From: Modestobacter sp. VKM Ac-2982
Lineage (GTDB): Bacteria; Actinomycetota; Actinomycetes; Mycobacteriales; Geodermatophilaceae
DNA length: 64,000 nt
Reading direction: 5' to 3'
NCBI RefSeq assembly: GCF_026967935.1
Contig: NZ_JAPVBL010000002.1
Location: forward strand, 574,969-638,968
Shown here: one piece after another, positions 1 through 64,000 of the stretch
Layout: the number at the start of each line of letters is the position of its first letter
How positions within the stretch are numbered: the first letter of the stretch is position 1
Notes under the pieces: model-generated
Told to the model about the DNA's origin: nothing
Database searches by the model: none
What the model saw: the letters and a program-made list of their open reading frames with translations, nothing else
Translations under genes and position numbers: made by a program

Positions 1-793
1 CAGCCTCGATGGCCTGAGCGAAGTTGAACCGAAACATAACTGGCCCGTAAAGCGTCTCGTCGTCCATCGACGTTGCGGACCGCGCCCGAGTGAGCCGCGG
101 AGTGGCGGTCATGAAGACCCGCTTCCGCGCCCGAATGCGGTCGGCATCCAGGATGAGCTGGAACGCTGGGGCGGCGTGCCCGGCGGTGCGGTGTGCCTCG
201 TCGGCGAGTGCCAGGTCGAAGGTGGGCGCGCCCATCGCCTGCGCTTCGGCGACTACGGCAGCGGAGTGGTAGGTGGCGAATACGACCGTCCGGCCACCAC
301 GCCGTCGGCTGGTCAGGTGCCCAGCGACAACTTCCGGCTGGGTGCTGACCGGTGCCGGGATGTCGGCGACAGAGACCGACGTCTCGACGTCGGTGACCGT
401 GTCATCGGAGCAGACCGCGATTGCGGAGAACCAGCTTAGTGAGTGCTGACGCCATTCTCGCAAGGTTTGCGCGAGCAGGGAGAGGCTAGGCACCAGGACG
501 AGGACCAGTTCGGTTTCCAGCGCCTCAGCCAGCCGCAGGGCGGTCAGGGTCTTGCCTGTACCGCAGGCCATGTGCAACTGCCCGCGATCGTGGTGGGAGA
601 GGGTCTTGGTGGCGGCTGAGATGGCCGCGAGCTGGTGTGGACGAAGTTGAATGCACGCATTGACGTCGAGGGCAGTCTCCGAGAGCTCGGGGTCGACGTT
701 CGTCGGTACAGAGGTGTTGGTCAACGAATGCTCCAGGGGCTTGTGGGTCTTGGCTCCCTGGAAGGTGCGGGGCTGCGCGGAGAGCGCAGTCAA
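1..793 (-). CDS. Superfamily 2 DEAD/DEAH-type helicase, N-terminal part (runs off the window)
   Basis: The visible 264 codons are the first part of an ATP-dependent DNA/RNA helicase or the helicase subunit of a restriction-like system; the 3' end lies before the window. Reading the minus strand, LRPHQLAAI (near 620-650) opens the helicase core, Walker A is MACGTGKT (near 551-575), motif II is DEAH within LADEAHR (near 196-212), and motif III is FMTATPR (near 100-120). The reading frame is open from an in-frame stop at 794-796, and the first usable codon is TTG at 791-793, which is a poor start. The 5' end may therefore have been cut off by the adjacent IS256-type remnant. Family-level function is clear; the partner system is not visible. 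Confidence 0.8.
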   Translation of the reverse strand, partial: MTALSAQPRTFQGAKTHKPLEHSLTNTSVPTNVDPELSETALDVNACIQLRPHQLAAISAATKTLSHHDRGQLHMACGTGKTLTALRLAEALETELVLVLVPSLSLLAQTLREWRQHSLSWFSAIAVCSDDTVTDVETSVSVADIPAPVSTQPEVVAGHLTSRRRGGRTVVFATYHSAAVVAEAQAMGAPTFDLALADEAHRTAGHAAPAFQLILDADRIRARKRVFMTATPRLTRARSATSMDDETLYGPVMFRFNFAQAIEA

Positions 794-950
794 CTACTGG
801 TGATTTGTGCCACATCCGGTCGTTCGCTGAGTGGCGTCTACCGAGGTGGTGTGCCAACGGGCCGGGTGAGGGCGTCGGCGTAGAGGTGTAGGTGGCCACC
901 GCGTGATTCTTCGGACTGAGTTCCCACTCAAGATCGAGGAGTTCCACGCG

Positions 951-1531
951 ATGACCGCTGCCCCCTTGATCGACCCTGCCCGCTTCCTGCACGAGCAGTT
1001 GGAGCAGGCCAGTCCCGACTTGCTGCGTTCGATGCTGACCACGTACATCGACGCGGTGACGAGCGCCGAGGCCGACGCTGTCTGCCGCGCCGAGTACGGC
1101 GCCCGCTCGGCCGAGCGGGCCAACGTCCGCAAGGGCTACCGGCACCGGGACTTCGACACTCGCGCCGGCACCCTGGACGCCGCGATCCCCAAGCTGCGTT
1201 CGGCAGCTACTTCCCGGACTGGCTGCTGGAGCGGCGCCGCCGGGCGGAGCGCGCGCTGACCACTGTGGTCGCGACCTGCTATCTGCTGGGCGTCTCGACC
1301 CGGCGGATGGAGAAGCTGGTCGAGAGCTTGGGGATCACCCGCCCGTCGAAGTCCCAGGTCAGCGGGATGGCCAGGGACCTGGACACGCAGGTCGCCGACT
1401 TTCGCCACCGCCCCCTCGACGAGGGGCCTTGCGCGTTCCTGGCTGCCGACGCGCTCGTGCTCAAGGTCCGCGGGGGCGGCCGCGTGGTCAACGTGCACGC
1501 TCTGGTCGCCTCGGGGTGAACGCCGACGGGC
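951..1531 (+). pseudogene. IS256/Mutator-family transposase remnant, frameshifted and 3'-truncated
   Basis: The first 84 codons from ATG 951 (MTAAPLIDPARFL...) are typical of the N-terminus of an IS256-family DDE transposase. After PKLR the frame shifts near 1200: SYFPDWLLERRRRAERALT and the following 'TCYLLGVSTRRMEKLV' continue in another frame up to about 1518. A second indel near 1515 breaks the usual VASGVNADG segment, and homology then stops. The catalytic core (two of the three acidic residues) and C-terminus are missing, so it cannot transpose. It marks an old insertion between the truncated helicase and the next gene. No clear terminal inverted repeat was recognised. Confidence 0.85.
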
Positions 1532-1557
1532 CTTCCGTGGACGCACGTGAGCGGACC

Positions 1558-1586
1558 GTTTCGTCGACGACACGCATCGACGAAAC
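1558..1586. repeat. 29-nt near-palindrome, copy 1 (second copy at 46485-46513)
   Basis: Arms GTTTCGTCGACG and CATCGACGAAAC flank a 5-nt centre, so 11 of 12 arm positions pair. A nearly identical palindrome with perfect 12-nt arms occurs at 46485-46513. It lies just downstream of the transposase remnant. There is no T-run as in an intrinsic terminator. It could be a recombination or protein-binding site, or a hairpin. Confidence 0.7.
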
Positions 1587-1603
1587 CTAAGTTGGGCGGG
1601 GGC

Positions 1604-2359
1604 TCAGGCGCGGGGCAGCCAAGTCCATAAGGCGACGTCGAGCACGCGCAACGGCACCGCGTCGCAGCGCACCCTGTGCGTGGTCTGCACCTGCTCGGTG
1701 AGCTCATCGAGCCGATGAAGAATGTCCGGCTCCCCGATCAGGAACGCGAACACCTGCCAGTCGACCCGGCGGGTTCCGTACCGCCGGAGTGGGGTGCCGT
1801 ACAGGCCCAGTCCCTTGCAGACCACGCGGTCACGCACCGGGAACAACCGAGGGCGCTTGCGGGTGCACAGCTTGGCCGAAGTCACCCACGGATTGGGTGC
1901 GGCCACCCACGGGTCGCAGCACCCGGCATGGATGGCCTGCGCCAGTGCCTCCATCGCTTCGAATGTCGAGCGGTCCGCGGCGGCGAGGTCGGCATCGGTC
2001 GGTAGCCCGGCCAGGGCCTCGTCGATGCCCGCCCGGATGGCGGAGTCGGACAGCAACCGGCGGGTGATCAGCGCCCCCACGGGCGCATTGAGCACCGTCA
2101 GCGCGTGCAGGTCAGCTGCGGTGATGGTGGACGGGGCGACCGGGGGCAGTTCGAGGAACGTCGTGCCAGCGCCCCGCCTGGCCGGGTCGTAGTGCCCCGC
2201 GAGCCGCTCGGTGGCCGGGCGGGCGGTGTCATCGGAGAGCGCTTCGGTGGCCACCCGCCGCGCGTCCTCCAGCTCACTGGGTTCCGGCCGCGGCCAGTCT
2301 TCGGGAACCTCGGGTGGGGGAGGGGTGGTCACGGCGCTGGACCGTAGCGGGCCCACCAC
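1604..2359 (-). CDS. DUF6308-like hypothetical protein
   Basis: About 251 residues of unknown function. Visible features are a Pro/Glu-rich start (TPPPPEVPEDW), an alpha-helical middle (ALAGLPTDADLAAADRSTFE), and the block CTRKRPRLFPVRDRVVC near the C-terminal third, which recalls the DUF6308 group of actinobacterial proteins; a search would be needed to confirm this. The start is uncertain: GTG codons at 2357-2359, 2354-2356 and 2330-2332 are all in frame and none has a strong ribosome-binding site. The gene is divergent from, and almost touches, the PD-(D/E)XK-like gene starting at 2361, so the two probably share a regulatory region. Confidence 0.6.
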   Translation of the reverse strand: MVGPLRSSAVTTPPPPEVPEDWPRPEPSELEDARRVATEALSDDTARPATERLAGHYDPARRGAGTTFLELPPVAPSTITAADLHALTVLNAPVGALITRRLLSDSAIRAGIDEALAGLPTDADLAAADRSTFEAMEALAQAIHAGCCDPWVAAPNPWVTSAKLCTRKRPRLFPVRDRVVCKGLGLYGTPLRRYGTRRVDWQVFAFLIGEPDILHRLDELTEQVQTTHRVRCDAVPLRVLDVALWTWLPRA

Positions 2360-2360
2360 G

Positions 2361-3368
2361 ATGGTCCTGGTATGCGGGGCGGTCGGGGCGTCGGGGGGAG
2401 GGCAGGTGCGGCCGGTGTTGGACGATGCTGCGGTGATCGACTGGCCGGGGGTCTGGGCTGCGGTGGCGGCGCGGGTAGCGGCGCATCGGGCGGCCGGCCG
2501 CGGACACCTGCTGACCGAGGACACTGTGCGGCTGGAGACGGTGCTGGTGCTTGAGCAGTTCGGTGTCGCACCGGGCCGGCTGGCCGCCGAGGTGCCCGCG
2601 CCGGAGCTCGCCGGCGGCAAGCTCGACCTGGCCGTGGACTTCCCCGGCGGCGCCGTCGTGGAGCTGAAGTACCCGCGGGACAGTCGCACCGGCTTCTCTC
2701 CGGACACGATGACCTTCGGCGAGCTGCTGCGTGACTTCCTGCGCGTGGCCGCCGTGCCGGCCGGTGACCGGTGGGTGGTGCAGCTGCTCAACGACCGGCT
2801 CGTCCGCTACGTGGCCAGCGCCGGCCTCCGGCACGGGCTCGGCTGGGCCGAGTCCGTGGGCGGCACGGTGACGCTGCCCGCCGCGGCGCTGTCCGCGCTG
2901 CCGGTGACGGCCGCCCGCGCGATCGGTACCGCCGCGGTTCCCGGCACCGTGACGGCCACCTGCGCCGTCCTCGAGCCGGTCGGTGACGGGCTGAGCCTGT
3001 ACGCGTTCCGGGTCGACGCGCTGCCCGTCAGCGTCTCGCCCGTCGACGCGCCGAGCACCGGCGCCGGGGGCACCGTGCCGCCGCCTGCCGAGGCGGTGTC
3101 CGTCGATGCTGCACCGAGCCGCGCGACGCGGGACGGGGCGCGCGTGGAGATCCTCGCCTCCGCCCGCGCCGTCGTCGCGCGCAGCGGGCAGGAGGCCTTC
3201 ACGATGCCGGAGGTCATCGCGGAGATGCGTCGCCGCGGCACCGGCTACGCCGACAGCACCATCCGCACGATGATCGCTGCGCACCTGTGCGCCGATGCCA
3301 CCGGCGAGGGCGTTGCAAGCTACGCCGACTTCACTCGAGCCGGCCGGGGGCAGTACCGCTTCAACTGA
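2361..3368 (+). CDS. Putative PD-(D/E)XK-fold protein with C-terminal winged-helix (DUF7669-like) domain
   Basis: 335 residues. Residues about 85-105 contain KLDLAVDF followed by VVELKYPRDSRTGF, i.e. an Asp (about 89) and a Glu-x-Lys (101-103) in the spacing of PD-(D/E)XK nuclease-like folds. After a Pro/Ala-rich linker (about 225-260), the last ~75 residues form a winged-helix-like module (EAFTMPEVIAEMRRRG ... YADSTIRTMIAAHL) similar to DUF7669. The combination suggests a DNA-binding nuclease or a degenerate relative; catalytic competence is not shown. ATG 2361 is the first good start in this frame; GTG 2415 is an alternative that would keep both domains. It is divergent from the DUF6308-like gene. 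Confidence 0.65.
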   Translation: MVLVCGAVGASGGGQVRPVLDDAAVIDWPGVWAAVAARVAAHRAAGRGHLLTEDTVRLETVLVLEQFGVAPGRLAAEVPAPELAGGKLDLAVDFPGGAVVELKYPRDSRTGFSPDTMTFGELLRDFLRVAAVPAGDRWVVQLLNDRLVRYVASAGLRHGLGWAESVGGTVTLPAAALSALPVTAARAIGTAAVPGTVTATCAVLEPVGDGLSLYAFRVDALPVSVSPVDAPSTGAGGTVPPPAEAVSVDAAPSRATRDGARVEILASARAVVARSGQEAFTMPEVIAEMRRRGTGYADSTIRTMIAAHLCADATGEGVASYADFTRAGRGQYRFN

Positions 3369-3410
3369 ACTCACGGGCGTGATGTCGGTGGTCGCTCGTA
3401 GCCTGCCCCC

Positions 3411-3548
3411 GTGACCGTCGAGCCGACCTCAGACGACGCCGAGCTCGCTCGGCGCATCGCTGACACTGAGACGCTGATGCGCGCCGCCGGTCTCGTCCCC
3501 GAGGCGTTCTGGCCCGTCGAGGATGACCACGAGCAGGAGCAGCGGTGA
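3411..3548 (+). CDS. Small hypothetical protein (45 aa)
   Basis: GTG start at 3411, product VTVEPTSDDAELARRIADTE..., acidic, one predicted helix, no recognised domain. Its TGA stop overlaps the GTG start of the next small reading frame by four bases, an arrangement typical of translational coupling in actinobacterial accessory DNA. It lies about 40 bases after the PD-(D/E)XK-like gene and could belong to the same transcript. No function can be inferred. Confidence 0.4.
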   Translation: MTVEPTSDDAELARRIADTETLMRAAGLVPEAFWPVEDDHEQEQR

Positions 3549-3961
3549 CAACACCGCGTAGGCCAGCCGGTCATGACATCTTCACCGGCGTCATCGACGG
3601 CCTCACCGCCACGCTGCGCGAGCTCACCGCCGCGGACGGCGACCGCCAGCATCTGCTGGAGCAGTGACTCGCTGCCGTGGCCGAGCTGCAGCGGCAGCTA
3701 CGCGCGACAGCAGCGTCGCTGCACACCGCTGAGGAGGTCGTAGCTCGGTAGAAGGCGCTGCTGGAGACGGCTACGGAGATGATCGAGGAGGCCCGCCGCT
3801 GGGCGCGGTCGCTGTGGGACGACGGGCCGGCGTCGGAGGAGCCGACGGTGCTGAACCAGCCGGAGTTCGCGCCGGCGTGGCTGACCGCCGACGGCGCCCG
3901 GCACACCGCGCGCCCCGCCGCGCACTCCGGGAGGCCTCCAACCGGCCGTGGCAGCGCGTGA
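3545..3961 (+). pseudogene. Small alpha-helical hypothetical gene with two in-frame stops
   Basis: The frame starting at GTG 3545 gives a plausible 40-residue peptide ending at TGA 3665-3667. The same frame then continues with coding-like, helical sequence (LAAVAELQRQLRATAASLHT), a TAG at about 3750, and further coding-like sequence (EMIEEARRWARSLWDDGP) to a stop at 3959-3961. This pattern fits one ~138-codon gene broken by two nonsense changes; separate tiny genes are the alternative. No domain was recognised. Confidence 0.4.
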
Positions 3962-4067
3962 GCTGCGGCTGGCGGCGCTCGACCGGTTGATAGGTGAGGT
4001 CGAGGACGAATGGGGTCCGCTCACTGCGGAGGAGATGGCCGCCGCTGTCCGGCGGTTGCGGCCCTAG
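3948..4067 (+). CDS. Small antitoxin-like hypothetical protein (39 aa)
   Basis: GTG at 3948 to TAG at 4065-4067. The product (AALDRLIGEVEDEWGPLTAEE...) resembles the helical tail seen in some type II antitoxins (LDxLIxExExxxGPLT/I pattern). A similar stretch, LDELLAEFEAKHAPIGAAEM, sits inside the larger protein at 20527-21408. It overlaps the tail of the preceding broken frame. No toxin partner is visible next to it, so the antitoxin idea is only a resemblance. Confidence 0.35.
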   Translation: MAARELRLAALDRLIGEVEDEWGPLTAEEMAAAVRRLRP

Positions 4068-4170
4068 GCCGTCGATCGAAGGGCGGTACCGGCGGGGCCG
4101 CCGGTGTGTGCGGTGCACCATCTTGCCGCTCCTACCTGGACTCGCCGGCGGCTACGGCTACCTTCGGCCC

Positions 4171-4974
4171 ATGCGGGGGAGAGGGCTGCTTGCGGTGGCG
4201 GCCGTCTTGGTCGTCGTCGGGGCCTGCAACGACGACGCCGACGACTCCGAGCCAGCGGCCGAGGTGCGTTCGGCCTCGTCCACTTCGGCCCCGTCGGAGT
4301 CGCCGTCCGCAAGCTCAGCGCCGTCGCGCTCGCCCTCCGCATCGGCCGCTCCGAGCCCCTCGGCCGCACCGAAGCCTTCGACACCACCGCCTCCGCCACC
4401 GGTGACCGTGCAGCCCTTCGCGTTCGTGACCGATGTCGAAGACGAACCGCTTCAGGCCCCGCTGCCCGACCTGCCAACTACACCCGGCGCTTCCGCAACG
4501 CTGACCATCAGCGCCGGCTGGGCCGGTGGTCTGCAGACGTCGGAACCGCAGGCCGCTCCGTTCGTCCGGTGCCAGGTCATCCATGCGACTCCACGGATGG
4601 GCGGTGACCGCCTCTGGTACGAGGTCAGCTCCAACGGCGAGTTCTCGCAGTTCGTCGACGTCGGCGAGTACTACGTCAGCATCGTCCGCCGCGCCGGCAG
4701 CGGGGACCGGCCGATCGAGACCGAGGTCAAGCTCTGGAGTAGGACGGCCACCGACGAGCACTACGAGATGTGGGACAGCACCGGGGTCGTCGACCTCGAC
4801 GAGCAGCAGATCTCCGTCGCAGCCTCACCGGACAACCGCATGTTCGCCTTCTCGGCGGTCACGGTTCCGATGACCTACCACTGGACGATCGACCCGGACG
4901 CCGCGGTCACCTGGGCCCTCGTGCAAGGGACCGTGGCGTGCCCGGTGTCGCCCGGCGCCATCCCGGGCGTCTAG
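4171..4974 (+). CDS. Secreted lipoprotein, unknown function
   Basis: 267 residues. A signal peptide (MRGRGLLAVAAVLVVVGAC) ends in a lipobox-like VVGAC, so Cys19 is the predicted lipidation site and the protein should sit on the outer face of the membrane. Residues about 30-80 form a Ser/Ala/Pro linker typical of cell-wall-spanning actinobacterial lipoproteins. The C-terminal ~190 residues form a globular domain without a family I recognise. ATG 4171 is chosen because it starts the signal peptide directly; the open frame upstream lacks one. Confidence 0.75.
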   Translation: MRGRGLLAVAAVLVVVGACNDDADDSEPAAEVRSASSTSAPSESPSASSAPSRSPSASAAPSPSAAPKPSTPPPPPPVTVQPFAFVTDVEDEPLQAPLPDLPTTPGASATLTISAGWAGGLQTSEPQAAPFVRCQVIHATPRMGGDRLWYEVSSNGEFSQFVDVGEYYVSIVRRAGSGDRPIETEVKLWSRTATDEHYEMWDSTGVVDLDEQQISVAASPDNRMFAFSAVTVPMTYHWTIDPDAAVTWALVQGTVACPVSPGAIPGV

Positions 4975-5032
4975 CCGGGTGGGCTGGGATCCGATGTTCG
5001 GCGATGGGACAGATGCCGATGGAGGGTCTGGG

Positions 5033-5614
5033 GTGAGCTCAGCGGAAGAGACGGCGCAGTGGTTCGTCGACGTCTGGGCTGACGAGGTCCGCGGGCGGGT
5101 TCGCGATGTACGGGAGGACCGCAAGCGGTTCGACGACCTCGACCACGCCTACGAACGCGGCGAGTGGACCATCACGGAGAGGGACCTGCTCACGCGCGGG
5201 CAGCAGTTGTGGGTAGCGCAGCATCATCTCGTGTGGGCCACGAATCAGCTGGAGCAGTGGGTTCGCCGCCTGGCTCGCGAACGAGGCAAGCCGGAGGCGG
5301 AGCCGGACCCGGTGCTCACAGCACTCCGTGATGCCCTTGAGCACCTTGACGACGCGGTCCTCGACGAGGACATCGCATCAGCGGGCCCCGGCAAGGGGAA
5401 CCGTGCCCTGCGCAGGCTGCCGGGGAGTCAGTTGTACATCGGCACCTTCGGGAGCCATCGCATGTTCGGCCTGGTCGACCCGGAGGACATCGAACGCCGA
5501 GCCCTCGCCATCGTCACGACCGCCGACCGTCTTGAGCAGCAGGCCGAGGACTACGTCCACGACCTGATGGCTCGCGGCGAATGGCCGCCGGGGGACGGCG
5601 ACGTCGACGAGTAG
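5033..5614 (+). CDS. Hypothetical protein, mostly alpha-helical
   Basis: 193 residues from GTG 5033, which has a GGAGGG ribosome-binding site 9-10 bases upstream; an in-frame GTG at 4979 would add 18 low-complexity residues. The sequence is rich in charged helices (AEETAQWFVDVWADEVRGRV and later ADRLEQQAEDYVHDLMA) and has no signal peptide or membrane segment. No domain was recognised. It follows the lipoprotein gene by 58 bases in the same direction and may be co-transcribed. Confidence 0.6.
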   Translation: MSSAEETAQWFVDVWADEVRGRVRDVREDRKRFDDLDHAYERGEWTITERDLLTRGQQLWVAQHHLVWATNQLEQWVRRLARERGKPEAEPDPVLTALRDALEHLDDAVLDEDIASAGPGKGNRALRRLPGSQLYIGTFGSHRMFGLVDPEDIERRALAIVTTADRLEQQAEDYVHDLMARGEWPPGDGDVDE

Positions 5615-5641
5615 GAGTGACCCATCGGCTGAACGGGCAAG

Positions 5642-6247
5642 TCAGCGGGTGTCGTCCCAGCGCGCCAGCAGCCTCCTCGCTGCGCCCAGCTCCTCCTCGA
5701 GCCTTGCCCGAGCGTGAGGACGCAGCGTGGTTGCGCGGCCCAGCTGCCGCTCGATGCTGACGATCCGCGCTCGCAACCGCCGCACTCCCGACTGCTTGTC
5801 CTGAGTGCTCAACCGGCGCGGCGTCGGAGACGTCTGCGCACGGGCCTGCGTTGATGACGTCTTCGGCGCGGCGGCTGGCGGTGCGACGTGCTTGTTCCTT
5901 CGCCGACGGTCATCGAGCCGCGCCTTGGCCTGGAGTCCGCGCGACCGGAGCTTGTGCAGGGGACTGCCGGCGGGGACCGGAGTGCTCAGTGGTGGCTGCC
6001 CGGCGGCCTTCAGCGCTGCGGCGACCTCGGCTATGATCCGCCAGTCCGGGGCGCAGACCTGGCACAGCTTGCTGCGCCCGCTCTCGGGGACGGCCGCCCT
6101 CCGGCCGCAGACCCTGCATTGCTCCCCGGGGCGGGTCGTGTAGTTGATGTCGTCTCCCGGCCGTCGCAGCCGTTCGCTCGCGCCCGACGGTTTGAGACGG
6201 ACCTGCCCTGGACTGACACCGCCTGCGGTAAGCCTGACGCGCCCCAT
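5642..6247 (-). CDS. Hypothetical protein with a CxxC zinc-ribbon-like motif
   Basis: 201 residues from ATG 6247 (AGGAGG lies about 12 bases upstream; GTG 6274 is an alternative). Two Cys pairs, CRVCGRR and CQVCAPDW, about 18 residues apart near residues 45-70, suggest a small zinc ribbon. The rest is very basic and Ala/Arg-rich, with a long C-terminal helical region (RRLRARIVSIERQLGRATTL) that could form a coiled coil. A nucleic-acid-binding role is plausible but not shown. Confidence 0.55.
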   Translation of the reverse strand: MGRVRLTAGGVSPGQVRLKPSGASERLRRPGDDINYTTRPGEQCRVCGRRAAVPESGRSKLCQVCAPDWRIIAEVAAALKAAGQPPLSTPVPAGSPLHKLRSRGLQAKARLDDRRRRNKHVAPPAAAPKTSSTQARAQTSPTPRRLSTQDKQSGVRRLRARIVSIERQLGRATTLRPHARARLEEELGAARRLLARWDDTR

Positions 6248-6333
6248 CCCCGGGATACTGCCTCCTGCCGTCACGCCCTGGCGTCACCTGGAGGGGCGAG
6301 ATGTGTCAGTTCGTCGGCCCGTGGTCCGGCGAG

Positions 6334-7065
6334 CTACCACAGGCTGACGTCGACGGTCAGGGGTGCGTGGTCACTGCGCCACTTCGCCGCGGGGGAGACC
6401 CACTGCTCGTTCCCCCCCGACGACCACGTCGTCGATGCGCCAGCCGACGGGTACGAAGCAGTAGTCGAGGTGGTGCGGCGAATGCTGTCGGTACAGGTTG
6501 TAGTGGGTCGGCTCGGTCTCCTCACCGTGCATCTCGCCGCGGTGGGCGTGGCAAGCGGAGACGTAGCCATGGCCAGACAGCGCCTTCACGGTCGGGGCGA
6601 AGTCCGCGTCCCATTCCGCACGTCGAACTTCACGTTCTTGTTGAGGTCGCCGGCCAGCACTGCGTTGCCTCCAGCGAACAGCTCCGCATACCGGGACAGG
6701 GCGGTGATGACTGCGTCGGAGGCTTCCGCTTCGGGGTCTCCCTGGCGGCTCATCGTGTACGTGTCGCACGTCGCGAAGAGGGCGAACGCCTCCGGGCCGG
6801 TGACCTCCAGTGGCAGCACCCAGTGCAGCCCGGGGAAGTAGGTCTCGGCCACCCGCAGTCGGTAGTCCCCGAACGCGGCCACCAGTAGCCCTCGGTGCTT
6901 ATCGCTTCCGATCCACTGCGCCTGGTCCGGTAGTGGCACGCCCTTGGCGCGCAGCACCGCTGGGCAGGCAGCCTCTTGGACGACGAGGATGTCGGGCGCC
7001 AGGTCGATGACCGGGTCCCACTTGCTGTGGAGCGCCTTTGCGCAGTTCCAGCTGAGCAGCCTCAT
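6334..7065 (-). pseudogene. Endonuclease/exonuclease/phosphatase (EEP) family gene with two frameshifts
   Basis: The first ~150 codons start MRLLSWNCAKALHSKWDPVI, the EEP-fold signature (Asn near the start and Glu in VVQEAACP), and reach the GDLNKNVKF catalytic block. The frame then changes near 6615, continuing as WDADFAPTVKALSGHGYVSA to LDYCFVPVGWRIDDVVVGG, and changes again near 6415 at a run of seven Cs. The last segment is SDHAPLTVDVSLW with the conserved SDHAP. All catalytic blocks exist but in three frames. Either the gene is dead or the C7 run hides a sequencing error; two separate shifts favour decay. The intact protein would be ~240 residues, a normal size for the family. Confidence 0.8.
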
Positions 7066-7119
7066 GAATGGTCTCGTCGACGGCCGGCGCCGGAACGAGT
7101 CCGCCTCCGGTGAAGCTGA

Positions 7120-7536
7120 TCAGCCATCGGCTGGGGTTGCCCGCCGCCACCGCACCGGCCGCTCGTCTCGAACGCGCACGAGGTAGTTCAGCTCCTCAAG
7201 GCGCTTCAGGATGTTGGTCGCGTTCGACGGCGTGTACTCCAGAGCCTGTGCCACCTCGCTGGCCGCCAGCCCGAGCTCCGCGCCCAGGCCGCTGAGATCG
7301 AGGACCGCCATCTGTCGCTCACCGAGCGGTTGGGCCCGCCGGATGTCGACGGGCGCCGGCCCCGGCGGCGCGGCCGCGCGGTCCGCGGCCTGCTCGCCCA
7401 CGTGAAGTGCGCGCAGCCTCCCCGACAGCCGCATCAGTACGCGCGCGCCCTCGTCCAAAGCGTCCGCGAACGCCGCATCCCGCTCACGGTCAGCCGGCAC
7501 GGCTTCAGAGTTCACTCTTGCCACACTTGCCAACAT
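7120..7536 (-). CDS. Winged-helix (MarR-like) DNA-binding protein
   Basis: 138 residues. The C-terminal half (LGLAASEVAQALEYTPSNAT then NILKRLEELNYLVRVRDERP) is a winged helix-turn-helix: helix, recognition helix and a basic wing. The N-terminal half is helical and may dimerise. Start ATG 7536 lies inside a cluster of CTTGCC/GGCAAG half-sites (7517-7573), which suggests autoregulation. The broken EEP gene follows on the same strand 54 bases downstream, so the two probably formed an operon. Confidence 0.65.
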   Translation of the reverse strand: MLASVARVNSEAVPADRERDAAFADALDEGARVLMRLSGRLRALHVGEQAADRAAAPPGPAPVDIRRAQPLGERQMAVLDLSGLGAELGLAASEVAQALEYTPSNATNILKRLEELNYLVRVRDERPVRWRRATPADG

Positions 7537-7573
7537 GGCCTGCTATCTCGGCAAGTGGAGGCCGCTTGGCAAG
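7517..7573. promoter_or_regulatory. Nested CTTGCC/GGCAAG inverted half-sites (probable operator)
   Basis: CTTGCC occurs at 7517-7522 and 7526-7531, and its reverse complement GGCAAG at 7550-7555 and 7568-7573. The inner pair extends to ACTTGCC...GGCAAGT with an 18-base spacer. The cluster covers the start codon (7534-7536) and immediate upstream region of the winged-helix gene. A dimeric or tetrameric repressor site is the simplest explanation; which protein binds is inferred. Confidence 0.5.
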
Positions 7574-7603
7574 AAATGTCACCCGCAAGTCTCGGACTGA
7601 CAC

Positions 7604-7756
7604 TTGGACGAGTCTCGCCACATCGCCCGCGAGCTGGGTGCCTCCCACCGGACGGTGCGCCGGCTCCTCGACGAGGCAGCCGTCCCGCGTCGTCGGCCGG
7701 GGTGGCCGCACACTGGGCAGCCCGGTGCTGCTCCAGGTGCGGGAGCCGTGCGCTGA
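7604..7756 (+). pseudogene. Helix-turn-helix fragment (resolvase/transposase-type tail)
   Basis: Fifty codons ending at TGA 7754-7756 encode SRHIARELGASHRTVRRLLD, a textbook HTH, followed by a basic, proline-rich tail. An in-frame stop just upstream and only a TTG as start indicate a 5'-truncated remnant. Similar HTH blocks occur in intact genes at 24745-25038 and 28947-29285. Confidence 0.45.
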
Positions 7757-8172
7757 GCGACTACCGATGTGGGAGACGAGCTCGACCCCTCGACGGACCT
7801 CTTCCGGCCGATCTGACCGGTCCCGGGGTGCGGAACCTGTTCGAGGGCCCGGGGCGGCAGCTGATCGACGAGCTCGCCGAGCAGCTGGACGCGGTGGTGC
7901 GCCCGGCGGGGTAGGCGTTCACCGGGAGCACCACGACGCACCACGACGGCCGCACCACGTCAGCCGGCCCACTACGGCAGTGCGCCGCACCCCGGCCGGC
8001 AGGTCGAGCGCGCACAGTCCGCAAGGTCCCCTACTGCTGGTTAGCCGGTCCTGGTACGGGCCGTTCGTCCGATCGGTCCCCGCCACGCGCACGCGTCTCT
8101 CCGCCGCATAGCTCCCTTGGTGTCCGGTCGGCGAGCGCCCCGTCCGTCAGTGCCGTCGGGTAGGCAGACGGC
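7757..8172. other. Stretch without a convincing gene
   Basis: Only a short in-frame tail (LFEGPGRQLIDELAEQLDAV, ending at 7914) looks coding and may be the end of a lost gene. The rest up to the small gene at 8173 shows no clear gene, repeat or hairpin. Confidence 0.3.
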
Positions 8173-8427
8173 ATGACGCACGTGGGCGACCCCGGTGAGA
8201 ACTTCGACGTCCAGCTGGCGAGTGGCCTCAGCCCCGAGCAGCGCGAGGAGGCGCTGCGCATCTTCGCGGGCCTCCGAGCGACCCGTGCGGCCCGCGACGA
8301 GCATGAGGGCGACGCGGGTCGTCCGCTGCCTCTCTGCTCGGTGCCGGTCGATGACATGGGCACTCCCTGCATGCTGCCTCTGCCGCACGAAGCCCACCGT
8401 GTGCCCGAGGAGCGCGACGAAGGCTGA
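8173..8427 (+). CDS. Small hypothetical protein (84 aa)
   Basis: ATG 8173; acidic product beginning MTHVGDPGENFDVQL. The middle (SPEQREEALRIFAGLRATRA) is a helix, and the end has one Cys pair (CSVPVDDMGTPC) and two histidines, a possible but minimal metal-binding arrangement. It converges with the nuclease-like gene ending at 8473. No recognised family. Confidence 0.45.
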   Translation: MTHVGDPGENFDVQLASGLSPEQREEALRIFAGLRATRAARDEHEGDAGRPLPLCSVPVDDMGTPCMLPLPHEAHRVPEERDEG

Positions 8428-8472
8428 TGGTCGAGGGCGTTCGTGAAGGACCGCGGCAGGGCAACCGTTGGG

Positions 8473-10578
8473 TCAGCGCATCGACGACGGGTCCGTCCGG
8501 TTTCCGGGCACGAGCATCGCCACCACGTACCTCGGCTGACCCAGCTCAGGATCTTCTCGGGACACGACGTCGAAGGAGAAGTCGAGGCTCGGGGTGGGAC
8601 CGGTCCGCTTGCGCAGATCGAGTACGGCCATGAAGCCCAGGCGCACGTCCGCACTCTGGTAGCCGGAGGTCTGGGACAGGAAGTTGGACCTCTTGACCAG
8701 GTCCATCTTCCGGACGTCCTTCTTGAGCTCGATGTACAGGGTGAAGAGAGGGAACACGCACGCCACGTCGACACGGCCGCCACCGACGTGACGAACCTCG
8801 GTCTTGGTCCGACCTGCGTGCGGGGTTCCGTCGAACCACGTCTTCAGGTCCGCGGCGAGCTCCTTCTCGAGCGCGTCCGCTTTGAAGAGGTAGGGCATCT
8901 CGGCCTCACCCAGACCGTCGCGCGAGCGCCAGAATCGCAGCAGTAGCAGCAGTATCTCGTCGACGGCGAACTTCACGTCGCCGCGGTACTCGGCGCTGGC
9001 CGACAGCTCCCGTCGCACGCGAGCGAACGTCTCGTTGATGACCAGCACGTCGCCAGGCGAGGCCCTGAAGCCGGTCCCCTCATGGCCCTCGGCGATGCGC
9101 CGTTCCAGGGCCTGGGCCACATGGGCCGGGATGGAGGTGAGAGCGGCGAGGTCGTGGTCCAGCATCATCTCGAGCAAGGGCAGCTCCGGCTGGCCGTCAG
9201 TGGAGACGAAGGCGTCGGCGCCGCCCTTCGCTTTTGGGAAGCGCTCGGCGTTTACCACTTTCTCTCGGGCGGCCGCCAGGAGGGAGCGGGCGGCCTCGAG
9301 TTCCACGTCGACAGCTCCCTCGTCCGCCGGCCCCCCGACCCCGGTCCCCACCCCGCCGGACGCCGCGATGCCGGCCTCCAGCGCCCGCACGTGGTCGTCG
9401 AGGTGCTTCATGAGACCGGCCCGGACGGCGATGCCATCCTCGATGACGGGCCCGAGGATGGCGGCGACGCCGACCTGGTCCTCACGGCGCAGGACGCGAC
9501 TACATCGGGACGCCGTGTAGGCGGCGAGGACGTGGGCGAGCATCGCCTCCGCCTGGTACCAGCTCGGTTCCGTCAACGCGGCGCTGGAGCGGACGACGTC
9601 GTTGGCGAGCCCAACCCAGGCGACCTCGGCATCGAGGCGGGGGAAGCGCCAGTGCGGCAGCCCAGTGGACCAGAACACGTGCTCTCGCACGTGTTCGTCG
9701 AGCCGGACTGCAAGGCCGGGCAGGTCCGTCGAGCTGAGGAGGGCGCGTCCGGTGTCGGTGGGGAGATGTGCTGCCAGCAGACGCGAGACGTCGGCCATGG
9801 CGGCGGCGTCGACTCTGCTGGCCGCAGCGACGTCCAGTCGCCGCTCCGCGTCCTGCAGGTGCGTCTCAGTGTCGGTCAGCGTCTGCCCACCGAGGGCCTG
9901 GAGCAGGGACGCGCATCCAAGCTCATAGGCGGCATCGGCTGCGACTTCGTGGGACCAGTTCTTGGCGGTTTCGGGGTCGACGGGCGCTGCGACGGGGGAG
10001 TTCAGGCCCGCCAGCTGCTCCATCGCGGCGACGAGGGCCTGCTCCCGCCAGCGCTCGTACGCTGCCGCGAGGCAGCGCAGCGCGACACGGGCGAACGAGG
10101 GCGGGCTGACGGGCGGCAGCTGCACCAGCTGGGCAAGGACCGCGAAGTGGGAGACCCACTCCCCGAGGGCAATCCGGGTGGCGCCCTCTAGGGCCTTGGC
10201 CGCACGTAGCCACTCCTGCAGACCAGCTGAGGGCGCCGGCGGCCGGGCCGCTCGCAGGCACATGTCGGAGAGGCGGACCGCCGACGTCTGGAGGACGGAC
10301 GGGCTTTCCAGCAACGCGGTGAGGCACTCGATGAAGATGGTGGGGCTGGTGGACTCGCCCACCGCATCGATGACGGCGGAGTGGGCGGCAACGGCCTGGG
10401 CCGCGTGCGGGGGTTCGTCGACGAGGAGGATCGTGAGGTCGATGAGACCGGGAGTGTTGGCGAGGCCGGCCACTCGGTCGGCGGGGACGGACCAGTCGCC
10501 GGCCACGCTGCTGGCTCTGCGCGCGTTCGGGATGACCTGGGGGCTGGCAGCCGTGCCATCCACGCCGTCGTCCGTCAT
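8473..10578 (-). CDS. Putative effector of an ABC-three-component-like system: helical protein with C-terminal PD-(D/E)XK nuclease domain
   Basis: 701 residues. The first ~450 residues are helical and without a recognised family. The last ~200 contain a PD-(D/E)XK-like core: helix EKELAADLKTWFDG with an acidic residue, GRVDVACVF (Asp about 604), YIELKKDV (Glu 617, Lys 619), and QTSGYQSADVRLGFMAVLDL after it. The order and spacing match DNA-cleaving members of the fold. It is the third gene of a minus-strand operon, 91 bases after the Rad50-like ATPase gene. By analogy with ABC-3C conflict systems it would be the toxic effector restrained or triggered by the ATPase and middle protein. The nuclease-like domain is visible; the system assignment is inference. 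Confidence 0.7.
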   Translation of the reverse strand: MTDDGVDGTAASPQVIPNARRASSVAGDWSVPADRVAGLANTPGLIDLTILLVDEPPHAAQAVAAHSAVIDAVGESTSPTIFIECLTALLESPSVLQTSAVRLSDMCLRAARPPAPSAGLQEWLRAAKALEGATRIALGEWVSHFAVLAQLVQLPPVSPPSFARVALRCLAAAYERWREQALVAAMEQLAGLNSPVAAPVDPETAKNWSHEVAADAAYELGCASLLQALGGQTLTDTETHLQDAERRLDVAAASRVDAAAMADVSRLLAAHLPTDTGRALLSSTDLPGLAVRLDEHVREHVFWSTGLPHWRFPRLDAEVAWVGLANDVVRSSAALTEPSWYQAEAMLAHVLAAYTASRCSRVLRREDQVGVAAILGPVIEDGIAVRAGLMKHLDDHVRALEAGIAASGGVGTGVGGPADEGAVDVELEAARSLLAAAREKVVNAERFPKAKGGADAFVSTDGQPELPLLEMMLDHDLAALTSIPAHVAQALERRIAEGHEGTGFRASPGDVLVINETFARVRRELSASAEYRGDVKFAVDEILLLLLRFWRSRDGLGEAEMPYLFKADALEKELAADLKTWFDGTPHAGRTKTEVRHVGGGRVDVACVFPLFTLYIELKKDVRKMDLVKRSNFLSQTSGYQSADVRLGFMAVLDLRKRTGPTPSLDFSFDVVSREDPELGQPRYVVAMLVPGNRTDPSSMR

Positions 10579-10669
10579 GCCGCTGCTCCTTCGTCGGGGG
10601 CTCTCACCGTCCGTGCGGTCGCTCGCGGGGCCAGCCTGTCGCCGACCACCGACGGAACGGTGGCCCTGG

Positions 10670-12706
10670 CTACCAGAGGTATTCGTCGGGTCTGGCGACC
10701 CGCCGACGGTCCGCCGGGACCAGCTCCTCCAGCATCTCGGTGCGCGTCGTCGCGACGATGACCTGCATGTCCGGTGACTCGGCGGCGGCTTGCTGCAGCG
10801 CTTGGAGCATCGCGTCGAGGCTTACCTTCGTGGCCTCCTCCGAACCGGGCGAGTCGACCGTCAGCAGGCCGGGGTGGCGCCCGGTCTGGCTGGCGAACCC
10901 GGCGCGAAGTAGGGCGACGGCAGTCGCAACCTTGAGCCGCAGCTGCTCACCCGACGTGCACTTCCCGTAGGACGTGGAAACGCCGCCCTTGTGCACCTTC
11001 AGCGTTGCGCCGCCACCGAGCTCGACCGACGAGAGCTGCGGGATGCCGAACTCGCGGGCGAGATCTGTGATGTTCTGCGACAAAGTCGTGAGGACGTCGC
11101 GCTGGGCGTCCTTCACCCGGTCCGCCGTGACCGTCTCTGTGGCCTTCAGGACCTTGCGCCGCTGCTCGAGGACGACGCGCTCGGCCTCGTCGGCGGACGA
11201 CATCGTCGGCTGAAGGGCTTCCAGAGCCCCCTGCGCGCGTGCCAGAGCGAGTTCGGCGGTCCGCCGCCGCTCAAGCAGGCCGCCGGCTTCGCCACCGGAC
11301 CGAGCGCGGGACGCCGCCTCCTCCCGCTCCCGCTCGACGTCCTGGAGCTGGGCCTCCAGCTGCTGCACCCGCAGGGTGGTGTCTGCGAGAACCCGGCGCA
11401 GGGCGTCGTCGCCTTCCGCCGGCGTCTCCTCCGACGGCGCGGAACGGCCGTTGAGCATCGCCGCGCCCGCGAGGGCAGCAGCGCGTTCGGGGGCCGGCGC
11501 CGAGGCGGCGACAAGGACCTCCTGCCCCAAGGCCTCCAGGTCGAGCTCCGTGGTGCACACCGAGCACTCGTGTCCCTCGGACTCGTGTGCCCGTCGTTCC
11601 TCGGTCACCGGTGCGGAACAGCGCGGGCAGGCGCTCGGGCGCAAGGCGTTGAAGAACCGGCGCCCAAGCGCGTCCTCTAGCAGCGCATGCTTGCGAGCCT
11701 CTTCCTCACGAAGTTCGCGCCGGGCCCCGCGCTCGACGTCCCGGAGCGCGTCGAGCTGTAGGCGAAGGGCTGCGACGCGGGAGCCCAGCCGGGTCACGCG
11801 CTCCACTGCGGCGTCCACTTCTGCAAGACGGACGCCCCCGTCCGGGACGTCGGCCAGGGCCGCCTGAGCCCTGGAGATCTCCGCCTCGACCGCGGCACGC
11901 TTCCCCGCCGTGGCCTCCTCCTGCTGCGTCGCTCTCTGGTTCAGCCGGTCCAGGGCCGCGTCGACTGCCCTCCCCGCGGTCGTGGCCTCGGCCCTGCTGG
12001 CGGCCCAGGCGGCCCCGACGAACATCGACAGCAGTCGACTGGCCATCCCCCCGAACGGCACGTCTCCCAGCAGCTGGTCGAGCCCCTTGGAAGAAATCGA
12101 CAGGGCGCCGGCGTAGGCCACCCAGGCGTGCTCCACCGCCTGGTCCTCCTGCCATGCCGCGATGGGCTGCAGGTGGAGCCGCGTCATCATGATGGAGTCC
12201 ATCGCCTGTTCGAATCCGCCCTCGTCACCGAAGCGCGCGAGCTCGACCCGGCCGGACCCGGTGGCATCCTGCCGGAACACCGACCCCCGGGGCTGGCTGT
12301 CGTAAACGGCGAAGTCGACGACGACGTGCTCCTCGTTGACCTGGAACACGACGTGTACGTGGCGCAGCCACGACCGTACGTCCGGCTGGACCCTGGACCG
12401 GCCCCGGAGCGCCCAGCGGATGATCTCCAGCACGCTGCTCTTGCCGTGGAGGTTGTCGTGGCTGCCGACCACGTAGAGCCCTGGTCCGAGGTCCCACGAG
12501 AACTCGAACGGCTCCTCGGTGACGTCGCCGTCGGATGTCTCAAGCCGCTTGACGCCGGAGAAGGTGACGTGCAGAACCCTGAGCCGAACCGGGGTCGGCA
12601 CCGTCGCCGACGTGGTGACCCGAGACTCGCGGAGAATGATCTCGATGTCCTGCTGGGACACCGCGCCCTTCAGCTTCTCCGCGACCGCTCGCGCGAGCTC
12701 GCTCAC
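10670..12706 (-). CDS. Rad50/SMC-like ABC ATPase with zinc-hook-like insertion (ABC-3C-type)
   Basis: 678 residues. The N-terminal lobe has an atypical P-loop, GSHDNLHGKSSVLEIIRWAL (about 81-100). A coiled-coil region (about 235-350 and 420-560) is interrupted by CPRC...CSVC (Cys 360/363 and 381/384), like a compact zinc hook. The C-terminal lobe carries the ABC signature TSGEQLRLKVATAV (from about 584) and Walker B GLLTVDSPGSEE (about 613-624). The gene's ATG overlaps the stop of the upstream gene by four bases, so the proteins are made together. Housekeeping Rad50/SbcC is larger and paired with SbcD; there is no Mre11-like gene here, which favours a conflict-system ATPase. The Walker A lacks the first Gly of GxxxxGKS. 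Confidence 0.8.
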   Translation of the reverse strand: MSELARAVAEKLKGAVSQQDIEIILRESRVTTSATVPTPVRLRVLHVTFSGVKRLETSDGDVTEEPFEFSWDLGPGLYVVGSHDNLHGKSSVLEIIRWALRGRSRVQPDVRSWLRHVHVVFQVNEEHVVVDFAVYDSQPRGSVFRQDATGSGRVELARFGDEGGFEQAMDSIMMTRLHLQPIAAWQEDQAVEHAWVAYAGALSISSKGLDQLLGDVPFGGMASRLLSMFVGAAWAASRAEATTAGRAVDAALDRLNQRATQQEEATAGKRAAVEAEISRAQAALADVPDGGVRLAEVDAAVERVTRLGSRVAALRLQLDALRDVERGARRELREEEARKHALLEDALGRRFFNALRPSACPRCSAPVTEERRAHESEGHECSVCTTELDLEALGQEVLVAASAPAPERAAALAGAAMLNGRSAPSEETPAEGDDALRRVLADTTLRVQQLEAQLQDVEREREEAASRARSGGEAGGLLERRRTAELALARAQGALEALQPTMSSADEAERVVLEQRRKVLKATETVTADRVKDAQRDVLTTLSQNITDLAREFGIPQLSSVELGGGATLKVHKGGVSTSYGKCTSGEQLRLKVATAVALLRAGFASQTGRHPGLLTVDSPGSEEATKVSLDAMLQALQQAAAESPDMQVIVATTRTEMLEELVPADRRRVARPDEYLW

Positions 12707-13332
12707 GATGCCGTCCTCTCCTTCAGCCGTGACCGCACCCGGTCGCCGATGGGCCCGATGTGGGTGCCTAGCTCGGTCTCCGCGTAGGAGGCCTGCTGGT
12801 ACTGCCGGGCCTTCAGCTGCGCACCCGAGTGGTCGCGAGCGACCAAGAGCACGAGCTTGACCTGCCGCGGGTACCAGCTCAGGGCAGAGTCGGCGGCCTC
12901 GAGGTCATCACCTGCCGCAACGCCCGCCGGCAGGAGGAAGAACTGGTTCCGATGCCCGCCCGGCATGCGGCGCATGGCCGCGAGGCCGTACGCCTCGAGG
13001 TGCGCGAAGGCATCGTCCAGCGGCTCGTAGGCGCCGTAGAGCCACCGCGGCATGGGGTAGTGCCGGAGGGAAGGCTCCGGGTCGTCCAGGAGCGCTGAGG
13101 CCACGTCGACGTATGACGCGTCCAGCCGCCCGGCCTCCACCTCGGTGAGCAGCTCGGCGGCCAGGTAGTCAGGGTTGCGCAGCCAGAAGTCCAGGGCCTG
13201 CAACCGCAACTCGCTGCGCACCGCGAGCACCGCGTTCTGCGGGTCCCCGGGGGCGCCTGCGGGACCGCCGGCCTGCCGCATCAAGGCAAGGAGGCGGATG
13301 GCGTGCTGGACCGGGCTTGCAGACGACGGCAC
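12703..13332 (-). CDS. ABC-3C-like 'middle component' candidate
   Basis: 209 residues from GTG 13332, chosen because a strong GGGAGGG ribosome-binding site ends six bases upstream; upstream in-frame codons lie in non-coding-looking sequence. The first ~70 residues include SELRLQALDFWLRNPDYLA followed by AELLTEVEAG, a helical block that resembles the opening of ABC-3C middle components. The remainder (MPRWLYGAYEPLDDAFAHLE, and LSWYPRQVKLVLLVARDHSG) has a mixed fold. It is the first gene of the operon and overlaps the ATPase gene by ATGA. Gene order here is middle - ATPase - nuclease. Assignment rests on context plus a short resemblance and needs a profile search. Confidence 0.6.
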   Translation of the reverse strand: MPSSASPVQHAIRLLALMRQAGGPAGAPGDPQNAVLAVRSELRLQALDFWLRNPDYLAAELLTEVEAGRLDASYVDVASALLDDPEPSLRHYPMPRWLYGAYEPLDDAFAHLEAYGLAAMRRMPGGHRNQFFLLPAGVAAGDDLEAADSALSWYPRQVKLVLLVARDHSGAQLKARQYQQASYAETELGTHIGPIGDRVRSRLKERTAS

Positions 13333-13432
13333 GCGTTCCCTCCCTACGGCTGGGCCGCACCGTACCGGGACCGGCTCGTCCGTTCGCTGTGGCCCAACCC
13401 ACCGACGGTCGGCCATAGGCCCCGCGGGCCTG

Positions 13433-13522
13433 AGTGTCGCCCATCGGACGGGCAGTGTCGTTCGGCGAACCGCGGCACGTTCGGTGTCGCTGGCCGGACG
13501 CCGCGACACTTTCCCCGGATCT
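13433..13522. repeat. Complex repeat at left end of the ~30 kb segment (att-like; partner at 43546-43674)
   Basis: Contains AGTGTCGCCCATCGGACGGG (13433-13452), a second GTGTCGTTCG nearby, GTGTCGC and its inverse GCGACAC facing each other over 12 bases near 13483-13509, and ACTTTCCCCGGATCT at the end. The same components in the same order occur at 43596-43674. It lies 50-140 bases upstream of the first tyrosine recombinase gene, the usual place for an attachment site with arm-type repeats. Function is inferred. Confidence 0.6.
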
Positions 13523-13571
13523 CGCGTCGGGACCCCTGCGCATCGCGCAGTGCTCGGGACGGTCGCGCCGC

Positions 13572-15104
13572 ATGGGAGGAGTGGCGCACGGGCCGGGTGC
13601 CAAGACGCGGCAGCTGAAGTACATCCCGAAGGTCATCGAGGACTGGGCTGCATTCGATGCTGCGATCGATGCGTACCTGGGCGAGCAAAGCCGCGCGCCG
13701 TCGACGCGCTCCAACCATGAGAAGAACTGGGAGCGGTGGAAGCGTCTGTGCGCTGAGACTGGTGTGCGGTTCCGCGAGACGATCGACCCGTTGCGGGCGC
13801 CGTTCCTTGTCTTCGAGGACCTCGCGCTCGAGTGCCGCGAGGACGGCCTTCCGCTTTCGGCCGGGACTATCGGAACCATCGTTGCTGCGGTCGGGTGGCA
13901 CTACGAGCAGGCCGGGCTTGTCCCAGCGCACAAGCAGCCTCAGTACGTCGGTGACTGGAAGGCCCTAATGAAAGGGCTCAAGCGGCGCGACGGGAAGCGC
14001 CGCTCGGCTGGCGACTTCCCGCGGCAGCCGGTCAAGCCGCTCCTCCGCCGAGAGATGGTTCAGTTGCTGGTCGCCGAGCCGGCCCGGACGCCGCGCCTCG
14101 ACGCTGGTCGGGCCGCGGTGCTCCTGGCCCTGGACACGCGACTGCTCGCGGGACAACTGCACCGGCTCCAGCCCGGCGACGTCACGCTGCGGGGCAACCA
14201 GGACGTGCAGGCGCCCGGACCGCTCGAGCTGCGCGGGCCGCACGGCGTGCTCGGTCTACCGTGCAACCACACCGACTACGTCCGCGGCGTGCCGTGGGAT
14301 TGCACTGCCTGTGCGGTGCGTGCCGTGCTCGCTGAGCATCCGGGCGACGGCCCGCTTCTGTCGGCCGGGCGGCGGGAGCTCCGGGACCAGCTGAAGAGCT
14401 TGTGCGCGCGGTGGCCGGGGTTGCGGGCGCCGGAGCCCAGGCGGGTGGGGCTGACTCCGGCCCCGACGCTCACGCGTTGGGAGCGGGCTGGCCTCCGGCG
14501 CGGCCTGGTCCTCGCGGTCGGGGTCGAATCGGGCTTCAGGTGGGTGCGGGCGCGAGCGTGGACGGTGACCAGCTGGGTCTGCGGCTTCCGGATGAACTCC
14601 GACCTGGTCGGCCTGGACCGAAACGCCGTCACTCCGGACCCGGCGGATCGCTGCTACCGGATCCGGCTCGGCGGCACGAAGGACGACCAGCCCGGCGTGA
14701 AGGACGTAGGGCGGCCACTGGAGTGGAGCGCCCCCGGCGGCACGTCGGCGGCTCAGGCGATGGCGGAGTACCTCTGCGTGCGCGACGCCGCCACCGGCGG
14801 TCGGGAGGGCGTCCTTCTGGTCAAGTCGCCTAGGGAGGCCTGCGAGCCCATCGACCGGGGGACGACCGGCGACGAGCTCGCCGGCGACGACCTCGCGCTG
14901 CTTTGCAGCATCGCTGGGCTGCCCGCCGAGTACTCCAGCTACTCCACCCGCCGCGGCTACGCGCAGCAGGCGCAGCTGGACAACTGGCCCCTCGTGGACA
15001 TCCAGCGGGGCCTGCGCCATCAGCAGCTGCACACGACGCTGATCTACACCGCCGGCGCCGCCGGCAGCCGTGGCCCGGTGGCAAAGCTGTTGGAGCTCGC
15101 ATGA
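13572..15104 (+). CDS. Tyrosine site-specific recombinase (first of an overlapping pair)
   Basis: 510 residues from ATG 13572. Residues about 20-100 form a helical core-binding-like domain (APSTRSNHEKNWERWKRLCA). The C-terminus carries the catalytic tail: STRRGYA in place of HxxR, then LRHQQLHTTLIYTAG with the His and the nucleophilic Tyr. The protein is longer than phage integrases (350-400) and contains a Cys pair (GVPWDCTACAV) in mid-protein. Its stop overlaps the start of the second recombinase gene by ATGA, so both are translated together, as in Tn554-type or recombinase-pair elements. It probably mobilises the ~30 kb segment whose left repeat lies just upstream. Confidence 0.85.
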   Translation: MGGVAHGPGAKTRQLKYIPKVIEDWAAFDAAIDAYLGEQSRAPSTRSNHEKNWERWKRLCAETGVRFRETIDPLRAPFLVFEDLALECREDGLPLSAGTIGTIVAAVGWHYEQAGLVPAHKQPQYVGDWKALMKGLKRRDGKRRSAGDFPRQPVKPLLRREMVQLLVAEPARTPRLDAGRAAVLLALDTRLLAGQLHRLQPGDVTLRGNQDVQAPGPLELRGPHGVLGLPCNHTDYVRGVPWDCTACAVRAVLAEHPGDGPLLSAGRRELRDQLKSLCARWPGLRAPEPRRVGLTPAPTLTRWERAGLRRGLVLAVGVESGFRWVRARAWTVTSWVCGFRMNSDLVGLDRNAVTPDPADRCYRIRLGGTKDDQPGVKDVGRPLEWSAPGGTSAAQAMAEYLCVRDAATGGREGVLLVKSPREACEPIDRGTTGDELAGDDLALLCSIAGLPAEYSSYSTRRGYAQQAQLDNWPLVDIQRGLRHQQLHTTLIYTAGAAGSRGPVAKLLELA

Positions 15105-16684
15105 GCGGCAGGGGGAAGGCGCGGGACGAGGTCAGTGCCGAGGTCGTCGACCGCCGCGGCAGCGAGAAGCAGCGCCGCGACGACCAGGTGCGGCGTTCGC
15201 AGTACCTGCGGTGGTGTGCCGCCAACAGCCAGCCGCCGGAGCCCCCCGAACGGCCCCAGCCGGATTACCCGGGGGCTGACCAGGTTCTGGTGCGGTTCTT
15301 GTTCGCTCACCACCACACCGTGGTCGGCGAGGAGGACGCCTGGTCGTGGTCGCACGCGACCACGTTCGCCCGAATCGTCGCCGACGAGCAGCGGCGCAAC
15401 GGCCACCCCGATCCCCGCGGCCGCCGGGTCAGGCTGTTCCTGAAGACGCTTCGTGCCGAGATCGGCACCCTGAAAGACGTACGTACAGACGCGCTCACGC
15501 AAGCGCAAGTCAACGTCGCCGCGGAGCGGGCTGGGGCGAGCCTGCACCCTTTGAGCCCGCTCGCGGTGCGGCTGCGCGGTGTCGTCGCCGCTGCCGAGGC
15601 TCTTGGAGTCGACCCGACCTCTACCGGCGGCGGGGTCCAGCGGCTGCCCTGGTCGGCGTTCGACGTCCGTCCGGACGCCGTCGTGATCACCGACGGCAGC
15701 GGCGAATATCGGCTCGACGCGGTCCGACAGCCGCAGTTCTACGCGGCCCTGACCGCCGCGCTGGACCTGCCCACGGCAGCGGCCACCGACCGTCCGCTGA
15801 TGCCTCGCGTAGAGGACCGGACCCAACGGGCGAACCGGCGAACCCCGCCGGCCGTGAGCGCCGACTTGCAGCCGCTGTTCCAGGCCTGGGCTCGGGGGTT
15901 CCCGGTGGAGGCCGGGAAGGTCGACGGACGGCTGCGGCCGGCCGCGGAGCTCCGGGCCCAGATCGCGGCCACCTGGGACGGCGACAGGCCCGAGGACCGG
16001 ATGTGGTGGCTTGAGAACCTCGATCCGTGGCTGGGGCAGCGCCGCCGCGACCTGGCCTATGAGCTCTGCGGGGTGGTGAACGGCCGCCGGCACATCGAGC
16101 TGGAGCGGCTGACGGTCGGGAAGCTGCAGCTCACCGGGACGGGCGGCTACGGCTACCAGGTCATTGACGAGAAGAGCTCTGACGCGGCCGCACGTCAGGG
16201 CGAGGCCAGGCCTAACGTGCTCGCGCGCTATCTCGACCACCTGGCCGACGACCCCGCCGCCTGCCAGCCTTCCTGCCCCGCCTGCCGGATGCGCGACCAT
16301 CTGGAGATGCGCCGCCGCAGCGGCGCGGGCGATGACGACCCGCTCTTCATCGGTCGGCGCGGGGAAGCGCTGCGGGGAAACGGTGGGCGCCACGCGATCC
16401 GCCGACTGGCGCACACTGTGCAGGACCTCGACGCCGCCGAGGACGGCACGGAACGGAACTACGGCACCCGCACTATGCGGGTGACTGCGGCGACGCTCGC
16501 CTACAACGAGGCGAAGATGGAGCCCCAGGAGATCGCCGATGAGGTGACCGGGCACCGCTCGGCGGAGATGGCCATGCGGTACGTCCGCATCAACGACCCG
16601 GCCGCGAACCACGACCTCGTACTGCCCCTGGACGGTTGCGAGCGGACTCCAACGCGCCGCAATGCCGCAACCGCGGCCGGCTGA
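15101..16684 (+). CDS. Tyrosine site-specific recombinase (second of the pair)
   Basis: 527 residues; ATG 15101 overlaps the previous stop. The C-terminal region has GTRTMRVTAATLAYNEAKM and DEVTGHRSAEMAMRYVRI, giving Arg (TMR), the GHRS box and the nucleophilic Tyr of the family. A zinc-like cluster CQPSCPACRM precedes it (near 16260-16290). The N-terminal ~300 residues are helical and would bind DNA. Two recombinases made as a coupled pair suggest a heteromeric recombination complex. Its 3' end overlaps the opposite-strand XRE-like gene by 95 bases, so insertion or decay of that gene seems likely. Confidence 0.85.
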   Translation: MSGRGKARDEVSAEVVDRRGSEKQRRDDQVRRSQYLRWCAANSQPPEPPERPQPDYPGADQVLVRFLFAHHHTVVGEEDAWSWSHATTFARIVADEQRRNGHPDPRGRRVRLFLKTLRAEIGTLKDVRTDALTQAQVNVAAERAGASLHPLSPLAVRLRGVVAAAEALGVDPTSTGGGVQRLPWSAFDVRPDAVVITDGSGEYRLDAVRQPQFYAALTAALDLPTAAATDRPLMPRVEDRTQRANRRTPPAVSADLQPLFQAWARGFPVEAGKVDGRLRPAAELRAQIAATWDGDRPEDRMWWLENLDPWLGQRRRDLAYELCGVVNGRRHIELERLTVGKLQLTGTGGYGYQVIDEKSSDAAARQGEARPNVLARYLDHLADDPAACQPSCPACRMRDHLEMRRRSGAGDDDPLFIGRRGEALRGNGGRHAIRRLAHTVQDLDAAEDGTERNYGTRTMRVTAATLAYNEAKMEPQEIADEVTGHRSAEMAMRYVRINDPAANHDLVLPLDGCERTPTRRNAATAAG

Positions 16685-16850
16685 GGCCCATCCGGATGCC
16701 GAACTCGGCCTGGGTCAGCTTGGTGCGGGCGCGGAGCTTCTCCAGCTCGAGCACCCGGTTCACCCGGTCGACGTCAGCGCCGATCCGCTCGGCAGCGCCC
16801 CGGCGGGCGGCGATCTCGTCGCACGGCTCGTCGAACTTGTTGTTGCTCAT
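16590..16850 (-). pseudogene. XRE-type HTH regulator, C-terminus probably replaced
   Basis: 86 codons beginning MSNNKFDEPCDEIAARRG. The middle has the start of an XRE helix-turn-helix (LEKLRARTKLTQAEFGIRMG), but after LSRPR the expected second half of the HTH is missing and the rest is an Arg/Gly-rich tail read through the end of the recombinase gene on the other strand. The gene thus appears cut at its 3' end by the recombinase module. It may once have been the antitoxin half of a HigBA-like pair; no toxin is present. Confidence 0.5.
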
Positions 16851-17122
16851 CGCTTCCTCCTCGACGCTCGTGGGTTGGCGCGCTTCCGGTTGTCCTACCG
16901 GCAGGGCGAGCGGCTGTTCGGCGAGCTGAGGCTGATGCCCGGGCGATCCGGAAGGTCTACGCCGACCGGCTCACCGCCCGCGGTGACGCGTTCCGCCCCC
17001 GCGTGCAGGTAGCCACCCTGGACTCGGGGGCGGGGATCCCTTGACCGGCCCAGACCGCCTCCCGCAGAGTGTGACGACCTTCATGGCCACGGGGAGCACT
17101 CCGCCATGCACACGCACCACCC

Positions 17123-19042
17123 ATGACCGTCGTCCGGGTTCGCCGGTGGCTTGCGGTCGCCGTCGTCGTCGCGGTCCTCGTCGGCTGCACTGCCACCGCT
17201 GAGGAACCCACCGCGGAACCGGCCGTGCCGACGGTCGCTGCCGAGGGGACGACCGATGTCCCCGTCACCGACCAGTGGTCGGTGCAGGTGCCGGCCGCCG
17301 CCGCGCCCGCGGGAACCGAGATCTTCATCGACACCGTCGACGGTGCCGCCGACGGGCTGTGGGACCTCGAGGGGGTCTCACTGCTGGCCGCCGCCGACGT
17401 CGCCCTTGAGTCTGGGCGGCCGGCCGTACCGGTCACCTTCACCTACCGGCTCGAGGAGCCGCTGCCGGCCGGTGAGGTGCTCTTCCTGGCCGACGACACC
17501 GCCACCGCCGAGGAGGTGCTGGCCGCTGCCGCTGGCGACAGCCCGCCTTCGGCCGCCCACGTGCGGGTGGCCGAACTCAACGCCGACCGCACGGTGGCCA
17601 CCGTCACCACCGATCACCTGAGCTTCAAAAGCTGGCTGCGGGTCGCCGCCGACGCCGTCACCAACACGATCGGCAAGGTCTTCGACCAGCGCACCGACCC
17701 GCCGTCGTGCACGAGCCCACCGCCGGCGTGGATGACCGAGGAGCCGACCTTCCTCGACGACATCAACGGGCCGCTGCTGGTGTGCGTGGGCCGCGATCCG
17801 AGCAGCCCCGAGGACTCGGTGGTCAAGGTGGTGAACAACCGCGGCGGAGCGATCCTGGTGTCGTCCCCGGTGACCCCGAAGTGGGCGTGGCAGCCGCTGC
17901 TGTTCGACGGCGGCGCGGTGGTGGACTGGGCGACCAACCTGACCTCGCGAGTGTTGCCGGTCTTCGCGGTACCCGAGGCCGAACAGTCACGGACCTGGCT
18001 GCTGTTCCCCGGGTCGGAGGTGCACATCGGCTTCACCCAGGACATGGTCACCGACGCCGGACCGTTGACCGTTCGTGGCCGGATGCCGGCACTGGGCGCC
18101 GCCTACGGTGCCGCACTCAGTGCGACCGGGCTGGTCATGTCGCTGAAGGACCGCAACGAGTCGCTGTCGAAGGCGGCGACCATGCTGAGCCTGGCGCTGC
18201 TGGTCGGCTGTGTGCAGACCAGTTCGGCGTCGACCGACGGGACCGCGGCCGGGGTCGGGGAGCTGACCCTGGAACTGGTCGGCTGCGTGGTGAGCAACCC
18301 GCAGGCGGTCTTCGACGTGCTAGAGGCCAATGTGCCGGCGCAGGCGTGGAACCGGATGCGCGGCGACGTCACCCGGCTGGCCACCTCGGCCAAGCACCGC
18401 GGCGGGCCGCTGCTGGCGATCGGTCAAGCGACGTTCGTGCTCACCGACCTGGCCACGACGATGGCACTGGGCGAGGGCGCGTGGACGGTGACGCTGTGGC
18501 CACCGTTGCCCCCACGTGCCGCCGGGTCGGTCGCCCTGGGACTCGGCGGCTCGCTGGGGGACCTGGCGGTCTTCGAGGACGCCGACCGGTCGCTGACCTA
18601 CCTGCGCGCCGAACTCGGCGCACCCGACGACGACTCCGGCTGGGTGACCCCGACGATGTGCGGGCCGCTGGGCAACAGCGGCGCCCTGTGGCGGCTGGTG
18701 CGGTGGGGTGACCTCGAGGTGATGTTCCTGGATCAACCGCAGCCGCAGCCGGACGGGTCGACCACCGACGCGCCGGTGGAGTACCTGGCCGGATGGAGCT
18801 ACCTGCAGCCGGCCGCAGGCCCGGTGCGGCCGGTGCTGGCGACCGCCGAGGGGCTGACGCTGGGGTCCAGCCGGCAGGACGTGCTCGACGTCTACGGCGA
18901 CCAGGCGTCGGAGGTGGGGGTCTTCGGCGGATCCGCCGTCGGGGCGCTGGGGGTGTCCTTCGGCGACTTCAGCAACCTGGTCGTCGAGTTCGACACCGGC
19001 GGGGATGTGGTGGCGATGTCGTCGGGGCAGGGCTGCAACTGA
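17123..19042 (+). CDS. Large secreted lipoprotein of unknown function
   Basis: 639 residues. The signal peptide MTVVRVRRWLAVAVVVAVLV ends in the lipobox LVGC, predicting lipidation at Cys22 and an extracytoplasmic location. A Thr/Ala/Pro-rich linker is followed by a beta-rich domain (VPAAAAPAGTEIFIDTVDGA), a central ~350-residue region with two hydrophobic stretches (ATMLSLALLVGCV and following), and a C-terminal ~115-residue module (TMCGPLGNSGALWRLVRWGD ... GLTLGSSRQDVLDVYGD). That last module is repeated as a broken paralogue at 32402-32788. No catalytic motif was recognised. Confidence 0.7.
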   Translation: MTVVRVRRWLAVAVVVAVLVGCTATAEEPTAEPAVPTVAAEGTTDVPVTDQWSVQVPAAAAPAGTEIFIDTVDGAADGLWDLEGVSLLAAADVALESGRPAVPVTFTYRLEEPLPAGEVLFLADDTATAEEVLAAAAGDSPPSAAHVRVAELNADRTVATVTTDHLSFKSWLRVAADAVTNTIGKVFDQRTDPPSCTSPPPAWMTEEPTFLDDINGPLLVCVGRDPSSPEDSVVKVVNNRGGAILVSSPVTPKWAWQPLLFDGGAVVDWATNLTSRVLPVFAVPEAEQSRTWLLFPGSEVHIGFTQDMVTDAGPLTVRGRMPALGAAYGAALSATGLVMSLKDRNESLSKAATMLSLALLVGCVQTSSASTDGTAAGVGELTLELVGCVVSNPQAVFDVLEANVPAQAWNRMRGDVTRLATSAKHRGGPLLAIGQATFVLTDLATTMALGEGAWTVTLWPPLPPRAAGSVALGLGGSLGDLAVFEDADRSLTYLRAELGAPDDDSGWVTPTMCGPLGNSGALWRLVRWGDLEVMFLDQPQPQPDGSTTDAPVEYLAGWSYLQPAAGPVRPVLATAEGLTLGSSRQDVLDVYGDQASEVGVFGGSAVGALGVSFGDFSNLVVEFDTGGDVVAMSSGQGCN

Positions 19043-19110
19043 ACCTTCCCGCGACCGACCGGTGGTGGTGACCGCTGGGCGGTCGAAGGGTGCAGGCCCC
19101 GGCGGGGTGC

Positions 19111-19260
19111 TCACCGTTGCTCTAACCAGGAGCGGAGCACCGGCTTGGTGGAGTTCTTACGGTGCCGGTGGTGGGGTAGGTGGCGTCGAAGGCGTCGAGG
19201 ACTGCGTCTGCGTACTCGGCGGGGTCGACCGCCGTGGTACTGGCGGATTCGTCATCGCGG
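19111..19260 (-). pseudogene. Remnant of a small gene, frameshifted
   Basis: The minus strand reads AEYADAVLDAFDATYPTTGT in one frame and then, after an indel near 19160, KNSTKPVLRSWLEQR to a stop at 19111-19113. Both pieces look coding and join sensibly. No start and no recognised family; the remainder of 19043-19451 shows nothing else. Confidence 0.35.
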
Positions 19261-19451
19261 GACCATGCAACTGGAAGGCCGACCGGCTGAGCACGCCCGT
19301 GCCCTCAAGGCGACGGCTCCGCCGCTGTCGTCGTCGGGCTGCTGGGCTTGAGCACCTTCTTTGGGGCTACTTCTGCTTCGTGCGCGCGTCGACGAGGACA
19401 GCCGGGACGGATACTGCCGCGGCGACATCGACCGACGAGAGGACCGAGTGG

Positions 19452-20366
19452 ATGACCCAGCCGCCAGGCGGCGCCCTGCCCGGGGAGGGGCGGCCCGCGC
19501 CGGGTAGCCCGCACCCACCACCGCCTTGGGCTGCACCGGCCGCGCCAGCGGGCTGGCCGCCGCCGAGCTGGGGTCCGCCGAGCTGGCGTCCGCCGACCGG
19601 AGGCCCGCCACCAGGCGTCCCTGCGTCACCGCCGGGGTGGCGACCGCCAACGGGCGCACCGCCACCGGGCTGGGGTCCGCCGCCCGGGCCGCCTGGCGGG
19701 CCACCGCCGGGCCGGCCGCAGTACTGGATCCTGGGTGTGATCACCGGCGTCGTGGTGCCGCTCCTCCTCGTCGGTGCGCTCCTTGCCGACCTCCGGTCCT
19801 CCGGTGAGCCGTCCCCTGACGCCGATCCCATCGCTGCGGCAGCGCCGGCGGAGTCCGCCGTTCCGGAGACGGCCGAGTCGACCCCGCAGCCACCAGGCTT
19901 CGGGGACGGCACGTACCTGGTCGGCACCGACATCTCGCCGGGCCGGTACCGGGCCGACGGTGCGCGCTCCTGCTCCTGGCAGCGGCTCAGCGATCTGACC
20001 GGCGACTACGACGCCGTCCTGGCCTGGGAGTTCCCCGACGGGCAGGCCTACGTGGACGTTCTGCCGACCGACGTCGCGTTCGCTACCGATGACTGCGGCC
20101 GGTGGACGCCGGCGACGGGCGACGTTCCCGACGTCAGCGGCGCATTCGACGACGGCGCCTACCTGGTCGGCTCCGACATCCAACCGGGAACCTACCGCGC
20201 CCTCGGCGGCTCGGGCTGCTCCTGGCAGCGACTCAGCGATCTGACCGGCGACTACGACGCCGTCCTGGCCTGGGAGTTCCCCGACGGACAGGCCTACGTG
20301 GACGTTCTGCCGACCGACGTCGCGTTCGCCACCGACGACTGCGGCACCTGGAACCGCACCGGCTGA
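19452..20366 (+). CDS. Membrane-anchored protein with proline-rich cytoplasmic tail and two tandem external repeats
   Basis: 304 residues from ATG 19452. Residues 1-95 are Pro/Gly/Trp-rich (PPSWGPPSWRPPTGGPPPGV), typical of actinobacterial cytoplasmic tails. One transmembrane helix follows (LGVITGVVVPLLLVGALLA, about 99-117), then a Ser/Ala/Pro linker, then two external repeats starting FGDGTYLVGTDISPGRYRAD and FDDGAYLVGSDIQPGTYRAL, each with two Cys. Repeats of this LVGxDIxPGxYRA type occur in secreted actinobacterial proteins of unknown function. The repeats are 82 residues apart and nearly identical in DNA, so the second arose recently. Confidence 0.75.
   Translation: MTQPPGGALPGEGRPAPGSPHPPPPWAAPAAPAGWPPPSWGPPSWRPPTGGPPPGVPASPPGWRPPTGAPPPGWGPPPGPPGGPPPGRPQYWILGVITGVVVPLLLVGALLADLRSSGEPSPDADPIAAAAPAESAVPETAESTPQPPGFGDGTYLVGTDISPGRYRADGARSCSWQRLSDLTGDYDAVLAWEFPDGQAYVDVLPTDVAFATDDCGRWTPATGDVPDVSGAFDDGAYLVGSDIQPGTYRALGGSGCSWQRLSDLTGDYDAVLAWEFPDGQAYVDVLPTDVAFATDDCGTWNRTG
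19971..20099 (+). repeat. Intragenic direct repeat, unit 1 (129 nt)
   Basis: Matches 20217-20345 at 125 of 129 positions by eye; the four differences are all at third codon positions or silent. Period 246 nt (82 codons). It indicates recent in-frame duplication inside the membrane-protein gene. Confidence 0.9.
20217..20345 (+). repeat. Intragenic direct repeat, unit 2 (129 nt)
   Basis: Second copy of the 129-nt unit at 19971-20099, in the same frame. The segment between the repeats (about 117 nt) aligns only at protein level, so part of the unit is older or has been converted. Confidence 0.9.
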
Positions 20367-20526
20367 CCACGCAGATGCAACAGAGGCGGGGAACACGGTT
20401 CGTCCGTCACTTCAAATGGGCTGCTGGGACAGCTTCGCCGCGAGGGACGCCAGTGCGAGGTCCGGTCCCGGACTCGGTCCCGATTTAGGTGGAGCAAGGG
20501 CGGGCTGGTTCCGTACGGTCAAGAAC

Positions 20527-21408
20527 GTGGCCACGGTTGAGCTGTTCGTCGACTGGTCTTTGGTCGGCCAGGCGCGCCGGTTCCGCATCCGCGTGGGAGC
20601 GCCGATCCGCCGGCAGCTGCGCGCCGGCGACACCGTGGTGGTGCTCGGCGATGACGTCACCCCGGCCCGTGCCCGCGTGCTGGCCGTCGACGACCCCGAG
20701 GTCGAGCTCGAGCTGCTGGACGAGCCGGGCCCGTTAGGAAGGACTCGCGCCGACCGGACCAGGTGCACCGCGGTCGACCTGGATGCGGTCCGCGCCGCAG
20801 TGGCCCCGTTCGAGGCCGCGCACCCCGGAATCTGCGCGGGCAACTACCCCGATGCCTTCCGGGGCGCCGACGGCCGGCTCGTGGAGTCCGAGGAGTTCTT
20901 CGCCGTCAACGAGCTCTACAGCGTCCTCGAGATCGCCGGTCGGCCAGGCAACGGCGTGGCTCCCCGCGGTGGGCATGCCGGGCCGGGGCCGAGGTCGGAG
21001 CAGGCCCGCGCGGAGGACCGGGCCGGGGATGCGGAGTCAGCGGCGCGCAGGCTGACCGCGTTGGATGAGTTGCTCGCCGAGTTCGAAGCGAAGCACGCAC
21101 CGATCGGCGCAGCAGAGATGGATGCGGTGATGCGGCGGCTCCGCGCCCGCTGCCGCGAACACGGAGGTGCCCGGGAGCGTGCACTGCCGCCGCCGCTGGT
21201 GTGGCGACAGATCACGGCCGGCGAGACCGAGGAGATGCACGCCGAACTCCGCGCCTTCGAGCAGCGCTACAGCACGCCCAGCGAGCGGATGCTGGAAGTC
21301 GCCGAGTTCCACGACGCCGACGGCCAACTCGTCGAGATCGATGACCTGATGCGGTGGTCGTCGCTGTGGGACCGCTACCGGGCACTGACCGAGCGGGAGG
21401 ACCCGTAG
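20527..21408 (+). CDS. Hypothetical protein with antitoxin-like helical segment
   Basis: 293 residues from GTG 20527. The N-terminal ~65 residues form a small beta domain (VGAPIRRQLRAGDTVVVLGD). The middle contains LTALDELLAEFEAKHAPIGA, similar to antitoxin tails and to the small product at 3948-4067. The rest has two related segments, AAVAPFEAAHPGICAGNYPD...ESEEFFAVNELYSVL and LRAFEQRYSTPSERMLEVAE...EIDDLMRWSSLWDRY, suggesting an internal duplication. The gene just downstream is a degenerate relative of its N-terminal domain. Function unknown; a toxin-antitoxin role is only a resemblance. Confidence 0.55.
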   Translation: MATVELFVDWSLVGQARRFRIRVGAPIRRQLRAGDTVVVLGDDVTPARARVLAVDDPEVELELLDEPGPLGRTRADRTRCTAVDLDAVRAAVAPFEAAHPGICAGNYPDAFRGADGRLVESEEFFAVNELYSVLEIAGRPGNGVAPRGGHAGPGPRSEQARAEDRAGDAESAARRLTALDELLAEFEAKHAPIGAAEMDAVMRRLRARCREHGGARERALPPPLVWRQITAGETEEMHAELRAFEQRYSTPSERMLEVAEFHDADGQLVEIDDLMRWSSLWDRYRALTEREDP

Positions 21409-21410
21409 CT

Positions 21411-21621
21411 GGGGCGAAGGCGCGGTTCCACGTCGACTTCTACCTGAGCCCGGACGGGGTCCGCGCGCTGGCCTCCCGCGGAAGCATCTCCCCGCCGGTG
21501 GAGCTGACGTCCGGTGACGTGGTCGAGGCGACCGACGGCGAGCTCCCGGCGGGTGATCGTCGACTCAGTCGACGGCGACACCGTGTCGCTGATGGTGCGA
21601 TGGAACGACTCTGGGGCCTGA
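21411..21621 (+). pseudogene. Frameshifted small relative of the preceding gene's N-terminal domain
   Basis: Reads ARFHVDFYLSPDGVRALASR and VELTSGDVVEATDGELPA, then shifts frame near 21545 into VIVDSVDGDTVSLMVRWNDS and stops at 21619-21621. The order of motifs (xVDxxL, GDxV, PAR, VDxDxVxL) parallels residues 1-65 of the upstream protein. It lacks a good start codon and is broken by one indel. Confidence 0.45.
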
Positions 21622-21637
21622 CGCCGAGGAGGAACCA

Positions 21638-21706
21638 GTGGCCAATCCCAGAGTCCATCTCGATCTTCCCGGCCTAGACGCCTACGCCGCCGCACGTAGG
21701 GCCTGA
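21638..21706 (+). CDS. Very short reading frame (22 aa)
   Basis: GTG 21638 preceded by GAGGAGGAACC gives VANPRVHLDLPGLDAYAAAR and stops at 21704-21706. The excellent ribosome-binding site is the only reason to note it; it may be the beginning of a lost gene. Confidence 0.25.
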   Translation: MANPRVHLDLPGLDAYAAARRA

Positions 21707-21776
21707 GTGCCCACATAGCGCCCGACCGGCGAGGCTCCGGCACCTTTTGTGTCCGGGTGGGCCTGATGATCGGTAC

Positions 21777-22589
21777 GTGACGGCTCACGAGATCGATCCC
21801 GACGAAGTCCTCCTGGGCGTGGCCCACAAGCTCGTCCGGGCCCGAGTGCTGTACGAGGGCCTATTCGAGGAGATCGAGCAGGTCCTGACCTCGCCGACCG
21901 AGGGCCGCCCCACGGCAAAGGCTGACGGCACGTTCTCGTCCCACTACTGGCCGACGGCGGAGCCGCACCCCGCAATGAGCCTCATGTTGGGCGAGTTCGC
22001 GCACAACGCCCGGAGCGCGCTGGACAACCTCGTCACCGCGCTCGTCGTGCGCAACGGCGGCGCCCCCAGGAGCCACCACAAGTTCCCGTTGACCACCCAC
22101 GCCAACGAGTGGGCGTGCTCGGTCGCCGCCCCCTGGCCAGCAGACGGGCCGCTGGCCGGTGTGACAGGCGAGGACCTCGACCTGATCCACGACGTGCAGC
22201 CACTCCACGCCGACGACCCCGCCCGCGATCCACTCGCGCTGGTGGGGCGGGTGAACAACGCCGACAAGCACCAGATGTTGCACGCCGCCATCGCCTACAC
22301 CGCCCCGGACGCCGACCAGCGGGTGCTGGAGGTCCTCCCAGCGACGACGCGGGTGGAGATCGTTTGGACACCTCCTCGGAGCACGTTGCTCACCCCCGGC
22401 GACGAGGCCACCCGCTACCGGTTCCTTGGCCCCGTGCCCGACGAGTGGCTGGTCAAGCTGAACTGGCCCCTCGCCGTGGTGTTCCGCGACCACAAGGGCC
22501 GAGACCTCAACTTCTGCGAGCTGAGCCGGATGTACCAGGCAGCAGCCCTAGCCGCCCGGCCCTGGATCGACCCGGAGTATCAGACGTAG
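21777..22589 (+). CDS. Hypothetical protein with 'LGEFAHNARSALDNLV' motif
   Basis: 270 residues from GTG 21777; an in-frame ATG at 21747 gives only extra low-quality residues. The block AMSLMLGEFAHNARSALDNL near residues 65-85 recurs in many unannotated bacterial proteins of this size, followed by conserved VNNADKHQMLH and a C-terminal hydrophobic stretch (PDEWLVKLNWPLAVVFRDHK). No catalytic residues are obvious. It is followed 118 bases later by the DUF4238-like gene in the same direction. Confidence 0.55.
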   Translation: MTAHEIDPDEVLLGVAHKLVRARVLYEGLFEEIEQVLTSPTEGRPTAKADGTFSSHYWPTAEPHPAMSLMLGEFAHNARSALDNLVTALVVRNGGAPRSHHKFPLTTHANEWACSVAAPWPADGPLAGVTGEDLDLIHDVQPLHADDPARDPLALVGRVNNADKHQMLHAAIAYTAPDADQRVLEVLPATTRVEIVWTPPRSTLLTPGDEATRYRFLGPVPDEWLVKLNWPLAVVFRDHKGRDLNFCELSRMYQAAALAARPWIDPEYQT

Positions 22590-22707
22590 GTGATGTCCTC
22601 GGCCGGACCGTCCAGCGCCTCGGCCAGCACGGCACCGAGCCGCGGCAAGTCTCTGCGCCGACTCATCGCCACGGGAATACGTCAGTGCGGTAGGTCACGA
22701 TGGGCGT

Positions 22708-23697
22708 GTGCCCCAGAAACCGCCGGTTCGACACCACCTGGTCAACAAGGCATACCTGCGCCGGTTCGCCAGGGACGAGCAGCTCGCCTGCGTCCGCTTG
22801 ACGGGTCAGCGCCACCTGGTCTCCGTCAACGACGCCACGGTGCAGAAGCACTTCTACAGCACCGAGCTGCCCGACCTAGAGGAAGACGCCTACGAGAAGG
22901 CCCTCTCTCAGCTCGAAGGCGACTCCGAGGGCGCCTTCAAGCGGGTGGTCGACCAGGGACTCGTCCCGGCCGACGAGGACCGGGTCCTGATCTGCCAGTG
23001 GATCGCCGCGCAGTTCATCCGCACCAAGGCATCACGCCGGGCGTTCGAGGACATCGCGCGATCCATGGGCAAGCTGCAGTTCGGCGTGGAGAGCACCTCA
23101 GATGTTCGTGAACGGCTGCGGCTACCGGCCACCACACCAGACGCTGAGGTGGAGGCGAAGCGGGCCGAGATGCTGGCGACCGCCGACACCCGCACGGTGA
23201 ACTCGCAGGGGCACCTGACCAACATCGCGGCGATGCTGCCCGGGCTGACCAACTTGGCCCTGGGGCGCCCCTGGGTCGTGACCCGGTTCGAGCGCAAGGC
23301 GTTGGCGACCAGTGACACCCCCGTCGCACTCATACCAGGTCCGGAGGTGCCCCTGGACGGCGTCGGCTTTGGGTCAGCCGAGCACATCTTCATGCCGCTC
23401 TCGCGGCGAGTCGCGCTCATGCTCGGTCCCCTCGGAAATCCGATCGGCATTGAGGAGGGCGCAAGAGTCGGCACCGCCCGTGCGGCACGCCTTTACAACG
23501 AGATCACCGCCAGGAACGCACGGGAGTTGCTACTGCACCACCCCGACGACGACCCACTGGCTGGGATCGCGCTTCCAGAACCCTCCGGGGCCGAGATCGA
23601 CGTCAGCCACGAGCACGTCGAGGCGCTGATCGAGGCGTTCGCCAAGCAGCAAGGTCGGACCTCCGGGCTGCCCGCGCACTCGCCGGTGGACGAGTGA
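22708..23697 (+). CDS. DUF4238-like protein
   Basis: 329 residues from GTG 22708. The start VRHHLVNKAYLRRFARDEQL and the segment VNDATVQKHFYSTELPDLEE are typical of DUF4238 proteins, which open with a 'HxxPxxYLrrFa' block and are common in phage- and plasmid-derived accessory DNA. Later blocks (WIAAQFIRTKASRRAFEDIA; IFMPLSRRVALMLGP) fit the family. The biochemical role is unknown; some members are suspected of defence roles by neighbourhood, which this context does not prove. Confidence 0.8.
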   Translation: MPQKPPVRHHLVNKAYLRRFARDEQLACVRLTGQRHLVSVNDATVQKHFYSTELPDLEEDAYEKALSQLEGDSEGAFKRVVDQGLVPADEDRVLICQWIAAQFIRTKASRRAFEDIARSMGKLQFGVESTSDVRERLRLPATTPDAEVEAKRAEMLATADTRTVNSQGHLTNIAAMLPGLTNLALGRPWVVTRFERKALATSDTPVALIPGPEVPLDGVGFGSAEHIFMPLSRRVALMLGPLGNPIGIEEGARVGTARAARLYNEITARNARELLLHHPDDDPLAGIALPEPSGAEIDVSHEHVEALIEAFAKQQGRTSGLPAHSPVDE

Positions 23698-23817
23698 GCA
23701 CCGCTCCTTCTTGAGCCGCCCTAGACTTTGTCGGTCGACCCCGACGCGCAGCAGCGCCATCACCGTGCGGGCGTGGAAGTCGGGTGCGGCCGTCATAGCT
23801 GCTCGGCATGATCCGCG

Positions 23818-24021
23818 CATTCCCGCCCGCCGGAGCCATCGCCGCCGGACTACTGCGGCGGCTGCGACCTCGATCGGCCGCTGTATCGACTGGAGGGAGC
23901 CGCCGGACACCATGTGCACCGCTGCCTCGAGTGCTTACGCTCCGCCTTCGCCGGTGAGCTGATCGATCGGCTGCACCGGGAGCGGAACGAAGCCCGCAAC
24001 GAGCACGGGAGATGTGGGTGA
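23818..24021 (+). pseudogene. Small zinc-ribbon gene without a start codon
   Basis: Codons from about 23818 to TGA 24019-24021 encode DYCGGCDLDRPLYRLEGAAG and HHVHRCLECLRSAFAGELID: two Cys pairs with ~20 residues between, a plausible zinc ribbon. A TGA immediately upstream and no ATG/GTG in the frame indicate loss of the 5' end. The stop overlaps the start of the next small gene. Confidence 0.45.
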
Positions 24022-24185
24022 CCAGTGGGCCTCCGTGGCTACGGAGCCGGCCCGAGCTGCAGCCGCCGCCCGGCTGGCTGACAGCTCGAGCGGAGCAGCT
24101 GCGACCGATCCGTGGCAACGTCCACGAGGCGATCTTCTCGCCGCCGCTGCCAACGCAGGAGCCGCGGCGAGTCGGCCCGCCGTGA
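24018..24185 (+). CDS. Small hypothetical protein (55 aa)
   Basis: GTG 24018 overlaps the preceding stop by GTGA, so it was translationally coupled to the zinc-ribbon gene. The product (TSGPPWLRSRPELQPPPGWL ... IRGNVHEAIFSPP) is Pro-rich with one short hydrophobic patch. No family recognised. Confidence 0.4.
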   Translation: MTSGPPWLRSRPELQPPPGWLTARAEQLRPIRGNVHEAIFSPPLPTQEPRRVGPP

Positions 24186-24245
24186 CCTCGGCAGGGAGTG
24201 TTGGCCTGGGTGCCTAGATCGGGTCAGTCCGGCACAGTGGGAGCC

Positions 24246-24668
24246 ATGACGGTCACCGGTGGAAGTGCGGGTGGGGCCCAGCGGCTGGCCGCGCACCGGG
24301 CTCGTCTGCTGGCCACCGAGGTGTTCACCTACGACACCCTGCAGCGGCTGCGCGGTGACCGGCAGGCCTCCAGCACGCGCACCTGGGTCGCGCGCACGTG
24401 CGCCGCCCGTGAGCTGTTCACCCTCACTCACGACGGGCAGACGATCGTGCCCGCGTTCCAGTTCGCCGCCGACAAGTCGCTGCGCCCGGAGCTGCGGCCG
24501 CTGCTCGAGGCGCTGGCCGTCGGCGGGGTCGACGGCTGGCAGCTGTGGACATGGCTGACCTCGCCGAGCGGCCTGCTCTCCGGTGGGGTGCCCCACGAGG
24601 TGGTGCGGACGCAGCCGAAGCGTGCCCTGCGCGCCGCGCAGCGGTTCTCCACCCCGAACGCGGCTTGA
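24246..24668 (+). CDS. MbcA/ParS/Xre-type (DUF2384-like) antitoxin-like protein
   Basis: 140 residues from ATG 24246. The first half is helical (LLATEVFTYDTLQRLRGDRQ). The second half ends with LWTWLTSPSGLLSGGVPHEV followed by VRTQPKRALRAAQRF, the 'LxGxxPxxll' arrangement of the toxin-binding domain of MbcA/ParS/Xre antitoxins. In those systems the partner is a RES-domain toxin, which is not seen next to this gene. It may be an orphan antitoxin, or the resemblance may be to a related regulatory fold. Confidence 0.5.
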   Translation: MTVTGGSAGGAQRLAAHRARLLATEVFTYDTLQRLRGDRQASSTRTWVARTCAARELFTLTHDGQTIVPAFQFAADKSLRPELRPLLEALAVGGVDGWQLWTWLTSPSGLLSGGVPHEVVRTQPKRALRAAQRFSTPNAA

Positions 24669-24744
24669 CCGGTCCGCTGTGGCGGTCGGTGGCCACCGAC
24701 CGAACCCGTCGTCTGGCTCCTGTCGGTGTGGGTGGGAGGCGAGG

Positions 24745-25038
24745 TCAGCGCTTGAGGTGGCGGTACACCGAGGGGCGGGCGCAGCCGGCGGCACGGGCCA
24801 CGTCGGCCAGTGTGTGGCCGGCAGTCGCGGCTTCGCGGATCAGCGTCGACCAGCGGTCGTTCACAGCCCGGTAGCGATCCCAGGCCGCCGGGTGCCCGGC
24901 GGACCCGAGCCCGTGCTCAGCGGTTAGGTCAGCGATCCGCCGGCGGGCTGCCCGCCGGGCCGCGGCGGCCTTGCGGAGCTCGGTCAGCAACCGAGGCCGC
25001 TGGTCGGCGGCCACGCCCGCACCGTAGCCGCAGTCCAT
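24745..25038 (-). CDS. Small HTH protein (resolvase-type tail)
   Basis: 97 residues from ATG 25038. The last 25 residues, AGHTLADVARAAGCARPSVY and RHLKR, form a Hin/resolvase-like HTH; the preceding part is helical (LLTELRKAAAARRAARRRIA). There is no catalytic serine domain, so it is a DNA-binding accessory protein rather than a recombinase. It converges with the antitoxin-like gene. Confidence 0.55.
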   Translation of the reverse strand: MDCGYGAGVAADQRPRLLTELRKAAAARRAARRRIADLTAEHGLGSAGHPAAWDRYRAVNDRWSTLIREAATAGHTLADVARAAGCARPSVYRHLKR

Positions 25039-25048
25039 GAGGTGTCGG

Positions 25049-25303
25049 TCAGTCGAGCGTGCGGAGCCGTGTGCCCGGGTGCCAGCCGAGCTCGGCCCCG
25101 TCGAACAACGTTCCGTAGTACATGGTGGCCGGGCCGAGCCAGGCACCCTCCTCTGTCTGCAGTCGGCCCCACAGCCAACCCACGACCTTGTCCTCGGTTG
25201 CAAGCGCCACCGGCCGTGGTGGCGACACGTGGGACGCGTGCGGCCGGGCGAGCGCGGCCTGCAGTTGTTCGGCGAGCCGTTCATCTGCCGTCGGCGTCCA
25301 CAC
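25049..25303 (-). CDS. Small hypothetical protein (84 aa)
   Basis: ATG 25303; product begins MWTPTADERLAEQLQAALAR and contains KVVGWLWGRLQTEEGAWLGP. Mixed fold, no recognised domain. It overlaps the end of the upstream minus-strand frame by 23 bases and precedes the HTH gene by 10 bases, consistent with a small operon. Confidence 0.4.
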   Translation of the reverse strand: MWTPTADERLAEQLQAALARPHASHVSPPRPVALATEDKVVGWLWGRLQTEEGAWLGPATMYYGTLFDGAELGWHPGTRLRTLD

Positions 25304-25592
25304 GCTCCGAACCGTAAGTGCGGTCGCCGAGCGACACTGAAGTCGTTCCGTACGTGTGTTCGACGAAGGGGGTGTTGCCGGCTCGGCAGTACTTGCCGTG
25401 GCTGGCCCGGAGCATCGGCAACGCCTCTGGGTGAAGTTCGACGTCTGCGCTGTCTGCAGAGGCGGCCGTGACGTCGGCCTCTGACCGTAGGGGGGCGACT
25501 GGTGTCGCGCCCTGCTGGCCCCGTGAGCGGGGATTTGCGGCAGAGGATGCGTAGAAGTCGGTCGCGGCTAGTTGTGCCACAGCCCGCGGCAC
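25281..25592 (-). CDS. Small hypothetical protein (103 aa)
   Basis: Reads ELHPEALPMLRASHGKYCRA and later VEHTYGTTSVSLGDRTYGSE. The last half looks coding; the first ~45 residues look weaker, so the true start may be internal. No family recognised. Confidence 0.3.
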   Translation of the reverse strand: MPRAVAQLAATDFYASSAANPRSRGQQGATPVAPLRSEADVTAASADSADVELHPEALPMLRASHGKYCRAGNTPFVEHTYGTTSVSLGDRTYGSERVDADGR

Positions 25593-25730
25593 AACCTGTC
25601 CAGCACCCCGTTGGACGGGTGCGTTGCGGCCGGGAACTGGCGGCTATCTGACATGTACCGTCGGTGCAGCGACCGCGGCGTCGGGAACCCGTACCTCGCT
25701 TCGGGGTGCCCCTGTGGCTAGTTTGACCCG

Positions 25731-26345
25731 ATGGTGGAGCCGGCCAGACGGTATAACGTGCCCTACCGGTACGGAGACGCCGCAGCTATTCAAGCCATGT
25801 CGTCGGTTGCGGCTCCATTGCTCGCGAGCGGCGCCCTGGTCTTCATCGGCCTCGTGGTGAAGTCCGTGCGTTATCCGGGGCTGACCCTTTTGATCATGCT
25901 GGTCGCCCTGCTTGTACTCGTGACGGCTGTTCAGTGCGGGTTTTGGGCCCGTCAGTTCGCATCCACTCCGCAGGAGATCGAGCAGTGGTGGCCCGACATG
26001 CCCACCAAGATGCGCAATGAACGGGCGCGCGCCGACCAGTGGCAGGACCGCGCGAGCCATGACATGTGGGCCAACCGCGCCCGATGGGCGTACGGAGTAG
26101 GCATCATCTTGCTGTGGTTCGGCGTCGCGGTGGCCCTCATGCCTGCTGCCGATGCCGCGCAGCCAGCGCTTCGGTGGTTGGCCGCAGCGGTTGGGATCCT
26201 GGCAGGTATGGGAGAGGCCTTATGGCTTGCTGGAGCTCACGGCCGCGGACCTCGGTGGCTACTGCGGTGGCTATCCGGCCCAGCGGTGTCTCCGCCGCCT
26301 GAACTGCCGGCCACGGACCCACCTCCGGACGCTTCATCCGCTTGA
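25731..26345 (+). CDS. Integral membrane protein, four predicted helices
   Basis: 204 residues from ATG 25731. Hydrophobic segments: AAPLLASGALVFIGLVVKSV (about 26-45), LTLLIMLVALLVLVTAVQCG (about 51-70), ARWAYGVGIILLWFGVAVAL (about 117-136) and ALRWLAAAVGILAGMGEALW (about 146-165). An amphipathic, charged loop (PTKMRNERARADQWQDRASH) lies between helices 2 and 3, and a Pro-rich tail ends the protein. No family recognised. Confidence 0.65.
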   Translation: MVEPARRYNVPYRYGDAAAIQAMSSVAAPLLASGALVFIGLVVKSVRYPGLTLLIMLVALLVLVTAVQCGFWARQFASTPQEIEQWWPDMPTKMRNERARADQWQDRASHDMWANRARWAYGVGIILLWFGVAVALMPAADAAQPALRWLAAAVGILAGMGEALWLAGAHGRGPRWLLRWLSGPAVSPPPELPATDPPPDASSA

Positions 26346-26448
26346 CCAGGAACCCATGCTGCGGAGGACGCTCCTGGTCCTTCCCGACCGAGGCTAGGAG
26401 TTAGGGCAGCCGGGGAGGTGTTGGGAGCCACGAGTTCCGCAGTGGGGG

Positions 26449-26513
26449 CATCGTCCCCCTGGCCATCCTGGCGGCCCCGTGGGCTCCGGGGGCGGCGGGC
26501 CAGGGGGACGATG
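26449..26513. terminator. Perfect 16-bp inverted repeat between convergent genes
   Basis: CATCGTCCCCCTGGCC (26449-26464) and GGCCAGGGGGACGATG (26498-26513) are perfect complements with a 33-base loop. It sits about 100 bases after the membrane-protein gene and upstream of the end of the convergent gene at 26756. No T-run, as is common for GC-rich actinobacterial hairpin terminators; a protein-binding site is the alternative. The remaining ~240 bases up to 26756 show no gene. Confidence 0.55.
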
Positions 26514-26755
26514 GTCAAGAAATGTCGTCATCTCACTTTTCCCTCCGTCGGTTTCAACTTGTCACGTTGCGGCGCCCAGCCATAGAGGTCATCTGTGCAG
26601 TCAGCTTGACGACAGGAGCGGCGCCATCTTCCGGACAACACACGACCGTCAATGGCGTCCCTTCGTTCCACACGGACCGATCATCTCCGGAGCCGTCTCC
26701 CGAGTAGCAACTTCTGGCCGTTGTGCGTCCTTCCCTGTTGGAATGCGGGTAGTCA

Positions 26756-27190
26756 TCAGGCGTCCGGCGTCGCGAGCAGCCGCAGCTGCAGCCAGCCGCC
26801 TTCCACCGCCTCGACTCGGGCGCGTGACCAGGCGGCGCGGCTTGTGCCGGCGAACGCCTCCGCGCCGATGGACGGCACCGTGGCGGGCATCCTCGCCAGG
26901 ACGACGCCGGCCTCGTCCGACTCGAAGTTCAGATCGGCAGCGATCAGCACGCCCAAGACATCGACGCGTACGCGCCGGTCCGGGTTCTCGCCGGCGATGT
27001 CTAGGACGCGGACTACCAGCGGCTCTTCCTCGTCCCCGCCGATCAGTACCGCGTCAGGGAAGACCACCGACGGGTCCGCCGCCTCGTCGAGGAACACCCA
27101 CGGGCCCACCTCGTCGACCTCCTGGGGGTGTACACCGGGCAGGTCGATGTGCACGGGGGGCGGCGGGCTGTCCACGGACCAAATCCTCAC
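26756..27190 (-). CDS. Hypothetical protein, 144 aa
   Basis: ATG 27190. Product starts MRIWSVDSPPPPVHIDLPGV and contains beta-rich stretches (EEEPLVVRVLDIAGE; RVRVDVLGVLIAADL). No signal peptide, no membrane helix, no recognised family. It is divergent from the repeat-containing DUF2442 gene. Confidence 0.5.
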   Translation of the reverse strand: MRIWSVDSPPPPVHIDLPGVHPQEVDEVGPWVFLDEAADPSVVFPDAVLIGGDEEEPLVVRVLDIAGENPDRRVRVDVLGVLIAADLNFESDEAGVVLARMPATVPSIGAEAFAGTSRAAWSRARVEAVEGGWLQLRLLATPDA

Positions 27191-27280
27191 TCACCGCTCT
27201 GGCCAATGGTTCGGTATGTGCCGTCGATCCCCGGTGGTCCAGTTGGCGTTCCTATCGGTGGTCAGCCGTACGGTGCGGCC

Positions 27281-28927
27281 GTGGACCCCACAGGACCGGG
27301 CATCAGCGAGACGGGCGCCGAGACAAGACTGACCCGTGAGCAGGTCCGCTGGCTGCTACGCGCGCACCTGGTCGCCGGTCACGTCGTCGCCGACCCTGAC
27401 GGCACTCGGGCTCTGGCCCGGGAGAACCTGCGCCGGACGCGCGCGGTCGATCCGCGGGCCGCGGTGTGGCTCGACCGGCTCGACCAGTGGGCAGCGCTGC
27501 TCGACGGCCCCCTGCTCGACCTGCTTGCCGTGCTGACCTCACCCTCCCCGCGGTCGCGGGAGCTCCGGCAGAACATGCCGTTCGCCGGGGTGCTCTCCGA
27601 GGAGGAACGCCAGCGGGTGGAGCGGACGCTGCGCGCGCTCCTGGGCGACCTGCCGCCGCTACCGGAGGTCTGTCACCGCTGGCCGCTCTGCCCATGCGAC
27701 TGCCCCGCGCCGGGCTGCCGGGACATCAGAGCCTGGCAGGCGAGGCTAACCAAGAGCGACAGCCCGCAGGCGCTGGACGAGGAGCTCGACGCTGAGCTGA
27801 TCCGGCACAGGGCCGCCTCAGACAACGGACACCGGACCGAGCTCGACGAGGTCATCACCACACTCGGCTACGACCGGGCCCAGCGGGAGGCCGAGGACCC
27901 CTTGGCGGGAGCGGCTGTGACCGGGCACGACGACCATCTGACCCGCGATCAGGTCCGCTCGCTACTGCTCGGCTACGGGGTCGCCAGCCGCGTCGCCGCC
28001 GACCCCGCGGGTGCGCGGGCATTGGCCTGGGAGAACTTGCGCCGGATGCGGCAAAGCGTGGCACGCGGTACCACGCTGCCCTGGTTCGACGAGTGGGAAC
28101 GGCTGCTCGACGGCCCGCTGCTCGAGCTGCTCGAGGCGCTGACTTCACCGTCCCCGCTGTCGCGCGAGCTCCGGCAGAACACCCCGTTCGCGGGCGTGCT
28201 CTCCGAGCACGAGCGGCAGCGAGTGCGGGAGGTGCTCCGGCACTTGGACGACGCCGGCGACGTCGCGCTGATCCGGGCGAGGGGCACGACCAACTCCGGG
28301 CAGCGCGTCGACCTCGACAAGGTCATCACCACACTCGGCTACAACCGGGCCGAACTCGAGGCCGAGCTGGATGCCGAATCCGGCACCGGTGACGCCTCCA
28401 GGTCCACAGAGACGGGCGAGCAGTTCGTCGACATCACCGGCGTCCGCGTGCTCGCTGGCTACATGCTCCAGCTGACCTGGGCCGACGGTGCGGTGACGAG
28501 GATCAAGGCCGAGCCGTACCTGCACGGCCCCGCCCTTGGGCCGCTGCGGGACCCGGCGGTGTTCGCCACGGTCACCGTCGACCCCGACGCGGGCACCGTG
28601 GTCTGGCCGAACGGTGCGGACATTTCACCCGTGGAGCTCCGCCGGGCCGGCCGGCCGGTCAGCGCGGCAACACCGGCCGAGCCGACCGCCAGCCGAGATG
28701 AGGTGCTCGCTGCCCGTGACCGACTGCGGCGGCTGGCCGCCGACCACCGGATCAGCCGGCCGCGGGTCGACGTCATCGGCACCGTCGTCGTCACGTTGCC
28801 CGCCGACGACCCCGGCTACCGGTCGCTGACCCACTTCGCCGCGGCGGCCGCCGAGGTGGTTGGCGGGTGGGTCAACGTCGTCGCCGACGACGCCCCGGCG
28901 GCAGCCACGGACACCACGCCGCTGTGA
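27281..28927 (+). CDS. DUF2442-containing protein with duplicated N-terminal module
   Basis: 548 residues from GTG 27281; ATG 27206 is in frame and would add 25 low-complexity residues. Two homologous ~150-residue modules begin LTREQVRWLLRAHLVAGHVV and LTRDQVRSLLLGYGVASRVA, each containing ENLRR, LLDGPLL, LTSPSP.SRELRQN.PFAGVL and ending in VITTLGY(D/N)RA. Between the modules is a Cys cluster (CHRWPLCPCDCPAPGC). A DUF2442 domain follows (DITGVRVLAGYMLQLTWADG ... VVWPNGADISPVELRR), a small domain often found beside DUF4160 or toxin-antitoxin-like genes. The ~75 C-terminal residues are unassigned. DUF2442 is normally a stand-alone ~80-residue protein. Confidence 0.65.
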   Translation: MDPTGPGISETGAETRLTREQVRWLLRAHLVAGHVVADPDGTRALARENLRRTRAVDPRAAVWLDRLDQWAALLDGPLLDLLAVLTSPSPRSRELRQNMPFAGVLSEEERQRVERTLRALLGDLPPLPEVCHRWPLCPCDCPAPGCRDIRAWQARLTKSDSPQALDEELDAELIRHRAASDNGHRTELDEVITTLGYDRAQREAEDPLAGAAVTGHDDHLTRDQVRSLLLGYGVASRVAADPAGARALAWENLRRMRQSVARGTTLPWFDEWERLLDGPLLELLEALTSPSPLSRELRQNTPFAGVLSEHERQRVREVLRHLDDAGDVALIRARGTTNSGQRVDLDKVITTLGYNRAELEAELDAESGTGDASRSTETGEQFVDITGVRVLAGYMLQLTWADGAVTRIKAEPYLHGPALGPLRDPAVFATVTVDPDAGTVVWPNGADISPVELRRAGRPVSAATPAEPTASRDEVLAARDRLRRLAADHRISRPRVDVIGTVVVTLPADDPGYRSLTHFAAAAAEVVGGWVNVVADDAPAAATDTTPL

Positions 28928-28946
28928 ATGCGAAGGAGCACACCTG

Positions 28947-29285
28947 ATGACCGCCGTCACCCGACTGCACCGGGCCGCCGGTCCGGTGACGCTGGCCGAC
29001 GCGTCCCGCCGGTTCCCGCGCCGGGACGCGTTCGAGCCGACCACCCGGCTGGCCTACGGCCGCACCCAGTTCGCCGGTAGCGCGCGCTCGGGTACGACGG
29101 AGGCCGGCGCAGTACAGCAGCAGCTCGAAACCTTCGTCGTCACCGAGTACCACAGCGGCCGCTCGTTGCGGGAGATCGCTGAACTCGTTGACCGCTCGCA
29201 GACGGCGGTTTGTCGAGTGTTGGACAAGCACTCCGTGCCGAGACGGCCCATCGGTGCGTCGCGGCTCTCCGACGTGCCCGACTGA
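28947..29285 (+). CDS. HTH protein with basic tail
   Basis: 112 residues from ATG 28947, with GAAGGAG 9 bases upstream. The C-terminal half, YHSGRSLREIAELVDRSQTA then VCRVLDKHSVPRRPIGA, is a resolvase/Whi-like HTH with a basic tail, similar to the fragment at 7604-7756. It starts 19 bases after the DUF2442 gene and is probably in its operon, perhaps as its DNA-binding regulator. Confidence 0.6.
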   Translation: MTAVTRLHRAAGPVTLADASRRFPRRDAFEPTTRLAYGRTQFAGSARSGTTEAGAVQQQLETFVVTEYHSGRSLREIAELVDRSQTAVCRVLDKHSVPRRPIGASRLSDVPD

Positions 29286-29424
29286 CCTCCCACCGACCGG
29301 CCCTGCTCGGGCGCTACCGCCGTCTGCAAGAACCCACAGCGGGCGTTGTACAGAGAGAGACCCATCCCGTCCCGGTAGGCGGCCAACGCCCACAGTCGCC
29401 CACACCCGCGCCTGTACGGAGAAA

Positions 29425-31281
29425 CTAGCTGTTCTTGCCGAGCAGCAGCTTGCGGGCCGCGTTGTTCTTCGGCGCATTGACCTCCCGCCGGTAGTCCATC
29501 AGCACGTTGACCGACTTGTGGTCGGTCACCTCCTGGACCTCGGCGATCGACAGCTTGTCGTTGCGGAGTCCCTCGGTGACGAAGCCGCTGCGGAGGGAGT
29601 GCGCGCCGTAGGTGGCCCGCTCGCCCGGCTGCGGCTTGCGCATCAGCCCGGCCGCGATTGCGAGCTTCTGGACGACGTCGTTGATGCTCTCGCCGGAGAG
29701 CCTGACTGGCTGGCCGTCCTCGTCCACCTTGAGCGTGCCGGCGCCGGTTAGCGCGACGAACACCGGCTCGTCGTTGCGCGGCTGGCGGCCGAGTGCGGCG
29801 CTCAGCTGTGCCTTCCACGCGCGCAGCGCGGTGGCCGGGCAGGCCTTGTCCGAGTCGGGCCCTGCCTCTGGCAGCCACTTGACCCGACCGCGGCCCTCCT
29901 GGTCGGTCTTGCTGCGTCGCCAGATGACGGTGCAGCCGTCCTCGCCGTAGTCGGTGACGTCGCCCCAGTTCAGCGCGGAAAGGTTGGACCGGCGCGCGGC
30001 GGTGTAGAAGCCAGCGAGCAGTAGCGCCCGGTCGCGGGCGGCCACTAGCGGAGTCATCGGGCACTCCGCGGCCAGCAGTCTGGCGAGCAGCCGGTCGGGG
30101 AGGGTGGGCAACGCGTCCCAGCCGCCGGCCGTTGCGGCGGCGCTGTGTACGGCCTGGTGTAGCGCCTGCCGGGTCATCGCGTCGCCGATGCTGCGGCTCG
30201 GCGTGCGCGCCGGCTCACCCTTCTTCGGCCGGCGCGAGGTGCGGAGCGCCGGGTGGGAGAACACCCGGTCGAGCTTGACCGACATGGTCCGCAGCTCGCG
30301 CAACGCGTGGACCAGGCACAGGTCGGGGTTGCGGTGTGCGGGCAGGACGACAACGGTCGGCTGGCCGTGCCGGTGGGCGGGGGCGAGCACGAGGGTGACC
30401 TGCTCAGGCTCCAGAGTGACGTCAGGCCAGCCGAGCCGGGCGAGCTGCCCGGCGGTGGCGCCGGTGCGGGCCCGGGTCAGCACCGCCGCTCGGTTGCGGG
30501 TGGCGGTGTATCGGGCACCGTTGGCCGCGGACAGGCAGGCATTCACCCGGTCGAGGTCGAGGGCCGCTTTGCGGTAGGCGGGCGCGACGCGCAGCCGGCG
30601 CCGGATGCCGCGGACCAACTCCTGGATCCCTGCGTTGTCGCCGGGGCGCGGGAGACCGATGAACTCGGCGGCCTTGTTGAGGGCGGCGACGCGGAGGCCG
30701 ATGGTGCCGGCGCTGACCGCGGGCATCGGGCCGCCGTCGGCATCCCGCACGACCTCGCCCTCGTCGTCCCAGACGAACGCGTAGTCGAGCAGGTGGTCTG
30801 CCACTCTCTCGGCGTGGAACGGGAGCGCCGAGACGCCCTCGGCCTTGCACCAGTCCCGCCAGGCGCGCACGTGGCCGCCGTAGCTGATCAGCGTGGCGTC
30901 GGCCCATGCGCTGGCGCGTAGATCGTCGAGCATCCGAGCCCGGTTGAGCCGCCGAGCGCGTTCCTCGGCGGTGCCGTCGCCGAGGTCGGTGAACTCGGCT
31001 GTCCGGGCCGGCACCAGTTTCTTGGTCTTCTCGTCGAGGAACGCGTCGAGGACCCGGTCGACGGTCAGGTCGTCGAACGCCGGCTGTACGACGGCGTCAT
31101 CGACCAGCTCAGCCTCGACGATCTCGGCGGCGTTCTCGGGCGTGACGTCGGCGGCCTCGGCGTCCTCGCGCAGTAGCAGGGCCAGAGCCCGGGTGGTCGG
31201 CGTGGCCGCGGTCGGCAGGGCGCGCGGGGGAGCGGACCGGCTCGGGCGACGGACACGGAACGACTGGGGACTGCTGGACAA
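29425..31281 (-). CDS. Tyrosine recombinase with an extra, degenerate catalytic half
   Basis: 618 residues. A core-binding domain lies at about 120-240 (SAWADATLISYGGHVRAWRD). Next comes RNRAAVLTRARTGATAGQLA followed by RLGWPDV, which parallels the first part of a catalytic domain but is followed by no HxxR. A full catalytic domain then starts RDRALLLAGFYTAARRSNLS (Arg), with SKTDQEGRGRVKW, AHSLRSGF (HxxR) and EVTDHKSVNVLMDYRRE (His/Lys and Tyr near 600). Most family members are 300-450 residues, so half of the domain seems duplicated. A dense inverted-repeat region lies directly upstream (31330-31429). Confidence 0.8.
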   Translation of the reverse strand: MSSSPQSFRVRRPSRSAPPRALPTAATPTTRALALLLREDAEAADVTPENAAEIVEAELVDDAVVQPAFDDLTVDRVLDAFLDEKTKKLVPARTAEFTDLGDGTAEERARRLNRARMLDDLRASAWADATLISYGGHVRAWRDWCKAEGVSALPFHAERVADHLLDYAFVWDDEGEVVRDADGGPMPAVSAGTIGLRVAALNKAAEFIGLPRPGDNAGIQELVRGIRRRLRVAPAYRKAALDLDRVNACLSAANGARYTATRNRAAVLTRARTGATAGQLARLGWPDVTLEPEQVTLVLAPAHRHGQPTVVVLPAHRNPDLCLVHALRELRTMSVKLDRVFSHPALRTSRRPKKGEPARTPSRSIGDAMTRQALHQAVHSAAATAGGWDALPTLPDRLLARLLAAECPMTPLVAARDRALLLAGFYTAARRSNLSALNWGDVTDYGEDGCTVIWRRSKTDQEGRGRVKWLPEAGPDSDKACPATALRAWKAQLSAALGRQPRNDEPVFVALTGAGTLKVDEDGQPVRLSGESINDVVQKLAIAAGLMRKPQPGERATYGAHSLRSGFVTEGLRNDKLSIAEVQEVTDHKSVNVLMDYRREVNAPKNNAARKLLLGKNS

Positions 31282-31329
31282 CGGGACCTCCAGAGGCCGG
31301 TCGGGGCGGGTGCCCCGGCGTCGGGCTGA

Positions 31330-31382
31330 CGCTGACGGATCAGTGCCGGCAAGCCCGTGACCTGCACTCGAATCCGTCAGCG
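31330..31382. repeat. 11-bp inverted repeat upstream of the recombinase gene
   Basis: CGCTGACGGAT (31330-31340) is the exact complement of ATCCGTCAGCG (31372-31382). It is immediately adjacent to the larger inverted repeat at 31382-31429; together they fill the recombinase upstream region. Confidence 0.6.
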
Positions 31383-31429
31383 TCCAGGCGTAGTCCCGCG
31401 AAGAGGAACTATCGGGACTACGGCTGGAC
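31382..31429. repeat. 17-bp inverted repeat (one mismatch), 14-base spacer: possible recombinase core site
   Basis: GTCCAGGCGTAGTCCCG (31382-31398) and CGGGACTACGGCTGGAC (31413-31429) pair at 16 of 17 positions. The spacer is CGAAGAGGAACTAT. It lies 100-150 bases from the start of the tyrosine recombinase gene. No T-run follows, and it is upstream of genes on both sides, so a terminator is unlikely; a recombination or operator site is favoured. Confidence 0.6.
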
Positions 31430-31660
31430 AGTCAGAAACCGTCCGTAGCCGGACCTGCGACGCCAGGGTTCGTATCACCCGCCTTGCCTCTCCTGTTCCT
31501 TGCGCCGCCCGGCTCTGCCACGCGCCACGTCCGGTGGTCGGATTGCTGGCGGTCGGCGACACGAGGCTCCCTGGAGCGAGCCCGGGGGGACTGATGGGCA
31601 GTCGCCACGGTCGGCGTCACATTCCGGTCACGGACCGTCGTGGACGGGCGTGCTCCGTCG

Positions 31661-32293
31661 ATGCCTCTTGTCGACGGAACAGAGACTCCGGACGTGGGTC
31701 GGCGGCGGGTGTGTGCGGGGTGCCGGCAGGAGTTGGTGCACTCGGGAACAGGCCGACCGCGGGAGTACTGCGGGCAGCGGTGCAGGCAGGCAACGTGGGC
31801 ACGACGCCGCCGCGTCGAGCAGCGACGCCAGACGGTGCTCGACCGGTCGCAGTGGTGGACTCCGCCGGAGCTCCGCAAGCGGGTGCTCGACACCTGGGAC
31901 ATCGGGCTGGATGCGGCGGCCTGCCACGAGAGCGCTCTGGTCGACCAGTGGCTCGGTCCGACGAGCCCGGTGGAGGAGTGGCGTGATGCCCGCACGGTGA
32001 TCTGGGCCGACCTCGTCCAGCCGGGGCAGACGGTGTACTGCAACCCGCCCTATTTCCCATCATCCCTGCTCGGGCAGTTCCTCGAGCGGTGCGTCGACAC
32101 GGCAGTGCGCGGGATCGGGGTCACCGGGCTGATACCGGCCTCGCCGTGCACCGGCTGGTGGATCCGGTGGGTCGCCGAAGGCGGTGCGGAGGTCGACTTT
32201 CTTCCCGGCCGGCTCGCCTACGACGGCCCGTTCAGCTCCGGCGGCGTGGCCCCCTTCGGGGCGGCATTGGTGCACTGGCCCGCACAGACGTGA
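31661..32293 (+). CDS. Phage-type DNA N6-adenine methyltransferase (Dam-like) with N-terminal zinc-binding motif
   Basis: 210 residues from ATG 31661. Residues 15-50 contain CAGCRQELVHSGTGRPREYC and then CGQRC, a small Cys4-type knuckle. The catalytic part has SQWWTPPELRKRV and GLDAAACHESALVDQWLGP (SAM and target binding) and the YCNPPYFPSS motif (NPPY), which defines the D12/phage N6-adenine methyltransferase family. The size is normal for phage enzymes. No restriction partner is adjacent, so it is probably an orphan, phage-derived modification enzyme. Confidence 0.8.
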   Translation: MPLVDGTETPDVGRRRVCAGCRQELVHSGTGRPREYCGQRCRQATWARRRRVEQRRQTVLDRSQWWTPPELRKRVLDTWDIGLDAAACHESALVDQWLGPTSPVEEWRDARTVIWADLVQPGQTVYCNPPYFPSSLLGQFLERCVDTAVRGIGVTGLIPASPCTGWWIRWVAEGGAEVDFLPGRLAYDGPFSSGGVAPFGAALVHWPAQT

Positions 32294-32401
32294 GTTGAGG
32301 GCGATGACATAGGGCCCTGACGACGTCGACGAGGGGCAGTCCGACGGACCGGAACAGATGAGCTGGGCCGGCCAGACACCGATGCTTGATGGACCACGCC
32401 G

Positions 32402-32788
32402 ACGCTCTGCGGCCCGCTGGGGTCCAACGGCGAACAGCGGCGGCTGGTGCGGTGGCGCGCGCTCGAGGTCATCTTCGTCGACAGGCCGCTGCCTCAGCCG
32501 CCGAACTGGGAGGCCAGTGGATCACCGGTGGAGCATCTGGTGGGCTGGACCTACTTCAGCGATGCCGGGCCGGTGTAGCCGGTACTCCAAACCACGGACG
32601 GGCTCACGATCGGGTCGACCCGTCACGACGCTGTCGACGTCTACGGCGACCGCGCACAGGAGGTGCTCGCAGGCCCGGCTGACGGGAGGTCGCTGGGCGT
32701 CTTCGACGGCGACTTCGGCGACCTGATCTTCGACTTCGGCACCGAGGACGACGTGGCGGCGATGGTGTCCGGTCTCGTCTGCGACTGA
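32402..32788 (+). pseudogene. Broken paralogue of the C-terminal module of the lipoprotein at 17123-19042
   Basis: Reads TLCGPLGSNGEQRRLVRWRA then LEVIFVDRPLPQPPN, VEHLVGWTYFSDAGPV, an in-frame TAG at 32576-32578, and PVLQTTDGLTIGSTRHDAVD followed by VYGDRAQEV to a stop at 32786-32788. This aligns throughout with TMCGPLGNSGALWRLVRWGD ... GLTLGSSRQDVLDVYGD of the large lipoprotein. The 5' three quarters and the signal peptide are gone. Confidence 0.85.
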
Positions 32789-32864
32789 CCGCGCCGCGCT
32801 ACCCGGGCCGTGAGCGGACGACCGCAGCAGCGCGGGACCAGGGACCCCCGGCCGGACGAGGCGA

Positions 32865-33014
32865 ATGCATCGGCTGCGTGACCTGTTGCCGGGCAACCTG
32901 CCCGTTGTCGACGGCCCCCTTTCGGCCATCATCGACTACGGCGGCCTCAACGTCGGCGACCCGGCGTGCGACCTACAGCCAGCCTGGAACCTCTTTTCCG
33001 GTGCGAGCCGCTGA
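32865..33014 (+). pseudogene. Aminoglycoside-phosphotransferase/kinase-family fragment
   Basis: The 49 codons from ATG 32865 read MHRLRDLLPGNLPVVDGPLS and AIIDYGGLNVGDPACDLQPA, matching the catalytic loop and DFG-like region of the APH kinase family (usual HGDLxxGNLLV...AVIDFG). The key catalytic HGD is degraded to HRLRD and the rest of the kinase is missing, so it is non-functional and does not imply resistance. Confidence 0.7.
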
Positions 33015-33489
33015 CTCCGGCCAACCAAGGCAGCTGCCTCCCGTCGTACGGCGCTGTTGTGGTCGACTTCAGCGACGTCCAGGCCGGGGTCTTCCCGCGT
33101 ACCGCGGTCGACCAACTTCCGATGTCGGAGGGCACACCGCGCAACAAGCTCCACCTCGCACTCGACACCGTCACGTTGACCGGCGAGGTCGCGGGCTCGG
33201 CGAAGGCGCTTGCAGAGCACGCTCGACGGACTTCTTGACCGGCTACACGCACTAGGCAACGGCCACTGATGGGAGCGACCCCGGCCGACCACCGGCATCG
33301 AGGCCAGTCGCCTCACCCGTGCCTAACGGCACTCGCTGCAGGCAGCACACCTGTCGTGCACGAGCTCAGATGTCCCCGGGAGAAGGTCGCCGCCAGCGTG
33401 CCGGCCGCTCGCCCGGAAAGCAGAACAAGTACTCCAGTTCCTCGGCGGGGCCCGGATGAAGGTGGGTGCAGAAGCCCTCCAGACAACTC
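33015..33489. other. Fragmentary region after the kinase remnant
   Basis: One frame up to 33238 reads SYGAVVVDFSDVQAGVFPRT and DTVTLTGEVAGSAKALAEHA, coding-like but without a start and without a recognised family. From 33240 to 33489 no gene, repeat or hairpin stands out. Confidence 0.3.
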
Positions 33490-33645
33490 ATGAGACATCT
33501 GGGGCCGTCTGCGGCCCGGTGCGAGGCTACCGCCGGGCCTGCGGCAGCCTCCGGCCTCGCTGCCGGCGCCGCGCTACTCGGCAAGGTCGGCGGCCTCGAG
33601 CGGCTCGACGCCCAGCCCGACGGCGATCTCGCCGAACTGCTTTAG
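33490..33645 (+). CDS. Short reading frame (51 aa), possibly a gene remnant
   Basis: ATG 33490 to TAG 33643-33645. The product ends GLAAGAALLGKVGGLERLDA, which looks like the tail of a longer protein. No ribosome-binding site of note and no family. Confidence 0.25.
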   Translation: MRHLGPSAARCEATAGPAAASGLAAGAALLGKVGGLERLDAQPDGDLAELL

Positions 33646-33661
33646 GACTGATCCGCTTGGC

Positions 33662-34189
33662 TTACGGGTTGGTGTCGCAGTCGATGCTGTTGCACCGGGT
33701 GTCACTCGTGCTGCCGTCGGAGTAGGTGTTGCGGCAGCTGATGCCGGTGCAGAAGGAGTTGCTGCTCGTGCCGTCGGAGTACCGCGTGCTGCAGGCGTCG
33801 TTGCGGCAGATGGTGCTGCTGCTTGAGCCGTCGGAGTAGCGCGTGCTGCAGGAGCCGTTGTAGCAGGCCGAGCTGCTGTTGCGACCGTCGTCGTACTGGG
33901 TCTGGCAGGACCCCGCGCTGTAGCAGCTAGTCCGGCCGGACTCGTGCTCGGCGAGCGACGAGTCCTCTTCCGCCTCGTCGGCGTCGGGCCTCAACCGGTC
34001 AGGCGTGCCGCCGGCGTCCTCCTGGCCGGTCTCGTCCGGACCGCCGAGGACGTCGCCGGCCGGCAGGTCGATCGAGGCCCCACCAACGTCCCCGCCCGGC
34101 GTGGCGCTGTCTGGTGCTGCGTCCTGGCCGCAACTGGTCAGCAGCAGGCACACCAGTGCCGTCACGATGAGGACAAGGCGGCGGTTCAC
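33662..34189 (-). CDS. Lipoprotein with cysteine-rich tandem repeats
   Basis: 175 residues. The signal peptide MNRRLVLIVTALVCLLLTSC has lipobox LTSC (lipidation at Cys20). An acidic Pro/Gly/Asp linker covers about 25-85. The rest consists of about five ~20-residue repeats: CYSAGSCQTQYDDGRNSSSA, CYNGSCSTRYSDGSSSST, CRNDACSTRYSDGTSSNSF, CTGISCRNTYSDGSTSDTR, CNSIDCDTNP. Each has two Cys three to four residues apart and a YSDG turn, suggesting disulphide-bonded surface turns. No known family. Confidence 0.7.
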   Translation of the reverse strand: MNRRLVLIVTALVCLLLTSCGQDAAPDSATPGGDVGGASIDLPAGDVLGGPDETGQEDAGGTPDRLRPDADEAEEDSSLAEHESGRTSCYSAGSCQTQYDDGRNSSSACYNGSCSTRYSDGSSSSTICRNDACSTRYSDGTSSNSFCTGISCRNTYSDGSTSDTRCNSIDCDTNP

Positions 34190-34352
34190 GGAGGTCTCCC
34201 CAGGTCAACTTGTGTGGCGACCGTAGGGGACCGGACGGCGTCTTTCGGGTGGGCCCGCCGATCGCCACCCGGTCGTGGGTTCTCGGGCGGCGGAGCAGGC
34301 CGCATGTCAATGCCGGGCGACGAGTGTCGTCCAGTGGCTCGACTGGGAGACA

Positions 34353-34673
34353 TGGAGAGCATCGAGCCCGCGGCGCCCGAAGCCGAGACCGAGCTCGACA
34401 TCTCGGGCAACCAACGAAGGGCGACGACGGTGGCAGGCAATCGACCTGCCCGCGTTCGAGAAGGCCGGCGGACGTATGCCCCGGGACGCCTTCTACCGCG
34501 TGGCGCAGTCGGTCCGGTACGACAACCGCGGCCTGGCCGGCTTCTCCACCGCGCAGGCAGCCCTCGTAGAGGTCGAGCACGGCGAGGGCCGCACCGACAC
34601 CGGGTACCGGGTGCTGACCGACAAGGGCCGCCGGCGATTGGGAGTGAACCGTCACCTGCTGCCGCCCGAGTGA
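34353..34673 (+). pseudogene. Small hypothetical gene with probable frameshift
   Basis: ATG 34353 opens MESIEPAAPEAETELDISGN, but the coding-like continuation RRRWQAIDLPAFEKAGGRMP and RDAFYRVAQSVRYDNRGLAG is in the next frame, which runs to a stop at 34671-34673. A one-base indel near 34420 would join them into a ~107-residue protein. Alternatively the second frame is used alone from an internal ATG (MPRDAF). No family recognised. Confidence 0.4.
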
Positions 34674-34763
34674 GACCACCGGGCGGCAGCCCAACCATGA
34701 ACCCCCGTCCATCGTGACCGTGGACGGGGAGGGTTGGTGTGTACGAGGCCTGCTGCGCAGCAG

Positions 34764-35776
34764 CTACTCGACGTCGCGTGGGTCGAGGGCGATCTGGTGG
34801 AGGCAGTCGCGGCCAAGGACGGCGGCGGCGCGCAGCCGGCCGGTGGTGTCGTAGGCATGCCGGCCGGCCCAGTGGCGGACGGAGTGCGGGGGCGACATTC
34901 TCACCGGTGATGCCGGCGGCGTCGAGGACGCGGTTGAGGTTGCCGCCGATGGACGCCTGGGCGTACTTGTCCTCGGGGTCGTTGCGGCCGGTGTAGGCGG
35001 CGGGCACGGCGGTGCGCGCTGCAGCTTCCGCAGGACGCAGGCGGCAGCGCGCGGCCCCTGGGGGTGCGCGCGGCGGCGTCGCGGGTGCCGACGAGCTGCA
35101 CATGGGTCGGTGCGGCCAGGTTGTCGAAGTCGGTGCCGCGCACGCAGGGGATCTCACCGGCGCCAGCGCCGGCCTCGGCGAGCGCCCACGTGATGGTGCC
35201 CTGGTCGCGGCTGGCCGGGTTCCAGCCGGCGACGGTGAGCCGGCCGGCGACAATCTCGATCTCGGTGAGCGGCCGGTCGGGCAGCACGTCGGTCGGCTGC
35301 GGCTTCTTGCCGGCGCAGCGGGCCTTCGCGGCGCGGGCGCGCTGCAGGTCGGTGAGCCGGAGCAGCTGCGGGGCGGGAACCTCCCCGGCGGGACCGCGGC
35401 GGCACTGTGCGGCGGCCATCCATGCCGGGCCGTCGGCGACGTCGGCCGCGCCGGCGGTGGGGATGCCGAGGTGGTCAAAGGTGAGCCAGATGACGATCAG
35501 TGTCATCCGCCGCCAGTGCTTGTGCTCACGCGTCGGCTCGCCGTCGAACTTGCCGTTGATGAACCTGTTGGCGCAGGCGGTGTCGACCTCGCGCAGGTCG
35601 GCGACCTTGTCGGCGGGCAGCCAGGTGGCGAGGCGGATCAAGGTGGTGACCCCGGCGTGCAGACCGTCCTCGCGCGCGGCGCAGGTCTGGTCCGCCGGGC
35701 ACCCGACCGCGGCAGTGGCACCGCTAGCCGCGCAAGCCGGCCTGTACGCCGTCATCGTCGCTCGCAACCCGGCCAT
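34764..35776 (-). pseudogene. Degenerate tyrosine recombinase
   Basis: The first ~210 codons from ATG 35776 are intact (ADKVADLREVDTACANRFIN ... ALAEAGAGAGEIPCVRGTDF, with the first catalytic Arg region). Frameshifts follow near 35060 and 34905. The last segment, in a third frame, is HSVRHWAGRHAYDTTGRLRA and AAVLGRDCLHQIALDPRDVE, whose HSVRH box matches the HxxRH motif of the family. A clear nucleophilic Tyr is not seen in the tail. The gene is therefore a relic recombinase and a further sign of layered insertions. Confidence 0.6.
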
Positions 35777-35957
35777 CGCCCAGCCGGCACTGCGGCTCCC
35801 GCTCCGTCGGCGGGGCCGACGGTGAGCGACCTGGGGGACGGACTGTGCGATGCCCCGCCGCACGGGGTCCGTTCTGCACTGACCTCGGCACGAGCTCGGT
35901 GCTGAGCCCCGCGGGCAACGGTGCTAGGCAGCAGACAACCACGCCGGTGACGGAGCG

Positions 35958-36233
35958 CTAGGTGTCCCTTCGGTTGCCACGAGTCGCAACCAGCAGAGCC
36001 AGGACCGAGAACGCGGCCTCCCGTCGTACCCGGCTCCGCGAAAGGGCGGCGACGAGGGCGAGCGTGGCGACGAGCGCCAGCACGACTGCAACTAGCCCCC
36101 CGAGCACCGCCAGTGCCGCGTTGCCACCATCCCGTGTAGCGGCCGTGATAACTGTTGCAGCGGCCACGGCGGTGGCCGCGCCGCCACTCAGTCGACCGGT
36201 ACGAGGAGCGCTGGTGTCGGGACGGCTTGTCAT
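35958..36233 (-). CDS. Small membrane protein (91 aa, two helices)
   Basis: ATG 36233. Hydrophobic segments GGAATAVAAATVITAATR (about 17-34) and LAVLGGLVAVVLALVATLAL (about 41-60), then a very basic tail (RSRVRREAAFSVLALLVATR). It is divergent from the NTPase-repeat gene, 169 bases apart. No family recognised; the layout suits a membrane partner or holin-like protein, but this is a guess. Confidence 0.5.
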   Translation of the reverse strand: MTSRPDTSAPRTGRLSGGAATAVAAATVITAATRDGGNAALAVLGGLVAVVLALVATLALVAALSRSRVRREAAFSVLALLVATRGNRRDT

Positions 36234-36402
36234 CTCGGCTCCCACGGGTTCGCGGCGGCTGTCGCTGTCCACGGTCCTGCCCGCAGGTGCGGGCTGGGTC
36301 CGGTCCGGTTGGCCGGACACCGGACGGACACCGGACACGACCCGATCCAGCCGGTACCCTCCCGGTCGTCGGCATGGCCAGCCACTTGGGGGAGGGTGGT
36401 AC

Positions 36403-39087
36403 GTGGCGCGCGATCCGATCGCCGAGCTCCGCCGCCAGCTACAGAACCTCTTCAGCGAGTTGAAGGTGCCGCAGGCGCGACTGGTCAAGCTCGCCGAACT
36501 GCATGCCCTGCCTCTGCGGAGGACGACCCTCAGCGACCTGCTGCACGGTTCCGGGGAGCCGCAGTGGACCACCGTCGAGGCGTTCGTTTTGGCGTGCGAA
36601 CTCATGCGGTCCCGCGCGAAGGCGCCCGCGGTCGGGCCGATCCGCGAGGCGCTTCTCGCGCCGTGGCAAGCCGACTACCAGCAAGCCACTGGGCACAGCG
36701 GTCCGGCAATCCCGCGCAACGACCGAGTCCCCGCCAAGGCGGCGATCCTCAGCTGGGCATCGTGGCGGCAACTGAATCCGGTGAAGGCACTGGAGGTGCA
36801 CCCGGCCATCACGGCATCCCGCGGCGAGTCGACTGGCGCACCGAGGGGGGAGATGCCGGCGCTGCCGGCGTACGTATCGCGCGCGCACGACAAGGCGTTG
36901 ACACAGACCGTGGACGCCGTCGGCTTGCGCAGCCAGTTCGTGGTGCTCGTCGGCGGGTCGTCGACCGGCAAGACCCGCGCCTGCTGGGAGGCGGTCCAGC
37001 GCCTACCGGAGGAGTGGCAGCTGTGGCATCCGCTCGCTCCCACCCGCGCCCGGGCGCTCCTCAACGGCCTCCGCAGCCTCTCTGGGGTCCTGGCGCCGCG
37101 GACGGTGCTGTGGCTCAACGAGCTACAGGACTACCTCGTCCCGGAGGGAGATCCGGACCTGGGCGAGCAGGCGGCTGCGGAGTTGCGGGAACTGCTGCGG
37201 GACCGGAGCCGCGGACCGGTGCTCGCGCTAGGCACGCTGTGGCCGGAGCACTGGCAGCGTCTCACCGCCGTCGACGGTGACAACACGCCTTTGCATCCGC
37301 ACGCTCGAGAGCTCTTGGTGGGCAACGAACTGCGCCTTCCCGAGACGTTCGCGGGGTACGAGGGACAGGTCGCCGAGGCGGCAGAGCGCGACCCGCGGTG
37401 GCGCGCCGCGATGGACTACGGCCGAGGCCGGCCCACGCAGTACCTGGCCGGCGGGGTGTTCCTGCTTGAGCGCTACACCAACGCCACTGCACCGGAGCAG
37501 GCGCTGCTGAACGCGGCCGGCGACGCCCGCCGCCTCGGTCACCCTCGGGTTTTACCCGAGGCGTTCCTGCTACAGGCCGCCGAGGACTACCTCGCCGAGC
37601 CCGACTGGGTGGCGCTGCCGGGCACCCGTCGCCGCGACTGGGCGAAGCACGCCCTCACCACGCTGCAACCGGGCCGATGGGGCGTCCCCGGTCCGCTCCG
37701 ACCGGTCCGGGGCACCCCGGGAGCAGTCGAACTCGCCGACTTCGTGGAACAGCATTTGCGACGCACGCGGGCGCGGCTCGCCCCGCCTGCGTCGCTGTGG
37801 ACCGCAGCAGTCGGTACCGGCGCGGAGGCCGAGACCTGCAACTCACTGGCGCGCAGCGCCGAGGTTCGCGGGCGATACCGGCACGCGGCCGAGCTGTACC
37901 AGGCGGCCGCCGACGCCGGCGATCTGGGCGCCTTGATTCGCTTGGCCGAGCTGCGCAAGCGGGCCGGGGATCGGGAGGAGGCCGAGCGTCTGGTGCGGGC
38001 GGCCGCCGACGCCGGCTACCCGGACGCCCTGGCCCTGGTGGCCCATGAGCGGGAGCGGGCCGGGGACCGAGCGGAGGCCATACGACTGCTGCGCGCGGCC
38101 GCCGACGCCGGCCACCCGGACACCCTGGCTCGCTTCGCCGAGCAGCGAATCTGGGCCAGGGACCGAGCGGAGGCAGAGCGACTGGCGTGGGCGGCCGCCG
38201 ACGCCGGCCGTCCGCGCGCCCTGGTCGACCTGGCCGAGCTGCGAGAGCGGGCCGGGGATCCGGAGGGGGCCGAGCGACTGGCGCGGGCGGCCGCCGACGC
38301 CGGCCACCCGCGCGCCCTGGTCGGCCTGGCCGAGCTGCGGGAGCGGGCCGGGGACCGGGAGGAGGCCGAGCGACTGGTGCGCGCCGCCGCCGACGCCGGC
38401 CACCGGAGGGCCTTGGCCTCTCTTGCCTTGTGGCGAGCGCGGGCCGGGAACCGGGAGGAGGCCGAGCGGCTGGTGCGGGCGGCCGCCGAGGCCGGCGATC
38501 CGGGCGCCCTGGCCCACTTGGCCGAGCTGCGGGAGCGGGCCGGGGATCGGGAGGAGGCCCAGCGGCTGGTGCGGGCGGCCGCCGAGGCCGGCGATCCGGG
38601 CGCCCTGGCCGACCTGGCCCGCCAGCGGGAGTGGGCCGGGGACCGGGAGGAGGCCGAGCGACTGGCGCGGGCGGCCGCCGAGGCCGGCCACCCGGAGGCC
38701 CTGGTCCACCTAGCCTGGTGGCGGGAGCGGGCCGGGGACCGAGCGGAGGTCGAGCGACTGTTCCGGGCGGCCGCCGACGCCGGCCACCCGGACGCCCTGG
38801 TCAGCCTGGTCTATGAGCGGGAGCTGGACGGGCACCGAGAGAAGGCCGAACAACTGGCGCGGGCAGCCGCCGACGCCGGCCACCCGCAGGCTCTGGTCAG
38901 CCTGGCCTATGAGCGGGAGTGGGCCGGGGACCGAGCGGAGGCCCAGCGGCTGGCGCGGGCGGCCGCCGACGCCGGCGACCCGGATGGCCTGACAGCCCTG
39001 GCTGAGCTGCGCGAGCGGGCCGGCGATTTGAAAGGGGCGAATCGGCTACGCCGCGTGGGCCTCACCGCAGACGGACAGGAAGCCTGA
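36403..39087 (+). CDS. P-loop NTPase with Sel1/TPR-like repeat array (STAND-like)
   Basis: 894 residues from GTG 36403, with GGAGGG 9 bases upstream. Residues 1-110 form a helical domain (IAELRRQLQNLFSELKVPQA). The NTPase part has Walker A VVLVGGSSTGKTRACWEAVQ (about 179-198) and a Walker B-like RTVLWLNELQDYL. A helical region follows to about 470. The rest is about eleven 35-residue helical hairpins of the form AGDREEAERLVRAAADAGHP, a Sel1-like array. STAND NTPases with C-terminal repeats act as sensors in bacterial conflict systems; a P-loop domain with this GGSSTGKTRA motif is common in actinobacterial accessory genes. The sensor role is inference. Confidence 0.7.
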   Translation: MARDPIAELRRQLQNLFSELKVPQARLVKLAELHALPLRRTTLSDLLHGSGEPQWTTVEAFVLACELMRSRAKAPAVGPIREALLAPWQADYQQATGHSGPAIPRNDRVPAKAAILSWASWRQLNPVKALEVHPAITASRGESTGAPRGEMPALPAYVSRAHDKALTQTVDAVGLRSQFVVLVGGSSTGKTRACWEAVQRLPEEWQLWHPLAPTRARALLNGLRSLSGVLAPRTVLWLNELQDYLVPEGDPDLGEQAAAELRELLRDRSRGPVLALGTLWPEHWQRLTAVDGDNTPLHPHARELLVGNELRLPETFAGYEGQVAEAAERDPRWRAAMDYGRGRPTQYLAGGVFLLERYTNATAPEQALLNAAGDARRLGHPRVLPEAFLLQAAEDYLAEPDWVALPGTRRRDWAKHALTTLQPGRWGVPGPLRPVRGTPGAVELADFVEQHLRRTRARLAPPASLWTAAVGTGAEAETCNSLARSAEVRGRYRHAAELYQAAADAGDLGALIRLAELRKRAGDREEAERLVRAAADAGYPDALALVAHERERAGDRAEAIRLLRAAADAGHPDTLARFAEQRIWARDRAEAERLAWAAADAGRPRALVDLAELRERAGDPEGAERLARAAADAGHPRALVGLAELRERAGDREEAERLVRAAADAGHRRALASLALWRARAGNREEAERLVRAAAEAGDPGALAHLAELRERAGDREEAQRLVRAAAEAGDPGALADLARQREWAGDREEAERLARAAAEAGHPEALVHLAWWRERAGDRAEVERLFRAAADAGHPDALVSLVYERELDGHREKAEQLARAAADAGHPQALVSLAYEREWAGDRAEAQRLARAAADAGDPDGLTALAELRERAGDLKGANRLRRVGLTADGQEA
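37906..39042 (+). repeat. Sel1-like tandem repeat array at DNA level (~105-nt period)
   Basis: About eleven units of about 105 bases, each containing a near-identical GCGGCCGCCGACGCCGGCC (or GAG variant) core and GAGCGGGCCGGGGA. Units in the middle (38450-38700) are almost identical to each other, so copy number is likely to vary between strains by slippage or unequal recombination. It is coding sequence, not CRISPR. Confidence 0.85.
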
Positions 39088-39505
39088 GCTGCTGGCGTGC
39101 CGGCAGCGGCACTGCGCCTTTGGCGGCGGAGAACGCCCGCCCGGGCTCCGCCTCACGCAGCTCGATGACCGCACGCTCCTCGGACTCTTGGCCGACGTGC
39201 AAGACCCCTACGAAGCACCCTAGGAACCTCTGGCCAGCGCGCTCGTCGCCGACGCTGGGACACAGTGATCACCGACGACATCCCCTGACCGCACAAGCGC
39301 GGCCGCAGCAGCCGCGATCGATGCGTGGAACGGCCGCCCGAGGACTGCGCCGGACGCCGCCGAGGGGCATCGCCGGGCCCTGTAGTCCCGACGCTGCACG
39401 AGCTGCTGACCGCGGGGGCCGTCGCCTCCGTCCGTCTCTGGCTGCTGACCGGCATCGCTGGCCCGGAGGAGCACACGGAAGCTGTTCTCGGCCGTCACCG
39501 GTGAC
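39088..39505. other. Region with one short coding-like remnant
   Basis: A tail reading LRLTQLDDRTLLGLLADVQD and ending at 39220-39222 looks like the end of a lost gene. The remainder up to 39505 shows no convincing gene or hairpin. Confidence 0.3.
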
Positions 39506-40056
39506 GTGCTGCCGTGGCCGGCGGTGCAGCGGCTCTGGGACGGGCGACTGGGCGGCGCCGGCGACCGCGCGGCACGGTGCCCGGCCGTACGGGACGACTG
39601 GTGGAGGCACGGTCGCTCGCCGGCGCCGCTGCTGCCCGAGCACAGCGGCTGCGTGCTGCACCCGAGCCGGGTGGCATGCCTGCTATCGGCCGCACGGCGC
39701 GCCCTGACCATCGCCACGCTGGACTCCGAGCGGATGCGCGAGGGACTCCAGCACGTCGAGGCGCGTGCGAGCACGACACCAGAGACGTCTGCGAGCTGCG
39801 CGACGCCGGGCGGGACACCTACACCCCTGCGACGGACGCGCTCGCGCAGCTGCTTCCCGCGGAACACCGGTTCGTCGACGTTCACGCCGGCATGCTGGCC
39901 ACCGCCGGCGACCGGCTCGACCTCCCGACGGGCGCGGTACCAGTGCCGGCGCACATGCGCCGCTCTCTCATGCGCCAGCGGACAACGTCTGTGCTCTGCA
40001 ACGGCCCCACCGACTGGCCCCTACTCACTCTGTTCGACAAGTACCAGAGGGCCTGA
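39506..40056 (+). pseudogene. Frameshifted hypothetical gene
   Basis: From GTG 39506 the frame gives AARCPAVRDDWWRHGRSPAP and LLSAARRALTIATLDSERMR. It then shifts near 39765 to VCELRDAGRDTYTPATDALA, FVDVHAGMLATAGDRLDLPT and MRQRTTSVLCNGPTDWPLLT, ending at 40054-40056. The two halves read well only when joined, so one indel has broken a ~180-residue gene. No family recognised. Confidence 0.45.
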
Positions 40057-40108
40057 CACGACCGCGGCCAGCGCACCGACCGTTCCCAGTTCCACCTTCA
40101 CCCAGTGG

Positions 40109-40432
40109 TCACTTCTGGCCGCGGAGCGGTGACGCGCGAACCGCACGGGGTGGCGGGTCGGTCGGGGCGATGCCGCGGGTAGGAGACCGGAGCGGCTCAG
40201 ATCCAACTGACACGTCCTCACCGCCTCGCTTCGACACTCGGAGGCGACGATCAACGAGGACGAGCTTGAGTGAGGAGGTGGTCACGGCCAGCTTGGTGCT
40301 CGTGCCCTCGGCGCGATTTCCCAGCCGGAAGTCCACCTTCTCGATCTCGGCTGCGCGGAACACCTCGACGAGGTGGCGGACGAACTTGGCCAAGGTGGTC
40401 TCGTCCGCGATGGGACGCTCTGCTGGCTGCAT
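40109..40432 (-). CDS. Small hypothetical protein (107 aa)
   Basis: ATG 40432. The product reads MQPAERPIADETTLAKFVRH and EIEKVDFRLGNRAEGTSTKL, mixed fold and basic tail (VDRRLRVSKRGGEDVSVGSE). No recognised domain. The ~280 bases to the next gene (40717) show nothing clear and would hold the two divergent promoters. Confidence 0.4.
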   Translation of the reverse strand: MQPAERPIADETTLAKFVRHLVEVFRAAEIEKVDFRLGNRAEGTSTKLAVTTSSLKLVLVDRRLRVSKRGGEDVSVGSEPLRSPTRGIAPTDPPPRAVRASPLRGQK

Positions 40433-40716
40433 GGTCGGATTCCTTCGGCTGTCGGGTGCGAAGGAGCCCCGGAAAGCGAAGGAGCTCCTCCTTGTGGTCG
40501 CTCCGGACGGACGTCCTTCGCGAGCCGAGCGCCAGTTGTTGCTTGGCGGGCCATCGCGTGACCACAGATAGGAAGAGCTCGAGCAGGGGCGATGGTAGCG
40601 GGAGCTTCACGCGGCGGGAAGTCCCTGCTCTGCCCTCGGGAGTGCTGCGCCGGCCATTGCAGGTGTCCGAAACCACCCGGCGAGCGGGTGACTGAACGAT
40701 CGCGAACACTGCGACC

Positions 40717-41823
40717 GTGTCCCTCCTTTCCAGGCTCGCCACGAAGATCGACAAGCTGAGCACCGAGCTGGCCGCCACGGAGGCGCTTGGGCTCATCCTG
40801 GCCAGCCCAGCGGCTGCCATGTCAGTGACCGCCGTGCTCCGCGCGGTCGCGCCGAACCTGCCGGCGCCGCTGCGGTACACGACCCAGGCCGGGGACGACG
40901 ACGGTCGGCCCGACATCATCGGTCGCGACGACCACCGGGAGGTGCTCCACGTTGAGGGGAAGTTCTGGGCCGGCCTGACCGATGCCCAGGCCCGCGGCGG
41001 CTACCTCGAGCGCATGCGTCGGCAGCATGCCGAGCACGCTCCCGAGCACCCGCATGTCGGCGCGCTGGTGTTCATCGTGCCCCCGCGGCGCACCGCGACC
41101 CTGATGGATGAACTGGAGCGGCGCTACGGCCTCACCACACCCGAGTCGAACGGCGGGTGGTGGTCGGCGCAGACCGTCGACGGGATGACGGTGGCGGTGA
41201 CGAGCTGGGACGAACTGCTGGGTCGGCTGGCCGGTATGGCGAAGCAGGACGTCGCCGAGGACGCCCGTCAGCTGCTGGACCTCGTGAAGCAGGTGGACCA
41301 CGGCAGCTTCGTCCCCTGGTCCGCGGAGCAGCTCACCGACCAGGACGGTCCGCGACGTCTTCTGACGCTGGCATCCATGGTCGAGGCGGTCCACAGGAGG
41401 CTCCTCAGCACCGACGTCGCGACTTCGGTCTCCACACGGACAACCATCACGCAGGGCGGTCCGCTCTCATTCGGGAAGCGGATGCGACTGGGGGGCGTGG
41501 TGGTGACCCTTCGGGTGCACCTTGAGCTGTGGGCGCGGCACGGGCGGTCACCGCTGTGGCTGGCGTTCCGGGCGAGCGGGGCACCGGCCGCGCGGCGCGT
41601 CTTCGCCGAGCGGCTCGTCGAGGCCGACTACTGGATCGCGGTGGCCGTCCCGCTGCCCGAGGGGCAGGTCGGGGACGACGTCCGGGAGCACCTCGTGGCT
41701 TGGTTGACCGACGCCGGCCGGCAGCTGGAGGCGGCGCTCGAGGCGGGCGTCCCCCTCGGCGATGAGACAGCAGAGGAGGGGGACGAGGACCCCGGCGAGG
41801 ACGTCGGCGAAGCCCCCGTCTGA
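40717..41823 (+). CDS. Putative PD-(D/E)XK-fold nuclease-like protein
   Basis: 368 residues from GTG 40717. Residues 62-92 contain DGRPDIIGRDDHREVLHVEG then KFWAGLTDAQ: PD (65-66), a 13-residue gap, E-G-K (80-82) and Gln 91, an almost ideal PD-(D/E)XK motif I-IV order. After it comes an alpha/beta region (HPHVGALVFIVPPRRTATLM; MTVAVTSWDELLGRLAGMAK) and an acidic tail (ETAEEGDEDPGEDVGEAPV). A defensive or repair nuclease is likely by fold. It stands alone; its convergent neighbour is a large unknown DNA-binding-like protein. Confidence 0.65.
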   Translation: MSLLSRLATKIDKLSTELAATEALGLILASPAAAMSVTAVLRAVAPNLPAPLRYTTQAGDDDGRPDIIGRDDHREVLHVEGKFWAGLTDAQARGGYLERMRRQHAEHAPEHPHVGALVFIVPPRRTATLMDELERRYGLTTPESNGGWWSAQTVDGMTVAVTSWDELLGRLAGMAKQDVAEDARQLLDLVKQVDHGSFVPWSAEQLTDQDGPRRLLTLASMVEAVHRRLLSTDVATSVSTRTTITQGGPLSFGKRMRLGGVVVTLRVHLELWARHGRSPLWLAFRASGAPAARRVFAERLVEADYWIAVAVPLPEGQVGDDVREHLVAWLTDAGRQLEAALEAGVPLGDETAEEGDEDPGEDVGEAPV

Positions 41824-41986
41824 CGGGCTCTGGCTGCTTGACGCGTGCCCATGGAAGTTGTGCAGCAGGTTTGCGGCCCAACTGCATGTCGTCGCCGACG
41901 GCACCATCGCCGCGAGCGTCGCGGTGGTGCTGGTGCTGTTCAGCGCGGTGGTGGTCTACAACCGGCGGCTGTCGACCTTCGAGCGG

Positions 41987-43105
41987 CTACCCGACGCGTG
42001 GCGGTGCCGAGTTCACCTGTAGACAGGCCTGCACCGTCTCCAGCGCCGGGCGGGCGAAGACGGAGTCGTCGGGCACCGCGAGCTGGTAGGGCACCGCAGC
42101 CAGGCCCTCACCCTCCGCGCCCTGAGCGGCCCGAACCTCCGGCGGCTGCTGCCGGAGTCGGCCGCCACGTCGTTGGGGCATCGGGTCGTGCACCTCGAGC
42201 AAGCCGAACTCAGCCAGCTCGTGCACGGCCTCGTACGCCTCACCGGAGAGCCCGTACCGCCGGTCCCGAGTCGACCGGGGGATGCCGACGCCGGGCTGAC
42301 CGGGAGCCCGCGGCAGCGTGACAGATGCGTGCCGAGCAACCAGGAGCGTGGCGAGCTCCGCCGTGGACAACACGACGCTCCACCCCCGGCGGACGAAGTC
42401 CCCGGGCAGCGTCACGACGTCTGGCCAGGAGTGGGACTTCCCCGGGACCTTGTAGGTGACGCCGCTCCCGTTGTCGGAGAGCAGTGTGAACCCCTCGTAC
42501 CGGCCCTGCTCCTTGTGCCCGCCCAGCTGAATGAGGTCAGCGCGCGCCAGGTCATCCAGGTCGCGGTTGAGCCGCATCCGTCGCGCTCTGGGGGAGTTCG
42601 CCCACCGGCCGGACACGACGGACCAGGGGGCGCGTCCGCCGTTCTTGTTGACGTTGCCCCGGCGGTTGGTCCAGCCGGGCTTCACCGCTCCCGGGTCCGC
42701 CTGGGTCGCGTAGACCAGGGCGAGGTAGGTCGCCAGAGCGTGCGACTTCCGCATGGCCAGCCGTGTCAACGGTGGGCGCGTGGCCCAGTCGCGGCGCCGG
42801 CGTTCCGCGACCGAGATCTCGTCCGGGTCCTCCTGACCGTCGGGCTGCGCAGCGGGCCGAAGGTCAGCGAGGGCGATGAAGGGCGAGCGGAGCCGGAACT
42901 CGACGCCGGGGTCGTCGAGCTCCTCGTAGGCGTCGCGCGCGCGGCGCACGGTCTCCTTGGTTTCGTCGCTCTCGAGCCACCGCCGCCGGCGCGTCCGCTC
43001 TTCGGTCAGCTTCCGCACCGACTGCGCACGCCACTCCTGTTGCCGCTCGGCGTGAGCGAGGTCCTCGAGCGTCGGGACCGGGATTCTCTCGAACGGGATC
43101 TTCAT
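41987..43105 (-). CDS. Hypothetical protein with two winged-helix-like regions (possible replication or regulatory protein)
   Basis: 372 residues from ATG 43105. The first ~100 residues are highly charged (ERQQEWRAQSVRKLTEERTR). The middle has a helix-turn-helix-like stretch, RARRMRLNRDLDDLARADLI, followed by a wing-like QLGGHKEQGRYEGFTLLSDN. A second such unit is GLSGEAYEAVHELAEFGLLE. This is the layout of plasmid/phage replication initiators or wHTH regulators, but no family was recognised. An AT-rich upstream region with a palindrome (43149-43164) supports a site-specific DNA-binding role. Confidence 0.5.
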   Translation of the reverse strand: MKIPFERIPVPTLEDLAHAERQQEWRAQSVRKLTEERTRRRRWLESDETKETVRRARDAYEELDDPGVEFRLRSPFIALADLRPAAQPDGQEDPDEISVAERRRRDWATRPPLTRLAMRKSHALATYLALVYATQADPGAVKPGWTNRRGNVNKNGGRAPWSVVSGRWANSPRARRMRLNRDLDDLARADLIQLGGHKEQGRYEGFTLLSDNGSGVTYKVPGKSHSWPDVVTLPGDFVRRGWSVVLSTAELATLLVARHASVTLPRAPGQPGVGIPRSTRDRRYGLSGEAYEAVHELAEFGLLEVHDPMPQRRGGRLRQQPPEVRAAQGAEGEGLAAVPYQLAVPDDSVFARPALETVQACLQVNSAPPRVG

Positions 43106-43148
43106 CTTCGACCTTCCGGTCACGGACCCGCCGGGCACGTATGAGCGG

Positions 43149-43164
43149 TACCCACTAATGGGTA
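43149..43164. promoter_or_regulatory. 16-nt palindrome in AT-rich upstream region
   Basis: TACCCACTAATGGGTA is a perfect palindrome with 6-bp arms, 44 bases upstream of the ATG at 43105. The surrounding ~60 bases (AAAAGTGTAGTAGTTGC) are unusually AT-rich for this window, and a CGTGTCC direct repeat follows. An operator or a replication/iteron-like site is likely. Confidence 0.5.
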
Positions 43165-43269
43165 AAAGTGTAGTAGTTGCTATGTCCCGCCGGTACGTGT
43201 CCTTTATGCCGCTAAAGCGTGTCCGTGCATGTAGTGGACGGCCTCCCACTTCACGCGGACGCTCGCGTT

Positions 43270-43521
43270 ATGGCCTCATCCGCTCCGCGGCACCGCGCAC
43301 CGGCCCTAGCCCGCATCAGCGGCGGCAAGGGGCGGACCGTGCGGCTGCTCGGCCTGCTCCTTGCCGCGGTGGTCATCGCCGTCTTCGGCAGTGCCCTCCC
43401 GAGCATCGCGGCGATGGTCGTCGTGCTGGTCCTGGCGCCCCACGTGCTCGGGGAGATCGACTACGGCCCACTCACGCGGGCGCTGGCCCAGGTGGCGGAC
43501 CTCCTGAAGCAGCAGGAGTGA
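43270..43521 (+). CDS. Small membrane protein (83 aa)
   Basis: ATG 43270. Two hydrophobic segments, VRLLGLLLAAVVIAVFGSAL and IAAMVVVLVLAPHVLGEI, separated by a short turn, with a basic N-terminus (RHRAPALARISGGKGR) and a charged C-terminus. No family recognised. It is the last gene before the right-hand complex repeat. Confidence 0.55.
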   Translation: MASSAPRHRAPALARISGGKGRTVRLLGLLLAAVVIAVFGSALPSIAAMVVVLVLAPHVLGEIDYGPLTRALAQVADLLKQQE

Positions 43522-43545
43522 CCGCCGGGACCGCGGTGCGACGGG

Positions 43546-43674
43546 GTGTCGTTCATCGGACGGCGAGTGTCATTCCGCGGACTGGTCGCGCAGGCAGTGT
43601 CGCCCGTCGGACGGGCACATTAGTGTCGTTCGCAGGAGCCGCCGAGGCGGAACGGCGACACTCTCGCCGGATCC
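43546..43674. repeat. Complex repeat at right end of the ~30 kb segment (att-like; partner at 13433-13522)
   Basis: Contains GTGTCGTTCATCGGACGG at 43546, AGTGTCGCCCGTCGGACGGG at 43596, TAGTGTCGTTCG at 43621, GGCGACACTCTCGCCGGATC ending at 43673. The second half matches the left repeat in the same order and orientation; the first half is an extra, diverged copy of the same unit. It fits attR-like or terminal recombinase-binding sequence. Confidence 0.6.
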
Positions 43675-43994
43675 TGCGCCCGTGTGAAGGCCCGGTGCGA
43701 ACGTCGCCCTCCAGTGAGCGGGGATTTCAGGCAGCCGGATTGTCAGCGCGCAGCTCGAGAACTGAGGGCAGCGGGTCCACGAGACGGCCGCATGGATGCC
43801 GCGATGTCCACACGCGCACCATCGGTGGTGCGCAGTCGTGGGCGGACAACGGCGCCCTTGCCGGCGGTTAGGCAGCGATGCGACGGAACCCGGAGGACCT
43901 GGCTCTCGCCGCCTCCAACGCCGGGGTGTAGGGCACCGGGCCGGCATCCCGCAGTGCTCCATCTCGTCCAGCGTGGTCTCGCCGAGGGCGCCGG
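43675..43994. other. Region without a convincing gene
   Basis: Apart from short frames (for example one beginning MRRNPEDLALAASNAGV at about 43878) nothing recognisable is seen before the end of the zinc-ribbon gene. Confidence 0.3.
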
Positions 43995-45686
43995 TTAGGC
44001 AGACCAGAGCTCGTGTGTCGGGAGATTCCTCTCGGTTCCGTCCTCGCTGTCGTAGTCCGGAGCGCCGAGCCGCGTGATCAGCATGTCCCTCGCCACCGTT
44101 CGGTACTGCTGCGGCGCCGTCTCGGTACGTCCATCGCGTGGTGCCTCCGCTACTGGTTCGGCCCCCAAGCCACGCCACAGAGCGAGGACGGCCTTTTCGG
44201 TGGCCACGGCGTCGGTGTGGGTCAGCCCGGTCCACACGGCGACGAGCTGGTATCCGCGGCGGCACAGATTGTCGATGCGGGCCGGCTGGCTGGCGATACC
44301 CACCTTCACCGCGCCTGCGCGCGAGTGAACGACGAGGTACAGGCGGTCGAAAGCCACGACGCATTCGCCGCAGGGCCCCTGGCCCTGCTGGAGGCTGCCT
44401 GGTGATGGCGCGCACCTGTGCTCGTTCTTACAGATGAGAGGCACCGGTGTGTGGCGGTTGATGTAGGTCGCCCCGGGGGCGAGCTGCGCCCCGAGGGCCG
44501 CTACTCGCGCCAGGAACTCGGTCTCGGCGGCCGCGGGATCGTTGCGAGCGCACTTCTGGCACGGGCCCTGGCCTTGCTGCAGGTGGGCCGGACGAGGAGC
44601 GCAGTCGTGTCCCTTGGCGCAGATCAACCGCACCGGGGTCAGGGTGCCGACGTAGGAGGCGCCGGGGGCCAGCCGGGCACCGAAGGCCGTCACTCTCTCG
44701 AGGAACTCCGTCTTGGCGGCCGAGGGGTCGTTGCGGGCGCACTTCTGGCACGGGCCCTGGCCTTGCTGCAGGTGGGCCGGACGAGGAGCGCAGTCGTGTC
44801 CCTCGGCGCAGATCAACCGCACCGGGGTTCGGTTGTTCACGTAGCAGGCGCCGGGGGCCAGCCGGGCACCGAATCGCTTCACGCGCTTGAGGAAGTCGGC
44901 CTTGGCGACCTGGGAATCTCTCTGGACGCAGGTCGGGCAGGGCCCTTGGCGCTTGAGGCTGGCCGGCCGGGGGGCGCAGCGGTGGCCCCGCCGGCAGATC
45001 AGCTGAACCGGCGTCCGATTGTTGACGTATTTAGCGCCTGGGGCGAGCGTCGCCTTCACCTCGTACACCCGGGCGAGAAACCGGCCCTCGGCGGTCTTCC
45101 GGTCCCTGTCAGCGCAGACAGGGCAGGGCCCCTGGCGCTTCAGACTCGGCGGCAGCGGGGCGCAGCGGTGGCCCCGTCGGCAGATCAGCTGGACCGGGGT
45201 TCGGCTGTTGACGTAGCGGGCGCCGGGGGCGAGCTTCGCCCCCAACTCGTGCACCCGGGCGAGGAACCGGCCCTCGGCGGTCTTCGGGTCCTTACCGCCG
45301 CAGACCACGCAAGGTCCTTGGCGCTTGAGGCTGGCTGGTCGGGGGGCGCACGGATGGCCCAGCTGGCAGATCAGCTTGACCGGGGTGTCGACGTTGATGA
45401 AGCGGGCGCCGGGCGCGAGTTCTGCGCCCCACCTGTCCACTAGGGCGAGGAACGCGGCCTCCACCTTCTCGGCCTGTGCAGGTCGGGCACAGGCCCACCG
45501 AGGGCAGACGCCGCCGCCGCGCAGCACCCCCTCCGGCAGCGGCGCGCAGTTGTGTCCGTTGCGGCAGGTCAGGGGCACCGGGGTCTTGGTGTTGATGTAG
45601 GCCGACCCCGGCTCCGGTACCGCCCCGAGTTCACCGACTCGGGCCCAGAAGGCGGCGGCCGCCTGACGGGCGGAGCGCTTGCGCAT
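43995..45686 (-). CDS. Seven tandem zinc-ribbon units fused to a GIY-YIG-like nuclease domain
   Basis: 563 residues. Seven ~60-residue units follow the pattern FLARVxxLGAxLAPGAxYVN ... TPVxLICxxGHxCAPRPxxL ... GPCxxC, i.e. C-x3-H-x-C and C-x2-C in each, a repeated zinc ribbon like the 'Zn-ribbon' arrays that wrap DNA. The C-terminal ~120 residues are GIY-YIG-like: DRLYLVVHSRAGAVKVGIAS (LYLVV 449-453, KVGI 462-465), Arg 471 and Glu 497. The frame is open two codons upstream into a TAG that separates it from two more units at 45693-46094. ATG 45686 has AGAGGAG only 1 base upstream, an unusual spacing. Probable site-specific nuclease; unproven. Confidence 0.7.
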   Translation of the reverse strand: MRKRSARQAAAAFWARVGELGAVPEPGSAYINTKTPVPLTCRNGHNCAPLPEGVLRGGGVCPRWACARPAQAEKVEAAFLALVDRWGAELAPGARFINVDTPVKLICQLGHPCAPRPASLKRQGPCVVCGGKDPKTAEGRFLARVHELGAKLAPGARYVNSRTPVQLICRRGHRCAPLPPSLKRQGPCPVCADRDRKTAEGRFLARVYEVKATLAPGAKYVNNRTPVQLICRRGHRCAPRPASLKRQGPCPTCVQRDSQVAKADFLKRVKRFGARLAPGACYVNNRTPVRLICAEGHDCAPRPAHLQQGQGPCQKCARNDPSAAKTEFLERVTAFGARLAPGASYVGTLTPVRLICAKGHDCAPRPAHLQQGQGPCQKCARNDPAAAETEFLARVAALGAQLAPGATYINRHTPVPLICKNEHRCAPSPGSLQQGQGPCGECVVAFDRLYLVVHSRAGAVKVGIASQPARIDNLCRRGYQLVAVWTGLTHTDAVATEKAVLALWRGLGAEPVAEAPRDGRTETAPQQYRTVARDMLITRLGAPDYDSEDGTERNLPTHELWSA

Positions 45687-45692
45687 GCTCCT

Positions 45693-46094
45693 CTACACCG
45701 CCTTCCGGCTGTCGGACCGGTTGCAGGCCAGGCACGGCCGCTGGCCCTGCTTCAGGCTGACCGGACGCGGCGCGCACTGGTGGCCCTGCTGGCAGATCAG
45801 CTGCACGGGGGTGTGGGCGTTGACGTAGCGGGCACCGGGTGCCAACTGCGCGTCGAAGGCGGCGACCCGGGCGAGGAATTTGGCCTCGGCGCTGCGCGGG
45901 CTCCTCCGGGCGCAGACCGGGCACAGCCCCTGGCCTTCCTTCAGGTCGATCGGACGCGGAGCGCAGCGGTGGCCCGCACGGCAGATCAGCTGCACCGGGG
46001 CGAGCGGGCCGGCCCACGTCGAGTTAGGGGCGGGGCGGGCTCCGAGTGCAGCGACTCGGGTCCAGAACTCCGCGGCCGTAGGGGAACTCGCCAT
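45693..46094 (-). CDS. Two further zinc-ribbon units, same frame as the downstream gene
   Basis: 133 residues from ATG 46094, with AGAAGGAG 8 bases upstream. Two units of the same repeat: FWTRVAALGARPAPNSTWAG ... LICRAGHRCAPRP ... LCPVC and FLARVAAFDAQLAPGARYVN ... LICQQGHQCAPRP ... PCLAC. It ends at a TAG (45693-45695) that is in frame with, and nine bases before, the start of the next gene. The simplest reading is that one nine-unit gene (43995-46094) was split by a nonsense mutation; readthrough or reinitiation would restore a full product. Confidence 0.7.
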   Translation of the reverse strand: MASSPTAAEFWTRVAALGARPAPNSTWAGPLAPVQLICRAGHRCAPRPIDLKEGQGLCPVCARRSPRSAEAKFLARVAAFDAQLAPGARYVNAHTPVQLICQQGHQCAPRPVSLKQGQRPCLACNRSDSRKAV

Positions 46095-46278
46095 GTCTTG
46101 TCTCCTTCTGTGGGGCGTTGGCTGGTGCCGAAGGAGAATGAGACGGCTCGCGGACAGCAGGACGATCTTTTGACGCCGCACGGGCTGACGCCGCGGAAAC
46201 AGAAACCCGCGTTGACCTGCGGATTCCCAGGGAGGCTCACCCTGTTGGGTAAACATTTTCGGTGCGATCGTCGCGATC

Positions 46279-46551
46279 GTGAAAAACACCCGACGACATT
46301 ATCCGGGGGAGGGGGAATGGTTCGGTTGCTGCACGCTCGCCGGACATAAGTCCAGCTTTGGGCAGCAAGGCCGCTGGTACACGCGACTCGTTGGGGTGGC
46401 GCCGCTGCCCTGCCCCGGCTGCGGAAGTCACGTCGCCTGTACGGACTCGTGCGGGAAATGTGGCCGAACGGAGGGGGTCCGGCGGTTTCGTCGACGCGCT
46501 GCGTCGACGAAACGACTCATCCCTGCGCTGCGTCCTGGGCTTCGAGAGTGA
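46279..46551 (+). CDS. Small zinc-ribbon-like protein, possibly altered at its 3' end
   Basis: 90 codons from GTG 46279. The product includes EWFGCCTLAGHKSSFGQQGR and CPGCGSHVACTDSCGKCGRT, giving two to three Cys pairs. The last ~25 residues are Arg-rich and encoded by the palindrome at 46485-46513 and its flank, so the natural C-terminus may have been replaced. It is divergent from the zinc-ribbon-array gene. Confidence 0.45.
   Translation: MKNTRRHYPGEGEWFGCCTLAGHKSSFGQQGRWYTRLVGVAPLPCPGCGSHVACTDSCGKCGRTEGVRRFRRRAASTKRLIPALRPGLRE
46485..46513. repeat. 29-nt palindrome, copy 2
   Basis: GTTTCGTCGACG and CGTCGACGAAAC are perfect 12-bp complementary arms around CGCTG. The first copy is at 1558-1586; outer arms are identical and the centre differs. 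It lies inside the end of a small reading frame. Confidence 0.75.
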
Positions 46552-46993
46552 CGAAATGATCCCGGGCGGAGGCGCCCCGGGCCGGCCGGTTCTGGGCGGG
46601 GAACGTCCGATGTTCGATGGTCGGGAGGACCATGTGGGCTACGTCCGCTACCGGTTCGGCGAACTTGGCGGTGTCGCCACACGTCCTCTCGCGAGGCACC
46701 AGACGGTGTAAACGGGCGGGAACGGCCTTATGTGGTGTCGAACTGCCACAGGTAGACAGCCATCCACCGTGGCTGAGCGGTGCGGGCCCGCCACCGCGGC
46801 GGGGCAAGCGGAGACGTTCCTCTGGTCGCGGCTGGTGACTTTCGCAGTCTTTGCAGAACCGGCCCTGCGCGTTCTCCACCTGAGTGCTGAGCCAGTCCTC
46901 AAAGTGCGCAGATAGCTGTCCGGACGAGTCGTGAAATGTAGAGGTATCGGCGGACGGCTGCGTCCCTGACGGCGATCCTTCGCTCGAGTCCAC
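46517..46993 (-). CDS. Doubtful hypothetical protein
   Basis: 158 codons from 46993. The middle reads FEDWLSTQVENAQGRFCKDC and looks coding, but the rest has high Pro/Arg bias and no family; several frames compete here. Kept only because the region otherwise has no gene from 46552 to 47163. Confidence 0.2.
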   Translation of the reverse strand: MDSSEGSPSGTQPSADTSTFHDSSGQLSAHFEDWLSTQVENAQGRFCKDCESHQPRPEERLRLPRRGGGPAPLSHGGWLSTCGSSTPHKAVPARLHRLVPRERTCGDTAKFAEPVADVAHMVLPTIEHRTFPAQNRPARGASARDHFVTLEAQDAAQG

Positions 46994-47163
46994 CCCGCCG
47001 GCGAATGATCACAGAGCCCCGGTCATCGCCGAATCCGCGCAGCACCGTGCGCGAACCGTGTGCTGATGTGTTTTCGCCGGCTCGCAATGGCGCGCTGCTG
47101 GCGCCGGTTGGCGTATCGAGGGCCCGCGAGAGGGAAACGGGTTTCTGCGAGAACGAGCTCGCG

Positions 47164-47385
47164 TCAGGCTCCGTGTGCCGCTTCGGGGGGCTCGGCCTCC
47201 GTCATCCGTCTTTCCCTGGCGCGGCGGTTCCGCACGTCGAGCTCGTACAGGTGGAGCTCCCGGTCCAACGCGACCAGGAACTCTTCTCCGTCGATGTAGC
47301 CCTGGTCGAGCCCTTCCTCGACGATGCGGCGCGCTCGCTGCATGCCGTCGACGACACCATCTTCGAACGCGGCGAGCCCACTCAC
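47164..47385 (-). CDS. Small hypothetical protein (73 aa)
   Basis: ATG 47385 overlaps the stop of the ParB-like gene by four bases, so it is co-translated. Acidic, helical product (FEDGVVDGMQRARRIVEEGL; DQGYIDGEEFLVALDRELHL). No recognised domain; probably a partner of the ParB-like protein. Confidence 0.6.
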   Translation of the reverse strand: MSGLAAFEDGVVDGMQRARRIVEEGLDQGYIDGEEFLVALDRELHLYELDVRNRRARERRMTEAEPPEAAHGA

Positions 47386-48224
47386 GCCCTGAGTATGCCG
47401 TCACTCGCAGGCGGTGGGTGCTGCCGCGCCGGGGCGGACGGCCCGGTGCCCCTTCCCCCGCCCAACGGCGTGGCTGAACCGGCCGGACTTCTGCGGCGGT
47501 GGCGGAGGACAGCGGCGCGGCCGGCGTGCAACAGGCGCGAGATCGCTCGCCTCACCAGCTTTAGGACTCGACGCGGCAGGCGGAGACGACGTTGCTTCGC
47601 CACGTAGGTGGGCGTGGGCAGCGTGCGTCGCACGGCAGCCACCGTTGTGGGCGAGAGGCCAACGCGGCGCGCGACTTCGGCGTTAGACAGGTTTGGGTTC
47701 AGTGAGAGCGTGCGCGCGGCTTCGGCGCGCCGTTGCGAACGGTCCATCGGATGACGGGAGCCGTCACGACCGATGCGAGCGTCCAGGTGCGGCGGCGCCG
47801 CACCTGGACGCTTCTGCTGGGCGCGTGCGCGGCGGATCGTGGCCTCGTGGACGCCGGTCAGCTCTGCGATCCGACGGTTGCTCCACTCCGGGTGGAGCTC
47901 GAGAATGCGTCGAGCGGCCCCCGCCCGTTGGCGGGAGGACAGCGGGAGTCCGTGGCTGGCATTGTTCGCCACCGCGCGGAGCCAGCCGCTCGTCTCGTCC
48001 TCGGCCCACTCGACGGGCAGTTCCCCTCGGCCTGCCGCCTTCGCGGCTAGCACACGCATGTGCCCATCAAGCACTCGCCTCGTCGGGCGGTGAACCAGAA
48101 TGGGCGGGACGCGGTCGATGACCGCCGTCAAGATGCGGACGTGCTCTTCACTCGGTCGACGCAGTGCCGCAGACAGGTCGAGGGTGTCGAGCTCGACCGT
48201 GGACGTCAGTGACCTTTGGATCAT
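47382..48224 (-). CDS. ParB/StrR-like DNA-binding protein
   Basis: 280 residues from ATG 48224. The N-terminal ~90 residues, VRILTAVIDRVPPILVHRPT and RRVLDGHMRVLAAKAAGRGE, are a ParB/sulfiredoxin-fold domain (GxxR region changed to GHMR). An HTH follows (LSSRQRAGAARRILELHPEW; SNRRIAELTGVHEATIRRAR) and a second HTH (LSNAEVARRVGLSPTTVAAV). The end is basic and low complexity. This is the architecture of StrR-like transcription regulators as well as partition proteins; without a ParA nearby, a regulator is more likely. Confidence 0.7.
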   Translation of the reverse strand: MIQRSLTSTVELDTLDLSAALRRPSEEHVRILTAVIDRVPPILVHRPTRRVLDGHMRVLAAKAAGRGELPVEWAEDETSGWLRAVANNASHGLPLSSRQRAGAARRILELHPEWSNRRIAELTGVHEATIRRARAQQKRPGAAPPHLDARIGRDGSRHPMDRSQRRAEAARTLSLNPNLSNAEVARRVGLSPTTVAAVRRTLPTPTYVAKQRRLRLPRRVLKLVRRAISRLLHAGRAAVLRHRRRSPAGSATPLGGGRGTGPSAPARQHPPPASDGILRA

Positions 48225-48352
48225 GGCCGGACGGTGCGTAGGCCCGACGTGGAAGCATTCGGCCTGGGCCCACGTCCGACGTCATCGGTTGCGGACGGTG
48301 CAGTGCGGCCCACCTGGCGGGTGGCTCGTCGCATGTGAGCCACCGCATGTCC

Positions 48353-48958
48353 TCAAGAGCCGCTGCCCGCCGGTGCTGTGGGGGCAGTGATGACCGTCCC
48401 GTCTCCCGGCGTTGAACGGTTCACGGCGCAGCGGTCGCAGTCACAGTCCCAGCCGTCGATGGACGCGCAGCCGTCGCAGTACACGCCTGGTGTGGCGGAG
48501 TGCAGCACCGTCCAGTCCTCGACGCGGCCGCAGTCCTCGCACATGCCGAGGTTCGTGTCGTCGAGGTCGGGGCCGCGAAGCAGGCTGAAGGCGGGTCGGT
48601 AGATCCACGGGTCGAGCGCGGCTTGCGTCCGCACGTAGCCCGGGTCGCAGCCGCAAGGCGGGTGACCGAACTGGCCACCAGCGTCGTTCCAACAGTCGTA
48701 GCACACGGCCATGGGATGCCAGGTGTCAGCGCCATGCGTGCCGGGGCTCTCGTCGAGGTCCTTCTTGCACACGTCGCAGGTGTGGTCTGCGCCGTCACTG
48801 ACATAGGGATTCGCTGTTCGGCGGACAATCGGGGACTCAGTAATGGCCGCTGAGTCTTTGCGCGGCGGATGACTGGGGCCTTGAGTGGGGCGGGTGCTCG
48901 TTGGTTCTCCACCTTTCTGACGTAAGTGACCGGTCTGGAAGATGCGTGCGGGCCGCAT
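48353..48958 (-). CDS. Cysteine-rich, zinc-binding-like hypothetical protein
   Basis: 201 residues as read from 48958; an internal start is possible because the first ~45 residues are low quality. Several Cys pairs: CDVCKKDLD, CYDCWNDAG, CGCDPGYV, CEDCGRVEDW, CDGCASIDGWDCDCDRC. At least three zinc ribbons are likely. A conserved HSATPGVYCDGC stretch suggests a treble-clef unit. No family recognised. Confidence 0.55.
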   Translation of the reverse strand: MRPARIFQTGHLRQKGGEPTSTRPTQGPSHPPRKDSAAITESPIVRRTANPYVSDGADHTCDVCKKDLDESPGTHGADTWHPMAVCYDCWNDAGGQFGHPPCGCDPGYVRTQAALDPWIYRPAFSLLRGPDLDDTNLGMCEDCGRVEDWTVLHSATPGVYCDGCASIDGWDCDCDRCAVNRSTPGDGTVITAPTAPAGSGS

Positions 48959-49006
48959 GGAAAGTGACTGATTCGGGCTCGCCGGGAAATGAACTGCGTG
49001 AACTGG

Positions 49007-49306
49007 TCAATCACCATCGGCGACGGCCTTCCTGCTCACGATCCGGGGAGGCGTCTGTCGAATGCGGGGGCGCGGGGTTCGTTCGATACGGACCACGGGT
49101 GTGGTCTCGTGAATCTGGGGCAGCTGGCCGTCCGCCTGTGGCCGTAGCTGGACTTGCATCCGGTAGCCGAGGACGGGCTCGGGCCAGCTCAGCAACGCGA
49201 AGGGCTGACCGTCTCGTCGCATGTCGGCCCCTTGGTGACGGAGCCGGACCCCGGTCATGGACCGTGGGTCGAACTCGTACACCGCGCCGATGGTGACCAC
49301 CCGCAT
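49007..49306 (-). CDS. Hypothetical protein (99 aa)
   Basis: ATG 49306. The first two thirds (TIGAVYEFDPRSMTGVRLRH; FALLSWPEPVLGYRMQVQLR) look like a compact beta domain; the tail is Arg/Pro-rich. No recognised family. Confidence 0.45.
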   Translation of the reverse strand: MRVVTIGAVYEFDPRSMTGVRLRHQGADMRRDGQPFALLSWPEPVLGYRMQVQLRPQADGQLPQIHETTPVVRIERTPRPRIRQTPPRIVSRKAVADGD

Positions 49307-49623
49307 CGGCCGTCCTGCGGCGGGTGCGGCTTCAGGCGTCGACGGGAGCTGGCTGTGGGTCAGGCGCGTTGGCTGTGTCCTGGTACTGCGCGCGGCGAGT
49401 GCGGCGCGTGCGCCGCGCTGGGGTGGGCGGGATCAGTCATGGTTCTCCTCGGTCGTTGTGTCGGTCGGCGACCTGTGGGCGCTGCCGGCAGCGCCCAGGG
49501 GCGGCGGAAATGCGGGTTCTGCCGGATGGCAGGGGTGCAGGGAGGTCGTCTTGTGGGCCGCCGTCGGTGCCGGCCCGTTGGTCTGCGGGCGGCGGCGAGC
49601 CATGCCCAGTGCCACCTGCTGCA
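49307..49623. other. Intergenic stretch with one 26-codon frame
   Basis: On the minus strand ATG 49440 (preceded by GAGGAGAACC) gives MTDPAHPSAAHAPHSPRAVP and soon stops. Nothing else recognisable besides the palindrome at 49477-49496. Confidence 0.3.
49477..49496. repeat. 20-bp perfect palindrome GGGCGCTGCCGGCAGCGCCC
   Basis: A perfect GC-only palindrome between two minus-strand genes. A short reading frame with a good ribosome-binding site (start 49440) follows on the minus strand. It may be an operator or part of a terminator. Confidence 0.5.
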
Positions 49624-49663
49624 TCGGAGGCCAACGCCAGGGCGTCCTGGCGTCGGCCTCCGA
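49624..49663. terminator. 18-bp stem hairpin after the 49675-50178 gene
   Basis: TCGGAGGCCAACGCCAGG and CCTGGCGTCGGCCTCCGA form an 18-bp stem with one mismatch and a 4-base loop, 12 bases after the stop of the minus-strand gene. A strong GC-rich hairpin in this position is a likely transcription terminator. Confidence 0.7.
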
Positions 49664-49674
49664 CCCTGACCGTC

Positions 49675-50178
49675 CTATCCGGCGGCGGCCTGTGCTGCCT
49701 GTGCCGCCATCAGCAGGTCCTCGTCCGGGAGGCGGATGTCCGCGTCCCACGTCCTGTGCGGCGCGCAGATCGCGGCCAGCACCTGGGCGGCTGCTCGCGT
49801 CATCTGTGTGGCCGAGAGGAGCGCTTCCTCCAGCTGCTGGGCCTGGTGCCGGGCTTCCTGAAATGCCGCGGCCTTGGCCGCGGGCGTGCTCAGGCGGGTC
49901 ATGTCCCGGCGTGTCGTGGCCCAGGAGAGGGTGCCGTCGCGGAGGACGCGGTGGTCGAGAGCCATCATGCGGAAGTCCCGGGCCGTCTTCACGAACACGT
50001 CGTAGACCCCGTGGGCGCGGATGAAGTGCACGTTCAGCACTTCCCGCTTGGTCAGCCAGCGATGCTGCTGCCGCTGTTCCCACTGGGTCTGGACGAGCAC
50101 CCGCAGCTGTTCCGCCAAAGCCTCCTCGCTGGGCTGGGTGGTTGGGTCGGTGCTCCCTGTGGCTTCGTCGGTGGTCAT
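49675..50178 (-). CDS. Hypothetical helical protein (167 aa)
   Basis: ATG 50178, encoded directly downstream of the tRNA-proximal recombinase gene on the same strand (128 bases). Product has an HTH-like start (LTKREVLNVHFIRAHGVYDV) and long helices (KAAAFQEARHQAQQLEEALL). No recognised family; its position suggests an accessory factor of the recombinase or a first cargo gene. Confidence 0.55.
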   Translation of the reverse strand: MTTDEATGSTDPTTQPSEEALAEQLRVLVQTQWEQRQQHRWLTKREVLNVHFIRAHGVYDVFVKTARDFRMMALDHRVLRDGTLSWATTRRDMTRLSTPAAKAAAFQEARHQAQQLEEALLSATQMTRAAAQVLAAICAPHRTWDADIRLPDEDLLMAAQAAQAAAG

Positions 50179-50306
50179 GCCCCCGACGGTGTTGAGCAGC
50201 CGGGGGCCGGCATTCGTCCCGGTGACCCTGTCGGGTGAGCTGCGGTGCGGTACCCCACGCACGCCGCCACGACACCGATGGGACTGGGCGCAGCACCGGC
50301 CGACGA

Positions 50307-51617
50307 CTACCTGCCCGCCTCGTCGGCGTCGTGGTCGGCGGGCGGGGAGAACAGGTCGCGCTTGAGCTGAGCCAGCTGCTCCATGCGCTCCTTGTAGTAA
50401 TGCTCGCTGGTCGCGCCGCCGTCGTGGGCGAGTTGGAGCTTGGCCGCGGCCTCGCCGCCGGCTTCGTAGAACAGGCGGCCGCTGGTGTGCCGGATGTCGT
50501 GTGGCCGTAGGCCTCGGGCGTCGAAGCCGGGGTGGTAGCGGCGGATTCGAGTGAACAGTGACTCGAACCGCTTGCGGGTCAGGGGCCGCACCCGGCGGCT
50601 GACGAAGAAGCCGTCGGCGTCGAAGGTGTCGACCGGCCGGTAGTAGAAGACCGGATCCTCCGGGGAGGGGGCCGGGATGCCGGTGCGGCGCAGCTCCTCG
50701 GGGGCGTCTGGCGGGGCGGGGACGCGGGGGCCGCGCTCGAGCGCATGGGCGACCAGCGCGTCGAGGTGCTCCGGGGTCGAAGGTCGGGTGCGGTAAGTGT
50801 CGCGCTTCTCGTCCCAGTAGGTGACGGTGCACTCGTCGCGGTTGACCCCGCGGCAGCGCAGAGCGAGCACCCCGCCACGGCGGGTGGCCTGGATGAGCAT
50901 GTGCCGCAAAATGAGCCCGTCCAGCGCCGGATCGTCCCCGGTCGACGTCGCCAGAGCGTGCAGGGTCAGGAAGTCCGGCACGGCGAGGCTGCGGGCGACG
51001 GCCTCCTGGCGGTTGGGCATCCGCACGTCCTTGGCCACGTTCGCCGGCACCACGCCGTCGCGGCGCATCTCTTCCCACAGCCACCGGGTGGCCTGAATCA
51101 TTGCCTCTTGGGCGCCGCGGCCGTCGTGGTTGTGCAGCGCCCGGCCGGCGGCCGTCCGCTTGGCGTTGCGCACCGCGGTGCGCTGCATCGCGTGCCGGCG
51201 AGCCCACCAGGCGGCCTCGCTCAGGTGGTGGCGGGTGATGGACCGCACGTCCTCGCCACCCAGGGTGGTCATGCGGGCGGCGCAGTCGATGTCCGACTCC
51301 GGCGCGCAGCCCTCCCCGTGACCGCCGGCGGTGCACGGGCAGGAGCCGGTCGCGCAGGCCAGGCAGACGCACGGGCAGGTGTCGGGCAGCCCCACAGCCA
51401 GCCGGTGCAGATACAGCGCCCACGTGCCGTAGGTGCCCTTGTGGTCGCGGCGCAGCGCGGGCAGCCGCAGCTCCAGCTGCTCGGCCAGGGTGAGGCCGGG
51501 CGCGGCGCCGAGCAGGCCGGCCACGTCCACGCCGCGGCGGCGGGCCTCGGCGAGCAGCACGGCGAGTTGGTCGGTGAAGTCCTCGGGCGGGCCGGGGTGG
51601 CTGAGGGTTTCGGTCAT
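50307..51617 (-). CDS. Tyrosine recombinase next to tRNA-Leu (likely island integrase)
   Basis: 436 residues from ATG 51617. A Cys-rich insert (CPCVCLACATGSCPC) occurs in the N-terminal third. The core-binding region is AMIQATRWLWEEMRRDGVVP. The catalytic domain has LIQATRRGGVLALRCRGVNR (Arg), GLRPHDIRHTSGRLFYEAGG (HxxRH) and KLQLAHDGGATSEHYYKERM (His and Tyr). It lies one gene (51632-52402) away from the 3' end of tRNA-Leu(GAG), the usual place of an integrase at an occupied tRNA attachment site. It probably catalysed entry of the whole island to its left. Confidence 0.85.
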   Translation of the reverse strand: MTETLSHPGPPEDFTDQLAVLLAEARRRGVDVAGLLGAAPGLTLAEQLELRLPALRRDHKGTYGTWALYLHRLAVGLPDTCPCVCLACATGSCPCTAGGHGEGCAPESDIDCAARMTTLGGEDVRSITRHHLSEAAWWARRHAMQRTAVRNAKRTAAGRALHNHDGRGAQEAMIQATRWLWEEMRRDGVVPANVAKDVRMPNRQEAVARSLAVPDFLTLHALATSTGDDPALDGLILRHMLIQATRRGGVLALRCRGVNRDECTVTYWDEKRDTYRTRPSTPEHLDALVAHALERGPRVPAPPDAPEELRRTGIPAPSPEDPVFYYRPVDTFDADGFFVSRRVRPLTRKRFESLFTRIRRYHPGFDARGLRPHDIRHTSGRLFYEAGGEAAAKLQLAHDGGATSEHYYKERMEQLAQLKRDLFSPPADHDADEAGR

Positions 51618-51631
51618 CGTGGGTACCGCCT

Positions 51632-52402
51632 TCAGTTGATGCCGCGATGCGGCAGTTCGGGAGCCGGGGCGGAGGGTGCGCCCGCGGGGGAGGGGTGCAG
51701 TCGTCCGCCGGGCAGGGCGGTGAGAACGGGCCGGTCGTCGGCGGCGGCGGCGGAACCGGCGGGCTGCGGGGCACGCCGGTGCGCGTCGAACAGTTCGTCC
51801 AGCTGGTGCTCGACGCGGCTGGCAGCCATCAGCTCCAGCACGCCGCGCGCAGCATCGGCGCGGGCGATGACGGTGGCGTCGGCGGCCAGCCCGAGCTGGG
51901 TGCGCAGCGCCGGGCCAAGCAGCAGCCGGCGGCGGGGGTCGACGCGCAACGGCGCGGTGTCATAGCCCGGACGGGGAGCCGCGGCGGCGCCGGGCAGGAA
52001 GACGACCAGCACGCCACCGTCACGTTCGGCGGGTAGCTGGGCGTCCAACACCGGGCACAGCGGCAGCGGCAGCCGGCCCTTGGCGTCCAGCTTGGTGACG
52101 GTCAGCTCGGTGCGTGCCGGCGCCGGCTCGGCCGCCCGGGCGTGCAACGGGGTGAAGTCGTCGCCGGCCGGGGCACGCTGGTCACGCTCGCCGAGCAGGT
52201 CGGTGTTCAGCCAGAGCTCGTTGAGCTCCGCTGCCGAGGGGGCGCTGCCGCCGAACGCCCAGCCGCCGGGCAGGGCCGGGCCGACTGCCGCGCCTCCGAG
52301 GGCGGGCACGGTGGCCACATGAAGCGAGGAGCGCGGCGTGCGGGTGGTCTGGCTGTCGCGGCGCCGGGCGAGCGCCGGGGCCGGTGGTGCGGGTCGTGGC
52401 AT
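51632..52402 (-). CDS. Hypothetical protein with AbrB/MraZ-like double domain
   Basis: 256 residues from ATG 52402. Two segments, TVTKLDAKGRLPLPLCPVLD and LRVDPRRRLLLGPALRTQLG followed by LAADATVIARADAARGVLEL, resemble the two swapped-hairpin halves of SpoVT/AbrB or MraZ DNA-binding folds (xLDxxGRLxLP pattern). N- and C-terminal parts are Pro/Ala-rich and disordered. It precedes the integrase gene by 14 bases on the same strand and could regulate it. Confidence 0.5.
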   Translation of the reverse strand: MPRPAPPAPALARRRDSQTTRTPRSSLHVATVPALGGAAVGPALPGGWAFGGSAPSAAELNELWLNTDLLGERDQRAPAGDDFTPLHARAAEPAPARTELTVTKLDAKGRLPLPLCPVLDAQLPAERDGGVLVVFLPGAAAAPRPGYDTAPLRVDPRRRLLLGPALRTQLGLAADATVIARADAARGVLELMAASRVEHQLDELFDAHRRAPQPAGSAAAADDRPVLTALPGGRLHPSPAGAPSAPAPELPHRGIN

Positions 52403-52500
52403 GGCCGTAGCTGTGCCGGGCGTTTTGCCAGGTGCGCTCGGATTCGGCCGATTCGCGGCCTTCTCACCCGAAAGAGGGTGGGACGGCTCCCACGTAGAAG

Positions 52501-52585
52501 TGTCCGAGGGGGGACTTGAACCCCCACGCCCGATAAAGGGCACTAGCACCTCAAGCTAGCGCGTCTGCCATTCCGCCACCCGGAC
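52501..52585 (-). tRNA. tRNA-Leu (anticodon GAG)
   Basis: On the minus strand the 85-nt sequence starts GTCCGGGTGGCGGAATGGC and ends CCCCCTCGGACA. The acceptor stem is GTCCGGG/CTCGGAC (one G-U pair), the anticodon stem-loop is CTAGC-TTGAGGT-GCTAG giving anticodon GAG, a class II long variable arm is present, and the T-arm contains GGTTCAAGTCC. CCA is not encoded. The recombinase 0.9 kb downstream of its 3' end marks it as a likely integration target. Confidence 0.95.
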
Positions 52586-52671
52586 AAGGTGAGCACTCCG
52601 CGGAGCGCCTCGATGAGCATAACCGAGGCCGCTCCCGGTCCGGGACAGGGGCCGGTGGCACCATCGACCGC

Positions 52672-53994
52672 ATGTCGCAGCCCACGCCCCTGGCCGGCGC
52701 CCAGTCCGAGGTCGCGGACCTGCTCTCCGACCTCATCCGCATCGACACCACCAACACCGGTGACTCCGCCACCAGCGCGGGGGAGCGGAAGGCCGCCGAG
52801 TGGGTCGCCGCCAAGCTCGACGAGGTCGGGATCGGCAGCGTCATCCACGAGTCCGAGCCGGGCCGGGCCAGCCTGGTCGCCCGGATCGAGGGCACGAACC
52901 GCGACCGCCCGGCGCTGCTGGTGCACGGCCACCTGGACGTCGTCCCGGCCGACCCGGCCGAGTGGAGCGTCCACCCGTTCAGCGGCGAGCAGCGCGACGG
53001 CTACGTGTGGGGCCGCGGCGCGGTCGACATGAAGGACATGGACGCGATGACCCTGGCACTGGTGCGCGACTGGGCCCGCACCGGCGTCAAGCCCGACCGC
53101 GACATCGTGCTCGCCTTCGTCGCCGACGAGGAGGCCGGCGGACGCAAGGGCGCGCACTACATGGTCGACCACCACGCCGACCTCTTCGAGGGCTGCACCG
53201 AGGCGATCAGCGAGGTCGGCGGCTTCAGCATCACCGTCCGCGACGACCTGCGCCTCTACCTCGTGCAGACCGCCGAAAAGGGCCTGGCCTGGATGAAGCT
53301 CACGGCCCAGGGCCGCCCCGGGCACGGCTCCTTCGTGCACGACGACAACGCCGTCACCCGACTGGCCGCGGCGGTCGCCCGGATCGGCACCACCCGGCTC
53401 CCCACCGTGATCACCCCGCCGATGCGCGAGTTCCTCGACGCGGTCAGCGACGCCTACGGGGTGGAGATCGACCCGGACCAGCCCGACGAGGCGCTGGCCC
53501 GGCTGGGCAGCATCAGCCGGATGATCGGCGCGGCCCTGCGCAACACGGTCAACCCCACGATGCTCGACGCCGGCTACAAGACCAACGTCATCCCCGGCTC
53601 CGCCAGCGCGACCATCGACGGCCGCTTCCTGTACGGGCAGGAGGCGGAGTTCGAGAAGCAGCTGGACGAGCTGATCGGCGAGGGCGTCACCCGGGAGTGG
53701 ATCGCCTACGACCAGGCCGTGGAGACGACGTTCGACGGCCCCTCGGTCGACCTGATGGTCCAGGCACTGCAGGCCGAGGACCCGGGCGCCCGCGCCGTCC
53801 CGTTCACCATGAGCGGCGGCACCGACGCCAAGAGCTTCGAGACCCTGGGCATGCGCTGCTTCGGCTTCTCCCCGCTCAAGCTCCCCGCCGAGCTCGACTT
53901 CGCCTCGCTGTTCCACGGCATCGACGAGCGCATCTCCATCGACTCGATGCAGTTCGGCATCCGGGTGCTCGACCGGTTCCTGCGCCAGGCGTGA
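52672..53994 (+). CDS. M20-family metallopeptidase (ArgE/DapE/ACY1-like)
   Basis: 440 residues from ATG 52672. Zinc-ligand motifs are present: LLVHGHLDVVPADPAEW (His, Asp), GRGAVDMKDM (bridging Asp), and VADEEAGGRKGAHYMV (catalytic Glu-Glu). A lid-domain segment GRPGHGSFVHDDNAVTRLAA and a C-terminal FHGIDERI with the final His ligand complete the set. Members hydrolyse amide bonds of N-acyl amino acids or dipeptides; the substrate is not predictable here. It opens the conserved backbone side of the window and its stop is followed within a few bases by the dehydrogenase gene. Confidence 0.9.
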   Translation: MSQPTPLAGAQSEVADLLSDLIRIDTTNTGDSATSAGERKAAEWVAAKLDEVGIGSVIHESEPGRASLVARIEGTNRDRPALLVHGHLDVVPADPAEWSVHPFSGEQRDGYVWGRGAVDMKDMDAMTLALVRDWARTGVKPDRDIVLAFVADEEAGGRKGAHYMVDHHADLFEGCTEAISEVGGFSITVRDDLRLYLVQTAEKGLAWMKLTAQGRPGHGSFVHDDNAVTRLAAAVARIGTTRLPTVITPPMREFLDAVSDAYGVEIDPDQPDEALARLGSISRMIGAALRNTVNPTMLDAGYKTNVIPGSASATIDGRFLYGQEAEFEKQLDELIGEGVTREWIAYDQAVETTFDGPSVDLMVQALQAEDPGARAVPFTMSGGTDAKSFETLGMRCFGFSPLKLPAELDFASLFHGIDERISIDSMQFGIRVLDRFLRQA

Positions 53995-53998
53995 TGTG

Positions 53999-54823
53999 AT
54001 GCCGGGCGTGACCGACACCGCTCCCGCGCCCGGATCGCCCGCCCCTGGCGATGTCGCCCTCGTCACCGGAGGGACCGGCGGCTTCGGCCGCGCCCTCGCC
54101 GCCCAGCTCCGCGAGCGCGGGGTGACCGTCGTCCTCGCCGACCTGGACAGTGCGGCCAACCGCGAGGTCGCCGCGGGCCTGGGGGCGCACTTCGCTGCCC
54201 TCGACGTCACCGACCGGGCGGCCAACGCCGCCGTGGTCGCCGCGGTGGAGGCAGAGCACGGCCGGCTGGACGCCGTCTTCCTCAACGCCGGCATCGCCGG
54301 GCAGTCCCGGCACGCCTTGGACGTCGACGAGTTCCTCAAGGTCGTCGACGTCGACCTGTTCGGCGTCGTCTATGGCACCGAGGCGGCGCTGCCGGCGCTG
54401 CGCCGTGCCGGCGGCGGGTCGATCGTGGTGACCGCCTCGCTGGCCGGCCTGTCGCCGATGGCCACCGACCCCGGCTACAGCGTCGCCAAGGGCGGGGCGG
54501 TGGCCTTCGTCCGGTCGATGGCCTCCCGCCTCGTCGACGACGGCATCACCATCTCCGCGATCTGCCCCGGCTTCGCCGACACCGCGATCATCGACCCGCT
54601 GCGCGACGAGTTCGCCGCCGCCGACTTCCCGGTGCTGTCGGCCGGCGAGGTGGCCGAGGCGATGGTCGCCGCCTGGGCCGGCGCGGAGCCTGGCGCGGCC
54701 TACGTCGTCCAGCCGGGCGTGGGGGCCGTCCCGTACAAGTTCAAGGGGGTGCCGGCCGCCCGGACGACGAGCGGCGAGACCGCCGTCGTCCCGGCCGCGC
54801 TGCGGCCGCCCTCGATGCGCTGA
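53999..54823 (+). CDS. Short-chain dehydrogenase/reductase
   Basis: 274 residues from ATG 53999; GTG 53996 and GTG 54008 are alternatives. It has the classical SDR order: TGGTGGFGRAL (NAD(P)-binding glycine motif), a basic or acidic position after beta2 (ADLDSAANR, suggesting NAD), NAGIAG, and VTASLAGLSPMATDPGYSVA followed by K (catalytic Ser-Tyr-x3-Lys). It starts 4 bases after the peptidase stop, so the two genes are probably one operon. Confidence 0.9.
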   Translation: MPGVTDTAPAPGSPAPGDVALVTGGTGGFGRALAAQLRERGVTVVLADLDSAANREVAAGLGAHFAALDVTDRAANAAVVAAVEAEHGRLDAVFLNAGIAGQSRHALDVDEFLKVVDVDLFGVVYGTEAALPALRRAGGGSIVVTASLAGLSPMATDPGYSVAKGGAVAFVRSMASRLVDDGITISAICPGFADTAIIDPLRDEFAAADFPVLSAGEVAEAMVAAWAGAEPGAAYVVQPGVGAVPYKFKGVPAARTTSGETAVVPAALRPPSMR

Positions 54824-54829
54824 GCCGGG

Positions 54830-55570
54830 TCAGACCTCCAGCGAACCGGTGTGCACGATCTGCTCGGCGACCACCCGGAGCTTCCGGTTGGTGCGCTGAC
54901 TGGCCTCGATCAGCCACCGGTGGGCCTGTTGCTCGGTCATGCGCCGGCGCGTCATCACCACGCCGATGGCGGTGGCGATGGTGCGGTTGGTGACCAGCGC
55001 CGTCTCCAGGTGGGCGACGCGCTCCTCGGCCTCCGCCTGCGCGGCGAGGGCCGACTCGACCACCGCGCGGTCGAGCTCGCGCGCCGCGGCCACGGTGACC
55101 AGGTCGGCGGCCGCCCCCAGCACCGCCAGCTCCGCGGCACCGAACTCAGGGCGGGTCCGGGAGCCGACCGACAGGGTGCCGAGCACGGCCGGTCCCGCGG
55201 TCAGCGGGAAGCTGGCGTACGCGGTGGCGTCCAGTTCCCGAGCCAGGGCCAGCCGCTCGTCCGGGTCGGCGTCCACCCGGGCGTGCGCCTCCGGGCGGCG
55301 CCGTTCGGCGACCATCCCGCAGACGGCGACACCGAGCGGGACCACCGCGAGGTCCGGTCGGTGCTGCTCGGCCACCCCGATGGTGGTGTGCAGGCGCAGT
55401 TCGCCGGCCGCCGGGGGCAGCTCGTACCGGATGGAGAAGTCCAGCCCGAACGGCCGGTTCAGGTCGTCGACGAGGCGTTCGACGAGGTCCTGAGACGGGC
55501 TGCCGGCAGCCAGGTCGGCGCCCAGCCGGCCCAGCGTCCGCACGGCGACGGGATCGATGGTGGTGCTCAC
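54830..55570 (-). CDS. GAF and ANTAR domain regulator
   Basis: 246 residues from GTG 55570 (VSTTIDPVAVRTLG...), chosen because upstream in-frame codons run into the divergent promoter region. A GAF-like sensor covers about 30-165. After a coiled linker (ALAAQAEAEERVAHLETALV) comes ANTAR (NRTIATAIGVVMTRRRMTEQ, AHRWLIEASQRTNRKLRVVA). ANTAR proteins bind dual-hairpin mRNA leaders to prevent termination; targets are not visible here. Such GAF-ANTAR proteins are numerous in Geodermatophilaceae and mycobacteria. Confidence 0.85.
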   Translation of the reverse strand: MSTTIDPVAVRTLGRLGADLAAGSPSQDLVERLVDDLNRPFGLDFSIRYELPPAAGELRLHTTIGVAEQHRPDLAVVPLGVAVCGMVAERRRPEAHARVDADPDERLALARELDATAYASFPLTAGPAVLGTLSVGSRTRPEFGAAELAVLGAAADLVTVAAARELDRAVVESALAAQAEAEERVAHLETALVTNRTIATAIGVVMTRRRMTEQQAHRWLIEASQRTNRKLRVVAEQIVHTGSLEV

Positions 55571-55708
55571 GGGGGTTCGCCCTCCGGTGTCCGGCGACGC
55601 CGTCCTCTCGACGCCAACCGTTCCAGAGTACGAGGCGCTCGGTTGTACGCAATGAGTCGTCGGGCCCCGGGTGACCGGCGTCACCGCCACTCTGGCAAGG
55701 TGCCGGGC

Positions 55709-56665
55709 ATGCGTGCATGGCGAGTCCACTCCCTGGGGAACCCGGCCGAGGTCATGTCCCTCGACGAGGTCGAGCAGCCCACGCCGGCCGACGGCCAGGT
55801 GCTGGTCAAGGTGCGGGCGGCCGGGTTGAACTTCCCCGACGTGCTGATGGCGATGGGGCAGTACCAGGAGCGGCCGCCGCTGCCGTTCACCCCCGGCGTG
55901 GAGCTGTGCGGCGAGATCGTCGAGACCGGCCAGCGGGTGCTCGGCTCACCGTCCGGCGGACCCGGCGCCTTCGCCGAGTACGCGCTGATGGACGCCGCCG
56001 CGGCCTGGCCCGTGCCCGACGCGATGTCCGACGAGCAGGCCGCCTCGCTGTACCTGACCTACCAGACCGGCTACGTCGGTCTGCACCGTCGCGCGGCGCT
56101 GCAGGCGGGGGAGTGGCTGCTGGTGCACGCCGGGGCCGGTGGCGTCGGCACGGCGGCGATCCAGCTCGGCAAGGCCGCCGGCGCAAAGGTGATCGCCACC
56201 GCCGGTGGGGAGCGCAAGACCGAGGTCTGCCGCTCACTCGGCGCCGACCACGTCATCGACTACACCGCCGAGGACTTCGTCCCGTTGGTCAAGGAGATCA
56301 CCGGCGGGCACGGGGCCGACGTCGTCTACGACCCGGTGGGTGGCGAGGTGTTCGACAAGTCCCGCAAGTGCATCGCCTTCGAGGGGCGGCTGGTCGTCGT
56401 CGGCTTCACCAGCGGCACGATCCCGCAGGCGCCGGTCAACCACGCGCTGGTCAAGAACTACAGCATCGTCGGGCTGCACTGGGGCCTGTACCGCAAGCAC
56501 GACCCGGCCCGGATCGGCATGGTGCACGAGGCGCTGTGCGAGCTGTTCGACGACGGCGCCATCGCCCCACTGGTCGGCCAGTCGCTGCCGCTCACCGAGC
56601 TGCCGCAGGCGATGGCCGCCATCGCCGACCGCAGCACCGTCGGCAAGGTGGTCCTCACCCCCTGA
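55709..56665 (+). CDS. NADPH:quinone-oxidoreductase-like (MDR/zeta-crystallin family) enzyme
   Basis: 318 residues from ATG 55709. N-terminal GroES-like domain (AAGLNFPDVLMAMGQYQERP; FTPGVELCGEIVETGQRVLG), then the nucleotide-binding domain with VHAGAGGVGTAAIQLGKAAG (AxxGxGG motif) and DVVYDPVGGEVFDKS. There are no zinc-binding Cys clusters, as in the quinone-reductase group. Length is typical. It is divergent from the ANTAR gene and followed by a backbone-specific repeat. Confidence 0.9.
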   Translation: MRAWRVHSLGNPAEVMSLDEVEQPTPADGQVLVKVRAAGLNFPDVLMAMGQYQERPPLPFTPGVELCGEIVETGQRVLGSPSGGPGAFAEYALMDAAAAWPVPDAMSDEQAASLYLTYQTGYVGLHRRAALQAGEWLLVHAGAGGVGTAAIQLGKAAGAKVIATAGGERKTEVCRSLGADHVIDYTAEDFVPLVKEITGGHGADVVYDPVGGEVFDKSRKCIAFEGRLVVVGFTSGTIPQAPVNHALVKNYSIVGLHWGLYRKHDPARIGMVHEALCELFDDGAIAPLVGQSLPLTELPQAMAAIADRSTVGKVVLTP

Positions 56666-56669
56666 GGAA

Positions 56670-56723
56670 GGACCCCGTCCTGCTCAACCCTCGCAAGCTC
56701 GGGCCGAGCCTCTGGACGGGGCC
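56670..56723. repeat. 54-nt backbone repeat, copy 1
   Basis: Starts GGACCCCGTCC and ends CTGGACGGGGCC; the ends pair (CCCCGTCC/GGACGGGG) and the middle GCAAGCTCGGGCCGAGC adds an inner fold. It begins 5 bases after the oxidoreductase stop and reaches the stop of the convergent gene. Copy 2 is at 63168-63222. Probably a mobile or terminator-like repeat family typical of this lineage. Confidence 0.8.
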
Positions 56724-56724
56724 G

Positions 56725-56964
56725 TCAGACCATGGGGCGGGGGAGGTAGGACAGCCGCGCTCGGCGCCGCATGATCACCTTGCGGGTGCCGTCGGCGTGC
56801 AGCTGGAGCCGGGCGAGCTCCCAGCCGCCGCTGTCGGACTGCATGCTCATCAGCTGCGCGGCCGCGGAGCGGGAGATGCCCGCCGGGATGCGCAGCGGGG
56901 CGTACTCGTACTCGCCGGGTGCTGACACCTCGTCGATTGTGCCTGCCGGACGCCGGTGGGTCAT
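56725..56964 (-). CDS. DUF5703-like small protein
   Basis: 79 residues from ATG 56964. Sequence YEYAPLRIPAGISRSAAAQL followed by GGWELARLQLHADGTRKVIM and RRRARL matches the short actinobacterial DUF5703 pattern (YEYxPLRxPxxxSR ... GWELARxxxxxDGxRxVxLRR). Function unknown. It converges with the oxidoreductase gene across the repeat. Confidence 0.8.
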   Translation of the reverse strand: MTHRRPAGTIDEVSAPGEYEYAPLRIPAGISRSAAAQLMSMQSDSGGWELARLQLHADGTRKVIMRRRARLSYLPRPMV

Positions 56965-57076
56965 GTGGTGGTCACCACGACGCCACCCGGACCGGGTGTC
57001 GCACCGGCGGAGTGCGGGCAGGGGAGGACGGCGCGGCCCGGCACCCGGCCAGGCCCCCGACCAGCGAGGAGCCCCC

Positions 57077-57331
57077 ATGACCGACCCCGAAGCCACCGAC
57101 GCCGACCGCCTGGAGCAGCAGCGGACCGTCGCCCCGGCCGGCCCGGAGCTCGCCGACGAGGTGAGCCCGCCGGGCGCCGACGTCCCGGAGGCCGACGCCG
57201 TCGAGCAGCAGCTCACCGCGACCCCGGGCACCTCGGCCGGCCTGCGGGACGCCGATCCCGAGGCCGATGAGTACGACGTCCTGGAGCAGCAGGCGGCCGT
57301 CCCCGATGACGAGGACGAGCAGCGGGGCTGA
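57077..57331 (+). CDS. Small acidic hypothetical protein (84 aa)
   Basis: ATG 57077 with GCGAGGAG upstream. Very acidic, with three related motifs: DRLEQQRTV, DAVEQQLTA and DVLEQQAAV, each preceded by an Asp/Glu-rich segment. It is likely disordered; similar DxLEQQ proteins occur in Geodermatophilaceae by my recollection. It sits between two minus-strand genes. Confidence 0.65.
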   Translation: MTDPEATDADRLEQQRTVAPAGPELADEVSPPGADVPEADAVEQQLTATPGTSAGLRDADPEADEYDVLEQQAAVPDDEDEQRG

Positions 57332-57397
57332 CCCTCGGACGCCCTCGGTGGGCGCCGCCCGACGGCCGGGGCCGGATCGGCCCCGGCCCGGCCCGGC

Positions 57398-58003
57398 TCA
57401 GCGGGAGTAGTACTCCACGACCAGCTGCTCCTCGCAGACCACCGGGACCTCGGCGCGCTGCGGCCGACGCAGGACCACGCAGCGGAGCTCGGAGAGCTGG
57501 ACCTCCAGGTACGCCGGGGCGGCGGCGTGCGCGCCGGAGGCGGCGACCTGGAAGGGCAGCTTGGCCTTGCTGCGCTCGGCGATCTCGACGACGTCGTAGG
57601 GCTGCACCTGGTAGCTCGGCCGGTCGACCCGCTTGCCGTTCACCGTGACGTGCTGGTGGCTGACCGTCTGCCGGGCCTGGTAGATCGTGCGGGCGAACCC
57701 CGCGCGCAGCACGGTCGCGTCCAGCCTGGCCTCGAGCTGGTGGGTGATCAGCTCCTCGCCGGTCTTGCCACCGGTGCGCTTGGCCCGGTCGAACGCCGAG
57801 CGGAGCTGGGTCTCGCTGATGTCGTACTGCGCGCGCAGCCGCTGCTTCTCCAGCAGCCGGGTCTTGTAGTCGCTGGTGTTCTTGCGCTTGCGGCCGTGCT
57901 CACCGGGCGGGTAGGCGCGCCGCTCGAAGTAGCGGACGTCCTTGGGGGTGAGCGGGATGCCCAGCGCACGAGAGCGCCGGACCTTGGGGCGAGAGCTGTT
58001 CAC
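57398..58003 (-). CDS. rpsD: 30S ribosomal protein S4
   Basis: 201 residues from ATG 58003. The start NSSRPKVRRSRALGIPLTPK and YPPGEHGRKRKNTSDYKTRL, RLEAR and the S4 RNA-binding domain (TIYQARQTVSHQHVTVNGKR) with C-terminal VICDEQLVVEYY-like ending (CEEQLVVEYYSR) identify S4. It lacks the zinc-binding Cys cluster of the other actinobacterial form and matches the stand-alone Streptomyces-type gene. It binds 16S rRNA early in 30S assembly. Upstream lies the divergent DUF2470 gene with an iron-box-like sequence. Confidence 0.95.
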   Translation of the reverse strand: MNSSRPKVRRSRALGIPLTPKDVRYFERRAYPPGEHGRKRKNTSDYKTRLLEKQRLRAQYDISETQLRSAFDRAKRTGGKTGEELITHQLEARLDATVLRAGFARTIYQARQTVSHQHVTVNGKRVDRPSYQVQPYDVVEIAERSKAKLPFQVAASGAHAAAPAYLEVQLSELRCVVLRRPQRAEVPVVCEEQLVVEYYSR

Positions 58004-58019
58004 ACGGTCCTCCGGGTTC

Positions 58020-58037
58020 GGTTAGGCTCACCTTACC
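58020..58037. promoter_or_regulatory. IdeR/DtxR-type iron-box candidate
   Basis: Forward GGTTAGGCTCACCTTACC; the reverse complement GGTAAGGTGAGCCTAACC agrees with the TTAGGTTAGCCTAACCTAA consensus at most positions, including the AGGTnAGCCTAACC core. It is 35 bases upstream of the DUF2470 start and 17 bases upstream of the rpsD start on the other strand. Iron-dependent repression of the DUF2470 gene would suit a heme/iron role. Confidence 0.55.
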
Positions 58038-58071
58038 GCGATGTCGAGTCGTCCTGAACCCGGAGTGCCGC

Positions 58072-58866
58072 ATGACACGATCGACCCGCCCCGCTGCCCC
58101 GGGGCCCTCGTCCGATGCAGTCCGGCCCACCGGAGCCGAACGGGCCCGCACGGTGGCCGGCCGGCCGGCCGCTGCGGTCTGCGCCGCCGGCATCGACGGG
58201 AGCCGCGTGCTCGGGCACGCGATCACCGCCGAGGGCCAGGTGCTGGTGGTGGTGCCGACCGACGGTGAGGTGTGCAGCGCGGTGCGGTCGTCACCCGACG
58301 GAGACCTCGCAGCACTGCTGATGGTCACCGACCACGCTCCGGTGCCGCTGCGGGAGCCGGTGCGCGCCCAGGTCTGGCTGTCCGGGTGGCTCACGCCGTT
58401 GCTCGAGACCGACCAGCGGGACGCCGCGCTGGCCTTCGCCGACGTCGCCCCGGTGGGGGCGCTGCTGGACGTCGGGCGCAGCGCCACCCTGCTGCGGCTG
58501 GACCTGGCCGAGGTCGTGCTGGGGGAGTGCGGCGCGGTCACCGAGATCGACCCCGACGACTTCCTCGCCGCCGTCCCCGACCCGCTGGCCGCGGTGGAGG
58601 GGCAGGCGCTGCAGCACCTGGACGTCGCCCACCCCGAGGAACTGGGCCTGCTGTGCTCGCGGGTGCCGGCCGCCTGGGTGGGGAAGGGCGACGTCGTCCG
58701 CCCGCTCGGCCTGGACCGCTACGGCTTCCGGCTGCGGATCGAGCAGCGGTCGGGCCACCGGGACGTGCGTGTCCCGTTCGCCGACCCGGTCTCCGGCGCC
58801 GACGACCTCGGGCCGGCCGTGCACCGGTTGATCTGCGCCGTGAGACGCGCCTGCCCCGGGCGCTGA
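58072..58866 (+). CDS. DUF2470-domain protein (heme/iron-utilisation-like)
   Basis: 264 residues from ATG 58072. The N-terminal ~130 residues form a split-barrel-like region (DGEVCSAVRSSPDGDLAALL; APVPLREPVRAQVWLSGWLT). The C-terminal ~85 are DUF2470: EGQALQHLDVAHPEELGLLC, then GLDRYGFRLRIEQRSGHRDV and RVPFADPVSGADDL. This two-part layout occurs in HugZ-type heme oxygenases and in related proteins of unknown activity. An IdeR-box-like operator upstream supports an iron-linked function; the catalytic activity is not shown. Confidence 0.75.
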   Translation: MTRSTRPAAPGPSSDAVRPTGAERARTVAGRPAAAVCAAGIDGSRVLGHAITAEGQVLVVVPTDGEVCSAVRSSPDGDLAALLMVTDHAPVPLREPVRAQVWLSGWLTPLLETDQRDAALAFADVAPVGALLDVGRSATLLRLDLAEVVLGECGAVTEIDPDDFLAAVPDPLAAVEGQALQHLDVAHPEELGLLCSRVPAAWVGKGDVVRPLGLDRYGFRLRIEQRSGHRDVRVPFADPVSGADDLGPAVHRLICAVRRACPGR

Positions 58867-58920
58867 CCGCGAGGTCTGCGCCCGGGGGCAGGGGAGTCGT
58901 GCTGGAGAGCAGGTGCGAGG

Positions 58921-59187
58921 TCAGTGGACCTTGCGCCGGCCGCCGCTCATGCCCTCGGCGACACCGATCAACAGCACCGCGGCGACGATCGCGACGATGC
59001 CGCCGATGATGTTGAGCTCGCCGAAGTCACCGGTGCCCAGGAGGGTGGCGACGACGCCACCGATCAGGGAGCCGACGACACCGAGGGCCAGAGTGGCCAG
59101 GATGCTGAGGTTCTGCTTGCCCGGCTTGATCAACCGCGCCAGCGCACCGACGATCAGGCCGAAGACGAGAAATCCGATGATGCCCAT
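58921..59187 (-). CDS. GlsB/YeaQ/YmgE-family stress membrane protein
   Basis: 88 residues from ATG 59187. Three hydrophobic segments: MGIIGFLVFGLIVGALARLI, LGVVGSLIGGVVATLLG and IIGGIVAIVAAVLLIGV, with the family's GxxGSxxGG glycine pattern and basic RLIKPGKQ loop. Length is typical of the transglycosylase-associated/YeaQ family. Small inner-membrane protein of uncertain role, often stress-induced. Confidence 0.9.
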   Translation of the reverse strand: MGIIGFLVFGLIVGALARLIKPGKQNLSILATLALGVVGSLIGGVVATLLGTGDFGELNIIGGIVAIVAAVLLIGVAEGMSGGRRKVH

Positions 59188-59244
59188 GGGCTCGTGTTTT
59201 CCCGCAAGATCAACGCGGCAAACGCACGCCGGCTGACGGGTGGG

Positions 59245-61185
59245 TCACTCCGCCAGCTCGGCGAGCAGGGCCGCCAGCCGGGTCCGCCGCGGCCGGACGT
59301 CGACCTCCCGCACCGCGCGGGCCAGGGCGGCGCCGCTGGCGTGCACGATCGACAGGTGCCGCTGGGCCCGGGTGAGCGCGGTGTAGACCAGCGGCCGGGA
59401 CAGCATCCCGCCGGCCTCCGGTGGCAGCACCACGACGACGCCGGGCCACTCCGAACCCTGAGCGCGGTGCACGGTGATCGCCCAGCCGTGCCGGAGGTCG
59501 CCCAGCGCCTTGCCGATCACCGTGACCGGTCCGGAGCTGAAGTCGACGGTGAGCGAGCCCTCGCCGGTGCCGGTGACCACACCGACCTCGCCGTTGGCGA
59601 AGCCGATCGGCTCCAGCTCCAGGTGGTTGGCGGTGGCCACCACCCGGTCGCCGACGTCGAACCCGAACACCGTGCCCTCGCCCGGGTTGAGCTGTGCCTT
59701 GAGCGCCTTGTTCAGCTCGATGGTGCCGGCCGGTCCGCGGTGCACCGGGGTGACGACCTGCACCGTCGACGGGTCGATGCCCAGCGCGCGGGGGATCGAG
59801 TCGGTGACCAGCTGGACGACCCGCTTGGCCGCCTCGGCGCTGCCGGTGGCCGGCACGATGACCACCTCCCGGTCCGGGGACTCCACCTGCACCAGCTCGC
59901 CGCCCCGCACGCCGGTGGCCAGCCGGGCGATCGCCCCACCGGCGGCCTGGCGGTGCAGCGTGGTCAGCTCGGTCACCGGCACCACGCCGGAGTCGATCAG
60001 GTCACCGAGGACGTGGCCCGGTCCGATCGAGGGCAGCTGCGCCGGGTCGCCCACCAGCAGCAGGTGGGTGCCGTCGGGGCAGGCCTCCAGCAGCGCCGCG
60101 GTCAGCTCGACGTCGAGCATCGAGGCCTCGTCGACCACGACGACGTCGGCGTCCAGCGGCCACTCCTCGTTGCGGGCGAACCCGCCCGTCATGCCCTGGG
60201 CGCCCAGCAGCCGGTGCACGGTCACCGCCGGGTGGTCGGTCAGCTCCTCCAGCCGCTTCGCCGCCCGGCCGGTCGGCGCCGCCAGGGCGACCTCGGTGCC
60301 CTTGGCCTGCAGCAGCTTCACCAGCGAGGCCACGGTCCGGCTCTTCCCGGTGCCCGGCCCGCCGGTCAGCAGCGAGACGCCGGCGCCGAGCACCTGGGCG
60401 ACGGCCGCCTGCTGTGCCGGGTCCAGGCCCTTGGCCACCGACCGCACCGATGCCGGGTCGGCGATCCGCCCGCTCGTGGCCGCCAGCCGGTGCACGTTCT
60501 CCGCCACCGCCTCCTCCGCCATCCCGTACCGGGCCAGTGACAGGGTGCGCAGCGCCGGGTCCGGCTCGGGCAGCTCGTCGGCGTCGTCGGCCGGCTCGAC
60601 CAGCGGCGGTTCGTGCTCGAGGACCTCGCCGGACTCCACCGCGGCCACCACGGCGGCGGCCGGGTCCGCGATCCCCTCGGCGCGCAGCGCCGCCACCACC
60701 AGGTCGGCGGGGAGCACGGTGTGCCCGTCCCGGGTGGCAGTGCGCAGCGTCAGCGCCACGATGGCCCGGCCGCGGCGGGTGTCCTGCCGGTCGGCGCCGG
60801 ACAGGACGGCGATCGCCAGCCGGTCGGCCTCGGCCAGCGTCACCCCGGTCAGGCCCAGCAGCGCCCAGGGGTCGTCCCGGAGCCGGCGGGCGGCGTCCGG
60901 ACCGAGCGCGTCTGCTGAGTTGACGGCCAGCCGAGCGTTCAGGCCGGCGCCGACCAACAGCTCGACCACCTCGTAGGTCGACCGCGCGGCGAGGAAGGAG
61001 CTGAACAGCCGCTCGGCGCGCTGTCGGCCCACCCGGGGCAGCTTGAGCAGCCGGTCGGCGCTGACGTCGTCCGGGCCGGTGATGCCGGCGGCCGGCAGGT
61101 CGGCCGCGGTCCGCTTGCCCAGGCCCGGCCACAGGCCCGCGGTGCAGAAGGCGGCGAAGACGGGGTCGCCGGCGGGTGTGCTCAT
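59245..61185 (-). CDS. RecD2-like superfamily 1 helicase
   Basis: 646 residues from ATG 61185. HhH-like N-terminus (ADRLLKLPRVGRQRAERLFS) precedes the helicase core: Walker A LLTGGPGTGKSRTVASLVKL (about 270-290), TAPTGRAAKRL-like AAPTGRAAKRLEELT, Walker B VVVVDEASMLDVELTAALLE, motif III LLLVGDPAQLPSIGPG, HRQA, and motif VI GWAITVHRAQGSEWPGVVVV with ALTRAQRHLSIV. This matches RecD2/TraA-type 5'-3' helicases without RecBC. It is followed after 3 bases by the aldo/keto reductase upstream gene, so both share a transcript. Confidence 0.9.
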   Translation of the reverse strand: MSTPAGDPVFAAFCTAGLWPGLGKRTAADLPAAGITGPDDVSADRLLKLPRVGRQRAERLFSSFLAARSTYEVVELLVGAGLNARLAVNSADALGPDAARRLRDDPWALLGLTGVTLAEADRLAIAVLSGADRQDTRRGRAIVALTLRTATRDGHTVLPADLVVAALRAEGIADPAAAVVAAVESGEVLEHEPPLVEPADDADELPEPDPALRTLSLARYGMAEEAVAENVHRLAATSGRIADPASVRSVAKGLDPAQQAAVAQVLGAGVSLLTGGPGTGKSRTVASLVKLLQAKGTEVALAAPTGRAAKRLEELTDHPAVTVHRLLGAQGMTGGFARNEEWPLDADVVVVDEASMLDVELTAALLEACPDGTHLLLVGDPAQLPSIGPGHVLGDLIDSGVVPVTELTTLHRQAAGGAIARLATGVRGGELVQVESPDREVVIVPATGSAEAAKRVVQLVTDSIPRALGIDPSTVQVVTPVHRGPAGTIELNKALKAQLNPGEGTVFGFDVGDRVVATANHLELEPIGFANGEVGVVTGTGEGSLTVDFSSGPVTVIGKALGDLRHGWAITVHRAQGSEWPGVVVVLPPEAGGMLSRPLVYTALTRAQRHLSIVHASGAALARAVREVDVRPRRTRLAALLAELAE

Positions 61186-61188
61186 GAC

Positions 61189-62169
61189 TCAGTGCTCCCG
61201 ACGCTGCTCGGGATAGGAGAAGTGCGGTGCGGACACGTCGTCCAGCGCGGTCGTGATCGCCGGCGGCAGCCGGACGCCCTCGGCGTCGAGGGCGGCCTGC
61301 AGCTGCTGGGCGGTCCGGGCGCCCACGATCGGGGCGACCACGCACGGCCGGTCGCGCAGCCAGGCCAGCGCCACGCCCAACGGCGTGGTGCCCAGCCCCT
61401 CGGCCGCGGTGATCACCGCCTCCACCACCCGGTCCGCGGTCGCCGAGCGCAGCCCGTCGATGAACCCCTGCCACTGCGCCGATGCGCCGCGGGAGTCGGC
61501 GGGCGCGCTGTGCCGGTACTTGCCGGTGAGCAGCCCCCGGCCCAGCGGCGACCACGGCAGGATGCCCAGCCCCAGCGCCTCCGCGGCCGGCTGTACCTCG
61601 CGCTCGACGCCGCGCTGCAGCAGCGAGTACTCGACCTGGGTGCTCACGATCGGGGTGCGCCCGGGCCAGGCGCGCTGCCAGGTGGCCGCCTGGGCGGTCT
61701 GCCAGCCGGAGAAGTTGCTCACCCCGACGTAGCGGGCCCGGCCGGAGGAGACGGCCAGGTCGCAGGCGGCCAGCGTCTCCTCCAGGGGGGTGGCGTCGTC
61801 CCAGGCGTGCAGCTGCCAGAGGTCGACGTGGTCGATCCCCAGCCGCTCCAGCGACGCGTCCAGCGCCGAGAGCAGGTGCCCGCGGGAGGCACCGCGGCCC
61901 ATCGGTCCGGGCCCGGTACGGCCCGCCGCCTTCGTGGCGACCAGCACGTCGTCCCGGGGGACGACGTCGGCCAGCAGCCGCCCGAGGGTTCGCTCGCTCT
62001 CGCCGTCGGCGTACACGTCGGCGGTGTCGACCAGCGTGCCGCCGGCGTCGACGAAGGCCGTCAGCTGCATCGCGGCCTCGTCCTCGTCGGTGTCGCGGCC
62101 CCACGTGAGGGTGCCCAGCCCCAGCCGGGAGACGACGAGCCCACTGCGCCCGAGCGCCCGCTGTTCCAC
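61189..62169 (-). CDS. Aldo/keto reductase
   Basis: 326 residues from ATG 62169. Family motifs: VSRLGLGTLTWGRDTDEDEA, DTADVYADGESERTLGRLL (catalytic Asp, Tyr), VLVATKAAGRTGPGPMG (catalytic Lys), DHVDLWQLHAWDDATPLEET (His) and GVSNFSGWQTAQAATWQRAW. A C-terminal nucleotide-binding segment, VVAPIVGARTAQQLQAALDA, completes the barrel. Substrate unknown. Its stop is 3 bases before the RecD2-like start. Confidence 0.9.
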   Translation of the reverse strand: MEQRALGRSGLVVSRLGLGTLTWGRDTDEDEAAMQLTAFVDAGGTLVDTADVYADGESERTLGRLLADVVPRDDVLVATKAAGRTGPGPMGRGASRGHLLSALDASLERLGIDHVDLWQLHAWDDATPLEETLAACDLAVSSGRARYVGVSNFSGWQTAQAATWQRAWPGRTPIVSTQVEYSLLQRGVEREVQPAAEALGLGILPWSPLGRGLLTGKYRHSAPADSRGASAQWQGFIDGLRSATADRVVEAVITAAEGLGTTPLGVALAWLRDRPCVVAPIVGARTAQQLQAALDAEGVRLPPAITTALDDVSAPHFSYPEQRREH

Positions 62170-62329
62170 GACGGGTCAACCTACCGTTGCCCACCGACGT
62201 CCCCGGCAGCGACGAACGTCTCGTGCCGGGGTGCCGGGCCCCGGTGTCCCGGCCACCTAGGGTGCCTGTCGTGCGCGAGCCCTCGACCTGCCCTGACCAC
62301 CGCCCGGCCGAGCAGCGGAGGCGCTGACC

Positions 62330-63163
62330 GTGGGCTGGTTCGAAGCTCTCGTCCTCGGGGTGGTCCAGGGCCTCACCGAGTTCCTGCCGATCTCCTCCAG
62401 CGCCCACCTGCGCGTGGTCGGCGAGGCGTTCGGCTGGGGGGACCCCGGGGCGGCGTTCACCGCGATCACCCAGATCGGCACGGAACTCGCCGTGCTCATC
62501 TACTTCCGGCACGACATCTGGCGGATCATCACCGCCTGGGTCCGGGGGCTGTTCGACCGCTCGGCCCGCAGCGACCCCGACGCCCGGATGGGCTGGCTGA
62601 TCATCATCGGCAGCCTGCCGATCGTCGTCCTCGGGCTGCTGTTCCAGGACTCGATCGAGACGACCTTCCGCGACCTGCGGATCATCGCCGTCGCGCTGAT
62701 CGTCTTCTCGCTCATCCTCTACTGGGCCGACCGGGTGGGCAGCACCGAGCGGGACCTGCCCGACCTGACCGTCAAGCACGGCCTGACCTTCGGCTTCGCC
62801 CAGGCGATGGCGCTCATCCCCGGCGTCTCCCGCTCCGGCGGCACCATCACCGCCGGCCGGTTCCTCGGCTACAACCGGGCCGCGGCCGCGCGGTACTCGT
62901 TCCTGCTCGCCGTCCCCGCCGTGCTCGGCGCCGGGTTCTTCCAGGCCTACGAGTCCCTGACCGGCGACACCGAGGGCGGAGCACTGTCCTGGGGCCCGAC
63001 GCTCCTGGCCACGGTCATCGCCTTCGGGATCGGCTACGCGGTCATCGCCTGGCTGCTGCGGTACCTGGCCCACGGCAGCTTCGCCCCGTTCGTGGTCTAC
63101 CGGATCGCCCTCGGTGCGCTGGTGCTGGCGCTGGTCGGCACCGGCGTCCTCGAGCCGACCTGA
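62330..63163 (+). CDS. uppP: Undecaprenyl-diphosphatase
   Basis: 277 residues from GTG 62330. The start [20 protein letters not shown] followed by ISSSAHL is the conserved first motif with catalytic Glu and Ser; the second motif is [20 protein letters not shown] with the PGxSRSGG active-site Arg. Eight or so hydrophobic helices follow the BacA/UppP layout. It dephosphorylates undecaprenyl pyrophosphate at the membrane to recycle the lipid carrier for peptidoglycan. A backbone repeat follows the stop. Confidence 0.95.
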
Positions 63164-63167
63164 TGGA

Positions 63168-63222
63168 GGACCCCGTCCTCCTCACCCCCTCGCGAGCTCG
63201 GGGCGAGCCTCTGGACGGGGCC
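63168..63222. repeat. 55-nt backbone repeat, copy 2
   Basis: Starts GGACCCCGTCC and ends CTGGACGGGGCC, like copy 1 at 56670-56723, with a CTCGCGAGCTCGGGGCGAGC middle. It begins 5 bases after the uppP stop. Both copies directly follow a gene, and none was seen in the 52.5-kb island. Confidence 0.8.
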
Positions 63223-63235
63223 TTAGAGTCGTCTG

Positions 63236-63937
63236 GTGACCACCGTCGTGCTGCTCCGACACGGCCGGACGACGGCCAACACCGCCGGCGTGCTCGCCGG
63301 CTGGACCCCTGGGGTCCAGCTGGACGACGCCGGCCGGGCGCAGGTCCAGGCGGTCGCGCAGCGGCTGTCCGGCGTCCCGCTGGCCGCGGTGGTGAGCAGC
63401 CCGCTGGAGCGCTGCCAGCAGACCGCCGGCACGGTCGCCGAGGGCCGGGCCCTGGACGTGCAGACCGACGACCGGTTCGGCGAGGCCCGGTACGGCGACT
63501 GGACCGGGCGCCCGATCAAGGAACTGGTCAAGGAGCCGCTCTGGAAGGTCGTGCAGCAGCACCCCTCTGCCGCGGTCTTCCCCGGCCCCGAGGGCGAGGG
63601 GCTCGCCCAGACCCAGGCGCGCGCGGTGGCCGCCGTCCGGGAGTGGAACGCGAAGCTCGGCCCCGACGCCGTCTGGCTGGTCTGCAGCCACGGCGACGTG
63701 ATCAAGTCGATCTTGGCCGACGCCCTCGGGCTGCACCTGGACTCCTTCCAGCGGATCGTCGTCGACCCGGCGTCCCTGTCGGTCGTCACCTACACCGACA
63801 CCCGGCCCTTCCTGGTCCGGGTGAACGACACTGGCGGGGACGTGTCCGCCCTCATCCCGCCGAAGAAGAAGCGCGGCCGGCGCAAACCCTCCTCCGACGC
63901 GGTCGTCGGGGGCGGCGCGGGCTCCGGCGCCGCGTAA
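63236..63937 (+). CDS. Histidine phosphatase (MSMEG_4193-like) family protein
   Basis: 233 residues from GTG 63236. Signature VVLLRHGRTTANTAGVLAGW (RHG catalytic His), SSPLERCQQTAGTVAEG, GEARYGDWTGRPIKELVKEP and WLVCSHGDVIKSILADALGL (second His) mark the phosphoglycerate-mutase-like fold. The basic C-terminal tail (PPKKKRGRRKPSSDA) is typical of actinobacterial members. It is followed immediately by DUF3090, a conserved pair whose job is unknown. Confidence 0.9.
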   Translation: MTTVVLLRHGRTTANTAGVLAGWTPGVQLDDAGRAQVQAVAQRLSGVPLAAVVSSPLERCQQTAGTVAEGRALDVQTDDRFGEARYGDWTGRPIKELVKEPLWKVVQQHPSAAVFPGPEGEGLAQTQARAVAAVREWNAKLGPDAVWLVCSHGDVIKSILADALGLHLDSFQRIVVDPASLSVVTYTDTRPFLVRVNDTGGDVSALIPPKKKRGRRKPSSDAVVGGGAGSGAA

Positions 63938-63947
63938 CCTGATCTCC

Positions 63948-64000
63948 GTGCCTCGTCAGGTCTTCCTCTTCGACCGTCCCTCCCGGTTCGTCGCCGGCAC
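63948..64000 (+). CDS. DUF3090-family protein, first 17 codons (runs off the window)
   Basis: GTG 63948 reads VPRQVFLFDRPSRFVAG, the conserved N-terminus of actinobacterial DUF3090 proteins (xxRQVFLFDPPERFVAGT). It starts 10 bases after the histidine phosphatase stop, a conserved gene pair. The rest of the gene lies beyond the window. Confidence 0.85.
   Translation, partial: MPRQVFLFDRPSRFVAG

Follow-up and report, generated by a model that had tools for sequence, protein, structure and literature searches.

A nine-unit zinc array and a GIY-YIG-like nuclease domain, divided between two same-frame ORFs in Modestobacter sp. VKM Ac-2982

The window is the 64,000-nucleotide stretch of the Modestobacter sp. 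VKM Ac-2982 genome that was analyzed as a whole. Two ORFs on its reverse strand share one reading frame, with a TAG at positions 45695-45693 between them (Table 1). An earlier note on this DNA, made from its letters alone, had described 2 + 7 zinc units in same-frame ORFs, and the count of nine units was confirmed. An AAGGAG sits 7 nt ahead of the ORF1 ATG. The ORF2 ATG (45686-45684) begins six bases past the TAG, and the AGGAG of ORF2 abuts the TAG, leaving 1 nt to the start codon. Neither sigma-70-type promoter-like sites nor terminator-like sites were found around the array gene. The array is also visible in the DNA as a 95-nt repeat present in eight copies that are 60-80% alike to the reference copy (threshold at least 60%). 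The repeat advances in steps of 186-189 nt with a single exception of 426 nt, which spans unit 3 and the junction.

Table 1. Features of the two-ORF locus and of its putative island anchor (positions in the window)
Feature	Position	Strand	Description
ORF1	45693..46094	(-)	133 aa, two zinc units, without nuclease domain; ATG 46094
ORF2	43995..45686	(-)	563 aa, seven zinc units and GIY-YIG-like domain
Zinc unit 1	45912..46067	(-)	ORF1
Zinc unit 2	45723..45878	(-)	ORF1
Junction	45663..45701	(-)	about 39 extra nt with TAG 45695-45693, AGGAG, and ATG 45686-45684; edges approximate, by eye
Zinc unit 3	45489..45650	(-)	divergent; C-x4-C
Zinc unit 4	45300..45452	(-)	ORF2
Zinc unit 5	45114..45266	(-)	ORF2
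Zinc unit 6	44928..45080	(-)	ORF2
Zinc unit 7	44739..44894	(-)	ORF2
Zinc unit 8	44550..44705	(-)	85% identical to unit 7
Zinc unit 9	44361..44516	(-)	ORF2
GIY-YIG-like nuclease domain	44052..44348	(-)	ORF2 residues ~447-545
Tyrosine integrase	50307..51617	(-)	Pfam Phage_integrase E 1e-4, below cut-off; adjoins tRNA-Leu
tRNA-Leu(gag)	52500..52585	(-)	probable island anchor

The zinc units are 51-54 residues long from a conserved F to the last Cys, and the F, C, H, C, and C of each unit are invariant (27 unit pairs). The distance from the last Cys of one unit to the first Cys of the next is 35-40 residues in all 46 spacings taken from 13 array pieces, being 38 or 39 in 39 of them, and the Cys-to-Cys pitch is 61-63 residues in 44 of 46 steps. 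The motif had been read as C-x3-H-x-C ... C-x2-C. Its C-x3-H ... C-x2-C ligands stand, but the Cys of 'H-x-C' does not hold as a family-wide ligand. This Cys is found in 16/16 units with the most frequent loop length in the subfamily of the window (16 of the 20 units counted) and in only 21/37 units of the second subfamily (37 of 39 counted), and it is therefore not a ligand of the whole family. The divergent unit 3 reads CPRWAC. For units 7 and 8, dN and dS have the same value (0.12).

A predicted model of two units (pLDDT 79.0, pTM 0.48) has a linker helix, small strands, a short helix at +10 to +14, and a CxxC preceding the next helix. Comparison of the model with viral predicted structures gave 134 matches at E ≤ 0.001, the best of which (2.4e-10) is a giant-virus 'restriction endonuclease'. 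The best 50 of the 134 include zinc-ribbon, treble-clef, CapR, homing endonuclease, and restriction enzyme proteins of phages and giant viruses. The top VIA-align match of the same model, a trypanosome mitoribosome assembly protein, reached Z 4.6, a result that excludes nothing according to the tool's own note. Pfam CapR (PF21817) scores the window protein at E 0.012 and 16.2 bits, below the 24.2 cut-off, and a related phage F88 protein (tblastn 8e-40) reaches CapR at 2.6e-9 and DUF4379 at 2.3e-7. The nuclease is thus preceded by tandem zinc units of the CapR/DUF723/DUF4379 type.

Seven residues of the C-terminal domain (Y450, K461, G463, R470, E497, G519, and E522 in ORF2 numbering) are invariant across 14 diverse C-termini. 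Glu497 had been named correctly in the earlier note; the arginine given there as Arg471 is R470, and E522 is a second invariant Glu that had been overlooked. ORF2 matches PHROG 681 'endonuclease' at 1.2e-41, with the best stretch at profile positions 261-432 in the repeat part, and phrog_559 'HNH endonuclease' at 1.3e-34. Searched by itself, the C-terminal stretch of 133 residues aligns to the distal end of phrog_681 (439-523) at 6.8e-4, in an order colinear with the repeat match. A Pfam scan of the window protein gave no match to GIY-YIG, T5orf172 (PF10544), or MUG113 (PF13455). T5orf172 or MUG113 appeared at E ≤ 1 in just 4 of 10 relatives scanned (0.0012-0.091), always below the Pfam cut-offs, and NCBIfam had nothing relevant for the window protein or seven relatives. 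The window protein is not assigned to the Pfam T5orf172, MUG113, or CapR models, whose curated cut-offs it does not reach.

The predicted model of unit 9 plus the nuclease domain, built from six sequences (pLDDT 83.7), has the topology two strands, helix, strand, long helix, strand, helix. Against viral predicted structures it gave 72 matches at E ≤ 0.001, led by an uncharacterized phage protein at 1.3e-7. Named proteins among the best 50 of the 72 are T5orf172 (1.4e-6), a Hef-like homing endonuclease (2.0e-6), CapR homology (7.0e-6), and the GIY-YIG nuclease family (5.1e-5), aligned over 159-200 columns with the 184-residue query; TM-scores in the best 50 of the 72 are modest at 0.34-0.61 of the query. 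Foldseek of the model against the PDB gave no hit below E 0.88, and sequence searches for relatives with solved structures gave chance-level matches only for the window protein and none for the phage F88 protein. The top six rows of VIA-align against solved structures are Slx1, a GIY-YIG nuclease, at Z 5.7-7.1, where Z 7.1 is middling by the tool's scale. Lower rows include 1yd6, which is labelled GIY-YIG, and 1zg2 and 1ywl, which presumably represent GIY-YIG families. Together, these models and the putative catalytic residues support a predicted GIY-YIG-superfamily fold for the C-terminus. A GIY-YIG search had been proposed as the test of this assignment. Pfam answered it with no match, but PHROG, the conserved residues, and the fold agree with the assignment, and the proposed pairing of a zinc-unit array with a GIY-YIG-type nuclease is supported by the PHROG matches, invariant residues, and predicted folds.

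This architecture has a precedent. Phage T5orf172 homing endonucleases are described in PMC10448857 as carrying CapR, DUF723, or DUF4379 zinc repeats like beads on a string; 200 of 229 have at least one such zinc domain, and the repeats recombine. Judging from that account, the window gene belongs to an already described kind in a new place. It has in common with the phage enzymes the N-terminal bead-like zinc units, the C-terminal GIY-YIG-superfamily domain, and modular recombining units (PMC10448857), and differs from them in its location on a putative Geodermatophilaceae chromosomal island, its scores below all Pfam cut-offs, and its division by a stop codon with additional linker sequence. 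The repeats and the C-terminal part of ORF2 both match PHROG 681, in order, whereas the window copy is actinobacterial and split. The phage-like plasmid CP108805.1 of Streptomyces sp. NBC_00873 (L006) encodes seven units with the same nuclease domain, and tblastn aligns it to 86% of ORF2 at 37% identity (E 4e-74). Its array is a single unbroken ORF with a pitch of 61-62, in contrast to the mostly 62-63 of the window. Odn (Gp88) of phage ICP1 is a T5orf172-type (GIY-YIG) nuclease that keeps the catalytic Arg and Glu and is aimed by a separate DNA-binding part, a RepA_N domain, in the description given by PMC8263062; the window nuclease has zinc units instead. A search of titles and abstract openings in the open-licence PMC literature, with preprints outside its scope, found no report of a recognition code or of an actinobacterial chromosomal array, and identified PMC10448857 as the one paper dealing with arrays of this type.

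Relatives of ORF2 were detected by tblastn (E ≤ 0.01) in 199 phage records, 43 plasmid records, 6 of 112 genomes of the family, and 7 of 394 sampled genomes of the class. Both genome counts include the window's own genome, and the class count includes one genome (G213) matched by the nuclease part only. This distribution argues that the ORF2 array is not a product of chance. A search of genome contigs with ORF2 alone gave no match, no close counterpart of the window's subfamily was found among viral contigs, and no neighbor genes were common to the window and its relatives among the matches listed. Between the two best-kept relatives, dN is well below dS (0.020/0.091 and 0.063/0.323).

Free-standing homing endonucleases are expected to be patchy and decaying in their occurrence. 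The five other family genomes, which include Geodermatophilaceae bacterium URHB0062 and Goekera deserti, hold one interrupted copy, three remnants, and one copy cut by a contig gap. The interrupted copy has a transposase gene inside it (IS3-like by eye) and an extra nuclease piece on another contig. One remnant retains two units but has changed frame and lost the second Glu, another consists of one unit and the first strand, and the third of a nuclease piece alone. The Goekera deserti array falls exactly on the Scaffold4_1/Scaffold4_2 break (L045 end, L044 start), and assembly may therefore truncate or drop such arrays.

One interrupted copy and three remnants in the family lend weight to the view that the Modestobacter locus is itself a decaying pseudogene, in which the array is broken between units 2 and 3, ORF2 is unmade or inactive, and the intactness of the sequence reflects recency. 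The 1-nt spacing between AGGAG and the ORF2 ATG points the same way. Nevertheless, all nine ligand sets and the seven invariant nuclease residues are intact, ORF2 has 563 open codons, and an ATG is available six bases after the stop. A pseudogene is a serious possibility here, if somewhat short of an even chance, and it is compatible with the homing-nuclease explanation developed below, since that explanation concerns the present or former identity of the gene.

The junction between the ORFs contains more than a stop codon. The distance from Cys to Cys across the TAG is 52 residues, compared with 35-40 in the 46 other spacings, which makes the linker 12-17 residues too long; the surplus is about 13 codons, or ~39 nt. 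The earlier note had taken the TAG for the only thing that separates the ORFs, a description that overlooks this surplus. Its suggestion that the stop may be a mutation is qualified by the 39 extra nt, which are more than a single base change. A simple nonsense mutation in a regular nine-unit gene is therefore rejected.

Comparison of homologues, recommended in the same note, showed that the stop is not conserved: no inter-unit stop occurs in the 14 further array genes compared, which give 15 open frames since a contig gap divides one of them. This sample leans to open frames because open frames were sought, and the remaining tblastn phage and plasmid records lie outside it. Two-unit broken pieces from G105 (L030) and Streptomyces bambusae (L046) were left out of the count, and one array (L035) loses frame within unit 6. 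The other proposal of the earlier note, regulated readthrough, is made unlikely by the same count. That the stop is a programmed readthrough site yielding a nine-unit nuclease would suit two ORFs in one frame, but no other array gene of the 14 has an inter-unit stop and the junction is longer than every other spacing, so that readthrough would yield an out-of-register array. Programmed readthrough is accordingly very improbable.

The split is unusual and most likely accidental, and the junction could have been made by insertion or by recombination of two copies. Two simple sources of the insert were rejected. A 30-nt probe allowing up to 3 mismatches finds only itself in the genome, which dismisses a copy from elsewhere, and alignment of the insert with the ORF1 leader as its duplicate is no better than chance, since 388 of 2000 shuffles equalled or exceeded it.

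Recombination of neighboring paralogues would make ORF2 a complete gene with unit 3 as its N-terminal unit and ORF1 the stump of another copy. A unit start of FW is limited in the window to units 1 and 3, and these units share 79% of 39 nt at the start, the highest value for any non-adjacent pair (next 72%). Linker-like sequence flanks the insert on both sides by eye, and inter-unit recombination is reported for such phage genes (PMC10448857). On the other hand, FW occurs in all six units of the relative G084 and may therefore be ancestral, and the likeness between the ORF1 leader and the junction does not rise above the chance level given by the shuffles. A fusion of this kind is a tentative proposal, possible but decidedly below even odds.

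ORF1 may also be viewed as a functional product that only binds DNA, a CapR-like repressor or competitor on part of the nuclease site, which would be strongly translated while little ORF2 is made by reinitiation. The ribosome-binding site of ORF1 is the better of the two, ORF2 starts six bases past the ORF1 stop, and CapR is a published precedent for a repressor homologous to array units (as presented in PMC10448857). Since the arrangement was observed in this genome alone, with no inter-unit stop in the 14 other array genes, such a role for ORF1 is quite unlikely. Reinitiation at the ATG six bases past the stop is plausible from the arrangement of the sequence, and because every invariant residue is kept, ORF2 with its seven units may be functional alone.

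A presence/absence site for the array gene was identified in viral contigs. The array gene precedes the large terminase gene in three Streptomyces-type viral contigs (L039, L040, and L049), with another small gene standing between the two in L049, and in L041, like L049, the array gene comes before a small gene. In L058, the contig of L040, the array gene (714-2048) is flanked by a small gene on one side and the large terminase gene on the other. The gene is absent at the same site of L059 (3428-3629), where the flanking small gene and terminase align; the distance between the aligned blocks is 1,669 bp in L058 versus 202 bp in L059. Three of 37 terminase loci have the array gene and 34 are without it; the three positives are the query contigs under new ids, and upstream sequence is short in several of the 34. 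For the copy in the window, no empty site was found. Decay in the Geodermatophilaceae and presence/absence beside the viral terminase gene fit the life cycle of a homing endonuclease.

The chromosomal setting of the array gene suggests an integrative island at tRNA-Leu. The block running from the integrase through the tRNA to core genes aligns at 77-93% identity with a congeneric genome (G021). A ResIII-type helicase is the next gene that the two genomes share, and its distance to the integrase is ~49.5 kb in the window (820-50335) versus ~1.06 kb in G021. No exact 16-mer repeat of the tRNA-Leu region was found elsewhere within the window, and the left end and att sites of the putative island were not found. 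Other genes in the window include a second integrase (29428-31281); a 368-residue protein (40717-41820) with a weak Vsr endonuclease match (E 0.013, below cut-off); a gene at 47382-48224 with several helix-turn-helix matches (best HTH_23, 2.5e-7) that is ParB-like by eye; a Mutator-family transposase in two adjoining pieces, apparently broken (903-1516); and DUF4238, DUF2442, and Dam-type methyltransferase matches at 22708-32290, which at a guess are defence cargo.

The preferred reading, given a probability of about 75%, is that ORF2 encodes a free-standing nuclease that resembles homing endonucleases of the phage 'zinc-finger array plus T5orf172/GIY-YIG' kind and is carried on a tRNA-Leu island, and that ORF1 is its detached front. 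This reading draws on the observed anatomy, homology, predicted folds, patchy and broken occurrence, and the one viral presence/absence site, from which we infer DNA binding, cutting, homing, and translation of ORF2. The seven treble-clef-like units would lie along DNA at a fixed pitch and place one GIY-YIG domain beside its target. A cut would then favor copying of the array gene or harm a competing element. ORF1 would be the nuclease-less front of the array, two units separated from the rest by a break observed in this genome alone, and ORF2 would probably be translated by the reinitiation described above.

Variation among units was used to consider how such an array might read DNA. The analysis covered 5 of the 9 window units, other loop lengths being dropped; 19 of 21 units were kept in the bacterial group and none were lost in the other two. 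As four-group means, the conserved positions P8, P10, G16, and H4 have synonymous differences in 42-61% of within-array pairs and amino-acid differences in 0-11%. Positions +11, +12, -7, -8, and +22 have amino-acid differences in 80-87% of pairs and synonymous differences in 4-16%, and are the most variable on the four-group average. Positions +11 and +12 fall on the predicted short helix behind P-x-P. Within the second subfamily, the variability profiles of bacterial and viral arrays have a rank correlation of 0.70. G084 correlates with either of these at 0.36-0.43. Pairs that include the five usable units of the window give 0.28-0.55, and these units correlate weakly with the more distant groups (0.28, p 0.13; 0.34, p 0.06). 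The pattern fits recognition positions, and ordinary surface drift would fit it nearly as well.

TALE-type readers are built from constant-length tandem units with few variable positions. The zinc arrays resemble them in constant unit length and possibly in having few variable positions, and no relation in sequence or fold is claimed. The earlier note had raised long, sequence-programmed DNA recognition, which is possible given the constant pitch and recurrent variable positions. A more specific proposal is that the 61-63-residue treble-clef unit is a DNA-reading module in which +11/+12 with -7/-8 would set specificity, unit order would spell a long site, and unit shuffling would retarget the nuclease; the split would then yield a two-unit reader of the first part of the site. 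In this detailed form the proposal is unlikely. Arrays of seven or more near-regular units joined to one nuclease are nonetheless a candidate modular DNA-reading scaffold besides TALEs and C2H2 fingers, and the near-constant pitch and known variable residues of the actinobacterial arrays make a recognition code directly testable by site selection.

A different combination was observed in G213. Its gene at L038:4110-5534 encodes a GIY-YIG-like domain with all seven invariant residues fused to eight unrelated-looking zinc modules of the form CxxDGC...ARGWCxxHYxRW (eight copies by eye), which have no relevant Pfam match. Here the nuclease domain is the same but the reading array has been exchanged.
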